Assembly: GCA_020831635.1 (NCBI GenBank)
Contig: JAFIGC010000001.1
Span: 57,217-121,216, forward strand
DNA from: Verrucomicrobiota bacterium
GTDB lineage: Bacteria > Verrucomicrobiota > Kiritimatiellia > SS1-B-03-39 > UBA6053
DNA: 64,000 bases
Direction of reading: 5' to 3'
The notes under the pieces are model-generated. The model did not search any database. It was not told the origin of the DNA and saw only the letters and a program-made list of their open reading frames with translations. Each line of letters starts with the position of its first letter. Within the stretch, counting starts at the first letter, position 1. A program made the position numbers and the translations under genes. Shown here in pieces: positions 1-64,000 of this stretch.

Positions 1-387
1 AAATTCATTGGCGAGACGGGCGAGTTCGTCCTGGCGTTCGTCCCTGTCATCGTCCTCTGGCAAATCGAGGGACACTTCCCATCGGATGACCCGTTCTTCG
101 GGTTCGTCCGTCATCGCCCGCAAATCGGCCAAGGTTTTTTGATGCGTCTCCTTCAAAGCCCCCACCTCGCGCAGATACGTTTCCATGGCTTGAATTGCGG
201 CGGGATCCGTTTCGGGGTCCGCCCGCAGGTTCTCCAGACGATCCGCGATCCGTCTTTCCGTCGCTTCCGCCAGGCGCACATCCGCCTCCGCGCGACGCAC
301 CCGCGCCTCCACGTCCGCGGGCGCCGCAGATCCCCAAAAGGGCAGGCCGCAGAAACAGGCAAATAGAATGAATGAATGGAAACGCAT
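1..387 (-). CDS. Secreted coiled-coil-like hypothetical protein (3' end runs off the window)
   Basis: Manual translation of the minus strand from ATG at 387 gives MRFHSFILFACFCGLPFWGSAAPADVEARVRRAEADVRLAEATERRIADRLENLRADPETDPAAIQAMETYLREVGALKETHQ..., open to position 1. Signal peptide plus charged helical sequence. Absent from the ORF track because no stop lies in the window. Confidence 0.75.
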   Translation of the reverse strand, partial: MRFHSFILFACFCGLPFWGSAAPADVEARVRRAEADVRLAEATERRIADRLENLRADPETDPAAIQAMETYLREVGALKETHQKTLADLRAMTDEPEERVIRWEVSLDLPEDDDRDERQDELARLANEF

Positions 388-590
388 GATCATGATAAAG
401 CTTTGAGTCGGATTCACCGGGATACGTTCACCGGAAACATCCAACCGTACCTTCTTCAGCATGTATCCGAAGTCGGTAATTGTCAATCCGTCATTGCGAA
501 TGGGGTATTCTCTTACGTGCAAAATGGCCGGGCCAAGGATACCGTACCTGGAGTACCTCTATCCGCGTCCATTATCAATCCCCTTGGCTG

Positions 591-1589
591 CTAAAAGCGA
601 AAACCCACGCGCGCCCCGAGGATGGTGTATTCCAAGGTGACATCCCGATTCAGACCGGCAAAACGGCGTTCTCCGGTGAGGGTGTAATCAATTTCGACCT
701 GTTCCAGATAGATGCCGGCCAGGAAGTCGACCCGGTCGCCGAGTGGGAAAATGCCATACAGATTGCTTTCAATGGCCTTGTAAGTGAATTCGATGCCCTC
801 GAAATTATCCGCTCTCAGGCGCAGTCGGCTCATCGAGCTTTGGAAATCCAGAAACTTGAAAGTGGTTTCGGCCACGATTTGAATGCTGTTGGGATCGGCG
901 GGGTTGAAATCAAAGCGAAGTTCTCCGCCAAAGCCGTATTCGGGAATCACGGCCCGCTCCCGGTTGGTGCCGCGCCCCTGTCTGGCGAAAAGCCGTCGGG
1001 TTTCGCCTTCGAATTCCACCGAAGCCACGGAGCCGGCATCAATGGTATATTCGTAATCGGTGTATTGGAGCCCCAGGTGTAGCCAGGGGGAAAAGCGCAG
1101 GCGACCCTCCGGGTTCAGGGTCAGGGGCGTGATCCGAAAACCGCCGCCAAACCACAGGGATTCCGCTTCGATGGTGTAGGTGGTGTCGACTGGAACCAGA
1201 AGATACCCCAATTCCTGGCCTTCAAACGTGATGCCGGACACACTGAATCGAAATTCCTGTTGGGCCACCCCGGAGCCTTTGGCGGAACTTTGGCGATAAT
1301 CCATAAAAAAGGTCAGCCATTTCCCTTTGAGTTTGCCACCCAAAATCAGGGAATGTCCATCGTCCTTCAGGCCAAGCTCGCTAAAGTTCACGGTCAATCC
1401 GCCGGGGAGGAAGTCGTCTTCTTTGTTTTCCCCCACGGTTCCTTCCACATCCCTGAGCGTGCCCAGTCCACCGTAAATCTCGGTGGCAAAGCCTTTGGCG
1501 TCGCTTCGGCCACCGCCGATCCATTGGGCGTGAACGGGTCCGAGCGAGCAGAGTAGGCATAGAAAACTGAAAATAGATTTGATCGACAT
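591..1589 (-). CDS. Outer-membrane beta-barrel-like protein
   Basis: 332-aa ORF, signal peptide MSIKSIFSFLCLLCSLGPVHAQ, alternating-polarity strands, C-terminal aromatic ...GARVGFRF. Confidence 0.65.
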   Translation of the reverse strand: MSIKSIFSFLCLLCSLGPVHAQWIGGGRSDAKGFATEIYGGLGTLRDVEGTVGENKEDDFLPGGLTVNFSELGLKDDGHSLILGGKLKGKWLTFFMDYRQSSAKGSGVAQQEFRFSVSGITFEGQELGYLLVPVDTTYTIEAESLWFGGGFRITPLTLNPEGRLRFSPWLHLGLQYTDYEYTIDAGSVASVEFEGETRRLFARQGRGTNRERAVIPEYGFGGELRFDFNPADPNSIQIVAETTFKFLDFQSSMSRLRLRADNFEGIEFTYKAIESNLYGIFPLGDRVDFLAGIYLEQVEIDYTLTGERRFAGLNRDVTLEYTILGARVGFRF

Positions 1590-1682
1590 TTGACGGGTCT
1601 TTGCTTTTGTGTTGTTGCGATATCAGGGCGTTTGCGTGGGATTTAACCTTGTTTCCTTTGAAAATGCGAGTAGAATTTGCGC

Positions 1683-2669
1683 ATGATTTTATTGACCCCC
1701 AACACGAAAAATTCCCGGACATCCGAAGTGGATCTGGTTCCCGCCATTCAAAAGTTGAAACGGGAAATGAATGCCATCATTTTGGCGCATTACTATCAGG
1801 TGGATGAAATCCAGGATGTGGCCGATTTCATTGGGGACAGTTTGGATTTGTCCCGCAAGGCCGCGGACACGGATGCGGACGTGATTGTTTTTTGCGGGGT
1901 GCATTTCATGGCCGAGACCGCGAAAGTGCTTTCTCCGCACAAAACCGTTTTGCTGCCGGATTTGGCGGCGGGTTGTTCGCTGGCCGAAAGCGCGCCTCCG
2001 GAGGCGTTCAAGGCCTTTGTGGATGCGCACCCCAACCATTTGGTGGTCAATTACGTGAATACGTCCGCGGCCGTGAAGGCGCTGACGGATTATTGCGTGA
2101 CCTCTTCGAACGCGGTGCAGGTGATCAACAGCCTGCCCCCGGAACAAGAAATCATTTTTGGCCCCGACAAGTATCTGGGAGACTGGGTGCGCCGTGAAAC
2201 CGGTCGGGACATGCTGCTGTGGGAAGGGTCTTGCGAAGTGCATGAAATTTTCAGCGAACAGGCGATTTCGGAAATGATGCAGGAAAACCCTGGGGCCAAG
2301 GTATTGGTGCATCCCGAATGTCCCGGTCCGGTGCGGGATCTGGGGGATGTGGTGGGCAGCACCAAGCGCTTGTTGGAGGCGGTGGCCAACGGGCCGGAAG
2401 ACGCCACCTATATCGTGGTCACCGAGCCGGGCATCATTCACAAAATGAAGGAAGCCGCCCCCAAGGCGACCTTCCTGATGGCACCGGCCTCCGTGAGCGG
2501 CAGCGAAGAAGGGAGTTGCACCACCTGCAATACCTGCCCGCACATGAAGCGCAACACCTTGGAGAAGCTGTACCTGTGCATGAAAAATCGGTCTCCGGAA
2601 ATTTTTCTGGACGAGGAAATCGTGCGCAAGGCGCGAATTCCCATTGAACGCATGATCGCGATTGGTTAA
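1683..2669 (+). CDS. nadA: Quinolinate synthase NadA
   Basis: NAIILAHYYQVDEIQDVADFIGDSLDLSRKAA, VVTEPGIIHKMKEAAP, CTTCNTCPHMKRNTLEKLY. ATG at 1683 preferred over the upstream TTG at 1677. Confidence 0.93.
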   Translation: MILLTPNTKNSRTSEVDLVPAIQKLKREMNAIILAHYYQVDEIQDVADFIGDSLDLSRKAADTDADVIVFCGVHFMAETAKVLSPHKTVLLPDLAAGCSLAESAPPEAFKAFVDAHPNHLVVNYVNTSAAVKALTDYCVTSSNAVQVINSLPPEQEIIFGPDKYLGDWVRRETGRDMLLWEGSCEVHEIFSEQAISEMMQENPGAKVLVHPECPGPVRDLGDVVGSTKRLLEAVANGPEDATYIVVTEPGIIHKMKEAAPKATFLMAPASVSGSEEGSCTTCNTCPHMKRNTLEKLYLCMKNRSPEIFLDEEIVRKARIPIERMIAIG

Positions 2670-2717
2670 TTATTTCACTTCAACCCAATGATATGCCTAT
2701 AAACAGGAGGAAAACAA

Positions 2718-3641
2718 ATGCCGGAAGTTGAATTGCAGAATGGTGCCTTGCAACAGGGGATGGATGAAGCCGTAAACGGGATTGCCGAAAACGGCGAAGC
2801 CGCCACGGAGTTGGCCCTGGATTTTGAAACCGTGGCCGAGCTTGCCAAAGTGGCCTCGCCATTTGTCGCTCAGTTGCTGTTGGCGATCCTCATTTTGATT
2901 GTGGGCCGCATTGTGGCGGGGATGATTCGATCGGTGATTCGAAAGGTCATGGAGAGTCGAAAAGTGGACCCGACGATCATCGGCTTTGTCGCCGGTTTGG
3001 TGTACGCGCTCATTATGGCCGGTGTCGTCCTGGCCGCCCTGCAACGGGTCGGCGTGCAAACCGCCTCCTTTGTTGCGATTATCGGTGCGGCGGGTTTGGC
3101 CGTGGGCTTGGCGCTTCAGGGATCGTTGGCGAATTTCGCGGCGGGCTTTATGCTGATCCTCTTCAAGCCATTCAAAGTCGGGAATTTCGTGGATGCGGGC
3201 GGAACCATGGGCATTGTCGAGGAAATCGGCATTTTCACCACCACCATGCGCACGCCCGACAACAAGGTCATCGTGGTGCCCAACAATGCCATCACCAGTG
3301 GAAATATCACCAACTTTTCCGCCCGCGATACCCGTCGGGTGGATCTCACCGTGGGAGTTAGCTACAGCGACAATCTTCAGGGCGTCAAGGAATTGTTGCT
3401 CAAGATGCTGGAGGACGACGAGCGGGTGCTGGACGACCCCGCCCCGACCGTGGGGGTGATTGAACTGGGGGACAGCAGTGTCAATTTCTGCGTCCGCCCC
3501 TGGGTGAACGCCGCCGACTTTTGGCCCGTGACCTTTGATTTGAATCAACGCATGAAAGAGCGTCTGGAAGCCGCAGGATACAGCATTCCCTTCCCGCAAC
3601 GGGACGTGCATCTGTATCAGGAAACCGTGGAGAAAAGCTAA
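2718..3641 (+). CDS. MscS-family mechanosensitive ion channel
   Basis: TM helices followed by GAAGLAVGLALQGSLANFAAGFMLILFKPFKVGNFVDAGGTMGIVEEIGIFTTTMRTPDNKVIVVPNNAITSGNITNFS, a classic MscS core. Confidence 0.92.
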   Translation: MPEVELQNGALQQGMDEAVNGIAENGEAATELALDFETVAELAKVASPFVAQLLLAILILIVGRIVAGMIRSVIRKVMESRKVDPTIIGFVAGLVYALIMAGVVLAALQRVGVQTASFVAIIGAAGLAVGLALQGSLANFAAGFMLILFKPFKVGNFVDAGGTMGIVEEIGIFTTTMRTPDNKVIVVPNNAITSGNITNFSARDTRRVDLTVGVSYSDNLQGVKELLLKMLEDDERVLDDPAPTVGVIELGDSSVNFCVRPWVNAADFWPVTFDLNQRMKERLEAAGYSIPFPQRDVHLYQETVEKS

Positions 3642-3676
3642 GACAAATTTCATCCGCAACTGAAACCGCATTTCTG

Positions 3677-3759
3677 AATCCTAATCGTAATCGTACGCAT
3701 AATCCTAATTGACGAACGAATCGTTTCTTTTGAGTACGATTAGGATTAGGTTTAGGATT
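3677..3759. repeat. Imperfect inverted repeat built from hexamer-like TAATC(G/C) units (copy A)
   Basis: AATCCTAATCGTAATCGTACGCATAATCC ... AGTACGATTAGGATTAGGTTTAGGATT. Related in composition and layout to 26836-26923 and 30219-30307. Confidence 0.7.
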
Positions 3760-3867
3760 TCAAGTGTGCTCAGTCACTGTATTCAAATTTCTGAACAGTC
3801 ACACTTTTTGACGTCATCTTCCTTTTGAATATGATTGAACCCAACCCAACCCCACCAGGAGACCCCC

Positions 3868-4080
3868 ATGGAATTCGTGAAAATTGCAAACTACAACAAC
3901 AAGCTGACTGCGGAGACCTCGGCACATTTGCTGGACGAAAAGGACATTCCGTACCAGATCCACAGCGATGAAGGGCTCTTCGGAGAAGGCGGGGTCAGCC
4001 CCTACGTCTTCTTAAGCGTGCCCACGGAACGGGAAGCGGAAGCGCGGGAAATCCTGGATGCGGTCAGCCCCAACGAGTGA
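3868..4080 (+). CDS. DUF2007-like small signal-transducing protein
   Basis: MEFVKIANYNNKLTAETSAHLLDEKDIPYQIHSDEG...VPTEREAEAREIL. GGAG-type RBS just before ATG 3868. Confidence 0.65.
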   Translation: MEFVKIANYNNKLTAETSAHLLDEKDIPYQIHSDEGLFGEGGVSPYVFLSVPTEREAEAREILDAVSPNE

Positions 4081-4165
4081 GTGCCTTCATCATATCGTAG
4101 GATTCCCGATGATTTCTATAGTATGGTGGGCTCTCTGATTTGAACCCCAACCCACTGGTTTTTCC

Positions 4166-5872
4166 ATGTACATTTCTCCCCATGCCGATTTGCGTTTCGA
4201 GCCTTTTTCCCGTCGCGGGAGCTATTTGAATTTCCGTCGGTTTGACGGGATCACCTCTCCGGAAAAAAATATGAGCGGGGTCTATCTGAGACAATGCAAC
4301 GGCGCCCGCTTTTACGATCATACCCTGGCCCGCGTGACCTTGAACGGACGGGACCCGGTCAGCGCTTGGGACGAGGCCAAACTGATCCTGACGCCCGAGG
4401 AAGGTCAGGGTCAGGTGGAGATTGTGTTCGACGGCACCGACGCGGTTCGCATGCGGGGGGCGGATTGTGAACTGGAATTGGAATTCGCCCCCCACATGGG
4501 GGCTTCCATGTATCCTGCCCGCAACGGCGCTTGGGAGGTCAATGCGCGGGGCTGTCATCGCAAGGTTTTGATGCATACGCTCCTGGGGATCCTGGAGCCC
4601 CTCACGGATTGGGAAGGGGAAAACAGCCGTCGAATGGTGGCCCGCATGGCACCGGACGCCGATGGCCAATGGGAATTGGCCCTGGACGTGTATTTGAGCA
4701 CCTGGAACCCTCGGGAGTTTCGTCCGCTGGAGGCCGGTGAAAACGAAATCCGACAAGATTTTGCGGACTTTTTGGGACGGATTTCGATCTGTGCGCCCGA
4801 ATTCGAGGAGGCCCGGATTCGGGCCGCGTACGTCAATTGGTCCGCCATTGTGCGACCCAGCGGCAACTTCATGCGTCCGGCCATGCTCATGAGCAAAAAC
4901 CATATGGCCAACGTCTGGAGCTGGGACCACGCCTTCAATGCCATGGCTCACATGGCGGGCGATCCCGAACTTGCCTGGGATCAGATGATGCTGATGGCGG
5001 ACCGTCAGAACGAACACGGCGCTTTTCCCGACGCCCAGAACGATGTACACGAACATTTCAATTTCTGCAAACCGCCGATACACGGTTGGGCGGTGTCCCG
5101 CCTGCGGGCCACGCGTCCCGAATTTTTCACCCCGGAGCGACTTCGCGAAACCGTGGGATGGCTGGAACCCTGGACGCGGTGGTGGTTGAACCACCGGCTT
5201 TGGGAAGAAGGAGGTCTGCCCATTTACCTGCATGGCAACGACAGCGGATGGGACAACAGCACCTTTTTCCTCAAAGGCGTGCCCGTGTTCACCCCGGATC
5301 TCCCCGCGTTTTTGGTGTTGCAGTGTCGGGAGCTTTCCCAACTTCACCATATGCTGGGGCAGCATGCCGACGCCCAATACTGGATGGGGCAGTCGGAACG
5401 TTTGTTGAACTTGCTGCTGGAAACGCTTTGGGACGGGGAGCGGTTCCACGCGATCCGCCTTCCCCAAAACGAGAAAATTTCCACCGACACCCTCATCGAA
5501 ACCATTCCCCTGGTGCTGGGCGATCTCTTGCCCGAGGAAATCCGCACCAAAGTCGTGGCCCGCTTGCATCGGTATCTGACCCCGCACGGTCCCGCCACCG
5601 AGCATCCCGAAAGTCCCCATTACAAATCCGACGGCTATTGGCGCGGTCCGATTTGGGCGCCCTCCACCTTCCTCCTGGTTGATGGATTGAGGCGGGGCGG
5701 ACACCGGGATCTTGCGGACGATATCGCGGACCGTTTTCTGAAACTGTGCGCGAAATCGGGTTTCGCGGAAAATTTCGACGCCCTCACCGGCGAGCCGCTC
5801 CGCGACAAAGCTTACACTTGGACCTCAAGCGTCTTTTTGATTTTGGCCGCCGGACGGGTGGGGGGGAAATGA
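4166..5872 (+). CDS. GH63/GH37-like (alpha/alpha)6-barrel glycoside hydrolase
   Basis: 568 aa; NHMANVWSWDHAFNAMAHMAGDPELAWDQMMLMADRQNEHGAFPDAQND and DGYWRGPIWAPSTFLLVDGLRR...FAENFDALTGEPLRDKAYTWTSSVFL, trehalase/glucosidase-type motifs. Confidence 0.72.
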   Translation: MYISPHADLRFEPFSRRGSYLNFRRFDGITSPEKNMSGVYLRQCNGARFYDHTLARVTLNGRDPVSAWDEAKLILTPEEGQGQVEIVFDGTDAVRMRGADCELELEFAPHMGASMYPARNGAWEVNARGCHRKVLMHTLLGILEPLTDWEGENSRRMVARMAPDADGQWELALDVYLSTWNPREFRPLEAGENEIRQDFADFLGRISICAPEFEEARIRAAYVNWSAIVRPSGNFMRPAMLMSKNHMANVWSWDHAFNAMAHMAGDPELAWDQMMLMADRQNEHGAFPDAQNDVHEHFNFCKPPIHGWAVSRLRATRPEFFTPERLRETVGWLEPWTRWWLNHRLWEEGGLPIYLHGNDSGWDNSTFFLKGVPVFTPDLPAFLVLQCRELSQLHHMLGQHADAQYWMGQSERLLNLLLETLWDGERFHAIRLPQNEKISTDTLIETIPLVLGDLLPEEIRTKVVARLHRYLTPHGPATEHPESPHYKSDGYWRGPIWAPSTFLLVDGLRRGGHRDLADDIADRFLKLCAKSGFAENFDALTGEPLRDKAYTWTSSVFLILAAGRVGGK

Positions 5873-6009
5873 CGGGAGCTGACCAAAGGCTTTACATTTT
5901 CAATTGGCTTTGCTTGAATTTCTTTCCTCGACAGATCGTTAGACAATCGTTAGTACTTATCATCATTCACTTTCCGCATTGATTTTGCCCACCCCTTAGG
6001 AGACATCCG

Positions 6010-6471
6010 ATGGATTTCAAAGATCTGAAAAAAATTATCGAACTGGTCAAGGAAAACGACATTATGGAGTTGGAGCTTCAGGATGGCGATTTTCGTTTGG
6101 CCACCAAACTGCGTGGCAACGACCCGGTTTATGTGACCACATCCGCCGCACCCCAAGCGCCCTCCGCATCGCCCGCCCCCTCGGCGCCGCAAGCGTCCGG
6201 CGGCGAAATGCCGCCGGCCCCGAAAGTGGACGCGCCGTCCATTAAATCCCCCATGGTGGGCACCTTTTACCGTTCCTCCTCACCGGATGCCGATCCATTT
6301 GTGAAAGCCGGGGATCTGGTGGAAGCCGATTCGACCGTTTGCATCATCGAGGCCATGAAAGTGATGAACGAAATCAAGGCGGAAGTCACCGGACGGATTA
6401 CCAAAATTTTGGTGGAAAATGCCGAAGCCGTGGAATTCGGTCAACCGCTGTTTGAAATTGAACCCGCCTAA
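6010..6471 (+). CDS. accB: Acetyl-CoA carboxylase biotin carboxyl carrier protein
   Basis: Pro/Ala-rich linker, then [47 protein letters not shown] (EAMKVMNE biotinylation motif). Immediately precedes accC. Confidence 0.95.
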
Positions 6472-6480
6472 GGAGCCGTT

Positions 6481-7845
6481 ATGCAACGAGTTCTGATTGC
6501 CAACCGCGGGGAAATCGCACTCCGCATTATCCGAGCCTGTCGTGAGTTGGGCATCCACACCGTGGCCGTCTATAGTCAGGCGGACCGCGACGCCACCCAC
6601 GTGCAACTGGCGGACGACGCGATTTGCATCGGACCGGCCGCCGCTTCCGACAGCTACCTGAAAATCTCCAACATCATTAGCGCCGCCGAGGTTACGGACG
6701 TGGACGCCATTCACCCGGGCTACGGCTTTCTGGCGGAAAACGCGGATTTCGCCGAGATTTGCGCCAAGTGCAATTTGAAATTCATCGGTCCTTCCCCGGA
6801 GGCCATTCGCAAGATGGGCGATAAAAACACGGCCCGGGAAACCATGAAGGCCGGAGGCGTGCCCATCACCCCGGGAAGTGACGGTCTGGTGGCCAATGAA
6901 CAGGACGCCCTGCGCATTTCCCGCGAAATCGGCTATCCGGTGATTATCAAAGCCACCGCCGGCGGGGGCGGCAAAGGCATGCGCGTGGCCCACAACGACA
7001 TGACCTTGGTCAACGCCTTCACCACCGCTCGTCACGAGGCGGAGCGCGCCTTTGGCAATGCCGGGGTTTACATCGAAAAATACGTGGAAAGCGCCCGCCA
7101 CATCGAAGTGCAGATCATGGCGGATGAGCACGGGAACGTGGTGCATCTCGGGGAGCGCGATTGCAGTATGCAGCGTCGCAACCAGAAGGTGCTGGAAGAA
7201 GCGCCTTCCCCCGCCTTGGAACCGGAGGTGCGCGCCAAGCTCGGCGCGGCGGCCATCAAGGCGGCCAAAGCCGTGAATTACGCCAATGCGGGCACGGTGG
7301 AGTTTTTGTATGACGAGTTGGCCGGGGAATTTTATTTCATGGAGATGAACACCCGCATCCAGGTGGAACATCCCGTCACCGAAGAGGTGACCGGCATCGA
7401 CCTGATCAAGGAACAAATTCGGGTGGCCATGGGCGAAAAACTCAGCTTTACCCAGGACGACATCAAAATGCGGGGCCACGCCATCGAATTTCGTGTGAAT
7501 GCCGAAGATCCGGCCCGCAATTTCGCGCCGTCTCCGGGCAAAATCCATTGGGTAAACTTTCCGGGCGGCTTCGGAGTGCGCATCGATTCCGCCGTCTATC
7601 CCGGTTATGTGATTCCCCCTTATTACGACAGCATGGTGGCCAAACTGATCGTGCGCGGACGCAACCGCGAAGAAGCGTTGGCCCGACTCGACCGCGCCTT
7701 GAGCGAATTTTTCATCGACGGCCCCAAAACCACCATTCCGTTGGGCTTGGCCCTGTTGAAGGACGGCCAGTTCCTGAGTGGCAAGTACAACACCGGCTAC
7801 CTGGAAAAATTCATGAAAACGTATCGTCCCGAAGAAGACGATTGA
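6481..7845 (+). CDS. accC: Acetyl-CoA carboxylase biotin carboxylase subunit
   Basis: [25 protein letters not shown]..., [49 protein letters not shown]. Confidence 0.97.
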
Positions 7846-7874
7846 AATAAAACGTAAAGCGAGATCTGTAAAAC

Positions 7875-8792
7875 ATGACGCAACCGAAACTCGTGATCGT
7901 CGGCTCCATTGGCATTGATCACATCGAAACCCCGTCCGAAAAAAAAGAAAATCTGCTTGGAGGCTCCGCCAGCTATGCCTGTGCCGCGGCCTCCTTTTTC
8001 ACGCCGTCCGCCATGGTCGGGGTGGTGGGGGATGATTTCCCCCCGGAATTTCTGGCGTTGTATCAAAAATTTTCCGTGGACCTGACCGGACTGCAAAAAC
8101 GCGAGGGGCGCACCTTTTCCTGGAGCGGCGTGTACGAGGAAAACATGGACAACCGGGAAACCCTCGAAACCGTGCTCGGGGTGTTCGAGACGTTTCAGCC
8201 CGTGTTGCCGGAATCCTACAAAGCCGCGCCCCATGTCTTTTTGGGCAACATGGCCCCCGAATTGCAGTTGCGCGTGCTCGATCAGATGGACGACCCCCTG
8301 TTTGTGCTCGTCGACACCATGGATTTGTGGATTAACATTGCCCGCGAGAAACTCCTCGAGGTCATCGGCCGGGTGCACATGCTCACCCTCAACGAATCCG
8401 AAGCCCGTTTGTTGACCGGCACCCACAATTTGGTGGATGCCGCCCACGAATTGCTCAAGCTCGGTCCCGCCTATGTCCTGGTGAAAAAAGGGGAGCACGG
8501 CAGCATGTTATTCAGTCAAAAGGGCACCTACATCCAGCCCGCCTTTCCTTTGCGCAACGTGTTGGACCCCACCGGCGCGGGCGACTGCTTCGCAGGGGCG
8601 CTTATGGGATGGCTGGCCTCCAAAAGCGCATGTTCGGCCCGGGACATCCGTCAGGCCATGGTGCGGGGATCGGTGGTGGCTTCTTTTGGCGTGGAGGCCT
8701 TTAGTCTGGACCGTTTGGTGCGTCTGACCCCGGAAGAGATTCGGGAGCGCACCCAAGACTTGTTGTCGATGATGTCTCCCGAAGGAACGTAA
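7875..8792 (+). CDS. PfkB-family carbohydrate kinase
   Basis: 305 aa; GGSASYACAAASFF, LNESEARLLTG, DPTGAGDCFAGALMGWLA signature. Confidence 0.88.
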   Translation: MTQPKLVIVGSIGIDHIETPSEKKENLLGGSASYACAAASFFTPSAMVGVVGDDFPPEFLALYQKFSVDLTGLQKREGRTFSWSGVYEENMDNRETLETVLGVFETFQPVLPESYKAAPHVFLGNMAPELQLRVLDQMDDPLFVLVDTMDLWINIAREKLLEVIGRVHMLTLNESEARLLTGTHNLVDAAHELLKLGPAYVLVKKGEHGSMLFSQKGTYIQPAFPLRNVLDPTGAGDCFAGALMGWLASKSACSARDIRQAMVRGSVVASFGVEAFSLDRLVRLTPEEIRERTQDLLSMMSPEGT

Positions 8793-9987
8793 ACAGGCTT
8801 TGCACCAGTGCCAGACTCGTCGCGATCTGCAAAATGTGGATAAGGGACATGAGGCTGGGGTGATATAGACGAACGCCGATCAGATAGCCCGCAGCGATCA
8901 GGATGAGGGGCCACAAGTGCCGAACGCGATTTTGGGCCAGTTCATAGTGCAGCACCACATGCACCAGTCCCAGCGGAGCCATGGCCAGTCCCATGTGGCG
9001 GACCATGGCGACGTGTTGGGGGGCCGGGTTTTGAATGCCGTAGAGCAGCCAGAGCAAAAGATCCGCCCCCAGCCAACATCCGGCCAAGGCGACCAAAATC
9101 AGGGCCAGGGTAAACGCGCAGGCCTTTTTCAGCAGATGAGGCGCCTGCCCCACGACCTTGGGGAACATGGCGGCGGCCACGGGAAGCGGGAGCCACAAAA
9201 TCATCCGCCCCAATACGGCGGCCCGGGCGAAATGTCCGGCGGCATCGGCGGGGAAAAATCGTTTGGCCAACACCACGTCCGCGGACATCAGCACCGCAAA
9301 CCCCAGCAGGGCGGGCATGGCTTTCAGCGTCGAACCCATTAGGGGAGGGTACGGGGATGGCGCGGAATCCCTTGGACCGTGCAAGCGCCGAAGGGCCCAC
9401 AGGCTGATGCCCAAGGCCATGCACATGCCCAAGCCATGGGCCAGCAGCGCCCAACCCGCGGTTTTCGCGCCCAGCAGGAGGCAAAACACCAAAAACACGG
9501 CCCGCGGCATAAACAGCAGACCGCTGCGCGCGGCCAGCCAGCCAAAACGCTGCAAACCCTGGAGGGCGGCGCCCGTGAGCAGTAAAAACAAATTCATGGC
9601 AATGATCAGCATGGCCAAAAGCACCGGGGCGCGGCGCGGCATGCCCAGCCAATCGCCCACGGAACCGGCAAACACAATGGAAAGCAGCATCAGCGCCGCG
9701 GCGACAAGCCCCAGTCGGCGAAACCAGCGACACAGCAGATGGTGGAGTTGGGCGTGACGACCCGATTGGTTGAGAACGGCAAATGCGCGGGTTATGGACA
9801 AGCCCAAGGCGCCCAGGGGCAGGGAGGTCATGTTGACGACCGCCAACAGGGCCACCAGCATGCCGTATTCACCGTCGGTGAGCCATCGTCCGGAAATGAA
9901 GTGATAGGCATAATTCCCGAAATGGCCGGCCAAGGTGGCCGCCATCATCAGGAAACTGTGCTGCCCCAATCGGTCCGGCTTGTTCAC
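8701..9987 (-). CDS. Polysaccharide/lipid-linked oligosaccharide flippase-like membrane protein
   Basis: 428 aa, many TM helices (MNKPDRLGQHSFLMMAATLAGHFGNYAYHFISGRWLTDGEYGMLVALLAVVNMTSLPLGALGLS...). ATGA-type overlap with the upstream GT2 gene. Confidence 0.72.
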   Translation of the reverse strand: MNKPDRLGQHSFLMMAATLAGHFGNYAYHFISGRWLTDGEYGMLVALLAVVNMTSLPLGALGLSITRAFAVLNQSGRHAQLHHLLCRWFRRLGLVAAALMLLSIVFAGSVGDWLGMPRRAPVLLAMLIIAMNLFLLLTGAALQGLQRFGWLAARSGLLFMPRAVFLVFCLLLGAKTAGWALLAHGLGMCMALGISLWALRRLHGPRDSAPSPYPPLMGSTLKAMPALLGFAVLMSADVVLAKRFFPADAAGHFARAAVLGRMILWLPLPVAAAMFPKVVGQAPHLLKKACAFTLALILVALAGCWLGADLLLWLLYGIQNPAPQHVAMVRHMGLAMAPLGLVHVVLHYELAQNRVRHLWPLILIAAGYLIGVRLYHPSLMSLIHILQIATSLALVQSLFTFLRETSSTTSLGCAPESLPGSDAPNGPD

Positions 9988-10787
9988 GAGAATCGGGTTC
10001 CCTTGTATATGGAGCGCATCCGTTCGGCGCGCCGTTCAAACAATCGCACGCCCAGGGTCTGGTCCCAGCAGCGCACCAGAAATTTCAAGGGAGAATGCAA
10101 CATGCGCAGGCGGGTGACCGCAAGAAACATTTCCATCGAGGTTCGAAAATAATGGACCTTGGAGCCGTCCACGTCCCGCCAGACCGTGGGGCGTTCTTCA
10201 ATGGGAAAGCCCGCGCGACGAATCTGGAAGAGCAGATCCACGTCAAAGGCCCATTGGGTCGCGCCCAGACGGGGGAGAATGCTTTCCATGACATTGCGGG
10301 TGAGGATTTTCGCGCCGCACTGGGTGTCGGTCACCTTGAATCCAAAATAGAGGCGGACCAGGGCGTTGAAAAAGCGTGAGGACACCAGGCGGGGCAGGGG
10401 TTGTTTGCGGGAGACATGCGAATCGGGCAACCAGCGGGACCCGATGACAATGCCCTCTTCCCGAAGTGAATCCGCCAAATGCAAGAAAGCCTCGGCGGGC
10501 ACGGACCCATCCGCATCCGTGAAACCGATTTTTTGGCCCTGGCTTTCCGCCATGCCCCGCATCAACGCGCCGCCTTTGCCCACCGGATCCGATATTTCCA
10601 CCAAACGGAGGTGGGCGAAGCGCGGTAAAAATTCCTTCCGCACCAGGTCGGCGGTTTCGTCACTGCTGCCATTGACAATCACGATCACTTCCGTCGAGCG
10701 ACCGGAAGTCGCCGTGGCGTAGTCTTCCAGCGTCGGCGCAATGCGTTGGGCTTCGTTGTAGGCGGGAATGAGAATGGACAGTTCCAT
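9984..10787 (-). CDS. Family 2 glycosyltransferase (dolichyl-phosphate glucosyltransferase-like)
   Basis: MELSILIPAYNEAQRIAPTLEDYA...VIVNGSSDETADLV...FTDADGSVPAEAFLHL...DTQCGAKILTR. Confidence 0.88.
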   Translation of the reverse strand: MELSILIPAYNEAQRIAPTLEDYATATSGRSTEVIVIVNGSSDETADLVRKEFLPRFAHLRLVEISDPVGKGGALMRGMAESQGQKIGFTDADGSVPAEAFLHLADSLREEGIVIGSRWLPDSHVSRKQPLPRLVSSRFFNALVRLYFGFKVTDTQCGAKILTRNVMESILPRLGATQWAFDVDLLFQIRRAGFPIEERPTVWRDVDGSKVHYFRTSMEMFLAVTRLRMLHSPLKFLVRCWDQTLGVRLFERRAERMRSIYKGTRFS

Positions 10788-10953
10788 GCGCGTTACTATA
10801 GAGAAAAGCGGGGCCGTGTAAATACATCAGACGGCCTATGTTTTGATTGGTCGATGTTTTTCCCGGGTGCAACCGTCTTTCAATTTGTCCCCGATGTAAA
10901 AAATAATTGCATTTTTGCCTGTATTTTTCTCTGGAACGGCTATGATTTGAGGT

Positions 10954-12855
10954 ATGAATTTCTTCCGGTTTTTTCAAACGGACGCCATATCCCGACGGGA
11001 TTTCTCCGTATTCGTTTTCCCTTGGTCCGCAGTGGTGTTTTTGATCACCATTGTGGTCGTGAGGACTGTGACAAGAACCGGCGGGGAATTCAGCTTGGTC
11101 CAGGGTTGCTTGTTGTTCTTTTCTTTATTTTTACTTGGGTTTGGCTTGTTTTTCACCTTGAAACCCCCTTCACGGTCTGGGGGAAACGGGGGGAATGGTT
11201 CCCCCCCTGAAGACGTTCGCACACTCAAGTTGGACCTTGATCGCCAGAAGTTGGCGAGGGAAAAAGCGGTTTTGATGTTACGGGAAAGCCAAATCGCGGA
11301 AGCGCGCGCCCGCCACCAGACCCAACGATTGCACGCGGTTTTTCAACAATTGAACCATCCCGCCGGATTTTTGGATGAAACCGGGCACATCCTCGATTTG
11401 AATGATGCCGGGACTGAACTGATCGGTCAATCCGTGGAAGAAGTTCGGGGAAATTACATTGCCTCGATACCCGCTTTGGGCGGGGAGGCCGTGTTCAACC
11501 CCCAACTGCGCCGGGCGGCGTTAGGGGAAACCGTAAAATTTCAACAGGAAGTGCATACTTCCGATCAGAACAGCCATATGATCGCCATGTCGTTGAAGCC
11601 CGTGCCGGGAGACGACGGCAAAGTCGTCCTGTTGATTTGGGAAGGGCATGACATCACCGAGCGGGTTCGTGCCGAAGAAGCTCTTCAGGAAACATTCCAT
11701 CAGTTCCAACAAAGCCAGAAAATGGAGGCCATCGGACGGTTGGCCGGGGGGATTGCCCATGATTTCAACAATCTGCTCACCTCCATCTTGGGCTTCAGCA
11801 ACATGGCCCTGGAGCAATTGTCCCCCGAGGATGAAGTCATCGAGGATTTGGGAGAGGTGATTCAGGCCGCCACTCGTGCACAGAATCTTACCCAAAAGCT
11901 TCTGGCCCTTTCCAGGAAGGACGTGCCGGACAGCCAACCCGTGGATTTGAACAAACTGCTGCGCGAAATGGACCACCTGATCCGGGTGTCGTTGACCGAC
12001 AACGTCGAATTGGTGGCGAATCTCAGCGAAGATCCCTGCATGATTCTCGCGGATCCCACCTCCATGGAGCAAGTGATTTTGAATTTGGCCGTAAATGCAC
12101 GGGATTCCATGCCCAAGGGTGGACGTTTTTATCTGAGTACCGGTCTGGAGGAGGTTCGCGCGGGCATGATCGGCATCATTCCCGAACTTTCGCAGGGGAT
12201 GTATAATTATTTGTCCGTCCGCGACACCGGATGTGGCATGAGCGACGATATTCTGGAGCATGTGTTCGAACCGTTTTTCACCACCAAGGAATCGGGGCAG
12301 GGCACCGGGTTGGGGCTTTCCACGGTGTATGCCATCGTCAAACAATATTCGGGGGGAATCGAACTCAAAAGCGAACCCGGGGTGGGGACGGAATTCAGAA
12401 TTTATTTTCCGTACTACAGCCACGTTGAGCAAATGATGCTCGATTTGCCCGAAGAACTCAAGGCCACCCCTCTGCCCACGGGCACGGAAACCGTACTCAT
12501 GGTCGAAGATGAAGACGGGGTTCGGCGCATGGGCGTCCGCATGATCGAATCGCTGGGGTACAAAATTCTCTTGGCCAAGGACGGGGAGGAAGGCGTTCGG
12601 GTCGCCGAGGAATACGAGGGCACCATCGACTTGATTGTCACCGATGTGGTCATGCCGAATTTAAGTGGGCCGGAAATGATCGACCGGCTGCGCCTGAGCA
12701 AGGGGCATATTCCCCACCTGTACGTATCCGGCTTTACCATGGACAAGCTGAAGGAACACGGCGCCGATGATTCGGAGCAAAACCTCTTGAGGAAGCCCTA
12801 CAATCGGGAGACGCTGGCCCGCAGGATGCGTCAGATTTTGGACGGTCAGGTTTAA
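10954..12855 (+). CDS. Hybrid sensor histidine kinase (2 TM, PAS, HisKA, HATPase_c, receiver)
   Basis: AIGRLAGGIAHDFNNLLTSILGFSNMAL, DTGCGMSDDILEHVFEPFFTTKESGQGTGLGLSTVYAIVKQ, IDLIVTDVVMPNLSGPEMIDRL. Confidence 0.93.
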   Translation: MNFFRFFQTDAISRRDFSVFVFPWSAVVFLITIVVVRTVTRTGGEFSLVQGCLLFFSLFLLGFGLFFTLKPPSRSGGNGGNGSPPEDVRTLKLDLDRQKLAREKAVLMLRESQIAEARARHQTQRLHAVFQQLNHPAGFLDETGHILDLNDAGTELIGQSVEEVRGNYIASIPALGGEAVFNPQLRRAALGETVKFQQEVHTSDQNSHMIAMSLKPVPGDDGKVVLLIWEGHDITERVRAEEALQETFHQFQQSQKMEAIGRLAGGIAHDFNNLLTSILGFSNMALEQLSPEDEVIEDLGEVIQAATRAQNLTQKLLALSRKDVPDSQPVDLNKLLREMDHLIRVSLTDNVELVANLSEDPCMILADPTSMEQVILNLAVNARDSMPKGGRFYLSTGLEEVRAGMIGIIPELSQGMYNYLSVRDTGCGMSDDILEHVFEPFFTTKESGQGTGLGLSTVYAIVKQYSGGIELKSEPGVGTEFRIYFPYYSHVEQMMLDLPEELKATPLPTGTETVLMVEDEDGVRRMGVRMIESLGYKILLAKDGEEGVRVAEEYEGTIDLIVTDVVMPNLSGPEMIDRLRLSKGHIPHLYVSGFTMDKLKEHGADDSEQNLLRKPYNRETLARRMRQILDGQV

Positions 12856-12861
12856 AAAAGG

Positions 12862-14022
12862 TCAACCAATGCTCACGCCCAACCGTTCGAGCGCGTCTTT
12901 GGCGGTTTGCGTGGGGAGCAATTCGAAACTCCGCTCCAGATCGCGTCGCGCCTGGGTATGGCGTCCGGCCTTTTCGTGGAGCAGTCCCCGCTCCAGATGG
13001 AAGAGAAACCATTCGGAATTGAGTTGAATGGCCTGGTCCCAGGCCCGGAGCGCGGCATTGGGGTTGTTCATGGCCTCGTGCGCCTTGGCTTCCAGTCCAT
13101 GAAAAAGCGCTTCGCGGGGTTCCACGTTTTGGGCTTCGTTGGCAAGTCGCAAGGCTTCTTGATGGCGGTTGTTTTTCAGCGCCTCCAGTCCTTGGTCATA
13201 CAATTCGTAAGCGGGGGCCCGGTCGCGAAGGTTTCGCGTGCGCACGCGATATTCGTTTTCCCCGATGTAGCCGTTTTCGGAGCGGTTGCGCTCTATCGCT
13301 TCCCGATTGCGGCGCACCCGTTCGACCGAAGCCGGATGCGAGGCCAGCCAGCCGCCGGCGCTGCGTTGGTTTTCCGCGAACATTTCCTGCAGGGTTACGG
13401 CCCCGACGGGGTCGTAACCGGCGTCCACCATGTAGAGGATGCCATAATAATCGGCCTCGATTTCCGCGGCGCGGCTGTAGCGAAGCAGGCCAAGGCCTCC
13501 GGCGAGGCCGCCAACGGTTTGCACGATGTCTCCCCGGTTTTCCCCGGCCAGTCCCGCGGCTCCGGCCACGCCCAATTGCAGCATCATGCCGCGTTGCATT
13601 TGCTGGGCGGAGTGACGCGCGGCGACATGCACGATTTCGTGGGCGAGCACCGCGGCCAATTCGCTTTCATTGCGCAGGGACTTCAACAGACCGCGGTTAA
13701 TGGCGATTTTCCCGCCGGGCATGGCCCAGGCGTTCCACGTGCTGTCGTTGAGAACCACGAATTCATAGGGGAGGTGGGGCCGGTCGCTCACCCGGGCCAA
13801 TTTTTCGCCGACTTCCCGGACATAGCGGGTCAGTTCGTCGTCCAAGAGGTACGGGCCGCCCTGCAATTGCTGTTGGTAGCCGTAGTTGTCCCTGCCCAGG
13901 GCAATCTCTTGTTGCTCGCTAATCAAAGCGAGTTCAGACCGTCCGGTGACCGGATTGGTGGCGCATCCGTAGATGAGGAGGCCGAGGAGCAAAGCGCTGA
14001 GAAAGATTCTTAGGGGTTTCAT
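12862..14022 (-). CDS. M48-family metalloprotease lipoprotein with TPR-like C-terminus
   Basis: Lipobox LLIYGCATNP; HEIVHVAARHSAQQM zinc motif; EIEADYYGI; TPR-like C-terminal helices. Confidence 0.9.
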   Translation of the reverse strand: MKPLRIFLSALLLGLLIYGCATNPVTGRSELALISEQQEIALGRDNYGYQQQLQGGPYLLDDELTRYVREVGEKLARVSDRPHLPYEFVVLNDSTWNAWAMPGGKIAINRGLLKSLRNESELAAVLAHEIVHVAARHSAQQMQRGMMLQLGVAGAAGLAGENRGDIVQTVGGLAGGLGLLRYSRAAEIEADYYGILYMVDAGYDPVGAVTLQEMFAENQRSAGGWLASHPASVERVRRNREAIERNRSENGYIGENEYRVRTRNLRDRAPAYELYDQGLEALKNNRHQEALRLANEAQNVEPREALFHGLEAKAHEAMNNPNAALRAWDQAIQLNSEWFLFHLERGLLHEKAGRHTQARRDLERSFELLPTQTAKDALERLGVSIG

Positions 14023-14153
14023 AGGTATATTTTACCCCATGATTGCCGGTTTAGCGATACCTAGACTTGCATTTTTTTAGAATATCAACATAGGTCCATT
14101 CATTCACATGATTTCGTGAGTCCATTTATCCAACCCAAACGGAGTGAATTCCC

Positions 14154-14681
14154 ATGCAAAAAATCACCATTCTCGTCGGCGTTCTTTTGAGTCTGCTCGG
14201 CCTTGTTGGCTATTCTCTGACCGCTTTTGAACACATTACGGCAGGTTTCCCCCTGTTTTTTGGCCTTCCCATCGCCTATTGCGGTTGGGCGGCCATCAAA
14301 AACCCCGAAAAAAACAAGCTCTACATGCACATTGCCGTGGGATGCGCGGCTTTCCTGTTTTTGGGGTCGGTCACCCGTTTGCCTTGGATTGGCGGACACG
14401 AAGACCAAAAAGTCCTCAACAAAGCCGTATCCCTGTGGGGTACCGCATTTTTGACGTTCCTGTTGCTGGGGGTGTACATCCAGTCTTTCTTAAAGGCCCG
14501 CAGCGGGCCGTCTGTTGGCGAAACGCCCACACAGACGCCTTCCGCCCAATTCAACCAAGCCGCGGAAGCGGTGCCCGCTCCTGGAAACAATGCCGACGCC
14601 CCGGCGGAAGCCTCGTCCGAGACCACTTCGGAAACCCCTGAATTGCAATCCGCTCCTCCCGAAAACACCGATAAATCCTGA
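14154..14681 (+). CDS. Small membrane protein of unknown function
   Basis: 175 aa with ~4 hydrophobic segments and a Pro/Ala/Ser/Thr-rich tail; good RBS spacing. Confidence 0.65.
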   Translation: MQKITILVGVLLSLLGLVGYSLTAFEHITAGFPLFFGLPIAYCGWAAIKNPEKNKLYMHIAVGCAAFLFLGSVTRLPWIGGHEDQKVLNKAVSLWGTAFLTFLLLGVYIQSFLKARSGPSVGETPTQTPSAQFNQAAEAVPAPGNNADAPAEASSETTSETPELQSAPPENTDKS

Positions 14682-14719
14682 ACAAACCTCCCCAACCCGC
14701 CTCCTCTCCTCAAATCACT

Positions 14720-15217
14720 ATGAAAAAATTCTTTTTCTGTCTTACCGTTTTCTGCCTTCATCTGTCCGCATCCGCCACGGATGTGGCTGGCACGATCAAA
14801 CAGCACAGCGAACACAGCGCCATGCCGGATCGTCCCTATGGGAAAAATGACAATTCCTTTGGCGCCTACATGGAGTTTTTCGAAGGACCCGCCGGTTGGC
14901 GGATCGGGGCCGCTTTTTCTGACGATCTCAGCGGCCCCTTTGAAGCGGATCGCGTGATTACCCCGGAAATCACCCTGTTGTTTCAGGACGGCGCGTGGGA
15001 GGCCGGGGTTTCGGTGTTGAAAGATTATCTGAAAATCGAGGATAACACCGGATGGAAAAGCACGTATTTCCAATTTCAATTGGGCTTGAACATGCCTTTT
15101 GGTAAAAAAGGCAGCGTCGGAATTCATACCTTTTACCCCTTTGAATCCTGGGGTAAATTGAGTGAATTCAAGTTTGACGACTTGGATTTCGGCATCACCG
15201 TCCGCTACCGTTTCTAA
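14720..15217 (+). CDS. Secreted/outer-membrane hypothetical protein
   Basis: 165 aa, signal peptide MKKFFFCLTVFCLHLSASA, C-terminal ...LDFGITVRYRF. Confidence 0.65.
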   Translation: MKKFFFCLTVFCLHLSASATDVAGTIKQHSEHSAMPDRPYGKNDNSFGAYMEFFEGPAGWRIGAAFSDDLSGPFEADRVITPEITLLFQDGAWEAGVSVLKDYLKIEDNTGWKSTYFQFQLGLNMPFGKKGSVGIHTFYPFESWGKLSEFKFDDLDFGITVRYRF

Positions 15218-15237
15218 TTTCTTTCCTCTGATCCATT

Positions 15238-16341
15238 ATGCCTTTTGAATCCGGTGCCGTCAGTTTCCGCATGTATCATCTTTCCCGGGCCTTGCCCGAA
15301 CGCGTCTTGGACGGGTTTCTGCAACGGGTGGCGCCGCCTCTGGACACCGTGCGGGATCAGTCCGTGTATGGATGGGTGACGGGGCGCTACCTGCTGGACC
15401 GCAAAATTGACGAAGTGAATGCCTATTACGGCGGATGGCTTCGACTCTGTCTTTTGCAGGCGGAGCGCAAAATCCCGGCCAGTCTGCTGCGGGCGGAAGT
15501 CATGCAGGAAGAACTCATCCGCCTGTCCGTCAGTGGCAATGAATCGCTGGCCCGGCGCGAAAAACAGGAAATGAAACAGGAAATCATGGATCGACTGTTG
15601 CCCACGATGCCGCCGCAGCTCAAGGGGATGACCTTTGTGCACAGGGAAGGGCAGGCCGATTTGTTCGCGGAAACCTTGGCCGAAAAACAAGTCGATGTCT
15701 TCGTCAGCTATCTGCGGGAGGCCATTGGCTTTACCCCCGATGTGGTCACCCCCGAATCCCTGGCCATGCGATTGGGCCATACGGACGCCAGGGAATGGGC
15801 GCCATGCAGTTTCAGCGAAAACGTGGAGCCGGAACGCACTTCCCCAGTGGCGGGGCACGATTTCATGACCTGGCTCTGGTTTCAATCTGAAATGAATCCC
15901 GACAAAGTGCCGGCGGCGGACGAAGGGACGGTGGGCGTATTGGTCGAGGGGCCGCTGACCTTGGTCATGGAAGGCGGCGGCGCGCATGAGATCAGTCTAC
16001 GCAAGGGCAATCCCACCGTGAGCGCGGAAGCCAAGGCCGGACTGGAAGCGGGGAAAAAACTGCGCAAGGCCACCATCAATTTGGTTCGCGGCGATCAGGT
16101 CTGGCGTTTTGGCTTGGACGGAGAAACTTTCGCGGTGCGCAGCCTCAAGCTCGTGACCAGCGAAGGAGTGGTGGACGCCATAAGCCGTTTCCAGGACCGC
16201 ATGCTGCAAGTGGAGGTCATCAAAGATTTGCTGATCGGCTTGTACAAGGCGTTTCTGGATGTAAGGAAAGACCCCAAACTTTGGAGCCAGACGGTCAAGG
16301 AAATGCAGGAGTGGGTTCAGAAACGGAATGTGACCTTTTAG
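15238..16341 (+). CDS. RdgC-like recombination-associated protein
   Basis: 367 aa; SGAVSFRMYHLSRALPE..., ERKIPASLLRAEVMQEELIR, GHDFMTWLWFQSEMNP resemble RdgC-family motifs. Recognition from memory only. Confidence 0.5.
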   Translation: MPFESGAVSFRMYHLSRALPERVLDGFLQRVAPPLDTVRDQSVYGWVTGRYLLDRKIDEVNAYYGGWLRLCLLQAERKIPASLLRAEVMQEELIRLSVSGNESLARREKQEMKQEIMDRLLPTMPPQLKGMTFVHREGQADLFAETLAEKQVDVFVSYLREAIGFTPDVVTPESLAMRLGHTDAREWAPCSFSENVEPERTSPVAGHDFMTWLWFQSEMNPDKVPAADEGTVGVLVEGPLTLVMEGGGAHEISLRKGNPTVSAEAKAGLEAGKKLRKATINLVRGDQVWRFGLDGETFAVRSLKLVTSEGVVDAISRFQDRMLQVEVIKDLLIGLYKAFLDVRKDPKLWSQTVKEMQEWVQKRNVTF

Positions 16342-18563
16342 TACTCCATCCCCGAATCCAGACGCTCCACGGGAGAAAAAGGTTGGAGCGGACTGGAGAT
16401 TTCGCGCAGGATGGCATTGGCGAGGTCGGTTTCGGCTGCTTGCAGATAAAAGCGGGCGGCTTCGTTGTGGCCGGAATTCAGGGCGATTAAGCCCCGGTAG
16501 ATATCGTGGTGTGGCTTGGTCATGGGCTCCAGCCGATTGAGGATTTCCCGATGGTTCAGTTGGGCAAACAGGATGGTTTGCTCCACGCTGCCCCGTTCCG
16601 TGCCATTGGGCGCCAGGACCGGTTTGGCCACCAACATGCCGTCGGGCAACACGTCGCGGATGCGAACGGTTTGGGGACCGCCGCGCAACCACAGGCTGGT
16701 TTCCCGTCCAATTAGGCTTCTGTAGGAGTCCAGAATTTCCGAGGGAACGGACTGCAAGGCGGCGATTTCACGTCTCAAGGCGGCTACATCCGCGGCCATG
16801 GCGAAGAGGGAGGGCCGTTCGGCGGCCGCATCCACGGCTTGAAGGGCGTACCCGTAATCCCTGGAAATAATGGAAGGGGTGATATCCCGCAACAGGTCCA
16901 GGTACTGGGCTTTGGAAATGGCGGTTTCGGATTCGCGGCGGCTGGTTTCCTCGTCTTCCCAAGCCTGGATGCGACGCAAGAGTCGTTCTTTTTCACCCGC
17001 CATTTCATTGGGAAAACCGCCGGCAAAGCGTTGGATGTATTCGCGGGCGGCCTCCGCGCCTTCCGATTGGAGAATGTCCATGGCATTGCCCCGGAGCCTG
17101 CGACGTTGCTCGGCCACGGCCTCGTCCCGGGCTTCGCGAATGCGGAAAATTTGTCTGGCCACCTGATTGGCCAAGGGATGTTCCTCCACGAGGTCGGCGA
17201 TATCCAGCAACTTGGCCAAAACCTCGTCATGGGCGTTGGGATTGCGTTCATATTCCAGGATGGCCCGGGTGAAAATCCGATTCAGTTCCCCGTAATCCCG
17301 ATCCGGCTCATCTTCCAAGTTGGCCAGCGGGATGGGCGTGGGGGTGGCCTGCGCCATGTTCGGGCGGGAGGACTGGGGACGGGGAAGTAATTGGTGGAGC
17401 ACGGCGATGCCGGCAAAGCCCAACACCAACCCGGCCGCGATGGACAGGGCGATCCCTTGAGTTCTTGAGACGCGGGGGGGGGGGCGTGCGGACCGATGAT
17501 GCGTGACCACGGTTTCGCGCTCTGCCGACGGTGTTTCCTGCGATTCCACGCCCTTGTCAAATTCAGGGTCCAATTCAACGGTCGTCTCCCCGTCCGGCGG
17601 GGCCACCGGGTCGCCTTTTCCATTCATGGCGTCTTCGATGCATTCCAAAATGCCGGCCCAGTCTTCAAAACGATTTTCCGGATTTCTGGCCAAAAGTCTT
17701 GCGAGGAGGTGGCAACTCCGCTGCGAAATTCCCGGCATCAGGGCCCGTGGGTCTTCGAGTTTTTCCTGGCCATGCCGTTTCAAGGTTTTCAGGTAACTGC
17801 TGTCCTCGAAAGGGACCTTGCCGGTCAACATGTGGTAGAACGTCATGCCCAGACTGAACATGTCCGAACGGGTGTCAATGTTTCGCGGACTGTCGATCTG
17901 CTCGGGACTCATGTAATTCGGCGTGCCCAGCAAGGTGTCCACATGGGTGGTGGGGTCGCGTTCCAACATGTTCTTCGAAAGTCCCATGTCCAGCACCTTT
18001 GCGTGCAGGGTCGGGGTGATCATGATGTTCGCGGGTTTGATGTCGCGATGAATGATGTCCTTCTGGTCCGAGGCGTATTGTAGGGCCAGGGCCACCTGTC
18101 GGATGATTTTCAGGGATTCGGCTTCGGACATCACCCCCTCGCGTTCCAGCCACTCTTCCAAGCTTTCCCCGGCCATGTAGGCCATGGCCATGAAATACAC
18201 GCCATTGTCTTCGCCCGCATCATACGCGGCGACAATGTTGGGATGGTCGAGTTTGGCCTGATAGTGGACCTCCTTGAGGAAACGCACCACAAAAGAATTT
18301 TGGCGGGTGAACTGCGCCGGCAGCAGCTTCAGGGCCACGTCCCGCTCCAGGGACAACTGACGGGCCAAATAGACCTCGCCCATGCCGCCTTGGCCAATTT
18401 TGTGTTTGATCAAAAATCCGCCCACCACGAAACCGGGTCCCAGGGTTTGTTTCGGCACCGTGATTTCGCCATCGCATTCCGGGCAACACAGGCTGGAGCC
18501 CATCGCATTGGCGTTAATGCGAAGTTTGGCGTTACAGTGGTTGCAATGAAAGGTGACCAGCAT
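16338..18563 (-). CDS. Transmembrane serine/threonine protein kinase with N-terminal zinc ribbon
   Basis: CNHCNAKLRI...CCPECDGEI; GFLIKHKIGQGGMGEVYLARQLSLERDVALKLLP; IHRDIKPANIMITPTLHAKVLDMGLSKN; TM GIALSIAAGLVLGFAGIAVLH. Confidence 0.93.
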   Translation of the reverse strand: MLVTFHCNHCNAKLRINANAMGSSLCCPECDGEITVPKQTLGPGFVVGGFLIKHKIGQGGMGEVYLARQLSLERDVALKLLPAQFTRQNSFVVRFLKEVHYQAKLDHPNIVAAYDAGEDNGVYFMAMAYMAGESLEEWLEREGVMSEAESLKIIRQVALALQYASDQKDIIHRDIKPANIMITPTLHAKVLDMGLSKNMLERDPTTHVDTLLGTPNYMSPEQIDSPRNIDTRSDMFSLGMTFYHMLTGKVPFEDSSYLKTLKRHGQEKLEDPRALMPGISQRSCHLLARLLARNPENRFEDWAGILECIEDAMNGKGDPVAPPDGETTVELDPEFDKGVESQETPSAERETVVTHHRSARPPPRVSRTQGIALSIAAGLVLGFAGIAVLHQLLPRPQSSRPNMAQATPTPIPLANLEDEPDRDYGELNRIFTRAILEYERNPNAHDEVLAKLLDIADLVEEHPLANQVARQIFRIREARDEAVAEQRRRLRGNAMDILQSEGAEAAREYIQRFAGGFPNEMAGEKERLLRRIQAWEDEETSRRESETAISKAQYLDLLRDITPSIISRDYGYALQAVDAAAERPSLFAMAADVAALRREIAALQSVPSEILDSYRSLIGRETSLWLRGGPQTVRIRDVLPDGMLVAKPVLAPNGTERGSVEQTILFAQLNHREILNRLEPMTKPHHDIYRGLIALNSGHNEAARFYLQAAETDLANAILREISSPLQPFSPVERLDSGMEY

Positions 18564-18583
18564 GAAAATAGGGTGCGGGGGGC

Positions 18584-19453
18584 TTACAGGAGGTCGAGGA
18601 TCTTTTGATACCCTTGTGCGGACGCGAAAAAGTAATGGGTGGGCTCTTCGATGTGCTTGATGACATCGTCGCGCAATTGCAAGTTGAAGGGATTCAGGAC
18701 CGCGATCATGGGGTCCCGGCCCACGCTGCCAAAGGCGCAGGCGCCGCGGACACGCATGAATTCCCGCGGCAGAAGCTCCAAACTCGCGGGATCCGGCTGA
18801 ATCATGCGCAAATCCAGATAGGGGACCCCGGAGTCGTGGGCGAGAAATTCGATGGCTTTGTCATGATGCGGCAACACCCGGTCCTCCAGAATGTAGGCCA
18901 CCGTGCGCGGCGCCATCGGAGGTTTGATGTCGTACCAACACAAATCATGAAGGATGACATGGAATTCGGCGTCGGAAATCACCCGGGCGCGATGGAGGTG
19001 CCGGGCCAAGAGCAATTCGGGGATGAGGTCGTGTTGATAGATTTTCCGCTGATCCAAATGAAGGGTGTTCGCCCCCAATTCCCCCTCGTCCTCGCCAATG
19101 ATGTCCGCAAGTTGTTCATAGACTCGCTGGGCCTCCGGATTCAATTGCGCAAACAATTCCATTTGATTGTAGAGGAAGTAGGTCAAAGTCCTGTGTTCCC
19201 CGGCGATCACGCGCAACCCCGTCTGCACCAGATATTTGCCCGCCATATCCATTTCCTCGATTTCGGTGAGGAGGTCATAGAGGGCGATATAGATCCCACA
19301 GGGGTCTTCAATATTGGGCAAACTGTCTTCCAACATGCCCACCACATCCATCATTTCACGGTTGGGCTGGTAGGTTTCTTCCGATCCGCGCATGTTGGGA
19401 TCATTCCAATTTTGTTCGGCTTCCATGGTGTCTTTCCGGGGTTCATTGCTCAT
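18584..19453 (-). CDS. Stand-alone MshEN/T2SSE_N-like domain protein
   Basis: 289 aa; the C-terminal half ...SGVPYLDLRMIQPDPASLELLPREFMRVRGACAFGSVGRDPMIAVLNPFNLQLRDDV aligns with the N-domain of the adjacent GspE (VPFELSLLKLDPLLLADLPIQQMKRHQILPISRIGKTLTVAIADPYNVIALEAI). Confidence 0.65.
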   Translation of the reverse strand: MSNEPRKDTMEAEQNWNDPNMRGSEETYQPNREMMDVVGMLEDSLPNIEDPCGIYIALYDLLTEIEEMDMAGKYLVQTGLRVIAGEHRTLTYFLYNQMELFAQLNPEAQRVYEQLADIIGEDEGELGANTLHLDQRKIYQHDLIPELLLARHLHRARVISDAEFHVILHDLCWYDIKPPMAPRTVAYILEDRVLPHHDKAIEFLAHDSGVPYLDLRMIQPDPASLELLPREFMRVRGACAFGSVGRDPMIAVLNPFNLQLRDDVIKHIEEPTHYFFASAQGYQKILDLL

Positions 19454-19538
19454 GCGGGGTATTTAACCGAACAAAAACGGGAAACGCAAGCGCGTTATTC
19501 GCTTGTCAAATGCGATTGTCCCGTGCAAGATGTGCCTT

Positions 19539-21263
19539 ATGGTGGAAACAGTAACCGATAAATTGTTCGATGCCCTTGTTCGGCGTTATGAATTGAGTGA
19601 AGATCAGCTTGACGAGGCCGCGTCCAAAGCCGAGGCGGAGGACTTGACCTTGGAAGAAAGCTTGATCGCCCTTGACATGATCCCGACCGAAGCCATCTCC
19701 ATCGCCTTGGCCGAAAGCGCCGACACGGTTCCTTTTGAACTCTCCCTCCTGAAGCTCGACCCGCTTCTCCTCGCGGATTTGCCTATCCAGCAAATGAAGC
19801 GCCACCAGATTTTGCCCATCTCACGGATCGGGAAGACCTTGACCGTTGCCATTGCCGACCCCTACAACGTCATCGCCTTGGAGGCGATTTCCGGCGCATC
19901 GGGGTTGAAGCTCATGACCGTGGTCGTGCCAGAAAAAATTCTCGAAACCGCCGTGGATCAACTGCTCACGGAATCTGAAAAGGGTGGTGATCTCGAGGAA
20001 ACCCTGGAGCAGTTCAATGCCGATGCGGAATTGAGCACCGTCACCGGCGGCCGTGACAACTACGACATGGATGAGATGGCCCAGAGTGCGGACGGCAAGC
20101 CGGTCATCCGCATCGTCAACTCCGTTTTCGTGGAGGCGCTGCGTACCCGGGCCAGCGATATTCACATTGAACCGGATCTGGACACCTGCCGGGTTCGCTA
20201 TCGTGTGGACGGGGTGCTCATCGAATCCGGCAATCCGCCCAAGTCCCTGATGAACGCCATCGTCTCCCGCATTAAAATCATGTCCAACCTCGACATTGCG
20301 GAACGGCGGGTCCCCCAGGACGGGCGTTGCCGCATTCGGGCCCTGGACAAAGAAGTCGATATCCGTGTCAGTATTCTCCCCGTCATTCACGGGGAGAAAA
20401 TCGTGATGCGTATCCTCGACAAAACGAATCTGCCCAAAGGGTTGGGAGATCTGGGGCTGGACGACTATTCCAAAAATGCATTCGGTCGTGCCCTCGCGCA
20501 GCCGTACGGGATGATCTTCGTCACCGGCCCCACCGGTTCCGGCAAAACCACCACCCTGTATTCCGCCCTGCAAGAGCTGAACGACCCCGAAACCAACATC
20601 GTCACCGTCGAAGATCCGGTGGAATACCAGTTGTCCGGTATCAACCAAGTGCAGACCCATGCCGAAGTCGGGCTGACCTTTGCGGCCGGATTGCGCTCCA
20701 TCTTGCGTCAGGACCCCGACATCGTCCTCGTTGGCGAAGTCCGCGATTTCGAAACCGCCTCCATCGCCGTGCAGGCGGCGCTCACCGGACACTTGGTGCT
20801 CAGCACCCTGCACACCAACGATGCCCCCGGCGCCGTGGCCCGTTTGCACAACATGGGCCTCGAACCCTTTATGTTGGCCTCCGCGCTCATTCTCGCCCAG
20901 GCCCAGCGACTCTATCGCCGGCTTTGCCCCAACTGCAAAACCGCGGCCAAAATCACCATGGACGATTTGCGGGCCAACCACTTTCGCCTCGATGACCTGG
21001 ATTTTCAGGAAAAAGAGATTTTCGTGGCTGGTAAATGCCCGAAATGCAACCAGCTTGGTTTCAAAGGACGCGGCGGCATCATGGAGATCATGGAGATCAG
21101 CGAACCCATCCGGGAAATGATCATGAAAGGGGCCAATGGCGATGATTTACGCCGCACCGCCGTCCAACAAGGCATGATCACCCTGCAACGCGCCGGACTC
21201 AACAAAGTCTTCGATGGCCTCACCACCATCGACGAAGTCCTCCGCATCACCAGCTCCGCCTAA
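19539..21263 (+). CDS. GspE/PilB-family secretion/pilus assembly ATPase
   Basis: VTGPTGSGKTTTLYSALQELNDPETNIVTVEDPVEYQL, RSILRQDPDIVLVGEVRDFETASIAVQAALTGHLVLSTLHTNDAPGAVARL, CxxC pairs (CPNC, CPKC). ATG 19539 preferred over the TTG at 19503. Confidence 0.95.
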   Translation: MVETVTDKLFDALVRRYELSEDQLDEAASKAEAEDLTLEESLIALDMIPTEAISIALAESADTVPFELSLLKLDPLLLADLPIQQMKRHQILPISRIGKTLTVAIADPYNVIALEAISGASGLKLMTVVVPEKILETAVDQLLTESEKGGDLEETLEQFNADAELSTVTGGRDNYDMDEMAQSADGKPVIRIVNSVFVEALRTRASDIHIEPDLDTCRVRYRVDGVLIESGNPPKSLMNAIVSRIKIMSNLDIAERRVPQDGRCRIRALDKEVDIRVSILPVIHGEKIVMRILDKTNLPKGLGDLGLDDYSKNAFGRALAQPYGMIFVTGPTGSGKTTTLYSALQELNDPETNIVTVEDPVEYQLSGINQVQTHAEVGLTFAAGLRSILRQDPDIVLVGEVRDFETASIAVQAALTGHLVLSTLHTNDAPGAVARLHNMGLEPFMLASALILAQAQRLYRRLCPNCKTAAKITMDDLRANHFRLDDLDFQEKEIFVAGKCPKCNQLGFKGRGGIMEIMEISEPIREMIMKGANGDDLRRTAVQQGMITLQRAGLNKVFDGLTTIDEVLRITSSA

Positions 21264-21292
21264 ACATCCAACTTGCCGGTACGCTATAAACT

Positions 21293-22321
21293 CTATGCTT
21301 TTGCATAAGATTGTGTATCCGCTGTTTCAATCCATCGACCGGGAATCATCATATGTTTGGTGACTTTGGGCCAGCCTTTTTCATTGCGTTGCATGTGGGC
21401 GGTGAGCATGTCGATGGCGGCGCGTCCGATTTCCCCGGGTTGTTGATCGATGCCGGGAAATCCTTCCGCGCAACATGCGGAAGCATAACGGGGCGGTTGC
21501 GCCTCTCCCATTTCCCGCATCAATTTCCGGACGGCCTTTTCAATGGTGGGATTCGGTATGATCAAGGCGTCTGGTTTCTGTTTCGCGATCCAAGACGTAA
21601 AGCGTTTTTCAATTTCCGCGTCGTTCCCCTGCCAGACCATGACCGGGCAGGGCTTCCGGTTTAAGGTTTCAAGGCAATACTGATAGAGCATCCGTGGCCC
21701 GGCATGGTGTTGTCGACGGTCCAGATCCGGCCAAGAGATCAGGCCCGGTTTTTGGGCCCCCCGCATTTCCAAATGCTGACGGATTAATTCCATGTTGTGG
21801 GCATGATCGGGCAGTACCTCATGTACGGGAAAGGGTTCCGTAAAAGAGGTGACGCTCACCACGGTGATCTGATCCATCTCCAGTGCGGGCGGGGGGCTGT
21901 TTTTGACGCGTGGCAGAAGCAGAAGCCCCTCGATGTTACGTGCCTTCAGGACCCGGTTCAGGGTTCGGAGGCTTTCCGGTGTCATCTCCACGGGGAATCG
22001 GTTGACCACATATCCAAGATCTTGTGCACGACCCGTCGCTCCACGAAGCAAGTCTTTGGAAAAGGCATCCGGATACGGCTCCACGGGCAATAAAAACCCC
22101 ACCACCGTTTCAAAACGTTTTTCGCGCATCCCCCGCATGTGGGACATAAGCTTTCCCAAGTGGGGATCCGGCACATAGCCCAAATCTTTTGCGGCTTTGT
22201 TGACTTTTTTTACGGTTTCGGGGGAGATGCGCGGATCGTTTTTCAGTACTCGGCTCACCGTCGATTGGTGTACACCGGAACGTTCCGCGATTTCACGCAG
22301 GGAGGGGCCTTTGTTTTTCAT
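21293..22321 (-). CDS. LacI-family transcriptional regulator
   Basis: MKNKGPSLREIAERSGVHQSTVSRVLKNDPRISPETVKKVNKAAKDLGYVPDPHLGKLMSHMR; C-terminal IGRAAIDMLTAHMQRNEKGWP. Internal ATG chosen as start. Confidence 0.92.
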   Translation of the reverse strand: MKNKGPSLREIAERSGVHQSTVSRVLKNDPRISPETVKKVNKAAKDLGYVPDPHLGKLMSHMRGMREKRFETVVGFLLPVEPYPDAFSKDLLRGATGRAQDLGYVVNRFPVEMTPESLRTLNRVLKARNIEGLLLLPRVKNSPPPALEMDQITVVSVTSFTEPFPVHEVLPDHAHNMELIRQHLEMRGAQKPGLISWPDLDRRQHHAGPRMLYQYCLETLNRKPCPVMVWQGNDAEIEKRFTSWIAKQKPDALIIPNPTIEKAVRKLMREMGEAQPPRYASACCAEGFPGIDQQPGEIGRAAIDMLTAHMQRNEKGWPKVTKHMMIPGRWIETADTQSYAKA

Positions 22322-22322
22322 C

Positions 22323-22338
22323 ATGCAACCATGCATGA
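22323..22338. promoter_or_regulatory. Putative LacI-type operator ATGCAACCATGCATGA
   Basis: ATGCA-N4-TGCAT palindrome abutting the LacI start; 13/16 identical to sites at 41858 and 50680. Confidence 0.55.
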
Positions 22339-22411
22339 AGAACGGGTTGTCTGTCAAGCTCCTTTCATGGCATGATGACCGCGTTATAAACCCCCAGCCC
22401 AAGGACTTGTC

Positions 22412-23245
22412 ATGAATTATAAACAACGCACTCTTCTTTTAGGAGCCGTTTTTCTCGGAGCCACCGCCTCCGCCGCCATCGTTTTCCAAGATGATTTCAG
22501 CACCGGCACCGCCGCCGATGCCGGATATTTTCACTTCGGCACCACGGGCTCCAACTTGGCGACTGACAATTCGGGCGGCACGCTTGATTACGCTTACACC
22601 AGCTCTGCGGCCAACCGGTCCGGGGTTTACAAGACGTTTTCCGGACAAACCTTGGCCGTAGGAGAGATCCTTACCTTATCTTTTTCGATAGACGGCCGCA
22701 CATTGCGTTCCGGCGAAAATCATGCATTCCGTTGGGCCATTGGCAACTTGGGTGATCCTTCGGCCATCACGGTCTCAGGGGGAGGGCCCTTTGGTTCGGA
22801 CCTGGACTCCGCAACCCCATTGGACGGCGGCACACGGGAAATGTACCAGTTTTCCGCGAGCACCGGCGCAACAAATGGTTTTGGCCAATATGTAACCGGC
22901 TCATCTTCGCCCGTTCACAACGCGGGAGGATCCGCCACGGCCATTACCAGCTTCAGCGGCCCCGCGAGCATCGGCACAACGGGAGACGCTACCGTGGTGT
23001 TGTCGATCACCCGTACGGCTACCGGATTTGAATTTGACCAAACTGCGTTTGGCAGTAGCACCTCTGGAACCTTGGTTGGAGGCACGGATTTTTTCAACGC
23101 CCTCGCGTTCAGTATGAATAATGCCGGTGATTATGACTTTTCCTTGAGTGATGTCACCGTTTCCGTGATTCCCGAGCCCTCTACTTTGCTGTTATTGGGG
23201 ATTTCTTTGATTTCCGCACTGGCATTGAGACGCCGCAACGCGTAA
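22412..23245 (+). CDS. PEP-CTERM sorting domain protein
   Basis: Signal peptide MNYKQRTLLLGAVFLGATASAA; C-terminus VIPEPSTLLLLGISLISALALRRRNA. Confidence 0.92.
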   Translation: MNYKQRTLLLGAVFLGATASAAIVFQDDFSTGTAADAGYFHFGTTGSNLATDNSGGTLDYAYTSSAANRSGVYKTFSGQTLAVGEILTLSFSIDGRTLRSGENHAFRWAIGNLGDPSAITVSGGGPFGSDLDSATPLDGGTREMYQFSASTGATNGFGQYVTGSSSPVHNAGGSATAITSFSGPASIGTTGDATVVLSITRTATGFEFDQTAFGSSTSGTLVGGTDFFNALAFSMNNAGDYDFSLSDVTVSVIPEPSTLLLLGISLISALALRRRNA

Positions 23246-23317
23246 ATTCATTCCACCTGTTCTCCTTCACCCGCCTGGCGGGACTTCCCTGTCCCCCGGG
23301 CCTTTCGGAATCCGTTT

Positions 23318-25303
23318 ATGAAAACATCTCTCTTCGTCCTGCCTGCCGTTTTGATGACCGCCTGTTGTTACCGGGGGCCGTTACCATCCCCCCCCGAGAG
23401 CGGATCGGAATCCGTATCGCCGGTGGCCGGGTTTGACAGTGGTTTTTCTCCCGTGAATCGGAAGGCCGGGGTGGATGAGTCCTCGATCCGGGAAGTCATC
23501 CATGTTCTGGCCGGGGCGGAGGCGGGAAACGGAACCGAGGATGCGCCCTTCGGCACGCTGATGGCCGCCCGTACCCGTTTGTTAGCTTTGCTGGAGGCGG
23601 GGACGCCCGTGAAGCTGCGGATTGGGCCGGGACTGTATCGCGAGGATGTGTCCGACTTTTTACGGTTAAAACAATCCTCCGAGGCGGTTCAAAACACTCC
23701 GCTGATCATCGAAGGAGCGCCGAACGGCGGCACCATCCTTTCGGGTTCCGTCCCCTTTGAGGCCGAGTGGCACCCTTGGGAAGGGGACGAAACGTTGTGG
23801 GGGGCGGAATGGCCGCATCATTGGGAGCCCGATCCAGGTCCCTGGGTCGCCACCTTCGGACATCCGGAAATTCGCGATGAGACCGCCCGCCGGGAGGCGC
23901 TGGTGGTGGACGGGGGAATGAAACGCCTGCGGGCCATGGAGAAATGGGCCTGGCATCAACCCGGTGGCGCACCTGGTGCCGACGCGGGTGGACGTCCCCT
24001 AGGGCGGGTGAATCCGGGTTCCATGCGGTTTGAGGGCATGGTCACGGAATCGGTGTCCGATTTTCTACGCGAACCCGGGGATTTCACGGTGGTATCCCAT
24101 CCCGAGGCGCCCGAAGCCCTGCACGGGCGAATTTTCCTTCGGCTTGCCCCCGACGAGGGGCCGCCGCGGAATGTGGAACTCCCGCTTTTGCGTCACCGGG
24201 ATTCTCCGGTCATGCGGATTGCGTTTAAAAACAATTTGGTCCTACGCAACCTCACCTTCACCCATGCCAACAGTGGTTATCTCAGTTCCGCTTTGCTGAT
24301 CGCCGATGCGGAAAATGTGCTGATTGAGGATTGTCACTTCATGCACAATGTGAACAGCGGACTGATTTTGCAGCGGTCCGAACGGGTGACGCTGCGGCGT
24401 GTGGTGGCCACGCACAATGGCCAGAAGGGGATCGGCGTGGGCAACACCCGGAATCTGTTGCTGGAAGATTGCGAAACCTCCTACAACAATATTCGGGGAC
24501 ACTGGACGAATTTCCGCCGTTGGGATCCAGCGGGCATCAAGTTGGGGAATGTCCATCAGGTTCACTTTTTGCGGCACACGGCCATCGGCAACTACGGCGG
24601 GGGTGTTTGGTGGGACGTGTATTGCACGGATATGCTGGTGGACCGCTCGCTCCTCTATGGAAATGGCCGTTTGGGGTTGGAAATGGAATTGGCCGGTCCG
24701 GGAGAGGGGAACTGGGAGATCCGCAACTCCATCGTCGCCTGGAATACCGGTGCGGGCGTCTTCATTTCCATGGCCGCCAACACCCGGGTGCTGAACAACG
24801 TATTGGCCCACAATGGCGGTGGAGAATTGGAGGCGGAAATCTCTCGGGGTCAGGTGGTGTTCAAGGTCCGCCGTCACGCCGTGAAAGGGCCGAAATCCGC
24901 GGAAGAATGGCAGTCGGTCACCCTCCGTGACAATCTGATGTTTGCCGACGAGGGCCAGCATTTCATCACCTTTTTACGGCGGAACATCGAGCCCGCGGAG
25001 CAAATTCCCTATGTGCTCGATGTGCTGGATGCGGACCGGAATCGCTACGTCTCCGAAATACCCGAAGCGGGCTTCCGGCTGATCGACAAACCCTACGGCG
25101 ACTTCAATGAATGGCGGGGTCTTCTCGCTGTTCGTCAGCCCGACGTCCCCCAAGAGGCGAATTCCGTCCGCGAAACCGGTCCCGCACCCGACCTGGCCCA
25201 TTGGGCCCGTATGCTCGGAACTCCCTGGGATGCGGAGAAAATTCAGGCTTGGCATGATTTGCGGGATGCCGGACCTTTTGCATTGGAAAACTTCGGACTC
25301 TGA
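23318..25303 (+). CDS. Right-handed parallel beta-helix lipoprotein (polysaccharide-lyase/DUF1565-like)
   Basis: 661 aa; lipobox-like LMTACCYRG; GTEDAPFGTLMAARTRL; repeats of NLVLRNLTFTHANSGYL...NVLIEDCHFMHNVNSGLILQRSERVTLRRVVATHNGQKGIGV. Confidence 0.8.
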   Translation: MKTSLFVLPAVLMTACCYRGPLPSPPESGSESVSPVAGFDSGFSPVNRKAGVDESSIREVIHVLAGAEAGNGTEDAPFGTLMAARTRLLALLEAGTPVKLRIGPGLYREDVSDFLRLKQSSEAVQNTPLIIEGAPNGGTILSGSVPFEAEWHPWEGDETLWGAEWPHHWEPDPGPWVATFGHPEIRDETARREALVVDGGMKRLRAMEKWAWHQPGGAPGADAGGRPLGRVNPGSMRFEGMVTESVSDFLREPGDFTVVSHPEAPEALHGRIFLRLAPDEGPPRNVELPLLRHRDSPVMRIAFKNNLVLRNLTFTHANSGYLSSALLIADAENVLIEDCHFMHNVNSGLILQRSERVTLRRVVATHNGQKGIGVGNTRNLLLEDCETSYNNIRGHWTNFRRWDPAGIKLGNVHQVHFLRHTAIGNYGGGVWWDVYCTDMLVDRSLLYGNGRLGLEMELAGPGEGNWEIRNSIVAWNTGAGVFISMAANTRVLNNVLAHNGGGELEAEISRGQVVFKVRRHAVKGPKSAEEWQSVTLRDNLMFADEGQHFITFLRRNIEPAEQIPYVLDVLDADRNRYVSEIPEAGFRLIDKPYGDFNEWRGLLAVRQPDVPQEANSVRETGPAPDLAHWARMLGTPWDAEKIQAWHDLRDAGPFALENFGL

Positions 25304-25397
25304 GCTGAATCCGAAGAAGGAAGATGGCTTTTTCCTGGCTTTTGTTGAGATGAAACTTGGGAGAAGCGTTTGCGGACAGGCGTGTCCGCGATCCGTT

Positions 25398-26675
25398 TTA
25401 GGGCGAGAGGGCTTCGCGTGAGGTGATTTTCACCCCTTTGGGAAACTCCAATGGGCCTGCGAGCAGGGGGTCGTTGGTTTTTTTCATCCAGGCGGCCAGT
25501 CGCCGCTCCATTTGCCCGCGCAACGTGGCGTAGGCCGGATCGTGGGCAAGATTGCGGCGTTCCTGGGGATCAAAGCGCAGATCGTAGAGTTGCACGGCCT
25601 CGCGGGGGCGGTCCGCCCAGCCCGCCTCGACCCACTCGTCTTTGGCCCCGCCGGGATCGACGTTACCGAGGGGACGCCGCAGGTCGTCATCGAACAGGCG
25701 GATGTAGCTGGCGGTTTTGGTGCGCACCATGCGCATGGGTTCGAAGCAGGCGTGCACGTTGACTTCCGCGAAGGTGTCTTCGCGGATCTCCGTGGTCGGG
25801 TCCGCAAAAAGGGGACGCAGGCTGTGGCCGTGCAAATCTCCGGGAATGGCGAGCCCGGTCATGTCCAGCAAGGTGGGCAGCAGGTCCAAATGGCTGCAGA
25901 GGGCGTCGCAGGCCCGGCCTGTCGGGATATCGGGGCCGCGCAGGAGAAAGGTGACCCCCGTGCCGTGCGCGGTGAGGTTGCATTTCATATCGGGGAAGGA
26001 CACGCCATGGTCGGTGGTGATCACCACCAGGGTATTGTCGCGCTGACCGGAGGCGTCCAGGGCGGCCAGCACTTCGCCGATGGCCCGGTCGGTCAGGGCC
26101 ACGGTGCCGTGGTAGTCGGCCATGTCCTTGCGGATTCGGGGGGTGTCAGGCAGTGGCGCGGGTACCGTTAAGGTGTCGGGATTGTCCCGCTCCGGATCAT
26201 GGGGAAGGAATTCTCGGTGGGGATAAAACAAGCCCACCCAGAGATACCAAGGGGATTCCGGGGCGTTGTGCAGGAAGCTGGCGGCCTGTTGTGCGGTGGA
26301 CAGGTCCCGGTTCATCTCGGGAAGGTCGGGAAAGACTTCGTCGTAGATGGGGTCGGGGGTGGCCTCCGCGTATTCATGTTGTAAACCGGCGCGGGCGGTG
26401 TGATAGCCATTGTCCGCCAGAATACGGGCCAGATGTCGCGAAGGATCGTTGAAGTTAAAGCCGCGGTGGGTGAGGCCGAGCATGCCCGCCTCATGGGCGG
26501 TGCGTCCCGTGAGCATGGCCGCGCGGCTGGGGGAACAGGTGGGGGCCGCGCAATGGGCGTCTCGGAAAATCAATCCTTCCCGGGCGAACCGTTTGAGGAC
26601 GGGGGTGGGGGTGGCATGTCCGTAGGCGCTGTTATAACGGCCCATGTCGTGGGCATGCAGGATGAGGATGTTCAT
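25398..26675 (-). CDS. Sulfatase (alkaline-phosphatase superfamily, type I formylglycine)
   Basis: MNILILHAHDMGRYNSAYG..., CAAPTCSPSRAAMLTGRTAHEAGML (CxPSR FGly motif), VVITTDHGVSFPDMK. Confidence 0.92.
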   Translation of the reverse strand: MNILILHAHDMGRYNSAYGHATPTPVLKRFAREGLIFRDAHCAAPTCSPSRAAMLTGRTAHEAGMLGLTHRGFNFNDPSRHLARILADNGYHTARAGLQHEYAEATPDPIYDEVFPDLPEMNRDLSTAQQAASFLHNAPESPWYLWVGLFYPHREFLPHDPERDNPDTLTVPAPLPDTPRIRKDMADYHGTVALTDRAIGEVLAALDASGQRDNTLVVITTDHGVSFPDMKCNLTAHGTGVTFLLRGPDIPTGRACDALCSHLDLLPTLLDMTGLAIPGDLHGHSLRPLFADPTTEIREDTFAEVNVHACFEPMRMVRTKTASYIRLFDDDLRRPLGNVDPGGAKDEWVEAGWADRPREAVQLYDLRFDPQERRNLAHDPAYATLRGQMERRLAAWMKKTNDPLLAGPLEFPKGVKITSREALSP

Positions 26676-26835
26676 CCCGCAGATGTATAATTCAGGGAGA
26701 GGGAGTCAAGAAATTCCGACGGACGATCCTCAGTTGCCCAGGGTTGCACCGAGTTATATAATAAGTTCATAACATAAGGGGTTATATGAAAATTTTCCCC
26801 AATTGGATTCAGCAGGGGTCTTGTTCGATTTTTTT

Positions 26836-26923
26836 TTCGTGATCGTAATCGTACGCGTAATCGTAATCGAACCCCAGAAACGTTTTTTCGATCACGATTA
26901 CGATCAGGATTACGATTACGAAA
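26836..26923. repeat. Long imperfect hairpin of hexamer-like units (copy B)
   Basis: TTCGTGATCGTAATCGTACGCGTAATCGTAATCGAA / TCGATCACGATTACGATCAGGATTACGATTACGAA arms of ~36 nt around CCCCAGAAACGTTTTT. Confidence 0.85.
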
Positions 26924-26999
26924 GCAGTTTCCTCTCTTTGGAAATTCCGCTAAATCATTATCTTAAAGGGATGTAGTCCTGCAAACTTTTCAACCCTGC

Positions 27000-27573
27000 T
27001 CAGTTGCCGGGAGCCCGCCAACCCGGCCATCCCCATGGATGTTGCTGCTGGCGGTTGCCGGAGATGTCCCGCCACAAGGGGTCCACCAATTCGGTGGCCA
27101 CCCGACCATCCACATAGAGGATGTTGGCGCTGTCTCCGCGCCCCTGGCGACGGTCCAGCAGGGCGTCCGCCGAGCCGGGGCGGAGCGGGCGATTGCAGGT
27201 GGTGGAATCTCCGGCAAGGATGACCTGGCTGGTGTCGGAAATGTGATGCAATCTTCATTGAAAGCCTCCCTGCTCGTCCTCATGACCGTTGATATATATA
27301 TTCATGCCATAGTCGGCGTAGTTTCCGCTGCGGGTAAGGTTTTTGCTGTTGGGACAGGCATATACCCCCACGGGACGTTCGCCAATACTGGCATTGAGGT
27401 CATCCAGGGAAAATCCAGCCAGATACGGGGCAATGGCCACATGCCAGGTCCGCCGGTCCAACGCGCCCGCGGTTCCGATCTCATAGGGGAACATTCCCCG
27501 GTTTTCCAGGGCGTACTGCGTGAAACCCAAGCCGATTTGGCGTAAATTTGACAAGCCGGCGACGGTTTTGGTG
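27000..27573 (-). pseudogene. Decayed type-II-pseudopilin-like gene (duplicate of 30385-31077)
   Basis: Homologous to the intact copy from TKTVAGLSNLRQIGLGFTQYALENRGMFPYEIGTAGALDRRTWHV... to ...GWPGWRAPGN. It lacks the N-terminal FTLIE helix and has an in-frame TGA (EQGGFQ*RLHHISDTS vs EQGGFQRRLFHIPDTS). Confidence 0.85.
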
Positions 27574-27809
27574 CAGGCGGGGTTGTCGACCCTGCCGATT
27601 TTCATGATACCGGTGGCCTGGTTTTTCGATGGCAACGCCCCCAGCCGACGTTCTTTGGTATGTGGGGTTTTGGCCATTGTGTTGGTGATTCTCACGATTT
27701 ATGGCAACGAATTTGTCACCGTCAATGGTCGCTGAAAGATGTTCTTTGGAAGCGTCAAGATTCTGAAATAAATATTTGTTTTCATCAGCAGTCGCTATAT
27801 GATCGGTTC

Positions 27810-29885
27810 ATGATACGCACAAAATTCTCACTTTTCTTTTTTGCCGCGTGCCTGTTTGCCCCACCACAAGGCATGGCCTCGAATATCTCTTGGAACACCG
27901 CAAATTCTACCGATGTCTGGGATTTCAGCACACAGAATTGGCTGACAGGTGGTAATACGGCTACCGTCTTTGCCAATGGCGACAATGTGACGTTCGGGGG
28001 AACTGGAAAAAGCATATCCATACCAAACAACGTTGACCCGGCATCGACCATGGTCACGGGTGGCGGCTACCTTTTCTCGGGGGCCAGGATTGTCGGAACG
28101 TTGACCACAAGCGGCAGCGGAACCTTGACGCTCACCAATGACAACGTGTTTTCCCAAGTGACCATTGGAAGTGGAAGCACCTTGCAACTTGGCAACGGCG
28201 GCACCACCGGACGCGTGGGATCGGAAGCCAATCCCGCCCCGATCGCCTTGAACGGCACCCTGATCTCAAACCGAGCCAGTAGCAGCAGTTTGACCCTGCG
28301 GGGTGCCATCACGGGGTCGGGAAATTTGATTGTTTCCGGTGGGGGGTTGAGTTTGCTGGGAGAAAACGTCAATTTTAGCGGGAACACGATTATTCGAAGG
28401 GGTACCCTGAATTGGAATGCCAATAATGCCCTTGGCACCTCAACCGTTACCCTCAATGATGCCAGCACGGGCACCTCGAATACGGGTTTGTTCCGTAATG
28501 CCAACGGCACGCTCACGAATTCCATCGTCGTGGCCAATCAGGGCACGGGCACTACCACGATTGGACGAACCACCTCAGGGGACACCACGGTGATCTACTC
28601 AGGTGGGATTACATTGAATCGCTCGGCGGTGCTCTCCAGTGGCACGGAACCTGCAGGCTTGGGCGTTGTCCGCTTTTCCGGATCAATTTCAGGCGTGGGC
28701 GGGGTCACGATTTCCGGAAACAATGTCACCGAGTTGACTGGCAGCAATACCTTTGCCGGCACGACCAATGTGAGTGGCGGCACCCTGGCGATTGGCCACG
28801 CAAGCGCATTGCAAAACAGCACCCTGAACACCGGCAGCGGCGGATCGACACAAATCACGTTCATTGCCCCAGGAACCCAAACCTATCTACTGGGCGGGCT
28901 ATCGGGCAGCAATTCGCTCGGTTTGGGAGCCAACAACCTGACGGTTGGCGCCAATGGCCAGAGCACCCAATTTTCGGGCATTCTTTCCGGCAGTGGCAAT
29001 TTTCAGAAAACCGGTGGCGGTACGCTCACACTCTCGGGCAACAACAGCTACACCGGCGCCACGACCATCAACGGCGGCACCCTGCAAATCGGCAGTGGCG
29101 GAACCACCGGCAGCCTTGGTGCGGGTGCTGTCACCAACAACGGGACCCTTGCATTCAACCGCAGCAACGCCCACACTGTCGGCAATACGATTGGAGGAAC
29201 CGGTTCGGTCAGCATCATCGGTGGCGGCACCACCACCTTTACGGGCAACAACACCTACACAGGTTCGACAAGCGTCAGTTCCGGGACTTTGGTTGTGAAT
29301 GGCAATCAAACGACTGCCACCGGCACTACGACGGTTGCGAACGGGGGACGTCTGATGGGCAGCGGCCGTCTTGGCGGACTCACCGTGATTTCGGCGGGCG
29401 GTATGCATGCCCCCGGAAACAGTCCTGGAATTCAAACTTTTCAAAATTTGGAGTATCAGGCCGGATCCATTTTTGAATGGGATCTGCTGGTGGCTCAAAG
29501 CGATCCCTCCTCCTTCGAACAAACCGGACGCGGCACCGTTTTCGATGGTGTGGACGTGACCGACAATTTGACTGGCGAGGGTGCCGTATTCCGAATCAAT
29601 TTGGAAGCGGGCCAGGATTTCGAGGATGCATTTTGGGCGCAGGACCGAAAATGGTCGGGCATTTTCACGTCTTCCAATTCCTTTGACTTGGGCAGTATAT
29701 TCCAAAGCTTCGAGTATTACGCGGGCGGATCGGTGATCGGACCTCCGACGATGGGACAATTCTCATTTGATGAAAACGATTTGTTCTACATCATTCCCGA
29801 GCCCGGGGGCGTAGTGATGATGTTGTTGGCGGGTCTCGCGACTTTTCTGCTCGCCCGTAGAGGCCGGGCGAAAAGACCAGTTTGA
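27810..29885 (+). CDS. Autotransporter-associated beta-strand repeat protein with PEP-CTERM anchor
   Basis: MIRTKFSLFFFAACLFAPPQGMASNISWNTANSTDVWDFSTQNWLTGG...; repeated GNNSYTGATTINGGTLQIGSGGTTGSLGAG-type units; C-terminus IIPEPGGVVMMLLAGLATFLLARRGR. Confidence 0.9.
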   Translation: MIRTKFSLFFFAACLFAPPQGMASNISWNTANSTDVWDFSTQNWLTGGNTATVFANGDNVTFGGTGKSISIPNNVDPASTMVTGGGYLFSGARIVGTLTTSGSGTLTLTNDNVFSQVTIGSGSTLQLGNGGTTGRVGSEANPAPIALNGTLISNRASSSSLTLRGAITGSGNLIVSGGGLSLLGENVNFSGNTIIRRGTLNWNANNALGTSTVTLNDASTGTSNTGLFRNANGTLTNSIVVANQGTGTTTIGRTTSGDTTVIYSGGITLNRSAVLSSGTEPAGLGVVRFSGSISGVGGVTISGNNVTELTGSNTFAGTTNVSGGTLAIGHASALQNSTLNTGSGGSTQITFIAPGTQTYLLGGLSGSNSLGLGANNLTVGANGQSTQFSGILSGSGNFQKTGGGTLTLSGNNSYTGATTINGGTLQIGSGGTTGSLGAGAVTNNGTLAFNRSNAHTVGNTIGGTGSVSIIGGGTTTFTGNNTYTGSTSVSSGTLVVNGNQTTATGTTTVANGGRLMGSGRLGGLTVISAGGMHAPGNSPGIQTFQNLEYQAGSIFEWDLLVAQSDPSSFEQTGRGTVFDGVDVTDNLTGEGAVFRINLEAGQDFEDAFWAQDRKWSGIFTSSNSFDLGSIFQSFEYYAGGSVIGPPTMGQFSFDENDLFYIIPEPGGVVMMLLAGLATFLLARRGRAKRPV

Positions 29886-29892
29886 AATAGAT

Positions 29893-30061
29893 CCAATGGG
29901 CCTGCGAGGAGGGGGGCGTTGGTTTTTTTCATCCATGCGGCCAGTCGCCTCTCCATTTCCCCGCGTAAAGTGGCCGTTTGAGGAAGGGGGTGGGGGTGGC
30001 ATGTCCGTAGGCACTGTTATAACGGCCCATGTCGTGGGCATGCAGGATGAGGATGTTCATC
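29893..30061 (-). pseudogene. Internally deleted sulfatase remnant
   Basis: 29893-29974 matches the 3' part (25448-25529) and 29975-30061 the 5' part (26590-26675) of the sulfatase at 25398-26675. The ~1060 bp between them are missing, and 1060 is not a multiple of 3. Confidence 0.85.
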
Positions 30062-30218
30062 CCTCGGATGTATAATTCAGGGAGAGGGAGTCAAGAAATT
30101 CCGACGGACGATCCTCAGTTGCCCAGGGTTGCACCGAGTTATATAATAAGTTCATAACATAAGGGGTTATATGAAAATTTTCCCCAATTGGATTCAGCAG
30201 GGGTCTTGTTCGATTTTT

Positions 30219-30307
30219 TTTTCGTGATCGTAATCGTACGCGTAATCGTAATCGAACCCCAGAAACGTTTTTTCGATCACGATTACGATCAGGATTACGA
30301 TTACGAA
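30219..30307. repeat. Long imperfect hairpin of hexamer-like units (copy C, same as copy B)
   Basis: Sequence identical to 26836-26923 by eye, offset 3385. Confidence 0.85.
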
Positions 30308-30384
30308 AGCAGTTTCCTCTCTTTGGAAATTCCGCTAAATCATTATCTTAAAGGGATGTAGTCCTGAAAACTTTTCAACCCTGC

Positions 30385-31077
30385 TCAGTTGCCGGGCGCC
30401 CGCCAACCCGGCCAGCCCCAGGGATATTGTTGCTGGCGGTTTCCTGAAATGTCCCGCCAGAGAGAATCGACTTGGACGGTGGCCACGCGACCATCCACAT
30501 AGAGGATGTTGGCGCTGTCACCGCGCCCCTGGCGACGGTCCAAGAGCCCATCCACCGAGCCGGGACGCAGGGGACGATTGCAGTTGGTGGAATCCCCGGC
30601 GAGGATCACTTTGCTGGTATCGGGGATGTGAAACAATCTGCGTTGAAAGCCTCCCTGCTCGTCCTCATGACCGTTGATGTAAATGTTCATGCCATAGTCG
30701 GCATAATTGCCGCTGCGGGTAAGGTTTTTGCTGTTGGGACAGGCATATACCCCCACGGGACGTTCGCCAATACTGGCATTGAGGTCATCCAGGGAAAATC
30801 CATCCAGATACGGGGCAATGGCCACATGCCAGGTCCGCCGGTCCACCGCGCCCGCGGTTCCGATCTCATAGGGGAGCATTTCCCGGTTTTCCAGGGCGTA
30901 CTGCGTGAACCCCAAACCGATTTGGCGTAGATTTGACAAGCCGGCGACGGTTTTGGTGCGTCTCAGCGTGGCGGAGATGCTGGGCACGATGATCGCGGAC
31001 AGCAGGGCGATGATGGCGATGACCACCAGCATTTCGATGAGCGTAAATGCGTTTTTACGGGATGGATATGCGTTCAT
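30385..31077 (-). CDS. Type-II-pseudopilin-like protein (prepilin N-methylation motif, H-X9-DG-type C-terminus)
   Basis: MNAYPSRKNAFTLIEMLVVIAIIALLSAIIVPSISATLRR...; C-terminal SANILYVDGRVATVQVDSLW. Confidence 0.88.
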   Translation of the reverse strand: MNAYPSRKNAFTLIEMLVVIAIIALLSAIIVPSISATLRRTKTVAGLSNLRQIGLGFTQYALENREMLPYEIGTAGAVDRRTWHVAIAPYLDGFSLDDLNASIGERPVGVYACPNSKNLTRSGNYADYGMNIYINGHEDEQGGFQRRLFHIPDTSKVILAGDSTNCNRPLRPGSVDGLLDRRQGRGDSANILYVDGRVATVQVDSLWRDISGNRQQQYPWGWPGWRAPGN

Positions 31078-31155
31078 GGGTTTTTCCTGAAAATAGGATT
31101 TTCGTTTCATGAGCACACAATACCCCGATATGGACCTCCGGGAAAGCGGCAGCTT

Positions 31156-31171
31156 ATGTTCCAAGGAACAT
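31156..31171. promoter_or_regulatory. Putative operator ATGTTCCAAGGAACAT (perfect palindrome)
   Basis: Perfect inverted repeat between the LacI stop (31181) and the pseudopilin start (31077); near-identical site at 32235. Confidence 0.6.
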
Positions 31172-31180
31172 GACATTGAA

Positions 31181-32236
31181 CTAACTTGAGAGGTGAGGCC
31201 GGGTGGTTTCGCCTTTGACCCAGTTGGCCCGCAAGAGGGTTTCGTAGGGAGCTTTGGGCACGCCCCGCTTGTTTTGTTGCATTTGGGACAGAAGCAGATC
31301 CACGCAGGCCGCGCCGATTTGGGAACCCTCCAGACGCATGCCCGACCAGTGGGGTGTGTCGGGTCCCATCGACAAGTGTACAAGTCCAATGTCATTCGGA
31401 ATGTCGTACCCCCAAGATTCCAGCATTTGTCGGGCGCGCACGTCATTGCAAACGACGACCTCGGGCCGGTACTGTTTCAACCAGGCCCTCAATTCAGGGG
31501 CGGCGTCGCAAATTTCAGATTGGGGATAAAAAAGGGGCGGACACCACGTGAGGCTTGGATATCGTTCTTTTGCGACCAGATACCGTCCCTGATAGGCAAA
31601 GCCGGATTTCACATCGAGATTTTCCGCGATGGCCAGTCCGATGCGTTGGTAGCCGAGTCTGCGCAGTTCCCTGAGGGTCTTGCCGAGGCTGTAATTCGCG
31701 TCGGTGGCCACTCGATGTAGAAGCGGGCGCCAGGAATCGTGATGAAAGGTGACCCAGGAAAAATCATCCCAGCGCAGATGGAGGTGCTTCAGATTTCCCG
31801 GGGGAGGGGCGATAATACAGCCGGTAATGCCTCGGGCGGTGAGAATATCGCAGAAGCGTTTGCCGCTGAGTCCCCCTTTGCCAATCCAGAAGGTATCCAG
31901 GCCAAAACCCAAGGCGGCGGCATGTTCCCGCACCCCATCCAAATAAGGCTTCAAATGGGGGAGGGTCTGCCATGTATCCTCATGTTTATTGCTGTGTACC
32001 CAGGCCAGGGTGGCGTGTGGCGTTGAAGACTGGTCCCGTAGATTGGCGCGAATGGCCATGGCCATGGATAACACCGGATGGGGTTGAAAGTCGTATTCTT
32101 TTGCCAGCGCGAGAATCCGTTCGCGCGTTTCGGCCTTGACGGACGGATGATTTCTGAAAACCCGGCTCACCGTCATATGCGAAACCCCGGCAATCTCCGC
32201 CAGTTCCCGAATGGTATGCACGCGCTGCTTTTTCAT
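31181..32236 (-). CDS. LacI-family transcriptional regulator
   Basis: MKKQRVHTIRELAEIAGVSHMTVSRVFRNHPSVKAETRERILALAKEYDFQPHPVLSMAMA; C-terminal ACVDLLLSQMQQNKRGVPKAPYETLLRANWVKG. Confidence 0.92.
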   Translation of the reverse strand: MKKQRVHTIRELAEIAGVSHMTVSRVFRNHPSVKAETRERILALAKEYDFQPHPVLSMAMAIRANLRDQSSTPHATLAWVHSNKHEDTWQTLPHLKPYLDGVREHAAALGFGLDTFWIGKGGLSGKRFCDILTARGITGCIIAPPPGNLKHLHLRWDDFSWVTFHHDSWRPLLHRVATDANYSLGKTLRELRRLGYQRIGLAIAENLDVKSGFAYQGRYLVAKERYPSLTWCPPLFYPQSEICDAAPELRAWLKQYRPEVVVCNDVRARQMLESWGYDIPNDIGLVHLSMGPDTPHWSGMRLEGSQIGAACVDLLLSQMQQNKRGVPKAPYETLLRANWVKGETTRPHLSS

Positions 32237-32250
32237 GTTCCTATGAACAT
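32235..32250. promoter_or_regulatory. Putative operator ATGTTCCTATGAACAT overlapping the LacI start
   Basis: ATGTTC/GAACAT palindrome, same family as 31156-31171. Confidence 0.55.
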
Positions 32251-32293
32251 ATTCCATTCCGTGATTGCCATGCAAGCTCATTCTGGCATAGTT

Positions 32294-32436
32294 TGGTTGT
32301 TGGTTGTTGGTTGCTGGTTGTTGGTTGGCACCGCACTCCGCACTCCCAACTCCGCACCCCACATTCGTCACTCGTCACTCAACATTCGTCACTCCCCATC
32401 ACTCGTCACTCAACATTCGTCACTCCCTCCCTTCCC
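32294..32436. repeat. Heptanucleotide tandem repeats: (TGGTTGN)x5, then CACTCNN/CATTCGT units
   Basis: Read directly: TGGTTGT TGGTTGT TGGTTGC TGGTTGT TGGTTGG ... CACTCCG CACTCCC AACTCCG ... CATTCGT CACTCGT CACTCAA CATTCGT CACTCCC ... up to ATG 32437. Confidence 0.85.
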
Positions 32437-33765
32437 ATGCCCGACTTCTCTTGGTTTCGCTCATCCGCTTATGGTATGTTTCTTCATTGGACGCCCGCCG
32501 CCGCAATTGGCCGGGGCGAGCAGGTGTTGATGCGGGAGTGGCTGGATCAGCGGGAATACGCCAAACAGGCTTGCGCTTGGAATCCAGAGGGCTTTGACGC
32601 ACGTGCTTGGGCCGCGTTGGCCAAGGCCTCCGGCATGCGCTATGCGGTGATGGTGACCAAACACCACGACGGGTACTGTCTTTGGGATTCCAAGCTCACC
32701 GACTACACCAGTGTTTGTCAGGCGCCCAAACGGGATTTCGTGCGGGAATACGTGGAGGCGTTTCGTGCCGAAGGCATTCGGGTGGGATTGTATTTTTCAC
32801 TCGGCGATTTCAGGATCCCGGCCTATTTTCAAGGGCCGCGTCACGATCCGCAGGGTTGGGCGCGCTTTGTCGCTTATACCCACGCGCAAGTGGAGGAATT
32901 GCTGACGCACTACGGACAAATCGACGAACTTTGGTTTGACGGCGCCTGGCCCCGCAGCGCGGTACAATGGCGGAGCGTGGAATTGCTGGAAAAGATTCGT
33001 GCCCTTCAGCCCGGCCTGCTCGTCAACAATCGTCTGGATGCGCAGGATCCGGACACCGCCGCCAACGATCAGGTGGAAATGGCGGGGGAAAGCAAGGTGC
33101 TGGGTGACTTTGGCACTCCGGAGCACCGCATTGCCTCCGATCCGAATCGCCCCTGGGAAAGTTGCCAGGTCACCACCCACCGTTTGTGGGGGTACACCCG
33201 GGGCGAATATATGCGCGATGCCGAGACCTGCCTGGAAATGCTCTGCGAATGCGCCTCCAAGGGCGGGAATTTGCTCCTCAACATCGCCCCGGACGCTGAT
33301 GGGGTGATCCCGGAGACGGTGCAAAAACCTCTGCGCCGGATTGGCGACTGGCTGGAGATTCATGGCGAGGCGATTTACGGCACCGACCGCGACGGAGCCA
33401 TCAGCGATTCCGTCACCTACGGATACCAAACGCGCAAAGGCAATGACCTGTATCTCATTTTCCGCTTTTGGCCCTCGGAGGAAACCCTGCCGATTTTCGG
33501 GCTGGATGCCGACGTGGAAACGGCTACCCTTCTGAGCACGGGACGGGAACTTCACGTGGGGCATTACGAACATGGCTTGCTTCTGAAGGGTTTGCCTGTG
33601 AAGAAACCCAACGACCTGTTCCCGGTGGTGCGGTTGCGCTGCCGAAAGCCCCCAACCGCGCTTCCCTGTGCAAAGGAAGGCCTCTGGTCCGGTGATCCCC
33701 GCCGTTTCGTCCCCTGGGCCGCCACCCGCGGCAACTCAGTCTGGGTGGATGGAATAGACCGCTAG
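32437..33765 (+). CDS. Alpha-L-fucosidase-like glycoside hydrolase (GH29)
   Basis: MPDFSWFRSSAYGMFLHWTPAA...; SGMRYAVMVTKHHDGYCLWDSKLTDYTSV; VGLYFSLGDF; IDELWFDGAWP; CECASKGGNLLLNIAPDADGVIPE. Confidence 0.88.
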   Translation: MPDFSWFRSSAYGMFLHWTPAAAIGRGEQVLMREWLDQREYAKQACAWNPEGFDARAWAALAKASGMRYAVMVTKHHDGYCLWDSKLTDYTSVCQAPKRDFVREYVEAFRAEGIRVGLYFSLGDFRIPAYFQGPRHDPQGWARFVAYTHAQVEELLTHYGQIDELWFDGAWPRSAVQWRSVELLEKIRALQPGLLVNNRLDAQDPDTAANDQVEMAGESKVLGDFGTPEHRIASDPNRPWESCQVTTHRLWGYTRGEYMRDAETCLEMLCECASKGGNLLLNIAPDADGVIPETVQKPLRRIGDWLEIHGEAIYGTDRDGAISDSVTYGYQTRKGNDLYLIFRFWPSEETLPIFGLDADVETATLLSTGRELHVGHYEHGLLLKGLPVKKPNDLFPVVRLRCRKPPTALPCAKEGLWSGDPRRFVPWAATRGNSVWVDGIDR

Positions 33766-33766
33766 C

Positions 33767-33857
33767 CACTCCGCACTCCGCACTCCGCACTCCCCACTCC
33801 GCACTCCGCACTCCCCACTCCGCACTCGAAACTCGTCACTCATCACTCGTCATTCCC
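33767..33857. repeat. Heptanucleotide tandem array, 13 units of CACTCCG and variants
   Basis: (CACTCCG)3 CACTCCC (CACTCCG)2 CACTCCC CACTCCG CACTCGA AACTCGT CACTCAT CACTCGT CATTCCC, immediately followed by C-ATG (33859). Confidence 0.92.
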
Positions 33858-33858
33858 C

Positions 33859-34869
33859 ATGTCTTCCCACATCACCATCCGCGATCTCGCCAAAGCCACG
33901 GGGTATTCAACGGCCACGGTGTCCAAGGCCCTGCGGCATCATCCCGACGTGCCGGAGGGGACCCGCGAAAAGATTCAGAAAGTAGCGGATGAACTGGGCT
34001 ACCGACCACACGCCATGATCCGGGCCTTGATGTCGCAGGTGCGGGATGCCAAGGGGGTGAAAACCTCGGCCATCCCCTTGGCGATGCTGAATCCTTGGAA
34101 CAAGACGCTGGAGGAGCAATCTTCTTTCACGGCAGGAATAATCGCCGGCTGCCGCGACCGCGCGGAAGCGCTCGGGTATCGTTTGGATGTTTTCGATTTG
34201 AAACGTTATTCAAACAAACGATTGGATGATGTGCTGCAGGCCCGGGGCATCCAGGGCATATTGATTCCGCCCATGGGGACCACCCATGCCCATTTGCGTC
34301 TGAGTTGGGAACGTTATGTGCCCGTGGTGCTGGGCGGCTATTCCTTGCGCAAGCCCTCGCCCGTTCGGGTGATGCCCGATCATTTTGACAACCTCAGCCG
34401 TTGCATCCGCGAAGTGAAACACCAAGGATACCGTCGGGTCGGGGTGTTGCTCTATCGTCCGTTTGACCGGCGTTGCAACCTGGCGTTTTCCGCGGCGGCG
34501 ATGCGGTACGCGGAAACCCAACCGCCCTCGGGGCGCGTACAGGTGCTGGATGCGATTGACGCGTCGCACATTCTGAATTGGGTCCGCCAAAGCCGGCTCG
34601 ATGCGGTGATCGCCTGGCATCCGACCCTCATGGAGATTCTGAAAGAAGGCGGGTTTTCCATTCCCGGGGATCTCGGTTTCGCGCTTTGCACCAATGCCGC
34701 CGAATCTCCGGACATCAGCGGACTGGACGAACAGCCCCGTCGCATCGGCGCCGTGGGGGTGGATACGCTCATCGCCCACCTGCACCGCTATGAATTCGGC
34801 ATTCCCGAACAGGCCTACACCATCCGGGTGCCGGGACTCTGGCAGGATGGGGAAACGCTTCATGGTTAA
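33859..34869 (+). CDS. LacI-family transcriptional regulator
   Basis: MSSHITIRDLAKATGYSTATVSKALRHHPDVPEGTREKIQKVADELGYRPHAMIRALMSQVR... Confidence 0.92.
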   Translation: MSSHITIRDLAKATGYSTATVSKALRHHPDVPEGTREKIQKVADELGYRPHAMIRALMSQVRDAKGVKTSAIPLAMLNPWNKTLEEQSSFTAGIIAGCRDRAEALGYRLDVFDLKRYSNKRLDDVLQARGIQGILIPPMGTTHAHLRLSWERYVPVVLGGYSLRKPSPVRVMPDHFDNLSRCIREVKHQGYRRVGVLLYRPFDRRCNLAFSAAAMRYAETQPPSGRVQVLDAIDASHILNWVRQSRLDAVIAWHPTLMEILKEGGFSIPGDLGFALCTNAAESPDISGLDEQPRRIGAVGVDTLIAHLHRYEFGIPEQAYTIRVPGLWQDGETLHG

Positions 34870-34916
34870 GCAAGGGTGGACACACCTCTTATTGTCATGA
34901 CAGGAAATGCAGACCG

Positions 34917-37547
34917 CTATTCATTCGCGGCTACAGAATAGTGAAATTTATCCTCTCCGCCTTTCGTGGGGAAAAGCTCAATTTGCTCTGTACGCAGTAC
35001 TTTCAACCATTCAGGTGAATTTTGAAGGGGTATGGACCTGAGTTCTTTCGGTTCAACCTTTTGCAATCCTCCGCCATAACAACGCCCCATACGCTGAATC
35101 ACATGGTCGGGAATGTTATTCAGAAAATATAGCAATTCCTCTTCCCTTTCAGGATGGTTTTCCAGAAGCTTTAGAAGAAACGGACGAGGATAAAGGCAGA
35201 GAAATACATTCGTCGCCAAGGCCGCCGATCGGTTTAAAAAAAATCGGATTGGTGATGAGCCATCAGCGGCACCACGCCCCATATAGCTTGCGACAAAACG
35301 AGGTGGCTGACGGTTTTCCTGCGCATACCAAATCTTTCGATTTCTGCAAATATAACCATTGGCGACCCCACGTTTTTCACCTTCCTCCAAATATGTGGCC
35401 AAGTTAGGATCTTGTTTTCGTAGTTGTCTGATTTCTAGTTTGGCGGATATCAGGAATTTGACGCCTTTGACCAAGGGTGTTCCGAATTCATCGGATTCAA
35501 TGAGGTTATTTTTCAGATAACGAGGGCTTGGCAAAACCGGAACCAAAAATTTAGATTTTATGCCACTTTCCTTAACTTCTTTTGATCCAAGGAGAAAAAA
35601 CTCATTGTTTCCCGTGGCCAAACCTCTTGTGATATGGAACAACGCATCCAATGGCAATCCTGATTCCAGTGAAGGTTTGCTTTGATCAAAAAAAGCCCAT
35701 TTTTCTGTTGAAAGGCAATCTTTTTGAAGGATGTTTCGTAGCTCGGAAGGTGTTTCATAGTCACCTGAAGTCAATGTGACGGCACTCTGATCTTCCGGTT
35801 TATTTTTAGTATATGTGATAACGCAGGAAGAAACCAACGCATCATCAAACTGAACATCTTTCGGTTGGAACCGATGTATGCGAATAAGTGTCACATGTTC
35901 CTTTAAATATTCCCTGAGTGCACTCCCGTAGTTGGTGTACATGAATTCTGATGGTATTAGCCAAGAGGCAACGCCTCCTGAGGTAAGAAGATCATGAGAC
36001 AAAAGCATATAATAAATATATAGACCTGAAAGGCCGCTTACCCGAATGCCAAGCCTTTTTTTTACTTCGGCTTGAAGTTCGATTTTACGATCATGGTTTA
36101 AATGATGGTGTCGGACGTAAGGCGGATTAGTCACCAAAAGCTTGAAACGATTTTTTTCGTCCGTATCGTAGAACCATTTAAAAAAATCTTGAACCTTTAC
36201 TGTTAGATTCATGTTGCCGAACAGATTCATACAAATGTCGGCATATTTTGAATCTATTTCCACACCTGTGAAATGGTGTTTAGTCGGGCCTAGGCATGAA
36301 AAAGCTGAGAAAAAAACACCGCTTCCGCAGGCTGGTTCCAGCACATTGCATTCGGAAAGGTTGGGCGGAAGTAGAGTCTCGCCAAAGCGAACCATTTGTT
36401 TAGCCAACGTGAAAGGTGTTGAAAATTGCCCTAACTTATTCCTCTCGAGTGGAGATTTTGAAATGTCCACGGCCTGTTGTTTGCTCAGTCTTTCGGATTC
36501 CAAAAGTTCGGATTTGCTGTTGTAAATCCCCAAAGGCTCTTGAATCTTGTTTTTTTGTTTTTTGGTGGACGGTTCAGGTGTAAGGTAAATTAAGAGATCT
36601 TGAATGCGATGCTCCCAAACCCAATCTATCCCCTCTGCAGCTTCATATCCGAGATAACCCGTCTCAAAATAGCCGCATAAAAACAAGATAAACGATATGT
36701 TTTTCCCGAAAGTCGCCTTTAATTGAGAATATTTTTGAGCTTCCTCTTTCCTCCTTTTGTTGGTGTTGGTGGCATCTCCCGCAGATTTGGCCTCGATCAA
36801 GAGTGGTGCTTCGTTTGGCGGGCGGGATAGACGTGAAATAATGCAGTCGATCGGGATACGAACTTGACTTGGTGTGTCTCCCACGGAGAGGTTTGTTCGA
36901 AAAGAGTAGGTGCCCGGCGGCATCAACATCAAGTCTCTGACCTTATCCGAGCTAATTTCTTCATAGCCCATCGATTGTAAATACGTCTCAAGGGAGAGTA
37001 ATTGTCTTTTTTCTTGGGCATTTCGTATGATTGGATCTGCTGCCGCGCCACACAACCGGTCCGCAACGACGGATGCGCTTCGCTTGACATCCTCCTCCGT
37101 TGGATGAATTGTAGGGTTTTCCAGCCAAGGAAATAAATCACGGTCGGCCACCTCTTTCAATACATCCAGAATACGTACAAGATGAGCTTCAACCTCCTCT
37201 GACTTCATTCGCGGTGGAATGCGTGGAGGTTGTTTATCCGTGCCTTCCATGCTCATAATAAAATTTTTACTGCTGTACGACAACCCCATTAAGCGGTCTC
37301 TGGCCAAAGGGGGGGCGGATGTCATTCTTAAAAGCCCAAGAATGCCAGGGTTATTTTTTAAAAGTTTTGGCGAGAGTTTTCGTAGGTTATCGGTTTCGCG
37401 AAGCACGTCTTCGACAAATTTTGACTGCAAGTGTCGTTGTTTCCGATATGTCAAGGGTGCGAAGCGTAAAAACCAATTATTGTAAAAATCAATGGATTCA
37501 AGTGAATCCGCTTTCCAAAGGTGTGGCTTATCAGAATTGGCGGGCAT
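34917..37547 (-). CDS. Single-polypeptide restriction-modification enzyme: XamI-like endonuclease region fused to N6-adenine methyltransferase
   Basis: N-terminal HLWKADSLESIDFYNNWFLRFAP..., IPIDCIISRLSRPPNEAPLLIEAKSAGDATNTNKRRKEEAQKYSQLKATFG (PD-(D/E)xK-like); then VLEPACGSGVFFSAFSCLG and LLVTNPPYVRHHHLN (motifs I and IV). Locally AT-richer than the surroundings. Confidence 0.82.
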   Translation of the reverse strand: MPANSDKPHLWKADSLESIDFYNNWFLRFAPLTYRKQRHLQSKFVEDVLRETDNLRKLSPKLLKNNPGILGLLRMTSAPPLARDRLMGLSYSSKNFIMSMEGTDKQPPRIPPRMKSEEVEAHLVRILDVLKEVADRDLFPWLENPTIHPTEEDVKRSASVVADRLCGAAADPIIRNAQEKRQLLSLETYLQSMGYEEISSDKVRDLMLMPPGTYSFRTNLSVGDTPSQVRIPIDCIISRLSRPPNEAPLLIEAKSAGDATNTNKRRKEEAQKYSQLKATFGKNISFILFLCGYFETGYLGYEAAEGIDWVWEHRIQDLLIYLTPEPSTKKQKNKIQEPLGIYNSKSELLESERLSKQQAVDISKSPLERNKLGQFSTPFTLAKQMVRFGETLLPPNLSECNVLEPACGSGVFFSAFSCLGPTKHHFTGVEIDSKYADICMNLFGNMNLTVKVQDFFKWFYDTDEKNRFKLLVTNPPYVRHHHLNHDRKIELQAEVKKRLGIRVSGLSGLYIYYMLLSHDLLTSGGVASWLIPSEFMYTNYGSALREYLKEHVTLIRIHRFQPKDVQFDDALVSSCVITYTKNKPEDQSAVTLTSGDYETPSELRNILQKDCLSTEKWAFFDQSKPSLESGLPLDALFHITRGLATGNNEFFLLGSKEVKESGIKSKFLVPVLPSPRYLKNNLIESDEFGTPLVKGVKFLISAKLEIRQLRKQDPNLATYLEEGEKRGVANGYICRNRKIWYAQENRQPPRFVASYMGRGAADGSSPIRFFLNRSAALATNVFLCLYPRPFLLKLLENHPEREEELLYFLNNIPDHVIQRMGRCYGGGLQKVEPKELRSIPLQNSPEWLKVLRTEQIELFPTKGGEDKFHYSVAANE

Positions 37548-37739
37548 GTTTGAGAGTTTTTAAGGGATCAAGGTTCTTTGTTTCGATGAATTCTGACTTG
37601 ATGAACACAGGATAGAAGTCAAGAGAAAACCCTTTCGATAGATGTAGACAATGTGGATTGTTGGATGTTTCAACCGCATTTGCACAATTCGACAGTCATC
37701 CGTGTACCCCTGAACCCCGATCAATCTGCACTTTGGTTT

Positions 37740-40700
37740 TCAGCGATGTGACTTCTGCTTGAGCAACCTGATCAGGAGTACGCCTGCAATGAGTATCATG
37801 CCCCAGAGGACGATGGGGGAAACATCCGTTGAGATAGGGTCTTCTGAATCCGATCTGGATTCCTCGGCAAGCAAGGGGAATTCGCCGGGTTCGGCTTCGC
37901 CCAACAATTCGGCGGCCTGCGCCAAGGTCAGGCCGGGGGCGCTGATATAGAGGAGTCCGGTGACGAAATTGTGGGGTGCGGTTACGGGGTTGCCGTAGAG
38001 ATCGTGGATTCGTGCGCCGGGCGGGGTATGACGGAGGACGGCGGGTCCGCGTCCCGTGGGCAAGAGCACCACGGTGTTTTCGGTTTCGCCTTCATAGCGT
38101 TGGGCGTGGATGCCTTCGTTCAGGGCGGTATCCTCGGCAAAAGTTTTGTCTTCGAATTGCCAGGCCATGTTGGAGGTGGCGGGAGCGATGTGCGAGAGGA
38201 GTCCGTCCACATTGAGATAGCCGTAATTGGAAAGCCATCCGTCTTGGGGATACCAGGTGTAGATGAAGACCTTTTCCACGCCGGCGGCGAAGTTGGAGAG
38301 GAAATAGCGGACATATTGGGCCGCCTGGGCATCGGCGCGTCCGCGATGACGAAAGGGCGGGATGTTTTGGTAGAGATTAAAGATTTCGCTGAGCCCGTGC
38401 CCGCCCTCGCTGTTCCAGATGCGGGCCGAGGAGGGATGCGCCTCAAAAGTTTCGCGGATGGTTGCCAAGTCCTGGTCAAAGCGGTCCCCTGGAAAAGCCA
38501 GGCGGGTATTGGTGTATCGGTGGAAACTGAGGGCGTCGATGCCTTCGATGGCCCCCAAATCCCGGGCGGCGGTGTCAAAGCCTTTTTCCGACTCGCCGTA
38601 GTGGGGGCCGGTGTTCCACATGAGCAGTCCGGTGTAGCCGACCGCATCCGCTGCGGCGCGGGCGCGGCGGTTGAGTTCGACCAGCACTTCGGGACGTTCG
38701 CGCACGGGGCGTCCATCGACCACGTCCGCCACGAAAAATCCAGGAAGAAAGGGTTCGTTCCAGGTTTCCACCGCTTGAAGGCTGTCGCCCGCATGTTCCA
38801 GCAGACGACGGGCGTAGTCTTCAAACGCGTCCATGGCATCCATTCGCGGCGCGGCGGTGATGTGGTACCAACTGTTGCCCCGCCATTCCGGACTACGGGT
38901 GGAGTAGCGTTGGGGCACGCCCCCGAAATGGGTGAGAATCAGCAAGTCGTTTTCCGTGTTGGGGGCGATACGGCGGTCGACGCCCTCGAAATTCCAACTG
39001 CCGTCGGCGCGCTGTATGCCGTCCCAGTTGAATTTGTAATGCATGCGGTTCCAGTTGAAGCCGAGGGCTTTGGCCATGCGGGTGGCGGTGGGGGTGGCGG
39101 CGACGTGGGTGCCGAAGGGCGAATCGGGTGCGATGCGTCCCCAGTGACGGGGTTTGCGCACCCGGTGGAGGAGCAGTTCGGTGGGATTGCCGAGCGGCTG
39201 GTCTTGGGCATCGACGGCCTGCAGGGTCACCAGAAAACTTCCCAAGGCATTTGTCTCCGGCAAAGTGAAGGTTTGAATATCGGGAGACAGGGCGGGGAGC
39301 GTGACGGTTTCCCCGTACAGGTCGAGTACCGTAGCCTCCACGCGGGCCACGTTTTGGGTTTCGCCGTGCAGGACGATCCGCGCGGAAAGGGGTTCGTCTT
39401 CAAAGTAAAGGCCCCATTCGTTGACAGGAACGGCGTGGATTTCCACGGGTCCGGCGGTTTCGAAATCGGAAGCCTGTTCACCCAGTTCGACCATAATCTG
39501 ATCGACCCACAAGGTGCCGGCGGCGTGGCTGGTGAGACGGGCGAGGTACAGCATGTCCGGGGCGGGTGGTAGGAGGACGGTGAATTCGTAGCGCTGCCAC
39601 TCGGTGGTGAGTTGCACTTCCTTTTGCCACGGACTTCTCCAGAGCTGTTCGCGTGGCGGTCCCATGCGGAGATGCAGGGTCATGCCGGGTTGCTCGCTTT
39701 TGGCCCAGAGACTCAAAGTGTGGGCTTCGCCAGGCTTGCCAATGAAAGGGGAGGTGATCTGCATCATCGGACGTCCCTCGTAGTTGTGGGGCGTCATCCG
39801 CAGGGCCGGGAGGCCGGACGGACCGGGATGTTCGGGATCTGCCCCAAGGTGTTCCGCGGTGGTGCCGTTGGCGCCAATGGCCCAAGGAGCGGTGAGACCC
39901 AGGGGGAAGGTGGAGGTGTGCAGCAGATTGCCGGCGAAGGATTGTCCGGCCAGCGCCTGATCGGGGGTGAGATATTCGATCTCGAAGTCGGAAAGTTCGA
40001 ATGTGCCCGGACTTTCAAAGGAAAACATGAGCGTGGCATTGGGGTCTGCTTCCCGCACGGAGGCGAGCATTTCCACCACGCCCCATTCCGGGCGGGCGGT
40101 GAGGTTGGCATGCCAATAGTTTGTGTAGGGGGCCTCGCGTTGGCGCAGGCTGAGCGTTGCCGAGATATTGTCCTCGCTGCGCACCGGAATCCTCATGCGG
40201 ATGAGGTGGGACGGTTGTATCCGGATGTTCGGCACGCGGACTTGAACGATACCACTGCGGATTTCCCCAACCTCCACCCGCAGGGAATGGTCACCCTCGA
40301 AAGGATTGAGGGTTTGTGCGCGGTAGTTCACATCGACGTCCGCCCAGGCGGAATCTTCCTCCCATCCTTGGGGCAGGCCGCCGGTGATGCTTTCACGCGG
40401 AGAGTCCACGGGCACGTACTCGCCCTGAACGGAAACCACCACTTGGGCATCGGGCAGGACCGTGTCCGTCGCTGGATTCGCGCCCAGATTCGTCACCTCA
40501 AAGCGGCCAACGTCCAGCGTTTGTTCCGCTTCCCCCAAAAACAGGCAGAATTGGATGCGCCCCGCGGCCAAATCTTCGGTGATGGGGATCATAAAGGTCA
40601 ACGTTTCCCATTCCCCGCCCACCAAGAGGTTTGTGCTGAAGAGGGAGCGATACCCGGCTTCACGGTCTTGGACGAAGAACGGCACACGGGCCGCGTCCCG

Positions 40701-41009
40701 ATTGGGATCGCCGGAGCGCAGGGTCATGCGAACCCGCACGGTGTCACCCGACTGCAGGTCCGCCACAGAGACCGCGTTCAATTGAAGTTGGTGGACTTGT
40801 GGGGGTGTTTGCAACACGTGGATCCGCTGCGCCTCGGCAAACGCGGGATGGTCCGCGGGAACGGTTTCACGGGTCGCGAAATCTTCCATCCCCGGTCCTT
40901 TGGTCAAATGGATCGATTCAGGGGCGCCGGGGGCAATGACGGGAACCGTTTCCGCGAAAAGCCGAAGGCATCCAATGATCAGACTGAAACAGAAGGGAAA
41001 GGGGCGCAT
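37740..41009 (-). CDS. Large secreted/membrane-anchored clan-A-like glycoside hydrolase with CBM-like sandwich domains
   Basis: Signal peptide MRPFPFCFSLIIGCLRLFAE; AVETWNEPFLPGF (acid/base candidate), ARIWNSEGGHGLSEI (nucleophile candidate); C-terminal TM SPIVLWGMILIAGVLLIRLLKQKSHR. Confidence 0.75.
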   Translation of the reverse strand: MRPFPFCFSLIIGCLRLFAETVPVIAPGAPESIHLTKGPGMEDFATRETVPADHPAFAEAQRIHVLQTPPQVHQLQLNAVSVADLQSGDTVRVRMTLRSGDPNRDAARVPFFVQDREAGYRSLFSTNLLVGGEWETLTFMIPITEDLAAGRIQFCLFLGEAEQTLDVGRFEVTNLGANPATDTVLPDAQVVVSVQGEYVPVDSPRESITGGLPQGWEEDSAWADVDVNYRAQTLNPFEGDHSLRVEVGEIRSGIVQVRVPNIRIQPSHLIRMRIPVRSEDNISATLSLRQREAPYTNYWHANLTARPEWGVVEMLASVREADPNATLMFSFESPGTFELSDFEIEYLTPDQALAGQSFAGNLLHTSTFPLGLTAPWAIGANGTTAEHLGADPEHPGPSGLPALRMTPHNYEGRPMMQITSPFIGKPGEAHTLSLWAKSEQPGMTLHLRMGPPREQLWRSPWQKEVQLTTEWQRYEFTVLLPPAPDMLYLARLTSHAAGTLWVDQIMVELGEQASDFETAGPVEIHAVPVNEWGLYFEDEPLSARIVLHGETQNVARVEATVLDLYGETVTLPALSPDIQTFTLPETNALGSFLVTLQAVDAQDQPLGNPTELLLHRVRKPRHWGRIAPDSPFGTHVAATPTATRMAKALGFNWNRMHYKFNWDGIQRADGSWNFEGVDRRIAPNTENDLLILTHFGGVPQRYSTRSPEWRGNSWYHITAAPRMDAMDAFEDYARRLLEHAGDSLQAVETWNEPFLPGFFVADVVDGRPVRERPEVLVELNRRARAAADAVGYTGLLMWNTGPHYGESEKGFDTAARDLGAIEGIDALSFHRYTNTRLAFPGDRFDQDLATIRETFEAHPSSARIWNSEGGHGLSEIFNLYQNIPPFRHRGRADAQAAQYVRYFLSNFAAGVEKVFIYTWYPQDGWLSNYGYLNVDGLLSHIAPATSNMAWQFEDKTFAEDTALNEGIHAQRYEGETENTVVLLPTGRGPAVLRHTPPGARIHDLYGNPVTAPHNFVTGLLYISAPGLTLAQAAELLGEAEPGEFPLLAEESRSDSEDPISTDVSPIVLWGMILIAGVLLIRLLKQKSHR

Positions 41010-41166
41010 AATTTGTCTCCAAGGTTTGGCCAATGGTGAGTGAGGATATTCATGTATCCATCATGGGTCAAAGAAAAGGGTGAAGTGTTTTTCATGATCC
41101 ACCGTTCCCGGGAAAGGAAGCGCTTCGTGGGTTCACTGTAAACGAAACGTCAAAATGGCTGGTTTT

Positions 41167-41766
41167 TCAACGCGTGCAGGGGGAAATCCGTTTGGCCGTA
41201 CCGGGGATTCCGGTTTCGTGGAAGCGAATCATTTGATCCAAAAGCATGATCGCTTCCCTTGTGCACCAACATTTGTCTTTTTCCACCCAAGCCACTTGAT
41301 GCAGGATTTGGCTTTGCGTTCCGAATGCACATGCGGAAAAACGGGAAAGATCCATGTTTTCGGCAAAACCCGGGTGACGCGGGGTCGTGAAAATCACCCC
41401 CTGAATGTTTCGAGTGAAGAGAATGTTTTCGAGACGTTTGGCCGACAACCGCGGGGCATCAATTCTGAAAAGTTCCAATTGATATCTCAGTCTTTCCGCG
41501 GATTGACAAAACGCATCGAAAAGGCTTTCATCCGGGGCCTCGTCCACAATCCAAGCCAACACGGATGGCGCGGTATTCGTTTTGCGAAGCGATCCCATGA
41601 CCCTTGAGACTTCCGCGTTGGGCCGATAATCCAAGTCGCGGGCGATACGCTGAATCCGACTTCGGGTGGCTTCGGAAATGCGCGGATTGTTTCGCAAGGA
41701 GAGGGAAACCGTCGTGCGGGTCACTCCGGCGATGTCGGCGATGGTTTTCAGGTTGTGTGCTTTCAT
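41167..41766 (-). CDS. Short LacI-family regulator with apparent internal deletion
   Basis: MKAHNLKTIADIAGVTRTTVSLSLRNNPRISEATRSRIQRIARDLDYRPNAEVSRVMGSLR...; only ~199 aa, ending REAIMLLDQMIRFHETGIPGTAKRISPCTR. Confidence 0.75.
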   Translation of the reverse strand: MKAHNLKTIADIAGVTRTTVSLSLRNNPRISEATRSRIQRIARDLDYRPNAEVSRVMGSLRKTNTAPSVLAWIVDEAPDESLFDAFCQSAERLRYQLELFRIDAPRLSAKRLENILFTRNIQGVIFTTPRHPGFAENMDLSRFSACAFGTQSQILHQVAWVEKDKCWCTREAIMLLDQMIRFHETGIPGTAKRISPCTR

Positions 41767-41857
41767 GGCGTTGTCGGTTTCACGGGGAGGGTTGAGGGAT
41801 GTCATCCATGCTTTCGACAAATTGACGAAATTTGAAAGGAAATGAAATGGGGTCGTT

Positions 41858-41873
41858 GTGCAATCTTGCATGA
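41858..41873. promoter_or_regulatory. Putative operator GTGCAATCTTGCATGA
   Basis: TGCAA-TC-TTGCA palindrome upstream of the short LacI; 16/16 identical to 50680-50695. Confidence 0.6.
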
Positions 41874-41882
41874 GGTAAACGG

Positions 41883-44800
41883 CTAAGGCATGCGGACTTG
41901 AATTCGATAGGCGCGGACGGGGGCGGGGTCGGGATCTTGGATCACGATGATACCCGGGGTTTCCGTGGAAAGGTTCTGCTGCCCAACGAGGGGCGTCCAC
42001 CCGTCTGGGTCTCGCAGGTCGTCGTTGTAATACACGTCATAAACGCGTCCGGTGACGGTGGAGAATCCGAAGTCCTCGATGAGGAAGATCTGGGTCAAGG
42101 GGTTTTCGAGCCCCCAGACGAAGACCTGACGGCGGGTGTAGAGGGTGCCGTTGATTTCCACGGGTTCGTCGTTCAGGTTTCCGAAGGTGGCCATCTCCCA
42201 TTCGTCGTCGGCGCCACTGTCATTGCTGTCCACGAAGCCTTCCGAGGTCAAAAGCGTGAAAGTGGCAAGGGCAAAACCGGCGTGGGTCTCGTCCTCGATG
42301 CGCACCAAGGTTTCGTATCGGTTGGAAGTCGTCGGCAGGGCAGGGGAACCGTCGAATCGGCTGACCACGTTGAGCCCTGCGGGCGTGGTGGTGATGGTCG
42401 GACTTTTGCCGGTGCCGTCCACGGTTTGGGTGAGGTCGTTGAGACTGACGGTTGCCGGGGTTTTCAGGTAAGCGTCGGCCAAACGTTCCCCGATTTCCAT
42501 TGTTTGGGGCGAATTGAAGTGAATATCATCCCCGCCGGCGGGCCATAGATCGGCGCTGGGGGCCACCCGGGCAAATGGATCGGCTGCGGCGGCCATGAGC
42601 GCGTTGTTCACTTTGGCCACGTTTTCCGCAGTGAAGGCCGCGGAACGCGGGTTGATGTGCGAGGCCACGAAAAACAGTTCCGGCGCATGGAGATCGCTGC
42701 GAATTTGGCTCAGGAATGCGGCCAAATTGGCGGCATAGCCTTCGGCGCTCTCCGGTTGTGGCGAGTTGGAACTTGCGTCGCTCTCTCCCTGCAACCAGAA
42801 AAAGGCCTCCAATGACGCTTCGCGGTCTTCGATGATTTCCAACTCGGTACGGCGGGCGAGCAGATAGTCGCGGAGATCGTTGTAATAGGCGGAAGTATCG
42901 TTGTTGGCGGGGTCGAAATTTTGAAACAACGAGGCCCCATTGACTGCGAATTTCATCAGCGCGATGTCTTCGCCGTAGTGGGTTTGCAGTCGATGGCTCA
43001 GGGTGATCTCGGGGCCAAAGCCTTCGGCGTTCGGCCAGAAGGGTCCGTTGGTGGTGCCCACGTTTTGGACGTCCAACGGATTCCATCCGTTACTGGCATA
43101 TGGCGCCAAGGTGTCACCGTTTTTGTTGGCCACCAACCAGGCCCCGCGCACGCCGGGCACGCCGTTGCGGATCAGTTCCGGCAGGGCGTTGCGGTCATTG
43201 GAGCGGTATCCGACGGCATTGGACTGACCCGCCATGACAAAGGTGCGCATGGGCGAGGGCGCGGGGGCGCCTTCGCTGGCGGCGAAATTGTCCATCAGGG
43301 CCGCGTTGCCGTCGCGGCGCGCGCGCAGCACCGCCCAGAGGCGGGCGTCATTGGCCACGACGGGGTTGGAAACCGGGCTGTCGAGACTTTGCAGGCGTTC
43401 GCCGATTTCGCCACTGGCGTTGGATTCGAACAGGTCCAGGGTCAGTTCCGACGCGTTGGGACCGAGCCGCAGCCGCACGTAAATCCAACTGTTGTTGTCC
43501 AGCGCGAATGTGTCACCCGCGGCCACGGTGCTTTGTGCGCTGTCCGTGGCGGTTTTGTTGAGGATCTCCAGCCGGTAACCGCCGTTGTTGCTTAAGTTCA
43601 GAAGCCTGCCGGCCACATAGACGTTGGGATCCGAAGCCCCTCCCTGGAAATTCATGGTGGGGGAGGTGGCGAAGCCGAGCATGGCTGTGACCGAGTCGTA
43701 GCCGCTGTTGGCCTGTTCGCCGATGCGGACATGCACGCCCAGCGCATTGGCGTCCGAGGGATCAAACACCCGCGAGCGCAGGAGCAACTGGGGATTGCCG
43801 GAGGTGACCAGCGCCCCGGAGTTGTCAATCCCCCCGGTGGCCTGCAATGTGGCGGTGCCGTGGTTGACCCGGAAGTTTTGGGTCAACTCGTCGCCGCTTT
43901 CAAAGAAAACGAAAGGCGTTTCCGTATCGAATTCGCCCGTGATCAGCAGGCTGTCGCTGGCGGTTTCCACGGCATACAGGTCGGCGAAACTCGTGGCCAC
44001 GCGGATTTCGTCGAACTGGTCAAGGTTGCTGAATCCGGCGATGTCCAGTCTGCTGATGCCGGTCAGCGCTTCCTGCATATCGACTTCCCCGCTGGCGAGG
44101 GCATTCGCGGGAGATGCGCCGGAGACGTCGGGGTTCAGCCAGGCGCGCACTTTGCGGGCGGTGAAGTCAAACTCCATCACCGCAAAGAAGGTGGTGGGGG
44201 AGGGGTTGGCCCCCAGCAACTGCACGGAATTTCCCGTACCGGCCTCCAGAATCCAAAAGTCGGTGTTGTTTGCGTAGCGCACCCGGGCCCAGTTGCCGCC
44301 AGAGGTGTTTTCGCGAATGATCATTTGCGTGCCCCAATTTCCACTGTTTCGGTATAGCAGCGTGGAGACCCAAATGCTTCCGGTGGAATATTTTTCGGGG
44401 AAATTTCGCCGCGCGTCACCCCCGGCGCCCACATCCACCAGTTTGGCTGCACGCGTGCCGGATGTGCCGATGGTTCCGTTTTGCGCATACGTCAGCGCGG
44501 GTTCCACCAACACCGGACTGGCGTTGGCATGATACCAAGCGCCGCCCCAGCCCCATCCCGTCTCCTGGCCAGTCACCTCCGTATCCAACGCCCCGGCAAA
44601 CGACTCGCCGACGCGAGCCGCGGGCGCGGTGGCGGTGAGTTGCACCGGTGTTTCCGAGGCGGGTCCGCTGAGGGTCACGGCGAAGGTGTGGCTGTACTGC
44701 CCGTCGGGAATGATGACCGACGCGGGCGGCGTGAGCCGCGTGTCGTTGCTGTGCAGCAGCACCACCTGATCCCCCGCCAGCGTGTCGCGGGTGACGGTGA

Positions 44801-47800
44801 CGTTGATGCTACCCGCGCTTTCGTCCACGCTCGGCGCCTCAAAGGTCAGGGTAAAGTCGCCGGACGGCGCGGGGGTGATGGTGAAGATGGCCCCGACAAA
44901 GTTGAGGGTATAGTTTGCGCCTGCGGTGAGACTGCCCTGTTGAATGGCATAGTCTCCGGGCGCTTCCCCCGGATCGCGGGAGAGCGTGCCGCTCAGTGCA
45001 TCGCTGCCAAAGAGTTCGCCCGAGGTGATCTGCCAGGTGAGGACGGGATCGGCTTCGCCCTCGATTTTGCTTTGCGCGTCGGCGGTCACGGTGAGGGACG
45101 CGGGCGAAATCACCAAGGTCTCCTCGGCGCTTCCGACGTAGCCGGGTTCGGTCACGGTGGCGAGTACCATATAGGAGCCCGCGTTCACGGGTGGGGTGGG
45201 GGAACCGTTGTAAGTGACCTCCACCGTCAGACCGGGCGGAACTGTGTTGACTGACGCCGAACGTTCGGTGGCGTTGTAACTCTGCGCGAGATTGCCGAGC
45301 GTCACGTCCGCAGTCACATCCCCGGCGACCGGATCGATCTCAATGAAGCAGATTTTGTTGTTGGACGCGTCCTCGGCATTGGTGAGTGTGAGACGTCCGT
45401 CGGTCACCTCCACCGTGGCGATGCCCTCCACCCAGCGGTTGTCGGTGGTGGGGTCGCCGTTTACGACCAGCACCTCTTCGGCGGCAATGCGAAAGGCGCT
45501 GTCGAATGCGGTGGGATCGCCGGAGACGATGCGGACGTGGTAGTGCCCGTTGGGCAGGGCGATTTCCCAAGAGAAATTTCCATTTTGCTGCAAGTGCAGC
45601 AAGGAATATTCTTTTACGTTTTCGGAAGTCCAACCATTCCGTAAACGAGCCGAACCGCTGTTGTCCGCGTTCCAACCGTAAAACAATCCGTTGCCGCGGT
45701 CACCAAAGACCGCGCCAGTGTCGGAAACCCAACCCTCGGGGGTGTTGGACGCCCCGGCTTCCGAGATGAAATTGATTCGCGCCGAGAAGGGCCCGGTGTC
45801 AGTGATGATGTGTTCGACTTTCACCTCATCGATGTGAAACTGCGGTTCGGCGGAGTCGGCCCGGGTGCGGAAGCGGAAAAACACACGGTTGAAGGCGGTG
45901 ATAATTTCCTCCGAGTCCACCACCTCCTCCACCGGGTGGTCGTCGAGTCGATAGCGGATTCGCACTTCGTTCTCGTTCAGTCGCATGACCTCCAGCCAGG
46001 CTTCGATGACGTTGGTGCCCGCGTTGATTGATCGGGTGCCGTCTTGTAGCACGGTTTCGACGTTGAGCAACTGCGCTCCGTCGGTTTTGCGGATGCTGCC
46101 GAGATTCGCCCCATTGCCGTAGGAAGTCCGAACCCAGTATTCTTTGTTGGCGGCGTTGCTCCAAGGACTGTTGCCAGGGGTGTGGGCCAGCGAAAAGCCG
46201 GTGCGGGAGTTGTCGTCCCGCGGGGCTCCGGTGTGGCGGAGTTTGAACGAAAGCCGAATCGCCTCGCCCACCTCCAGCGCGATTTCCGAAGGGAGGGGGA
46301 AATAGAGATATTCGTCTTTGTCGGCGGTGTCCATGCTCAGTTCCCCCACCGCGTGCGGGGAGTCGGGGTCGAGGGTGCTGTCGGTGACCACGTCAAAGGT
46401 CCCCCCGGTCCGCGACCAGCTCAGGCTTTGCGGGCTGAAGGTTTCGTGCACGATCAGATGCGTGCCCGTGGCCTGTACTTCCAGGGTGGCGAGCGCGCTT
46501 TCCACCGTGCCCTCGCTGTTGCTGACCACGACATCGTAGTTGCCCGCATCGGCCAGGGTGACCGCGGAGAGGTTGAGCACGGCGGCATTCGCGCCGGGGA
46601 GTTCCACGCCGTTCTTGCGCCACTGGTAGGCGGGGGCGGGCATGCCTGAGGCCACCACGGAAAATCCGACGTTGGCACCTTGTACCACATTTTGGGACAA
46701 GGGCTGGGTCAGGATTTGTGGCGCGGCGGGCTCCAAGTCGCCTTCGCCCTTCACCAAAACGGTCTCGAAGGCGTAACGGATTTCTCCGCCGCCGTTGGTG
46801 CTGGTTTCCACCCGAAGCAGGCCCACCCCGCTTTGTTCCGGCGTGAAGGTGACCGTCCACGGCGCTTCGGTTTTGGTGCCCACCAAGTTATTGTTGAAAT
46901 AAAAATCCATGCGGTTGAAGTTCACGTATCCACGCGGATCGACGTTGACGGTAGTGCTCTCGCCCAGATTCACGGAGGTGATCTGACTGGAGGTGGTCGT
47001 GTGGCTGGTGATTTTGAGCGGGCTCTGAAAGGGCATGGCACCGGGATAGCTCGCGGAAGCCAGCGAAGAAAACGCCTGCAGTGCCCGGGCGATGCGTTCG
47101 CTGATCACCACACCGTCGTCTCCCGGGTCTTCCACGCCCGCCGCCGGACGGATTTGCAGATTGGCGGATGCAGTGCCCGCCGTGGGCGTGCCGTTGCCGT
47201 TAAACGTGTTGACCTGTTCCACCAGCCAGGTTTCGGCGTGTGGAATATTTTTGAGATCCACGAATTCGCCGAATCCTGTGCCGGGAACTTGCCCCTGCGG
47301 GTAACGCAATCGGATCAGTTCGTCCATAAACAGATACGCCATGGCCCAGCCTTGTCCTCCGTTGTCGGTGTGGCCGATATTCCAGTCCACGGCGGTGCTC
47401 ATTTGGCTGCCGGGCGGGAGAAAGGTTCGGTATCTGTCGAGAGCGTCATACAGGTTTTTGGCGGTCACGGTGCCGTCGTTTCCTCCTGAAATCAGTAAGC
47501 CCGGCGTAAACAAATTGCTTTCATGGATGGGGGTTTTGCCGTCGGACAAGGGGGGTACGTGGAAAGCATACCCGCCGCCCTTATGTGCGACAAAGCCGAG
47601 CACCTGTTCCGGCACCGATCCGTGGCTGTCGGTGCAGGCATATCCGCCGGCCGAGATACCGGTGAAAATCACGGGCACATTGCGCAACTCGTCCCGGCCG
47701 GAAAACAGGGCCAGGGCATCCATTTGGTTGTGGAACTTGGCGATGCCGCCGGGGGTGCTGTCCGCGAAGGCGTTGGCCAGTTGCCCCGAAATCGCAAAGC

Positions 47801-50612
47801 CCCATTGATCCGCCACCGCTTGGTGGGAAGCGCTCAGGATTTGTCCGCGCCAGTCTCCACCCGTGCCGGGCATGAAGTGGATGAGACCGCGCGGTACCGG
47901 GGTGTTGGTCGGCAGTCGCACCGCGATGCGCTTGCCCCAGAGGTTTTCAATCCACAAATCGAAAATTTGGCTTTCGTTGTCGATGATCAGGCCCAGGGAT
48001 TCATTGACGCTCACCTCCGCGCCACCCGTGGGGCTGGAGAGTTGGAACCTGATGCCGCGCACGCCCCGGGTGCCGCTGGACTGCACCGTATCGTTGTCGA
48101 TCAAGGGCACCTGCACGATCTTGTCTTCACTGTCACCATCGGCCCAAGTCACCACCTGGTTGACGCTGGTATAATCGCTTCCGGGCTGGGCGGCGGTGAT
48201 GGGGTTGGTCAATCCGAGATAGCTCGAAACCATGGAGGAGGATGTGTTGAAGGTGGCGCTCACGGCCCCATTGCTGCCCTGCACCCGGCGCAGCACGACC
48301 TCCATGTGCCCGGCGTTTTCCATGGCGGAAAAGCGGGGGCGTTCGAACTGAATTACCCCTTGACCGCCCGCAGGGGCTTCGGCGTCCAGAATATCCAGTC
48401 GCGCCCGGGCGTTGTCACCCAGCACCGCGCCCCCGCGCGGTTGACCGAGGAACAAAAAGAGACTTTCAATCCCCTCCACCAGCGGGTTGGGGCTCCCCAC
48501 GAAATCTTCCCAGGTTGAATCCGCATAGATCTCAAAGCTGAAGGATTTCTCCCCTGTCTCCCCGTCCGCCCAGGTGAGAAAACCCTTGCTGGCTGTGATT
48601 TCGGGTCGATTGCTTTGGAATTCCTGATGATAGCCGATCCCGCCGCTGCTGTAATTCTCCCCGGCGAAAGAGAGCGACTCCAATGCGGCGGCCACGTGGG
48701 CCACGGAAACTTCGCCCGCGCCTCCCCCCGCGCGCCGCACGCTGATGGTAACGGTCTTGGTGCTGGTGGAGGAATCCCCGGCCACAAACACCGGCTCCAT
48801 CACCTCAAAAACCGCTTGGGTGAACTCGATCACCCCCGGCCCTTCCTCGAGGAACAGGGCTTGGCCGGCGTTGTAATAGCTGCCGGACGCCGATTCGGTC
48901 AGCGCCACCGTGCGCACTTGGTACACGCTTCCTGCGGGTGCGCTTGCGTCGGCGTAGCTGGTCGTGGCCACGGGGGCGGTGGTCAGCCGCGTGTAGGGAC
49001 CTTCCAGACTGGTGGCGCGATACACGTGGTAGCCGACCAAATCCGGCTCGTTGGCGGGGGCCTGCCAGTCGAGTTGCACCGCAGAGCCTTCGCGGACGTA
49101 GGTGCCACTCACGGGCGCCGAGACCGGGTGCAGGCGCAGGGTGGGGTCGCCCATGAGGGCGATGTGGACGCTTCGCTGGGTGTTGTTGACCCAGTTGAAG
49201 TAGCCCGTCCACCAGTTGTCACCCCAGTCGTTGGGGTTGTTGACCGTACGCAGGTAGGCCTCGCCCATGGTTTCGCCGAGGGACATGCCGTGGAGATACC
49301 AATCCGGTCGGGTGGCCCACACGGACACAAGCCCCATGGAATCCATGGCCCCGGCAAGGGGGGCGCGCAACACGTTGTCGACGGGGCTGTCCCAATCGCC
49401 AAAGTAGGAACCGAAAAAAGCGTTGAACACGACCAGGCTGGTTTTGGTTTTGAAATCCGTTGAAGAGCCGACCCCACCAATACTGGTGTAACCGCTTCCG
49501 CCCCCGCCGTAGCCCCACAGGTAGGCTTCGCTCTCCACGGTCGGAAACCAGTTGGCGGATGCGGTGACCTGATCCCGTCCGAACATCGGTGCAAATGCCC
49601 GCCAAGCCATGGAGGCGGGAGTTTCGTTGTTGCCGGACAGCACCCCGAAAGCATCGCGAATCAATGCGCGCCGCGGCAGGTACGCGTAGTAACCCAGCCG
49701 ATGCCGGAATTCGTGGTTTTTGCGAAGATAATTTCGCAACAGTTCGGTTTCATTTGCGCCGGCCCCGAAGTCGTTGAGATTTGCCATGTCGATGCGTCCA
49801 ATGGCAATGTTGGCATCCTCGGGCAGACTGCTCTGGTCGAAGTTTCCGTCCCCCGGCACATTGTGGTTCCGTGCGGAGGAGGCGGACGTGGTGTTGACGG
49901 TCGTATCCGACCAGGTGCCGGTGAGATCGGCGTAGTAGGTGTCCGCAGGCCAGGCGCCTTTGTGGTCACTGTGGCCATCCGGAGCGATGTCGCCTGAATA
50001 CGGCACCGGAATGCGACCCAGAAGAATCGCGGCTTTCACGCCGGAAGGATCGGCGTTGTAGTGGGTTTGCAGTTTGGCGCGCACCGAAGTCGGGAGATCG
50101 TTTGGGTGTGCGCTGTCTTGAATCACATGCCACCCATCGCCCATAAGGTCTCGGACAAAGCGGTCGATTTCTTCCGACAGAGGTTCCGCTTGGGTTTCGT
50201 CCACCAAAAGCACCACAGTGCCGCGTTGATCGATCAACGGGGCTTGAATTCCGGCGATGGTATAGCCACGGGCGTTGAATGTGCTGAAATCGGATTCATA
50301 AAACCGGGCCACCCGATACTCATACCGCACACCCGCCTCCACACCCGTATCGACCCATTGCGTGTCTGCCGGGGCGGGATCATTCGCCTGATATACCCAT
50401 GTGGTTGTGCCCGGTGCGCGGCGGTGAATGTAGATATGACTGACCGGATGGGGACTTTCTTCCCATTGCAATGTAATTTGCGGCGGCGAATTCTGCGTTT
50501 CCGCATAAACCTGAACTGCCCGCACCGCGCCATCCTGGGCTACGGCCGTGGTCGTGAATAAGAAAAGAAAACAACAGGATACAAGGGTTTGAAAACTTGA
50601 AATTTTGTTCAT
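41883..50612 (-). CDS. Giant multidomain secreted protein (2909 aa): C25/gingipain-like region, Calx-beta, alpha/beta-hydrolase, Ig-like, MBG-like, SGNH sialate-O-acetylesterase-like, C-terminal domain
   Basis: Signal peptide MNKISSFQTLVSCCFLFLFTTTAVAQ; AAILLGRIPVPYSGD...ALMGDPTLRLHPV; VPVIFTGISAGGYACTDSHG; MRTFVMAGQSNAVGYRS...FFWLQGESDASSN; C-terminal GRVYDVYYNDDLRDPDGWTPL...DPDPAPVRAYRIQVRMP. Confidence 0.85.
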   Translation of the reverse strand: MNKISSFQTLVSCCFLFLFTTTAVAQDGAVRAVQVYAETQNSPPQITLQWEESPHPVSHIYIHRRAPGTTTWVYQANDPAPADTQWVDTGVEAGVRYEYRVARFYESDFSTFNARGYTIAGIQAPLIDQRGTVVLLVDETQAEPLSEEIDRFVRDLMGDGWHVIQDSAHPNDLPTSVRAKLQTHYNADPSGVKAAILLGRIPVPYSGDIAPDGHSDHKGAWPADTYYADLTGTWSDTTVNTTSASSARNHNVPGDGNFDQSSLPEDANIAIGRIDMANLNDFGAGANETELLRNYLRKNHEFRHRLGYYAYLPRRALIRDAFGVLSGNNETPASMAWRAFAPMFGRDQVTASANWFPTVESEAYLWGYGGGGSGYTSIGGVGSSTDFKTKTSLVVFNAFFGSYFGDWDSPVDNVLRAPLAGAMDSMGLVSVWATRPDWYLHGMSLGETMGEAYLRTVNNPNDWGDNWWTGYFNWVNNTQRSVHIALMGDPTLRLHPVSAPVSGTYVREGSAVQLDWQAPANEPDLVGYHVYRATSLEGPYTRLTTAPVATTSYADASAPAGSVYQVRTVALTESASGSYYNAGQALFLEEGPGVIEFTQAVFEVMEPVFVAGDSSTSTKTVTISVRRAGGGAGEVSVAHVAAALESLSFAGENYSSGGIGYHQEFQSNRPEITASKGFLTWADGETGEKSFSFEIYADSTWEDFVGSPNPLVEGIESLFLFLGQPRGGAVLGDNARARLDILDAEAPAGGQGVIQFERPRFSAMENAGHMEVVLRRVQGSNGAVSATFNTSSSMVSSYLGLTNPITAAQPGSDYTSVNQVVTWADGDSEDKIVQVPLIDNDTVQSSGTRGVRGIRFQLSSPTGGAEVSVNESLGLIIDNESQIFDLWIENLWGKRIAVRLPTNTPVPRGLIHFMPGTGGDWRGQILSASHQAVADQWGFAISGQLANAFADSTPGGIAKFHNQMDALALFSGRDELRNVPVIFTGISAGGYACTDSHGSVPEQVLGFVAHKGGGYAFHVPPLSDGKTPIHESNLFTPGLLISGGNDGTVTAKNLYDALDRYRTFLPPGSQMSTAVDWNIGHTDNGGQGWAMAYLFMDELIRLRYPQGQVPGTGFGEFVDLKNIPHAETWLVEQVNTFNGNGTPTAGTASANLQIRPAAGVEDPGDDGVVISERIARALQAFSSLASASYPGAMPFQSPLKITSHTTTSSQITSVNLGESTTVNVDPRGYVNFNRMDFYFNNNLVGTKTEAPWTVTFTPEQSGVGLLRVETSTNGGGEIRYAFETVLVKGEGDLEPAAPQILTQPLSQNVVQGANVGFSVVASGMPAPAYQWRKNGVELPGANAAVLNLSAVTLADAGNYDVVVSNSEGTVESALATLEVQATGTHLIVHETFSPQSLSWSRTGGTFDVVTDSTLDPDSPHAVGELSMDTADKDEYLYFPLPSEIALEVGEAIRLSFKLRHTGAPRDDNSRTGFSLAHTPGNSPWSNAANKEYWVRTSYGNGANLGSIRKTDGAQLLNVETVLQDGTRSINAGTNVIEAWLEVMRLNENEVRIRYRLDDHPVEEVVDSEEIITAFNRVFFRFRTRADSAEPQFHIDEVKVEHIITDTGPFSARINFISEAGASNTPEGWVSDTGAVFGDRGNGLFYGWNADNSGSARLRNGWTSENVKEYSLLHLQQNGNFSWEIALPNGHYHVRIVSGDPTAFDSAFRIAAEEVLVVNGDPTTDNRWVEGIATVEVTDGRLTLTNAEDASNNKICFIEIDPVAGDVTADVTLGNLAQSYNATERSASVNTVPPGLTVEVTYNGSPTPPVNAGSYMVLATVTEPGYVGSAEETLVISPASLTVTADAQSKIEGEADPVLTWQITSGELFGSDALSGTLSRDPGEAPGDYAIQQGSLTAGANYTLNFVGAIFTITPAPSGDFTLTFEAPSVDESAGSINVTVTRDTLAGDQVVLLHSNDTRLTPPASVIIPDGQYSHTFAVTLSGPASETPVQLTATAPAARVGESFAGALDTEVTGQETGWGWGGAWYHANASPVLVEPALTYAQNGTIGTSGTRAAKLVDVGAGGDARRNFPEKYSTGSIWVSTLLYRNSGNWGTQMIIRENTSGGNWARVRYANNTDFWILEAGTGNSVQLLGANPSPTTFFAVMEFDFTARKVRAWLNPDVSGASPANALASGEVDMQEALTGISRLDIAGFSNLDQFDEIRVATSFADLYAVETASDSLLITGEFDTETPFVFFESGDELTQNFRVNHGTATLQATGGIDNSGALVTSGNPQLLLRSRVFDPSDANALGVHVRIGEQANSGYDSVTAMLGFATSPTMNFQGGASDPNVYVAGRLLNLSNNGGYRLEILNKTATDSAQSTVAAGDTFALDNNSWIYVRLRLGPNASELTLDLFESNASGEIGERLQSLDSPVSNPVVANDARLWAVLRARRDGNAALMDNFAASEGAPAPSPMRTFVMAGQSNAVGYRSNDRNALPELIRNGVPGVRGAWLVANKNGDTLAPYASNGWNPLDVQNVGTTNGPFWPNAEGFGPEITLSHRLQTHYGEDIALMKFAVNGASLFQNFDPANNDTSAYYNDLRDYLLARRTELEIIEDREASLEAFFWLQGESDASSNSPQPESAEGYAANLAAFLSQIRSDLHAPELFFVASHINPRSAAFTAENVAKVNNALMAAAADPFARVAPSADLWPAGGDDIHFNSPQTMEIGERLADAYLKTPATVSLNDLTQTVDGTGKSPTITTTPAGLNVVSRFDGSPALPTTSNRYETLVRIEDETHAGFALATFTLLTSEGFVDSNDSGADDEWEMATFGNLNDEPVEINGTLYTRRQVFVWGLENPLTQIFLIEDFGFSTVTGRVYDVYYNDDLRDPDGWTPLVGQQNLSTETPGIIVIQDPDPAPVRAYRIQVRMP

Positions 50613-50679
50613 TGGGGGGGGCTCCGTAGGGTTGCGGCCATAATACCCTTCTGACCCCTTGATGGTTTAACCCTTTTCG

Positions 50680-50695
50680 GTGCAATCTTGCATGA
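50680..50695. promoter_or_regulatory. Putative operator GTGCAATCTTGCATGA upstream of the giant protein gene
   Basis: Same 16-mer as 41858-41873, located ~70 bp upstream of the start at 50612. Confidence 0.6.
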
Positions 50696-50720
50696 AATTA
50701 AGTTAACAGTTAACTTTTTC

Positions 50721-51890
50721 CTACTGCGACGATCTTCGTTGCCAGTCCCGAGGGGAAAGGCCTGTCACGGCCTTGAAGGCATTCGAAAACGACGCCGGGT
50801 TGGCGTATCCACAAAGATAACAAATCTCGCCGATGGGATGTTGTTTCAGTCGAAGCAATTCCTTGGCGTAGTCGATGCGCATTTCGGTGACCATGTCGCG
50901 GGCGGGTTTTCCCAAGGTGGCCCGGAATTTTTTTTCGAAGGTGCTGGAACTCATTCCGTGCGAGCGGGCCAGATCTCCCAAGGTGACAGCCTCTTGTTGG
51001 CGGATGCCGACCCAGATCGCGCGCAGGATTTTGGCCAGAATGGGGTCGGCGCAAGCGGGACCGGCGGTGGAGGCCCGCTCAATCAGGGTTTCCGGAGGGG
51101 AGCGGAGGACGATTTCGAGTTCTTTTCCGTCAAACACATGGTCCATCATGAGTGCGAGCGCCAAACGGCCCGATTCTTTGAACCCAGGTTGGATCGAAGA
51201 GAGGTGAATGGCCTTGCGCGGATCAAACCTGCCGCCGTGCAAGTTGTCCACCCCCAAAATCCCCAGGGTTTGCAGGCGTTGGGGTGTGTGTTTTTCCACC
51301 GAACGCAATACCGGCCATGCCAGCCAGTCGGATACCACGAAAAGTCCCGTATCCAAGGGCAGGTCGAAAATAACGGACTTGGCCTGTTCCCAGATGTGCT
51401 CCTGGTACCGTTGCGGGCTCCAGGAAGCCGTATCCAACATGGTTTCCAGATCCAGCGTTTGACATTCAAAGCCGTTTTCCTTCAGCGAATCCCGAAACCC
51501 GGTGAGACGCTCCCGGCTGTATTGGGCGTTTTTCACCCCCAGCCCGAGAAAATGCCGATAACCGCGCGAAAGCAAGTGCCGGGCCGCCAGGTGTCCGACT
51601 TTGTCATCATCGCTGAGGACATTTCCCGCGCCTGGCAAAGGACCATGCGTATTGGAAAGATTCACCACCGGTATGTGATATTTTTTGGCATTGTGCACCA
51701 GTTCCGGCTTCCAAAGCATCCCAATTAGACCCGCACACAGGTTATGATCGATAAATTCATGTCGAATCTCAATCATATAGGGGCAGTTTTTCCGTTCAGC
51801 GGTCTCGAACACGCCCTCCGCCATGCTGCGTCCCACCATATCCAACACGTTACTGCTGTTCAAAAGAATGAAATAAGGTTCCATCTTCAT
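50721..51890 (-). CDS. XylR-like regulator (LacI-type sensor domain + AraC HTH)
   Basis: 389 aa; C-terminal AraC HTH: ...MRIDYAKELLRLKQHPIGEICYLCGYANPASFSNAFKAVTGLSPRDWQRRSSQ; N-terminal periplasmic-binding-like fold. Confidence 0.88.
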   Translation of the reverse strand: MKMEPYFILLNSSNVLDMVGRSMAEGVFETAERKNCPYMIEIRHEFIDHNLCAGLIGMLWKPELVHNAKKYHIPVVNLSNTHGPLPGAGNVLSDDDKVGHLAARHLLSRGYRHFLGLGVKNAQYSRERLTGFRDSLKENGFECQTLDLETMLDTASWSPQRYQEHIWEQAKSVIFDLPLDTGLFVVSDWLAWPVLRSVEKHTPQRLQTLGILGVDNLHGGRFDPRKAIHLSSIQPGFKESGRLALALMMDHVFDGKELEIVLRSPPETLIERASTAGPACADPILAKILRAIWVGIRQQEAVTLGDLARSHGMSSSTFEKKFRATLGKPARDMVTEMRIDYAKELLRLKQHPIGEICYLCGYANPASFSNAFKAVTGLSPRDWQRRSSQ

Positions 51891-52049
51891 ACAGCTACAC
51901 AGAACAAAAAACGATTCAACGCAAATTTAATTACGTTTCAAAGCATATACGATCCGGCTGTTGGCGGGTAAATTTCGGGCATGCATTTTGACCTAAACCC
52001 TTTTTTGCGCACGGTCGTCACATTCCGTTTGCTTCCCGGAGATTTGATC

Positions 52050-55000
52050 ATGAAAAAATTGATGTTTCTGACCGCCGTCTTTTCTTTTCTGTCCTCTCCT
52101 GCATTTGCACAACTTACATTTTCCCCGAACACCCCCCCCGCTCAACTAACCCCGCCGACCGAGACGTACCATCACTTTGCCTCCCATCAAAAGGGGCCGA
52201 AAACTGTGCTGGTGATGCTGGTGCGCCCCAGCGACGCCCCAGCATGGACGGATCCCCCCGCGTTCGCAACCCTGAACAGCCAACTTGATGATGCGTCCCA
52301 GCGTTATTACAGCGCCAGTTATCACCAAACTTGGTTTGGTCCGAAACGTTTGAATAGTCATGATATTCCCCGTCTCGTGGTCACCCAAGTGCTGAACCTG
52401 CCGAAAACGGCGGATGAATACCGGGCGAGTTTTTGGACCCTTCAGAACGACTGTCTGGCCGCGGTGCGCGCCCAGGGCGGACAATGGAATGGCGGCAGCC
52501 TGGATCCCAACAATTTCGACCGCTGGGTACCGATGTCCAACGTAAAAATGATCAGCTCCACCGGTCTGGCCTATGTGGGCGGTCGTTTTGCCTGGGTGGG
52601 GCACAGCCTCACCGGCGGGGTGACCCTGCATGAGTGGGGGCACAACTGGGGAGTATACCACGCCAACGCTTGGACGGTCCCCGAAGGGGAACACCCCCGA
52701 TCCACGGCCGGGCACAACAGTGAATACCAGGACGGCTGGTGCGTGATGGGCGGGAACAGCGCCAACGTCATGTTCAATCCCCAGTTCCGCCTTGATCTGG
52801 GTTTTCTGGAGCGGAGTCGGGGGGAAGCGCTGGATGTCAGCGGCAGCGGCACCTACCGCATTCACAACTACGTTCACGCCGACCGACGGCAAAACGATTC
52901 GCTGGTGCGCGCGTTGGTGATCCCCATGGCGAATTTCACCGCAAACAATCGATTGATCCTTGGTTTTGGGCATACCACCGGCACTGATGGCGGGTGGGGG
53001 CGTTCGGATTACAATCGAAACGCGGTCACGGTTCATTCCAAGCTGTCCAGCGGTTCCAACCGCATCGACACCACGCCGTTCTCCCGTCCCGGAAGCGAAG
53101 ACCGCAACGACAGCTCCATCAAAATTGGGCGCACGTATTCCGAAGGTCCCAACGTCAACGGCACCCAAATGTATGGGGGCTTTCACATCACCCCGGTCCT
53201 GCGCGGCAGCACCGTGGTCAACGGCCAAACCCACGAATGGATCGAAGTCGTGGTGAATTACGAAAACGACATTCAGAACAATCAGCCCCCCACGGCATCC
53301 TTTCCCCAGACTTTGCTCACGGGGGTGGAGCCCGGCGTTCCCTACGAGCTAACCGTAACCGCGTCCGATCCCGACGGCGATTCCCTGGCCTTTGACTGGG
53401 ATTTCGGCGACGACACCTACAACATCGTCAACAGTGGCACCCAGACCAAAACCTGGGACACCGCCGGGGTCTATCTGGTCACCGTCACCGTCTCCGACAT
53501 GAAAGGCGGCACCGACACCGCCGAGATGTGGGTGAACGTCGGCAATGTGCCGTTCCGCGCCCCGGAAAACCCGGCGCAAACCCTGTCCGGCCTCCGTTAC
53601 ACTTACTACGAGGGCGTGTACAACCAACTTCCAAACTGGGGAAATCTTCTGCCGGTCAAACAAGGAACCGTGGCAAATTTGAGTTTGGAACCGCGCAACC
53701 GCAACAGCAATTTTGCCTTCGTGTATGAAGGGTATGTGGAAGTGCCCGCCGATGACGTGTACACCTTCACCCTGCGCTCGCGGGACGGCTCACGACTTTA
53801 TATCGGCGACAGTCTTTTGATGAACAATGACGGACTGCAGAGCCTCGCGTCCCCCGTTTCCGGCAACATTCCCCTCAACGCCGGCAAACACCGCATCCGC
53901 GTGGAGATGTTCAACCGCGACGGCAACGCAACCCTCGGTTTGGAATGGAGTACGCTCAGCATGGCGTCCACGGAGATTCCGGACGCGGCCTTTTTTCAAG
54001 AAGATCCGGTGGATCTCGCCCCGCCCGCGGTTTCCATCACCTATCCGACCCCCGGCATGCTGAGCATCGTGGGAAGCGATATCGAGATCGCCGCCAACGC
54101 GACCTCGGAGTACGGCATTGATCGGGTGGTGTTCTTCATTGGTTCCGCATACCTGGGGGAAGACAGCACCCTCCCTTACAGTTTGGACTGGACCAACCTT
54201 CCGGTCGGCTCGTTCTTTATCACCGCAGTGGCCTACGACACCCTGGGAAATTTCACGGTCTCGGATTCCGTGCTTCTGGATGTCACCTCGCCGATCCAAC
54301 GCGATTCCATCGGCATCAATTTCCTGGGCACCTATGGCACCAACGGATCCCTGGCGTCCACAGACCAGGCCGGGGCTTTTTTCATGCAGGCCCATTGGAA
54401 CAATGCGCCCCAAGGGAATATCGGGGAAACCTGGGACGCCACCGTGAACAATTTGAAAGACCGTGATGGCGAGGTCACCTCCTCTTGGACCCGCTACCGA
54501 AGCCGGAACCATGCCAATCACAGTCCTTCCGGATCGACGTTGGTGGACAACAGCACCACGAACGGACGACTCATGTACGGGGGCCTGCGTGTAAGGGGCG
54601 ACACGGCGGGTCCGGTCGTCGAAGTGGGCAACATTCCTTTCGATAATTATGATGTCTTTGTATATTTCGATCACCATGAAAGTGACGTCCGGGATGTCAG
54701 CCCGAATGAATACGTGCTCATTCCCAACGGAGAAAGCCCGATGCCCTCCATTTGGGGGCATAACTCCCTGGTGGCCGGCGACGGGGTGGGGGACTATCCC
54801 AACTACGACACTTGGGTGGGGTTCAAGGAATCCACCGCCACGGGGCCCAATTCTCCGGTGGATGAACGGCTGGGGAATTATATCATTTTCCGCGATGTCA
54901 GCGCCTCGATGTTTCGATTGGAGGCCAATAACAACGGCTCCGCCATCAACGCGGTTCAAATCGTCAGCACCGCCGAAAATCCGACGGAACCCATGATCTA

Positions 55001-58000
55001 TGGTCAGCCGCAGTCGTTGAGTCTACCCGAAACCCGCACCGCCGAATTCCGGATTCTTTATGTCGGCTTTCCCGCCCCGTCCGTGAATTGGTACAAAGCG
55101 GGAACCGGAGCCTTGGGGATCACGGGGGACAAGCTGGTGCTGGAAAATATCAGCCCCTCTGACGCCGGAGACTATTATGCCGTGGTCACCAACAGCGAAG
55201 GCACCGACACCAGCAACATCGCCACCTTGACGGTCACCGATCCGCCCCCCGCCGCCCCCACCGATCTGGTGGCCGTGGCCCTCGGCACCTCGGAAATTGA
55301 ACTCACATGGACCGACAACGCCGACGACGAGGAGGCCTACCTGATTTACCGCTCCGCATCGGCCACCGGTCCCTGGGCCTTGGCGCACACCGCCGCAGCC
55401 GAGGTCACCGAATACGTGGACAGCAACCTACCGGAAAGCACCACCTTCTATTACTATGTCAGCGCTGTGAACGAAAAAGGCGAGAGCAATCCCAGCAATA
55501 TCGCCGAGGAAACCACGCTGACTTCCCCGCAGGACGTGGAAATCACCCTCCAGCCGGTGACCACCGGCGCCACCGTCGGCCAGTCTGCCAGCCTGACCGT
55601 GGAAGCCACCGGCTATCCCGCGCCCGCCTTTCAATGGCGGAAAGACGGCGTGGACATTCCCGGCGCAAACGCCGCTACCTTCATCCTCGAAAGCGCGACG
55701 CTGTCCGATCACGGCACCTACACCGTACACGTGTCCAACATGCAAAGCGAAGTGGAGTCCGCGCCCGCCATGATCGTGGTCACCGAACCCTTTCCCTTCG
55801 CCATCAATCCACTCCACGTCATCAATGGCGGAACCGTCAGCGAAAACGACGGCACGTACACAATGAGCCGCTCCGGAACCGATGTCTTTCAGGGCATCGT
55901 CTCCAATTTCCAGGAGGTTCCCCTGTTGGAAACGGGGGACTATGTGGAGTTGAGTTTCAGCCTGCGATCCAACACCGGCAACAATTCAGGACGAAGCATC
56001 GGCTTTGGGTTTTTCCACGGTCCGAATGTCACGGGCAATGCCCAAACCATGGTGACCGATCTTTGGGAAGGCTACCTGCACCAGCCCGGCTCCCGCAGTA
56101 GCGCGGGGAACATGTCCTATGGGTTGGCCCGTCAAGGGGCTGGGCCCATTGGCCTGATGGATTACGCGGGGGGAGGGACGGCGCTGGATGGCGTGAACCA
56201 CGCCGCAAATATGAGCGGACTCAATCAGACGGTCCTTACCCCCGTAACCCTGCGTCTGGAGCGAATGAATTCCACGCAGATTCGACTTCGCAGTGTGTTC
56301 ACCACCCCCGATTCCAACCGCAACGGAAGCGGAACCCACAACGGCATCGCCTGGAGTTTTTCCACCGTGGATGGCGTGTGCACGGTCAACAGCACCTTCC
56401 CGGTTGCGAACGGACCCGAGGTGTTCAACGGCTTCGCAATCGCCACCCGCGGCAACTGGGTTCTGCAGGTGCACAGTATCAGCACCAACGTGGACCTGGA
56501 GGCCCCGGCGCTGCCCCCACCCGCCCCGGAAAACCTCATCGCCACCGCCATCTCCGGGAGTCAGATCGACTTGGCTTGGACCGATCCGACCGATCTGTCG
56601 GATCCGACGGATGGTTTTCGCATCGAGCGCTCCGCCGATGGCAACTCCGGCTGGGCCCTGCTGGACACCGTAACCGGGACTGGCTACAGCGACACGGGGC
56701 TCACGGGCGGCAGTACTTGGTATTACCGGGTGATCGCCGAACGCGACGGCATCAGCAGCGCGCCCTCCACCGTGGTTTCCGCCACCACCCCCGCCGATCC
56801 CGCCCCGCCGGTGATCACCCAACACCCACAGTCGCAAACCGTGGGCGAAGGGGAAAACGCCACCTTCACCGTGACCGCGACCGGCAATCCCGCGCCTTCG
56901 TTCCAGTGGCGCAAAAACGGCGACGATCTGGGCGGCCAAACAACCGACACCCTGAACCTCATCGATGTGGGCAGCACCGATGCCGCCAACTACACCGTCT
57001 TTGTGTTCAACGGTGTCGGTGACGGCGTGGAGAGCGATGTGGCCACCCTCACCGTGACCGCCCCGCCGCCTCCCGCGCCCACAGACCTTCAGGCCACCGC
57101 AGTTGATTACGACCAGATCGACTTAATTTGGACGGATCCGACCGATCCGTCGGATCCGACCGATGGATTCCGCATCGAGCGTTCCGCCGACGGCACCGGC
57201 AATTGGATTACCCTCACCACCGTCACCGGCACCGAACACAGCGACACCGGCATTGCCGCGGAAAGTACCTGGCACTACCGCGTCATTGCCCTGCGCGACG
57301 GATTGGAAAGCGAACCCTCCAACGTCGCCTCGGCCACCACCCCGGCCGCGCCCGCCGCGCCGGTGATCACGTCACAGCCCCAATCGCAATCCGCTTTTGA
57401 AGGGGCCAACGTCACCTTCGGCGTCACCGCCACCGGCAATCCCGCGCCGACCTATCAGTGGCGCAAAGGTGGGGAAGATCTCCCCGATGCCACGGACAGC
57501 ACCCTTACGCTCAACAGTGTTACCTTTGGCGATGCCGGCAACTACACCGTGTTCGTGGACAACGGCATTGGTGACGGCGTGGAGAGCGATGTGGCGGTAC
57601 TAACGGTGAATGAAGCTGGCAATCTACTCATTTATGAGGGCTTCGACTACGACATCTCCCTCACAAACTTGGACGGTCAGCCGCCCACGGGCGAAGGTCT
57701 CGCTGAAACCTGGTCGCAACGGCATATCGGTCCAGGCGAAAGCAACGTGGTCGCAGGGCTCGAGTTCGGACCTCTGGTCGTCAGCGGCAACGCCTTTCAG
57801 TTGCTCGGAGACCGTCTTACCAGTGGCAGCGACCGCTTTAATGTGGTCTCGATTCCCGTGGAAGCCACCACAAATGCGAACACACTCTGGAGCAGTCATT
57901 TGGTGGAGTTCCGGGTACGAGATGAAAACCAAGGCCGCAACAGCACCAACCCTGACGCCCGTTGGCAAGATCGGGTGGGCTTTTTCCCCGATCAAATGTC

Positions 58001-59078
58001 ACGAACGGACACCCCCCGGATCGGTTTTTCCGCAACCGGGGACGGATCAACCAGTGAAGGGCGCGTCGCTTTGGCGGGCGGCAATACGGATGGGGGATCG
58101 GCGCTTGTTTTCGGCGAACCCCATATGATCATCGGCAAGGTCACTGGCATGCATGACAATGGCACCGGGGTCACCAAAACCGCCACCATGTGGGTGCTGA
58201 ACCTCGCCGACTTCGAGGCCTTTGTGGCCGAGGGGCGCACCGAGTCCGCACTCGCAACCCATCATCGCTACCAACTCACCCGCACCGTCACCAACGACAC
58301 CGAACTCAGCCTCAGCGGTCAACACCTTAACCTGCACACCCTCGATTGGAACACCCGCAACTTCTTCCCCGTGTACGACGAAGTTCGTTGGGGCGTGGAC
58401 CTGCAATCCGTCACGCCCGTGGTGCAAACCGGACCGGATGCCCCAGAAATCACCGCCCAGCCCCAGAGCCAGACCGTGTACGCCACCCAAAGCGCGACCC
58501 TGAGCGTGAGCGCCACCGGTGAAAATCTCGTCTACCAGTGGTTCAAAGGCGAAGACGAAGTGAGTGGTGCGACCGCAGCCAGCCTCGTCTTCGATCCGGT
58601 CGAGGAATCGGATGCAGGCGATTATCAGGTCGTGGTGAGCAACGCGGGTGGCGATGTGCCGTCCGGAGTGGCCACGCTCACGGTTCTGCCCGAGGACCAC
58701 TCCAGCAACGACGCCGATGTGCCCGATCTCTGGGCTGCGGAATATTTTGAAGAAGGGGAGGAACTCCCGCTCACCGTCGACAAGGGCGGGGTGCAGGTGC
58801 CGCTCCGCACCGTGTACATTTGGGGACTCGATCCGACCGATCCGCAACAGGTTTTCGAAGTCATCGCTCCGCAGCTCAACGGTGGCGGCATGACCCTCAG
58901 CGGCATCCACACCGTTCCCGGTCGCCGATACCGCCTGCAATTCAGCGATGATCTCACCGATACCGACGCGTGGACCGATCTCGGCGACGAAATCGACGGC
59001 AACGGGGACACCCTGGACTTCAACGACCCCAACCCCGCCAACCATCGCGTCTACCGCATACGGGTTAGAAAGCCATAA
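52050..59078 (+). CDS. Giant secreted metzincin-like protein with PKD, PA14, Ig and FN3 modules and the shared C-terminal domain
   Basis: Signal peptide MKKLMFLTAVFSFLSSPAFAQ; VTLHEWGHNWGVYHANAW (HExxHxxGxxH) with downstream WCVMGGNS; PKD FDWDFGDDT; PA14 LRYTYYEGVYNQLPNW...YTFTLRSRDGSRLYIGD; repeated QPQSQ...FQWRKNG Ig and FN3 units. Confidence 0.87.
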   Translation: MKKLMFLTAVFSFLSSPAFAQLTFSPNTPPAQLTPPTETYHHFASHQKGPKTVLVMLVRPSDAPAWTDPPAFATLNSQLDDASQRYYSASYHQTWFGPKRLNSHDIPRLVVTQVLNLPKTADEYRASFWTLQNDCLAAVRAQGGQWNGGSLDPNNFDRWVPMSNVKMISSTGLAYVGGRFAWVGHSLTGGVTLHEWGHNWGVYHANAWTVPEGEHPRSTAGHNSEYQDGWCVMGGNSANVMFNPQFRLDLGFLERSRGEALDVSGSGTYRIHNYVHADRRQNDSLVRALVIPMANFTANNRLILGFGHTTGTDGGWGRSDYNRNAVTVHSKLSSGSNRIDTTPFSRPGSEDRNDSSIKIGRTYSEGPNVNGTQMYGGFHITPVLRGSTVVNGQTHEWIEVVVNYENDIQNNQPPTASFPQTLLTGVEPGVPYELTVTASDPDGDSLAFDWDFGDDTYNIVNSGTQTKTWDTAGVYLVTVTVSDMKGGTDTAEMWVNVGNVPFRAPENPAQTLSGLRYTYYEGVYNQLPNWGNLLPVKQGTVANLSLEPRNRNSNFAFVYEGYVEVPADDVYTFTLRSRDGSRLYIGDSLLMNNDGLQSLASPVSGNIPLNAGKHRIRVEMFNRDGNATLGLEWSTLSMASTEIPDAAFFQEDPVDLAPPAVSITYPTPGMLSIVGSDIEIAANATSEYGIDRVVFFIGSAYLGEDSTLPYSLDWTNLPVGSFFITAVAYDTLGNFTVSDSVLLDVTSPIQRDSIGINFLGTYGTNGSLASTDQAGAFFMQAHWNNAPQGNIGETWDATVNNLKDRDGEVTSSWTRYRSRNHANHSPSGSTLVDNSTTNGRLMYGGLRVRGDTAGPVVEVGNIPFDNYDVFVYFDHHESDVRDVSPNEYVLIPNGESPMPSIWGHNSLVAGDGVGDYPNYDTWVGFKESTATGPNSPVDERLGNYIIFRDVSASMFRLEANNNGSAINAVQIVSTAENPTEPMIYGQPQSLSLPETRTAEFRILYVGFPAPSVNWYKAGTGALGITGDKLVLENISPSDAGDYYAVVTNSEGTDTSNIATLTVTDPPPAAPTDLVAVALGTSEIELTWTDNADDEEAYLIYRSASATGPWALAHTAAAEVTEYVDSNLPESTTFYYYVSAVNEKGESNPSNIAEETTLTSPQDVEITLQPVTTGATVGQSASLTVEATGYPAPAFQWRKDGVDIPGANAATFILESATLSDHGTYTVHVSNMQSEVESAPAMIVVTEPFPFAINPLHVINGGTVSENDGTYTMSRSGTDVFQGIVSNFQEVPLLETGDYVELSFSLRSNTGNNSGRSIGFGFFHGPNVTGNAQTMVTDLWEGYLHQPGSRSSAGNMSYGLARQGAGPIGLMDYAGGGTALDGVNHAANMSGLNQTVLTPVTLRLERMNSTQIRLRSVFTTPDSNRNGSGTHNGIAWSFSTVDGVCTVNSTFPVANGPEVFNGFAIATRGNWVLQVHSISTNVDLEAPALPPPAPENLIATAISGSQIDLAWTDPTDLSDPTDGFRIERSADGNSGWALLDTVTGTGYSDTGLTGGSTWYYRVIAERDGISSAPSTVVSATTPADPAPPVITQHPQSQTVGEGENATFTVTATGNPAPSFQWRKNGDDLGGQTTDTLNLIDVGSTDAANYTVFVFNGVGDGVESDVATLTVTAPPPPAPTDLQATAVDYDQIDLIWTDPTDPSDPTDGFRIERSADGTGNWITLTTVTGTEHSDTGIAAESTWHYRVIALRDGLESEPSNVASATTPAAPAAPVITSQPQSQSAFEGANVTFGVTATGNPAPTYQWRKGGEDLPDATDSTLTLNSVTFGDAGNYTVFVDNGIGDGVESDVAVLTVNEAGNLLIYEGFDYDISLTNLDGQPPTGEGLAETWSQRHIGPGESNVVAGLEFGPLVVSGNAFQLLGDRLTSGSDRFNVVSIPVEATTNANTLWSSHLVEFRVRDENQGRNSTNPDARWQDRVGFFPDQMSRTDTPRIGFSATGDGSTSEGRVALAGGNTDGGSALVFGEPHMIIGKVTGMHDNGTGVTKTATMWVLNLADFEAFVAEGRTESALATHHRYQLTRTVTNDTELSLSGQHLNLHTLDWNTRNFFPVYDEVRWGVDLQSVTPVVQTGPDAPEITAQPQSQTVYATQSATLSVSATGENLVYQWFKGEDEVSGATAASLVFDPVEESDAGDYQVVVSNAGGDVPSGVATLTVLPEDHSSNDADVPDLWAAEYFEEGEELPLTVDKGGVQVPLRTVYIWGLDPTDPQQVFEVIAPQLNGGGMTLSGIHTVPGRRYRLQFSDDLTDTDAWTDLGDEIDGNGDTLDFNDPNPANHRVYRIRVRKP

Positions 59079-59080
59079 TT

Positions 59081-59115
59081 TTCAACATTCGAAATTGCTC
59101 GTTCGAGGTTCGACG
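59081..59115. repeat. Degenerate heptanucleotide repeat (TTCRANN)
   Basis: TTCAACA TTCGAAA TTGCTCG TTCGAGG TTCGACG; contains the aat stop codon. Confidence 0.6.
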
Positions 59116-59765
59116 GTTGCTTTCACGGCATCTTTCCGCATAAGCTCAAAATCGCATCTATCGATTTCAATCGCCCCCATGGCTTCCATGTGCGGGGTGA
59201 GTTGTTGGATGTCCAGAAAGCGGTGTCCCCTTGTTTCGAGGTGATCGACGAGGGCGCGGATGGCGGCTTTGCCGGCGTTGGGACGGCGGTGAAACATGCT
59301 TTCCCCGGAAAACATGAACCCGCTGTCGATGCCGTAGAGTCCGCCTGCCAATTCGCCATCCTGCCAGACTTCGACGCTGCGGGCGAACCCCAGCCGGTGG
59401 GCGGCGGTGTAGGCGTTGACCATTTTGGGGTGGATCCAGGTCTCGTGACCATGGTAATGGGCGCAGGTTTGAATGACTTCAGGAAAGGCTTGGTCGAACG
59501 TGATTTCAAAGGACGCGCGGTTGAGTTGACGTCGAGTGCTTTTCCCCAGGCGGAAGCGCTCGAAAGGGAGGATGCCGCGCACGGAGGGCGCCAGCCAAGG
59601 GAAAAGGTCTTCGTCTTCGCCGGGCCAAGGGAAAATGCCGAGGGGATAGCCCGCGCGGAGAGCTTCCACGGGCACCTCTGAAGAGATCCAAACCAACTCA
59701 TCCTCCGGATGGAGTTCACGCAGTCGCTGCTGAAAGAAGGATTGGAATTTTTCGAGGATGGTCAT
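59082..59765 (-). CDS. aat: Leucyl/phenylalanyl-tRNA-protein transferase
   Basis: AGYPLGIFPWPGEDEDLFPWLAPSVRGILPFERFRLGKSTRRQL...GGLYGIDSGFMFSGESMFHRRPNAGKAAIRAL. Confidence 0.92.
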   Translation of the reverse strand: MTILEKFQSFFQQRLRELHPEDELVWISSEVPVEALRAGYPLGIFPWPGEDEDLFPWLAPSVRGILPFERFRLGKSTRRQLNRASFEITFDQAFPEVIQTCAHYHGHETWIHPKMVNAYTAAHRLGFARSVEVWQDGELAGGLYGIDSGFMFSGESMFHRRPNAGKAAIRALVDHLETRGHRFLDIQQLTPHMEAMGAIEIDRCDFELMRKDAVKATVEPRTSNFEC

Positions 59766-59802
59766 TTGCAGAAATGAAAATAGATGGTATAGTGAAAGCC
59801 TT

Positions 59803-60228
59803 ATGGATAAACAAACATTAATCAACAACCTGAACAGCGATCTCGCGGGCGAATTGTCCGCGATTACCCAATACACGGTTTATGCGGCCAAAGCAAATGG
59901 TCCTTACCGTCCGCAACTTTCCCAATTCTTTTTGGCGGAAGTGCCGGACGAGCAGGCCCACGCCCAATTCCTGGCCAACAAGATCGTGGCCTTGGGGGGC
60001 GAGCCCACCACCGTGGCCCGGGAAGTCCCGCCCGCACACAACAACCGCGAACTGGTGGAAGGCGTGCTCAAAGCGGAAAAGCAAGCCATCGCCGACTACA
60101 CGCAACGAGCCAAAGAAGCCGAGGCATTCGGGGACAAGGGGCTTGCCGTGCGGTTGGAGGATATGGTGGCCGATGAAAGCGGACATGCCGAGGAAGTGGC
60201 GCGCATTCTTGAGGATTGGCCCTTATAG
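59803..60228 (+). CDS. Ferritin-like/bacterioferritin-type protein
   Basis: MDKQTLINNLNSDLAGELSAITQYTVYAAKANG...FLAEVPDEQAHAQFLANKIVALGGEPTT...DESGHAEEVARIL. Confidence 0.82.
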   Translation: MDKQTLINNLNSDLAGELSAITQYTVYAAKANGPYRPQLSQFFLAEVPDEQAHAQFLANKIVALGGEPTTVAREVPPAHNNRELVEGVLKAEKQAIADYTQRAKEAEAFGDKGLAVRLEDMVADESGHAEEVARILEDWPL

Positions 60229-61134
60229 GAGTCCCGCCCTTGCCAATACATCCCGGGCCATTCTCAGACTGGCTTGGTCAATCATGGAGCCTCCGATCGC
60301 GGCGGCTCCTTTTTTTTCGGTTTTTGCCTGTTCCCAGGTTTCGATGACCTGTCGGGCGCGGGCGATTTCGTCTTCGTCTGGGGAGAAGATCTGGTTGAGG
60401 ATGTCGATCTGAGCGGGGTGGATGGCCCATTTTCCGTCAAACCCGAGGGCCCGGCTTCGCAGGGCGGCGATGCGGGTGGCTTCGGGATCGCGGAAATTGC
60501 CGTGGGGGGCGTCGATGACCTGAAGTCCGGCGGCTTTGCCACACATGATGAGACGGGCGTAGACGAAATGCAGGGGATCGCCGGGGTAGACGCCGTCGTT
60601 TTCCCCGTGTCCGGAGACTGAGGTCAGGGGCATGTTGATGCTGGCGGAATAGTCGGCGATGCCGAAGACCAGGCAACGCAGCCGGGGGGAGGCGGCGGCG
60701 ATGGCGTCGGCGTCCCGCAGGGCTTTGGCGCTTTCGATGATGGCTTCTATGCCAATGGGTCGGTCGAATCCGGCTTCCGTTTCCAGGCTGGTCAACAGAC
60801 GGTCCACGAAATGAATGTCGGCGGCGCTTTCGACTTTGGGAATGACCACGGTGTCCAGTTGGTTCCCGGCGGCGGGAATGATTTCCAGCAAGTCGCGCAG
60901 GGCGTAGGGGGTGTCGACCGGGTTGACGCGCAGGGTGAGGGTTTTGTCGCCCCAATCCAAATTCGCCAGCGAATTCACGATTGTCGCGCGTCCGCCCGCT
61001 TTTTCGTCGGGCGGACAACTGTCCTCCAAATCCAGCATGATTACGTCGGCGGCACATTGGGCGGCCTTTTGGTGCATGGTTTCCCGGTGTCCGGGAACGG
61101 AAAGGATACTGCGTCGGCGTTGGATGGGGGTCAT
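60223..61134 (-). CDS. HpcH/HpaI aldolase / CitE-like lyase family protein
   Basis: RRRSILSVPGHRETMHQKAAQCAADVIMLDLEDSCPPDEKAGGRATIV...RVNPVDTPYALRDLLEI...GFDGKWAIHPAQIDILNQIFSP. Confidence 0.88.
   Translation of the reverse strand: MTPIQRRRSILSVPGHRETMHQKAAQCAADVIMLDLEDSCPPDEKAGGRATIVNSLANLDWGDKTLTLRVNPVDTPYALRDLLEIIPAAGNQLDTVVIPKVESAADIHFVDRLLTSLETEAGFDRPIGIEAIIESAKALRDADAIAAASPRLRCLVFGIADYSASINMPLTSVSGHGENDGVYPGDPLHFVYARLIMCGKAAGLQVIDAPHGNFRDPEATRIAALRSRALGFDGKWAIHPAQIDILNQIFSPDEDEIARARQVIETWEQAKTEKKGAAAIGGSMIDQASLRMARDVLARAGLL
60286..60317 (+). terminator. Rho-independent terminator candidate for the ferritin-like gene
   Basis: GGAGCC-tccgatcgcggc-GGCTCC followed by T8; lies inside the 3' part of the opposite-strand CitE-like gene. 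Confidence 0.55.
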
Positions 61135-63842
61135 GAGGCGGTTTTCCCGGCGTTTCGTTTGCGGATGATCGCTTTTTCAATTTCCACGGCAATGAACACC
61201 AGCAGACCCGTGGCCAGCATGGGCAACCAGGTGACCGCGGCCAGGGGACGGGATCCGAACCAGGTGTTCATGTAGGGGAAATACGTGAAGAACATCTGCG
61301 CCATCACCACCGAGCCAATGGCATAGGCGATGTAGGGATTGGCGGTAAGGAGATCCCGGCGCAGGGAGGATTCGAACATGAATCGGCTGTTGAGCAGATA
61401 AAAGATCTGCCCGAATATCAGGGTCCCCACGGCGGCGGTTTGGGCGTTTTCCACCCCTTGCGTGGATTTGACCCAGAAAAACACCGCCAGGGTGGCCAAC
61501 ATGATGAGCACGGACACAAAGCCGATCCGCCACAGGAAAAAGCGGGGCAGCAAGGGTTCGGCGGCATTGCGGGGCGGACGCCGCATGACGTGGGCCTCCG
61601 GGGGTTCGAAGGCCAGGGCCAGTCCCAGGGTCACGGCGGTGACCATGTTTACCCACAGGACCTGCACCGGGGTGAGCGGCATGGTGAAGCCCAGCAAAAT
61701 CGCGGTGATGATGACCAAGGCTTCGGCGCCGTTGGTGGGCAGGATGAAAAGGATGGCCTTTTTAAGGTTGTCGTACACCGTACGTCCCTCTTCCACCGCC
61801 CGGGTAATGGAGGCGAAATTGTCATCGGCCAGCACCATTTCGGACACTTCTTTGGCGGCTTCCGTCCCCTTGATGCCCATGGCGATGCCCACGTTGGCGG
61901 TTTTGAGGGCGGGGGCGTCGTTGACTCCGTCCCCGGTCATGGCCACGATGTGACCCCGCGACTGCAGGGCTTTGACCAGACGCAACTTGTGCTCGGGGGT
62001 GGTGCGGGCGAAAACGTTGTTGGCTTCGGCGACATCGGGGAGGTCTTCGTCGGAAACTTTCTCCAATTCGGCGCCGCTGATGACTTTTCCTTTGCCCATC
62101 AGTCCGATTTGCTTGGCAATGGCGTCCGCGGTGAGGGCATGGTCGCCGGTGATCATTTTCACGGTGACCCCGGCGGCATGGCAGAGTCGGATCGCTTCGA
62201 TGGATTCGTCGCGGGGCGGATCGATGATGCCCGTGAGGCCGAGCATGACGAAGCCGTCCTTGACGTCGTCGAAATCGAGGGTGGATTGATCCTTGGGCAC
62301 GGATTTGACCGCGAGGGCCAGGAGGCGTTCGCCGCGGCGGGCTACGTGGTCCATGGCTTGATCCCAGTGATCGGGAGTCAGGTCCCGGTCCCCGTCGGCG
62401 CCCCGCTGTTGATGGCAGCGTTCCAAGACACGCTCGGGAGCGCCCTTGAGAAAGATCATGCGTTCGCCATCGGGGGTTTCGTGCAGGGTGGCCATGAATT
62501 TGTGATCGGACTCAAAGGGGATGGCATCGAGGCGGGGCCAGGCCGCGCTTTCTTCTTTGACTGTGAATTTGGCTTTCATTCCCAGAGCCAAAAGTGCGCC
62601 TTCGGTGGGATCTCCCTCCACGCGCCAGAGATTGTCTGTTTCGCGCAGGCGGGAATCATTGCAGAGCAGGCCCACCCGGGCCAGATCGGTGAGGGGGGCG
62701 TGGTCGGCGGGATCGATGTCCTTCACTTCGAGGGAGAAGGAGCCTTCGGGTTGATAGCCGGTGCCGGTGATTTCGAAGAGATGGTCCGCGGTGACCACGG
62801 TGGACACGGTCATTTCATTGCGGGTGAGGGTGCCGGTTTTGTCCGAACAAATCACCGAGACCGAGCCCAGGGTTTCCACGGCGGGCAAGCGGCGGATGAT
62901 GGCGTTGCGTCGGGCCATGGCCTGCACGCCAATGGCGAGGGTAATGGTCATGATCGCGGGCAAACCTTCGGGGATCGCGGCCACGGCCAGTCCGACAACG
63001 GCGAGAAAGGCTTCCGTGAAGGTGGCGCCACGAACGAAAATGGCGAAAGGCAGCACCAGGGCGGCCACGCCGAGAATCGTGTAGGTGAGCAGATGTCCGA
63101 AATGGGCCACCTGGCGGAGCAGGGGGGTTGTGAGGGAAGGAGCGGCGGAAACCAAGGCGTTGATGCGTCCGATTTCGGTGTGCGATCCGGTGCCCACCAC
63201 CACGCCTGCAGCCTGACCGTAACTGACAATGGTACCGGAATAGGCCATGGAGGCCCGGTCACCCAGGGCCGCGTTTTCTTTCACCGGGTCCGTGGACTTT
63301 TCAACCGGCAGGGATTCCCCGGTGAGAGCCGCCTCTTCCACTCGCAGGGATCGGTTTTCCACGATGCGCAGGTCGGCCGGGACCTTGTCCCCGGATTGCA
63401 GATGCACGATATCCCCGGGAACCAATTCCGTGGCCGCAATGGTTTGGGTCTCGCCGTCGCGGGTCACCGAGGCGTCGGCGGACAACATGCCGCTGATGGC
63501 GCTCAGGGCTTTTTCGGCCTTGCCCTCCTGCATGAAGCCGATGAGGGCGTTGAGAATCACCACCGCGAAAATGACCCAGGTGTCGATCCAGTGGTCGAGC
63601 AGGGCGGTGATGACGGCGGAAGCCAGAAGCACATAGATGAGCACGTTGTGGAATTGCAGGAGAAAGCGCCTCACCGGGCCGATGCGCTGGGCCTCCGGGA
63701 GTTTGTTGGGTCCGTGTTCGGCCTTGCGCTTCGCCGCTTCCTCGGTCGAGAGGCCTTTTTTGAGGTCGGTGTTTTGCTTTTTCAGGGTTTCTTCCAAGGA
63801 AACCGCGTGCCAGTTGAGGGATTGATTTTTAGTTTCGGACAT
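61131..63842 (-). CDS. Type II cation-translocating P-type ATPase (Ca2+-ATPase-like)
   Basis: SVICSDKTGTLTRNEMTVSTVV, MITGDHALTADAIAKQIG, VAMTGDGVNDAPALKTANVGIAMG. Start at MSETKNQSLNWHAVSLEETL. Confidence 0.93.
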   Translation of the reverse strand: MSETKNQSLNWHAVSLEETLKKQNTDLKKGLSTEEAAKRKAEHGPNKLPEAQRIGPVRRFLLQFHNVLIYVLLASAVITALLDHWIDTWVIFAVVILNALIGFMQEGKAEKALSAISGMLSADASVTRDGETQTIAATELVPGDIVHLQSGDKVPADLRIVENRSLRVEEAALTGESLPVEKSTDPVKENAALGDRASMAYSGTIVSYGQAAGVVVGTGSHTEIGRINALVSAAPSLTTPLLRQVAHFGHLLTYTILGVAALVLPFAIFVRGATFTEAFLAVVGLAVAAIPEGLPAIMTITLAIGVQAMARRNAIIRRLPAVETLGSVSVICSDKTGTLTRNEMTVSTVVTADHLFEITGTGYQPEGSFSLEVKDIDPADHAPLTDLARVGLLCNDSRLRETDNLWRVEGDPTEGALLALGMKAKFTVKEESAAWPRLDAIPFESDHKFMATLHETPDGERMIFLKGAPERVLERCHQQRGADGDRDLTPDHWDQAMDHVARRGERLLALAVKSVPKDQSTLDFDDVKDGFVMLGLTGIIDPPRDESIEAIRLCHAAGVTVKMITGDHALTADAIAKQIGLMGKGKVISGAELEKVSDEDLPDVAEANNVFARTTPEHKLRLVKALQSRGHIVAMTGDGVNDAPALKTANVGIAMGIKGTEAAKEVSEMVLADDNFASITRAVEEGRTVYDNLKKAILFILPTNGAEALVIITAILLGFTMPLTPVQVLWVNMVTAVTLGLALAFEPPEAHVMRRPPRNAAEPLLPRFFLWRIGFVSVLIMLATLAVFFWVKSTQGVENAQTAAVGTLIFGQIFYLLNSRFMFESSLRRDLLTANPYIAYAIGSVVMAQMFFTYFPYMNTWFGSRPLAAVTWLPMLATGLLVFIAVEIEKAIIRKRNAGKTAS

Positions 63843-64000
63843 GATTTTGATGAATTCTCGGGTTGGTTGCGTTTCGGTCAACTTGCGTTTTCTTAAGGGT
63901 TTGGTCAAGTTTATATCCTCAATCCTTGAGAACATTGCAAAGATCTCATACGGCTGATTTTTCTAAGAGAGCCATGCTTTGGAATGTTTTGAAGTAAGCA

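Follow-up and report, generated by a model that had tools for sequence, protein, structure and literature searches.

Among the described systems to which the protein tail reported here can be compared, the C-terminal domains of the T9SS (Por_Secre_tail, type A, and CHU_C, type B) are beta-sandwiches that sit at the ends of unrelated exported proteins with signal peptides and occur in many copies per genome. The signals of PEP-CTERM/exosortase, GlyGly-CTERM/rhombosortase and similar systems are likewise C-terminal and modular, are carried by many exported proteins in the phylum of the bacterium considered here, and are about 25 residues long. In the pectate lyases PelI and Pel3, a loop of an FN3 domain is a T2SS secretion determinant that is read by GspC and GspD (PMC7949064); this FN3 domain is complete, lies at the N-terminus and belongs to a single enzyme family. 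Here we compare with these systems the common tail of two giant proteins encoded in 64,000 nucleotides of Verrucomicrobiota DNA (the window; contig JAFIGC010000001.1). The tail proves to be a genuine C-terminal module, abundant and not yet modelled, and we consider the chances about even that Sec-exported proteins use it as a detachable address tag for sorting or retention.

The two proteins are encoded on opposite strands. P0001 (41883-50612, minus strand; translation and Pfam) is an exported protein of 2909 residues that begins with a signal peptide, MNKISSFQTLVSCCFLFLFTTTAVA (50538-50612, minus strand; heuristic scan), and in which Pfam places a partial C25-like region, Calx-beta, Ig and MBG domains and a SASA esterase domain ahead of the C-terminal tail. 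The open reading frame of P0002 covers 51981-59078 on the plus strand (2365 residues), and translation probably begins at the ATG at 52050 (MKKLMF...), from which a signal peptide, MKKLMFLTAVFSFLSSPAFA, is read (52050-52109, plus strand; heuristic scan and upstream sequence). The resulting exported protein of 2342 residues (52050-59078, plus strand; translation, Pfam and upstream sequence) contains a zincin-like HEWGHNWGVYH motif, PKD, PA14 and Big_7 domains, five Ig domains, three fn3 domains (Pfam) and the tail. Two giant secreted proteins of 2909 and 2342 residues are therefore encoded where the preliminary description of the window had placed them. That description also named dedicated regulators flanking the genes, and these do exist: a mini-LacI of 199 residues with a LacI-type HTH only (41167-41766, minus strand; Pfam LacI, E 5e-14) lies downstream of P0001, and an XylR-like regulator (Peripla_BP_3 and AraC HTH_18 by Pfam; 50721-51890, minus strand) lies between P0001 and P0002. 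Both, however, belong to this locus alone and are therefore uninformative on any export class. The upstream regions of P0001 and of the mini-LacI gene each contain a 15-bp site, TGCAATCTTGCATGA (50681-50695 and 41859-41873, respectively), and a search of the 6-Mb genome allowing up to one mismatch returned exactly these two copies. The pair is a candidate operator for the mini-LacI and is relevant to the expression of P0001, not to the tail. The leucyl/phenylalanyl-tRNA transferase gene directly after P0002 (59082-59876, minus strand) is unrelated.

The last ~117 residues of P0001 and ~128 residues of P0002 align at 32% identity (E 3e-15), and comparison of the whole proteins recovers the same match (E 9e-11), values that argue against chance. 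A stop codon directly follows the tail in both proteins, which bears out the earlier proposal of a common C-terminal domain of ~110 residues ending at the stop. The tail, ~120 residues in total, opens with a TSP3-like calcium-loop lead-in that is partly degenerate and continues as a predicted beta module of ~80 residues. In P0001 the lead-in (FVDSNDSGADDEWEMATFGN...LYTRR; 42129-42236, minus strand), assigned by alignment and by relatives that match Pfam TSP3_bac, retains one plausible calcium loop, D-x-N-x-S-G-x-x-D; in P0002 (EDHSSNDADVPDLWAAEYF...; 58692-58799, plus strand; alignment) the loop is degenerate, S-x-N-x-A-D-x-x-D, and offers no plausible calcium loop. Where the second calcium loop would stand, both proteins have a stretch that finishes with WGL(D/E). 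Thus, the Asp-rich, calcium-type lead-in noted previously is present as a TSP3-type motif, but the motif is an ordinary one and has been partly lost in both proteins. The beta module that follows is flush with the stop in P0001 (QVFVWGLENP...RAYRIQVRMP; 41886-42128, minus strand) and in P0002 (PLRTVYIWGLDP...RVYRIRVRKP; 58800-59075, plus strand; AlphaFold2 and Foldseek). Conservation across tails is low, with few conserved residues (Y, W, R).

Existing models reach the lead-in alone. TSP3_bac (PF18884) matches 16 of 38 tails at E <= 0.1 and neither P0001 nor P0002. Along with the Amuc_1099 family (NF042425) and MtsD (NF047639), it has the lead-in motif D-x-D-x-D-G-x-x-D...N-x-x-E-Y-x-A-G-T-D-P in common with the tail, though all three models span this motif only and leave the beta module outside. 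Across P0001, P0002 and the 38 tails, no Pfam or NCBIfam model, Pfam fn3 included, matched the beta module; an existing model as a known sorting domain was among the findings that the preliminary description had named as grounds for rejecting its proposal. Profile and structure predictions, though each is weak, agree on a fibronectin type III-like fold ending after strand F. With hhalign, the tail profile matched FN3 domains of the same proteins at E 1e-4 and a probability of 56%; Ig domains reached 2% and a reversed control 0.8%. Searched against PDB profiles, the tail matched a discoidin-like CBM32 of chitosanase best (E 0.004), then several FN3 domains (E 0.05-0.3). The AlphaFold2 model of the beta module by itself (five-sequence input) reached a pLDDT of 73, the full-tail model being poor (pLDDT 54), and Foldseek with the beta-only model returned mostly FN3 domains, with a best E of 0.07, TM-scores of 0.4-0.5 and none below E 0.001. 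Together these profile, Foldseek and AlphaFold2 results lend weak support to strands B to F of the FN3 sandwich. Strand G is apparently missing, because the polypeptides stop just past strand F, and the edge it would cover may be open. The module thus resembles Pfam fn3 domains in the order and spacing of strands B-F, with weak profile and fold matches, and departs from them in the lack of a Pfam fn3 match, in the apparent lack of strand G and in its C-terminal placement.

Two apparent links to other families were set aside. A phmmer search with the P0002 tail matched a myxobacterial hemagglutinin (E 7e-5); no single repeat, however, scored better than E 0.11, and the family profile was blind to it. 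NF042425 matches 12 tails, in each case through the TSP3-like motif only (profile positions 105-158), which we regard as a lead and not as evidence; outside this motif, the Amuc_1099-family protein presumably resembles a GspC/PilP-type region. Amuc_1099-family platform proteins carrying the TSP3-like motif of the tails occur in the genome itself (C26:28026-28601 and C26:30414-31451), where they adjoin a secretin, and at loci L248-L277.

The position of the module was strongly biased toward the C-terminus. At most 24 residues (median 2) separated its end from the stop in 72 of 72 copies from close relatives and from the genome itself, a set that is biased in being the top matches of a profile made from C-terminal copies. 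In a broader sample from four genomes the same was true of 68 of 77 copies, so that the expectation of an invariably C-terminal domain held among close relatives but not in the wider family. Of the nine exceptions, at least eight lie inside the protein, one (L198) being followed by a terminal copy, and the ninth (L191) is a match at E 8e-4; when longer flanks were read, seven of the nine were still internal or far from the end. One internal copy lies close to the N-terminus, and in another case an internal tail-like beta module stands directly before a complete sulfatase domain, apparently as a fusion (L246, G235:C184). By comparison, TSP3-only matches in the same proteins were terminal in 1 of 42.

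Signal peptides, which the earlier proposal had also anticipated on the carriers, were found by heuristic on 60 of 72; the heuristic is permissive, since 25 of 52 long control ORFs from the surroundings were also positive. Among the 12 negative carriers, several lose their 5' end at the border of the fetched region or have a broken frame, and in one (L153) a clear signal peptide lies outside the stretch that was scanned, such that nearly all carriers with a readable start probably bear one. The cargo is diverse, with 76 Pfam families over 41 carriers, including GH9, GH13, GH31, M36, C25, ice-binding and multiheme cytochrome domains. Individual carriers document the exchange of tails: C142 has 1036 residues in common with P0002 at 44% but a different tail subtype; C249 has a tail like that of P0001 (56%) on cargo like that of C179a (35% over 1055 residues); and the P0002 orthologue of genome G003 is missing ~620 internal residues and retains the tail at 77%. 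These comparisons indicate that tail subtypes shuffle independently of cargo, the two having been recombined within the genome itself. A frame-broken remnant of a second tail gene lies near a P0002 orthologue (L079, 3306-3794).

The tail is far more widespread than the locus in which it was noticed. In the genome itself there are 19 matches to the P0002 tail, and a 14-row profile raises this to 36, ~20 of them confident. It was found in 20 of 20 nearest relatives and, with a 38-row profile, in 283 of the 388 genomes sampled from the phylum, a count of presence and not of copy number, since it drew on no more than about eleven candidates per genome. In four genomes, the copies detected with a beta-only profile numbered 6, at least 119, at least 110 and at least 69. 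A conserved-pattern search returned two named relatives, both Verrucomicrobia MAGs, and a literature search of openly accessible papers returned no description of the tail. The tail accordingly represents a large and as yet unnamed family, spread over the phylum at the ends of hundreds of unrelated exported proteins and not peculiar to P0001 and P0002. In one genome, an open frame of 26,627 residues, whose last 2,948 residues were read, ends in a tail (G172:C61:160-423; L195, L199).

This distribution refutes the original suggestion of a special export class of these two proteins with dedicated regulators, to which we give practically no weight: regulators do stand beside both giant genes, and the mini-LacI and P0001 have a site found nowhere else in the genome, but some 20 tails lie elsewhere in that genome. 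A distant T9SS C-terminal domain, read by bacteria with a T9SS, would follow the same logic of a signal peptide and a C-terminal beta-sandwich on varied cargo, and C25-type domains do occur among the carriers. Against it, no T9SS tail model of Pfam or NCBIfam matched P0001, P0002 or the 38 tails, and SprA (PF14349) was found in 0 of 388 phylum genomes, though the control genomes were silent as well; the FN3-like fold and the ~10% of internal copies in the broad family are further differences, and we regard this reading as very improbable. Hardly more credible is membership of the exosortase/PEP-CTERM pathway. Exosortase (PF09721) is present in 30 of 30 tail-rich and 36 of 40 further tail-bearing genomes versus 6 of 20 tail-negative ones, a contrast confounded by phylogeny and drawn against tail-negative genomes that happened to be listed and were not a chosen sample; four of the 70 tail-bearing genomes are without exosortase (66 have it), and six tail-negative genomes possess it. 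The tail is moreover a folded domain without a basic cluster, and a C-terminal transmembrane helix was detected in 1 of 140 tail proteins (19-residue window, KD >= 1.6, last 60 residues). The tail thus does not have the defining features of a known exosortase-type substrate, which largely refutes a direct role as one and upholds the early distinction from PEP-CTERM, the helix being absent in 139 of 140. A strong GspD-type secretin (E < 1e-70) is universal in the tail-rich genomes (30 of 30) but not specific, being present in 9 of the 20 tail-negative genomes listed, again with phylogeny as a confounder. No secretion or anchoring gene that accompanies the tail specifically emerged from these comparisons.

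The two readings that remain in contention are a sorting or retention tag, which we consider the likeliest single explanation at roughly even chances, and a structural or adhesive cap, which comes close behind as a serious though somewhat less probable account. As a cap, the tail would be a calcium-stabilised TSP3 spacer with an FN3-like domain that shields the C-terminus, or binds glycans or matrix after export, and the export route would not read it. Exported proteins often contain TSP3 and FN3-like modules as structural elements, the same carriers hold many TSP3 repeats in their interior, internal copies of the tail exist, sequence conservation is low, and the best PDB profile matches include the discoidin/CBM32 domain of chitosanase. 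A plain structural module would, however, be expected internally and in tandem far more often than in ~10% of cases, and a single copy per protein, shuffled independently as the last module of unrelated cargo, suits a tag better. The tag reading draws on the C-terminal bias (72 of 72 and 68 of 77) as opposed to the non-terminal TSP3-only matches (41 of 42), on signal peptides, diverse cargo, independent shuffling of tail and cargo and numerous copies (two genomes have at least 110-119), and on the missing transmembrane helix, the FN3-like fold, the secretin of all tail-rich genomes and the PelI/Pel3 precedent (PMC7949064). The internal copies (at least eight of 77) count against it because a strictly C-terminal signal would forbid them, as do the few conserved residues, the failure to find a partner gene and the weak FN3 similarity. 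What had been put forward as a novel surface-protein export class is thus borne out in its C-terminal module, signal peptides and unrelated cargo, and export or surface sorting is plausible on this pattern, but a new class is not established, as the comparisons yielded no machine and some copies lie inside proteins.

As a tag, the tail could operate as follows. The signal peptide of the carriers, evident from sequence, sends them to the periplasm. Sequence comparison likewise shows one tail, a TSP3-type lead-in with an FN3-like module, capping unrelated enzymes and adhesin-like proteins and being exchanged among them. The module would fold as an FN3-like sandwich ending after strand F, without strand G and possibly with an open edge, and an envelope partner may then recognise the folded tail for outer-membrane crossing or surface retention. 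Speculatively, this partner could be a secretin-based, type II-like system, proposed because tail-rich genomes always have a secretin. By analogy, a T2SS link is a reasonable conjecture, since an FN3 secretion determinant is known from PelI and Pel3, though the tail is C-terminal, rides on many cargos and apparently has no strand G. The overall logic would be akin to that of a T9SS C-terminal domain without the tail being one. More tentatively, and with some doubt, we suggest that an unnamed phylum-wide export or surface-retention pathway reads this FN3-like module without strand G, perhaps through completion of the open edge, and serves up to more than 100 cargos per genome. If the tail is a sorting tag, it would show how a large and environmentally important phylum exports polysaccharide-degrading enzymes and giant surface proteins, and the exported proteome of uncultured Verrucomicrobiota would be predictable from sequence. 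Should it be no more than a structural cap, it still constitutes an abundant unmodelled domain family that merits its own profile.

Two further features of the window were recorded. An 876-residue protein (34917-37547, minus strand) carries both a XamI-type restriction endonuclease domain and an Eco57I-type N6 methylase domain, and a protein with passenger-associated-transport repeats (PATR; 27660-29885, plus strand) lies near a pseudopilin-like DUF1559 protein (30388-31446, minus strand).
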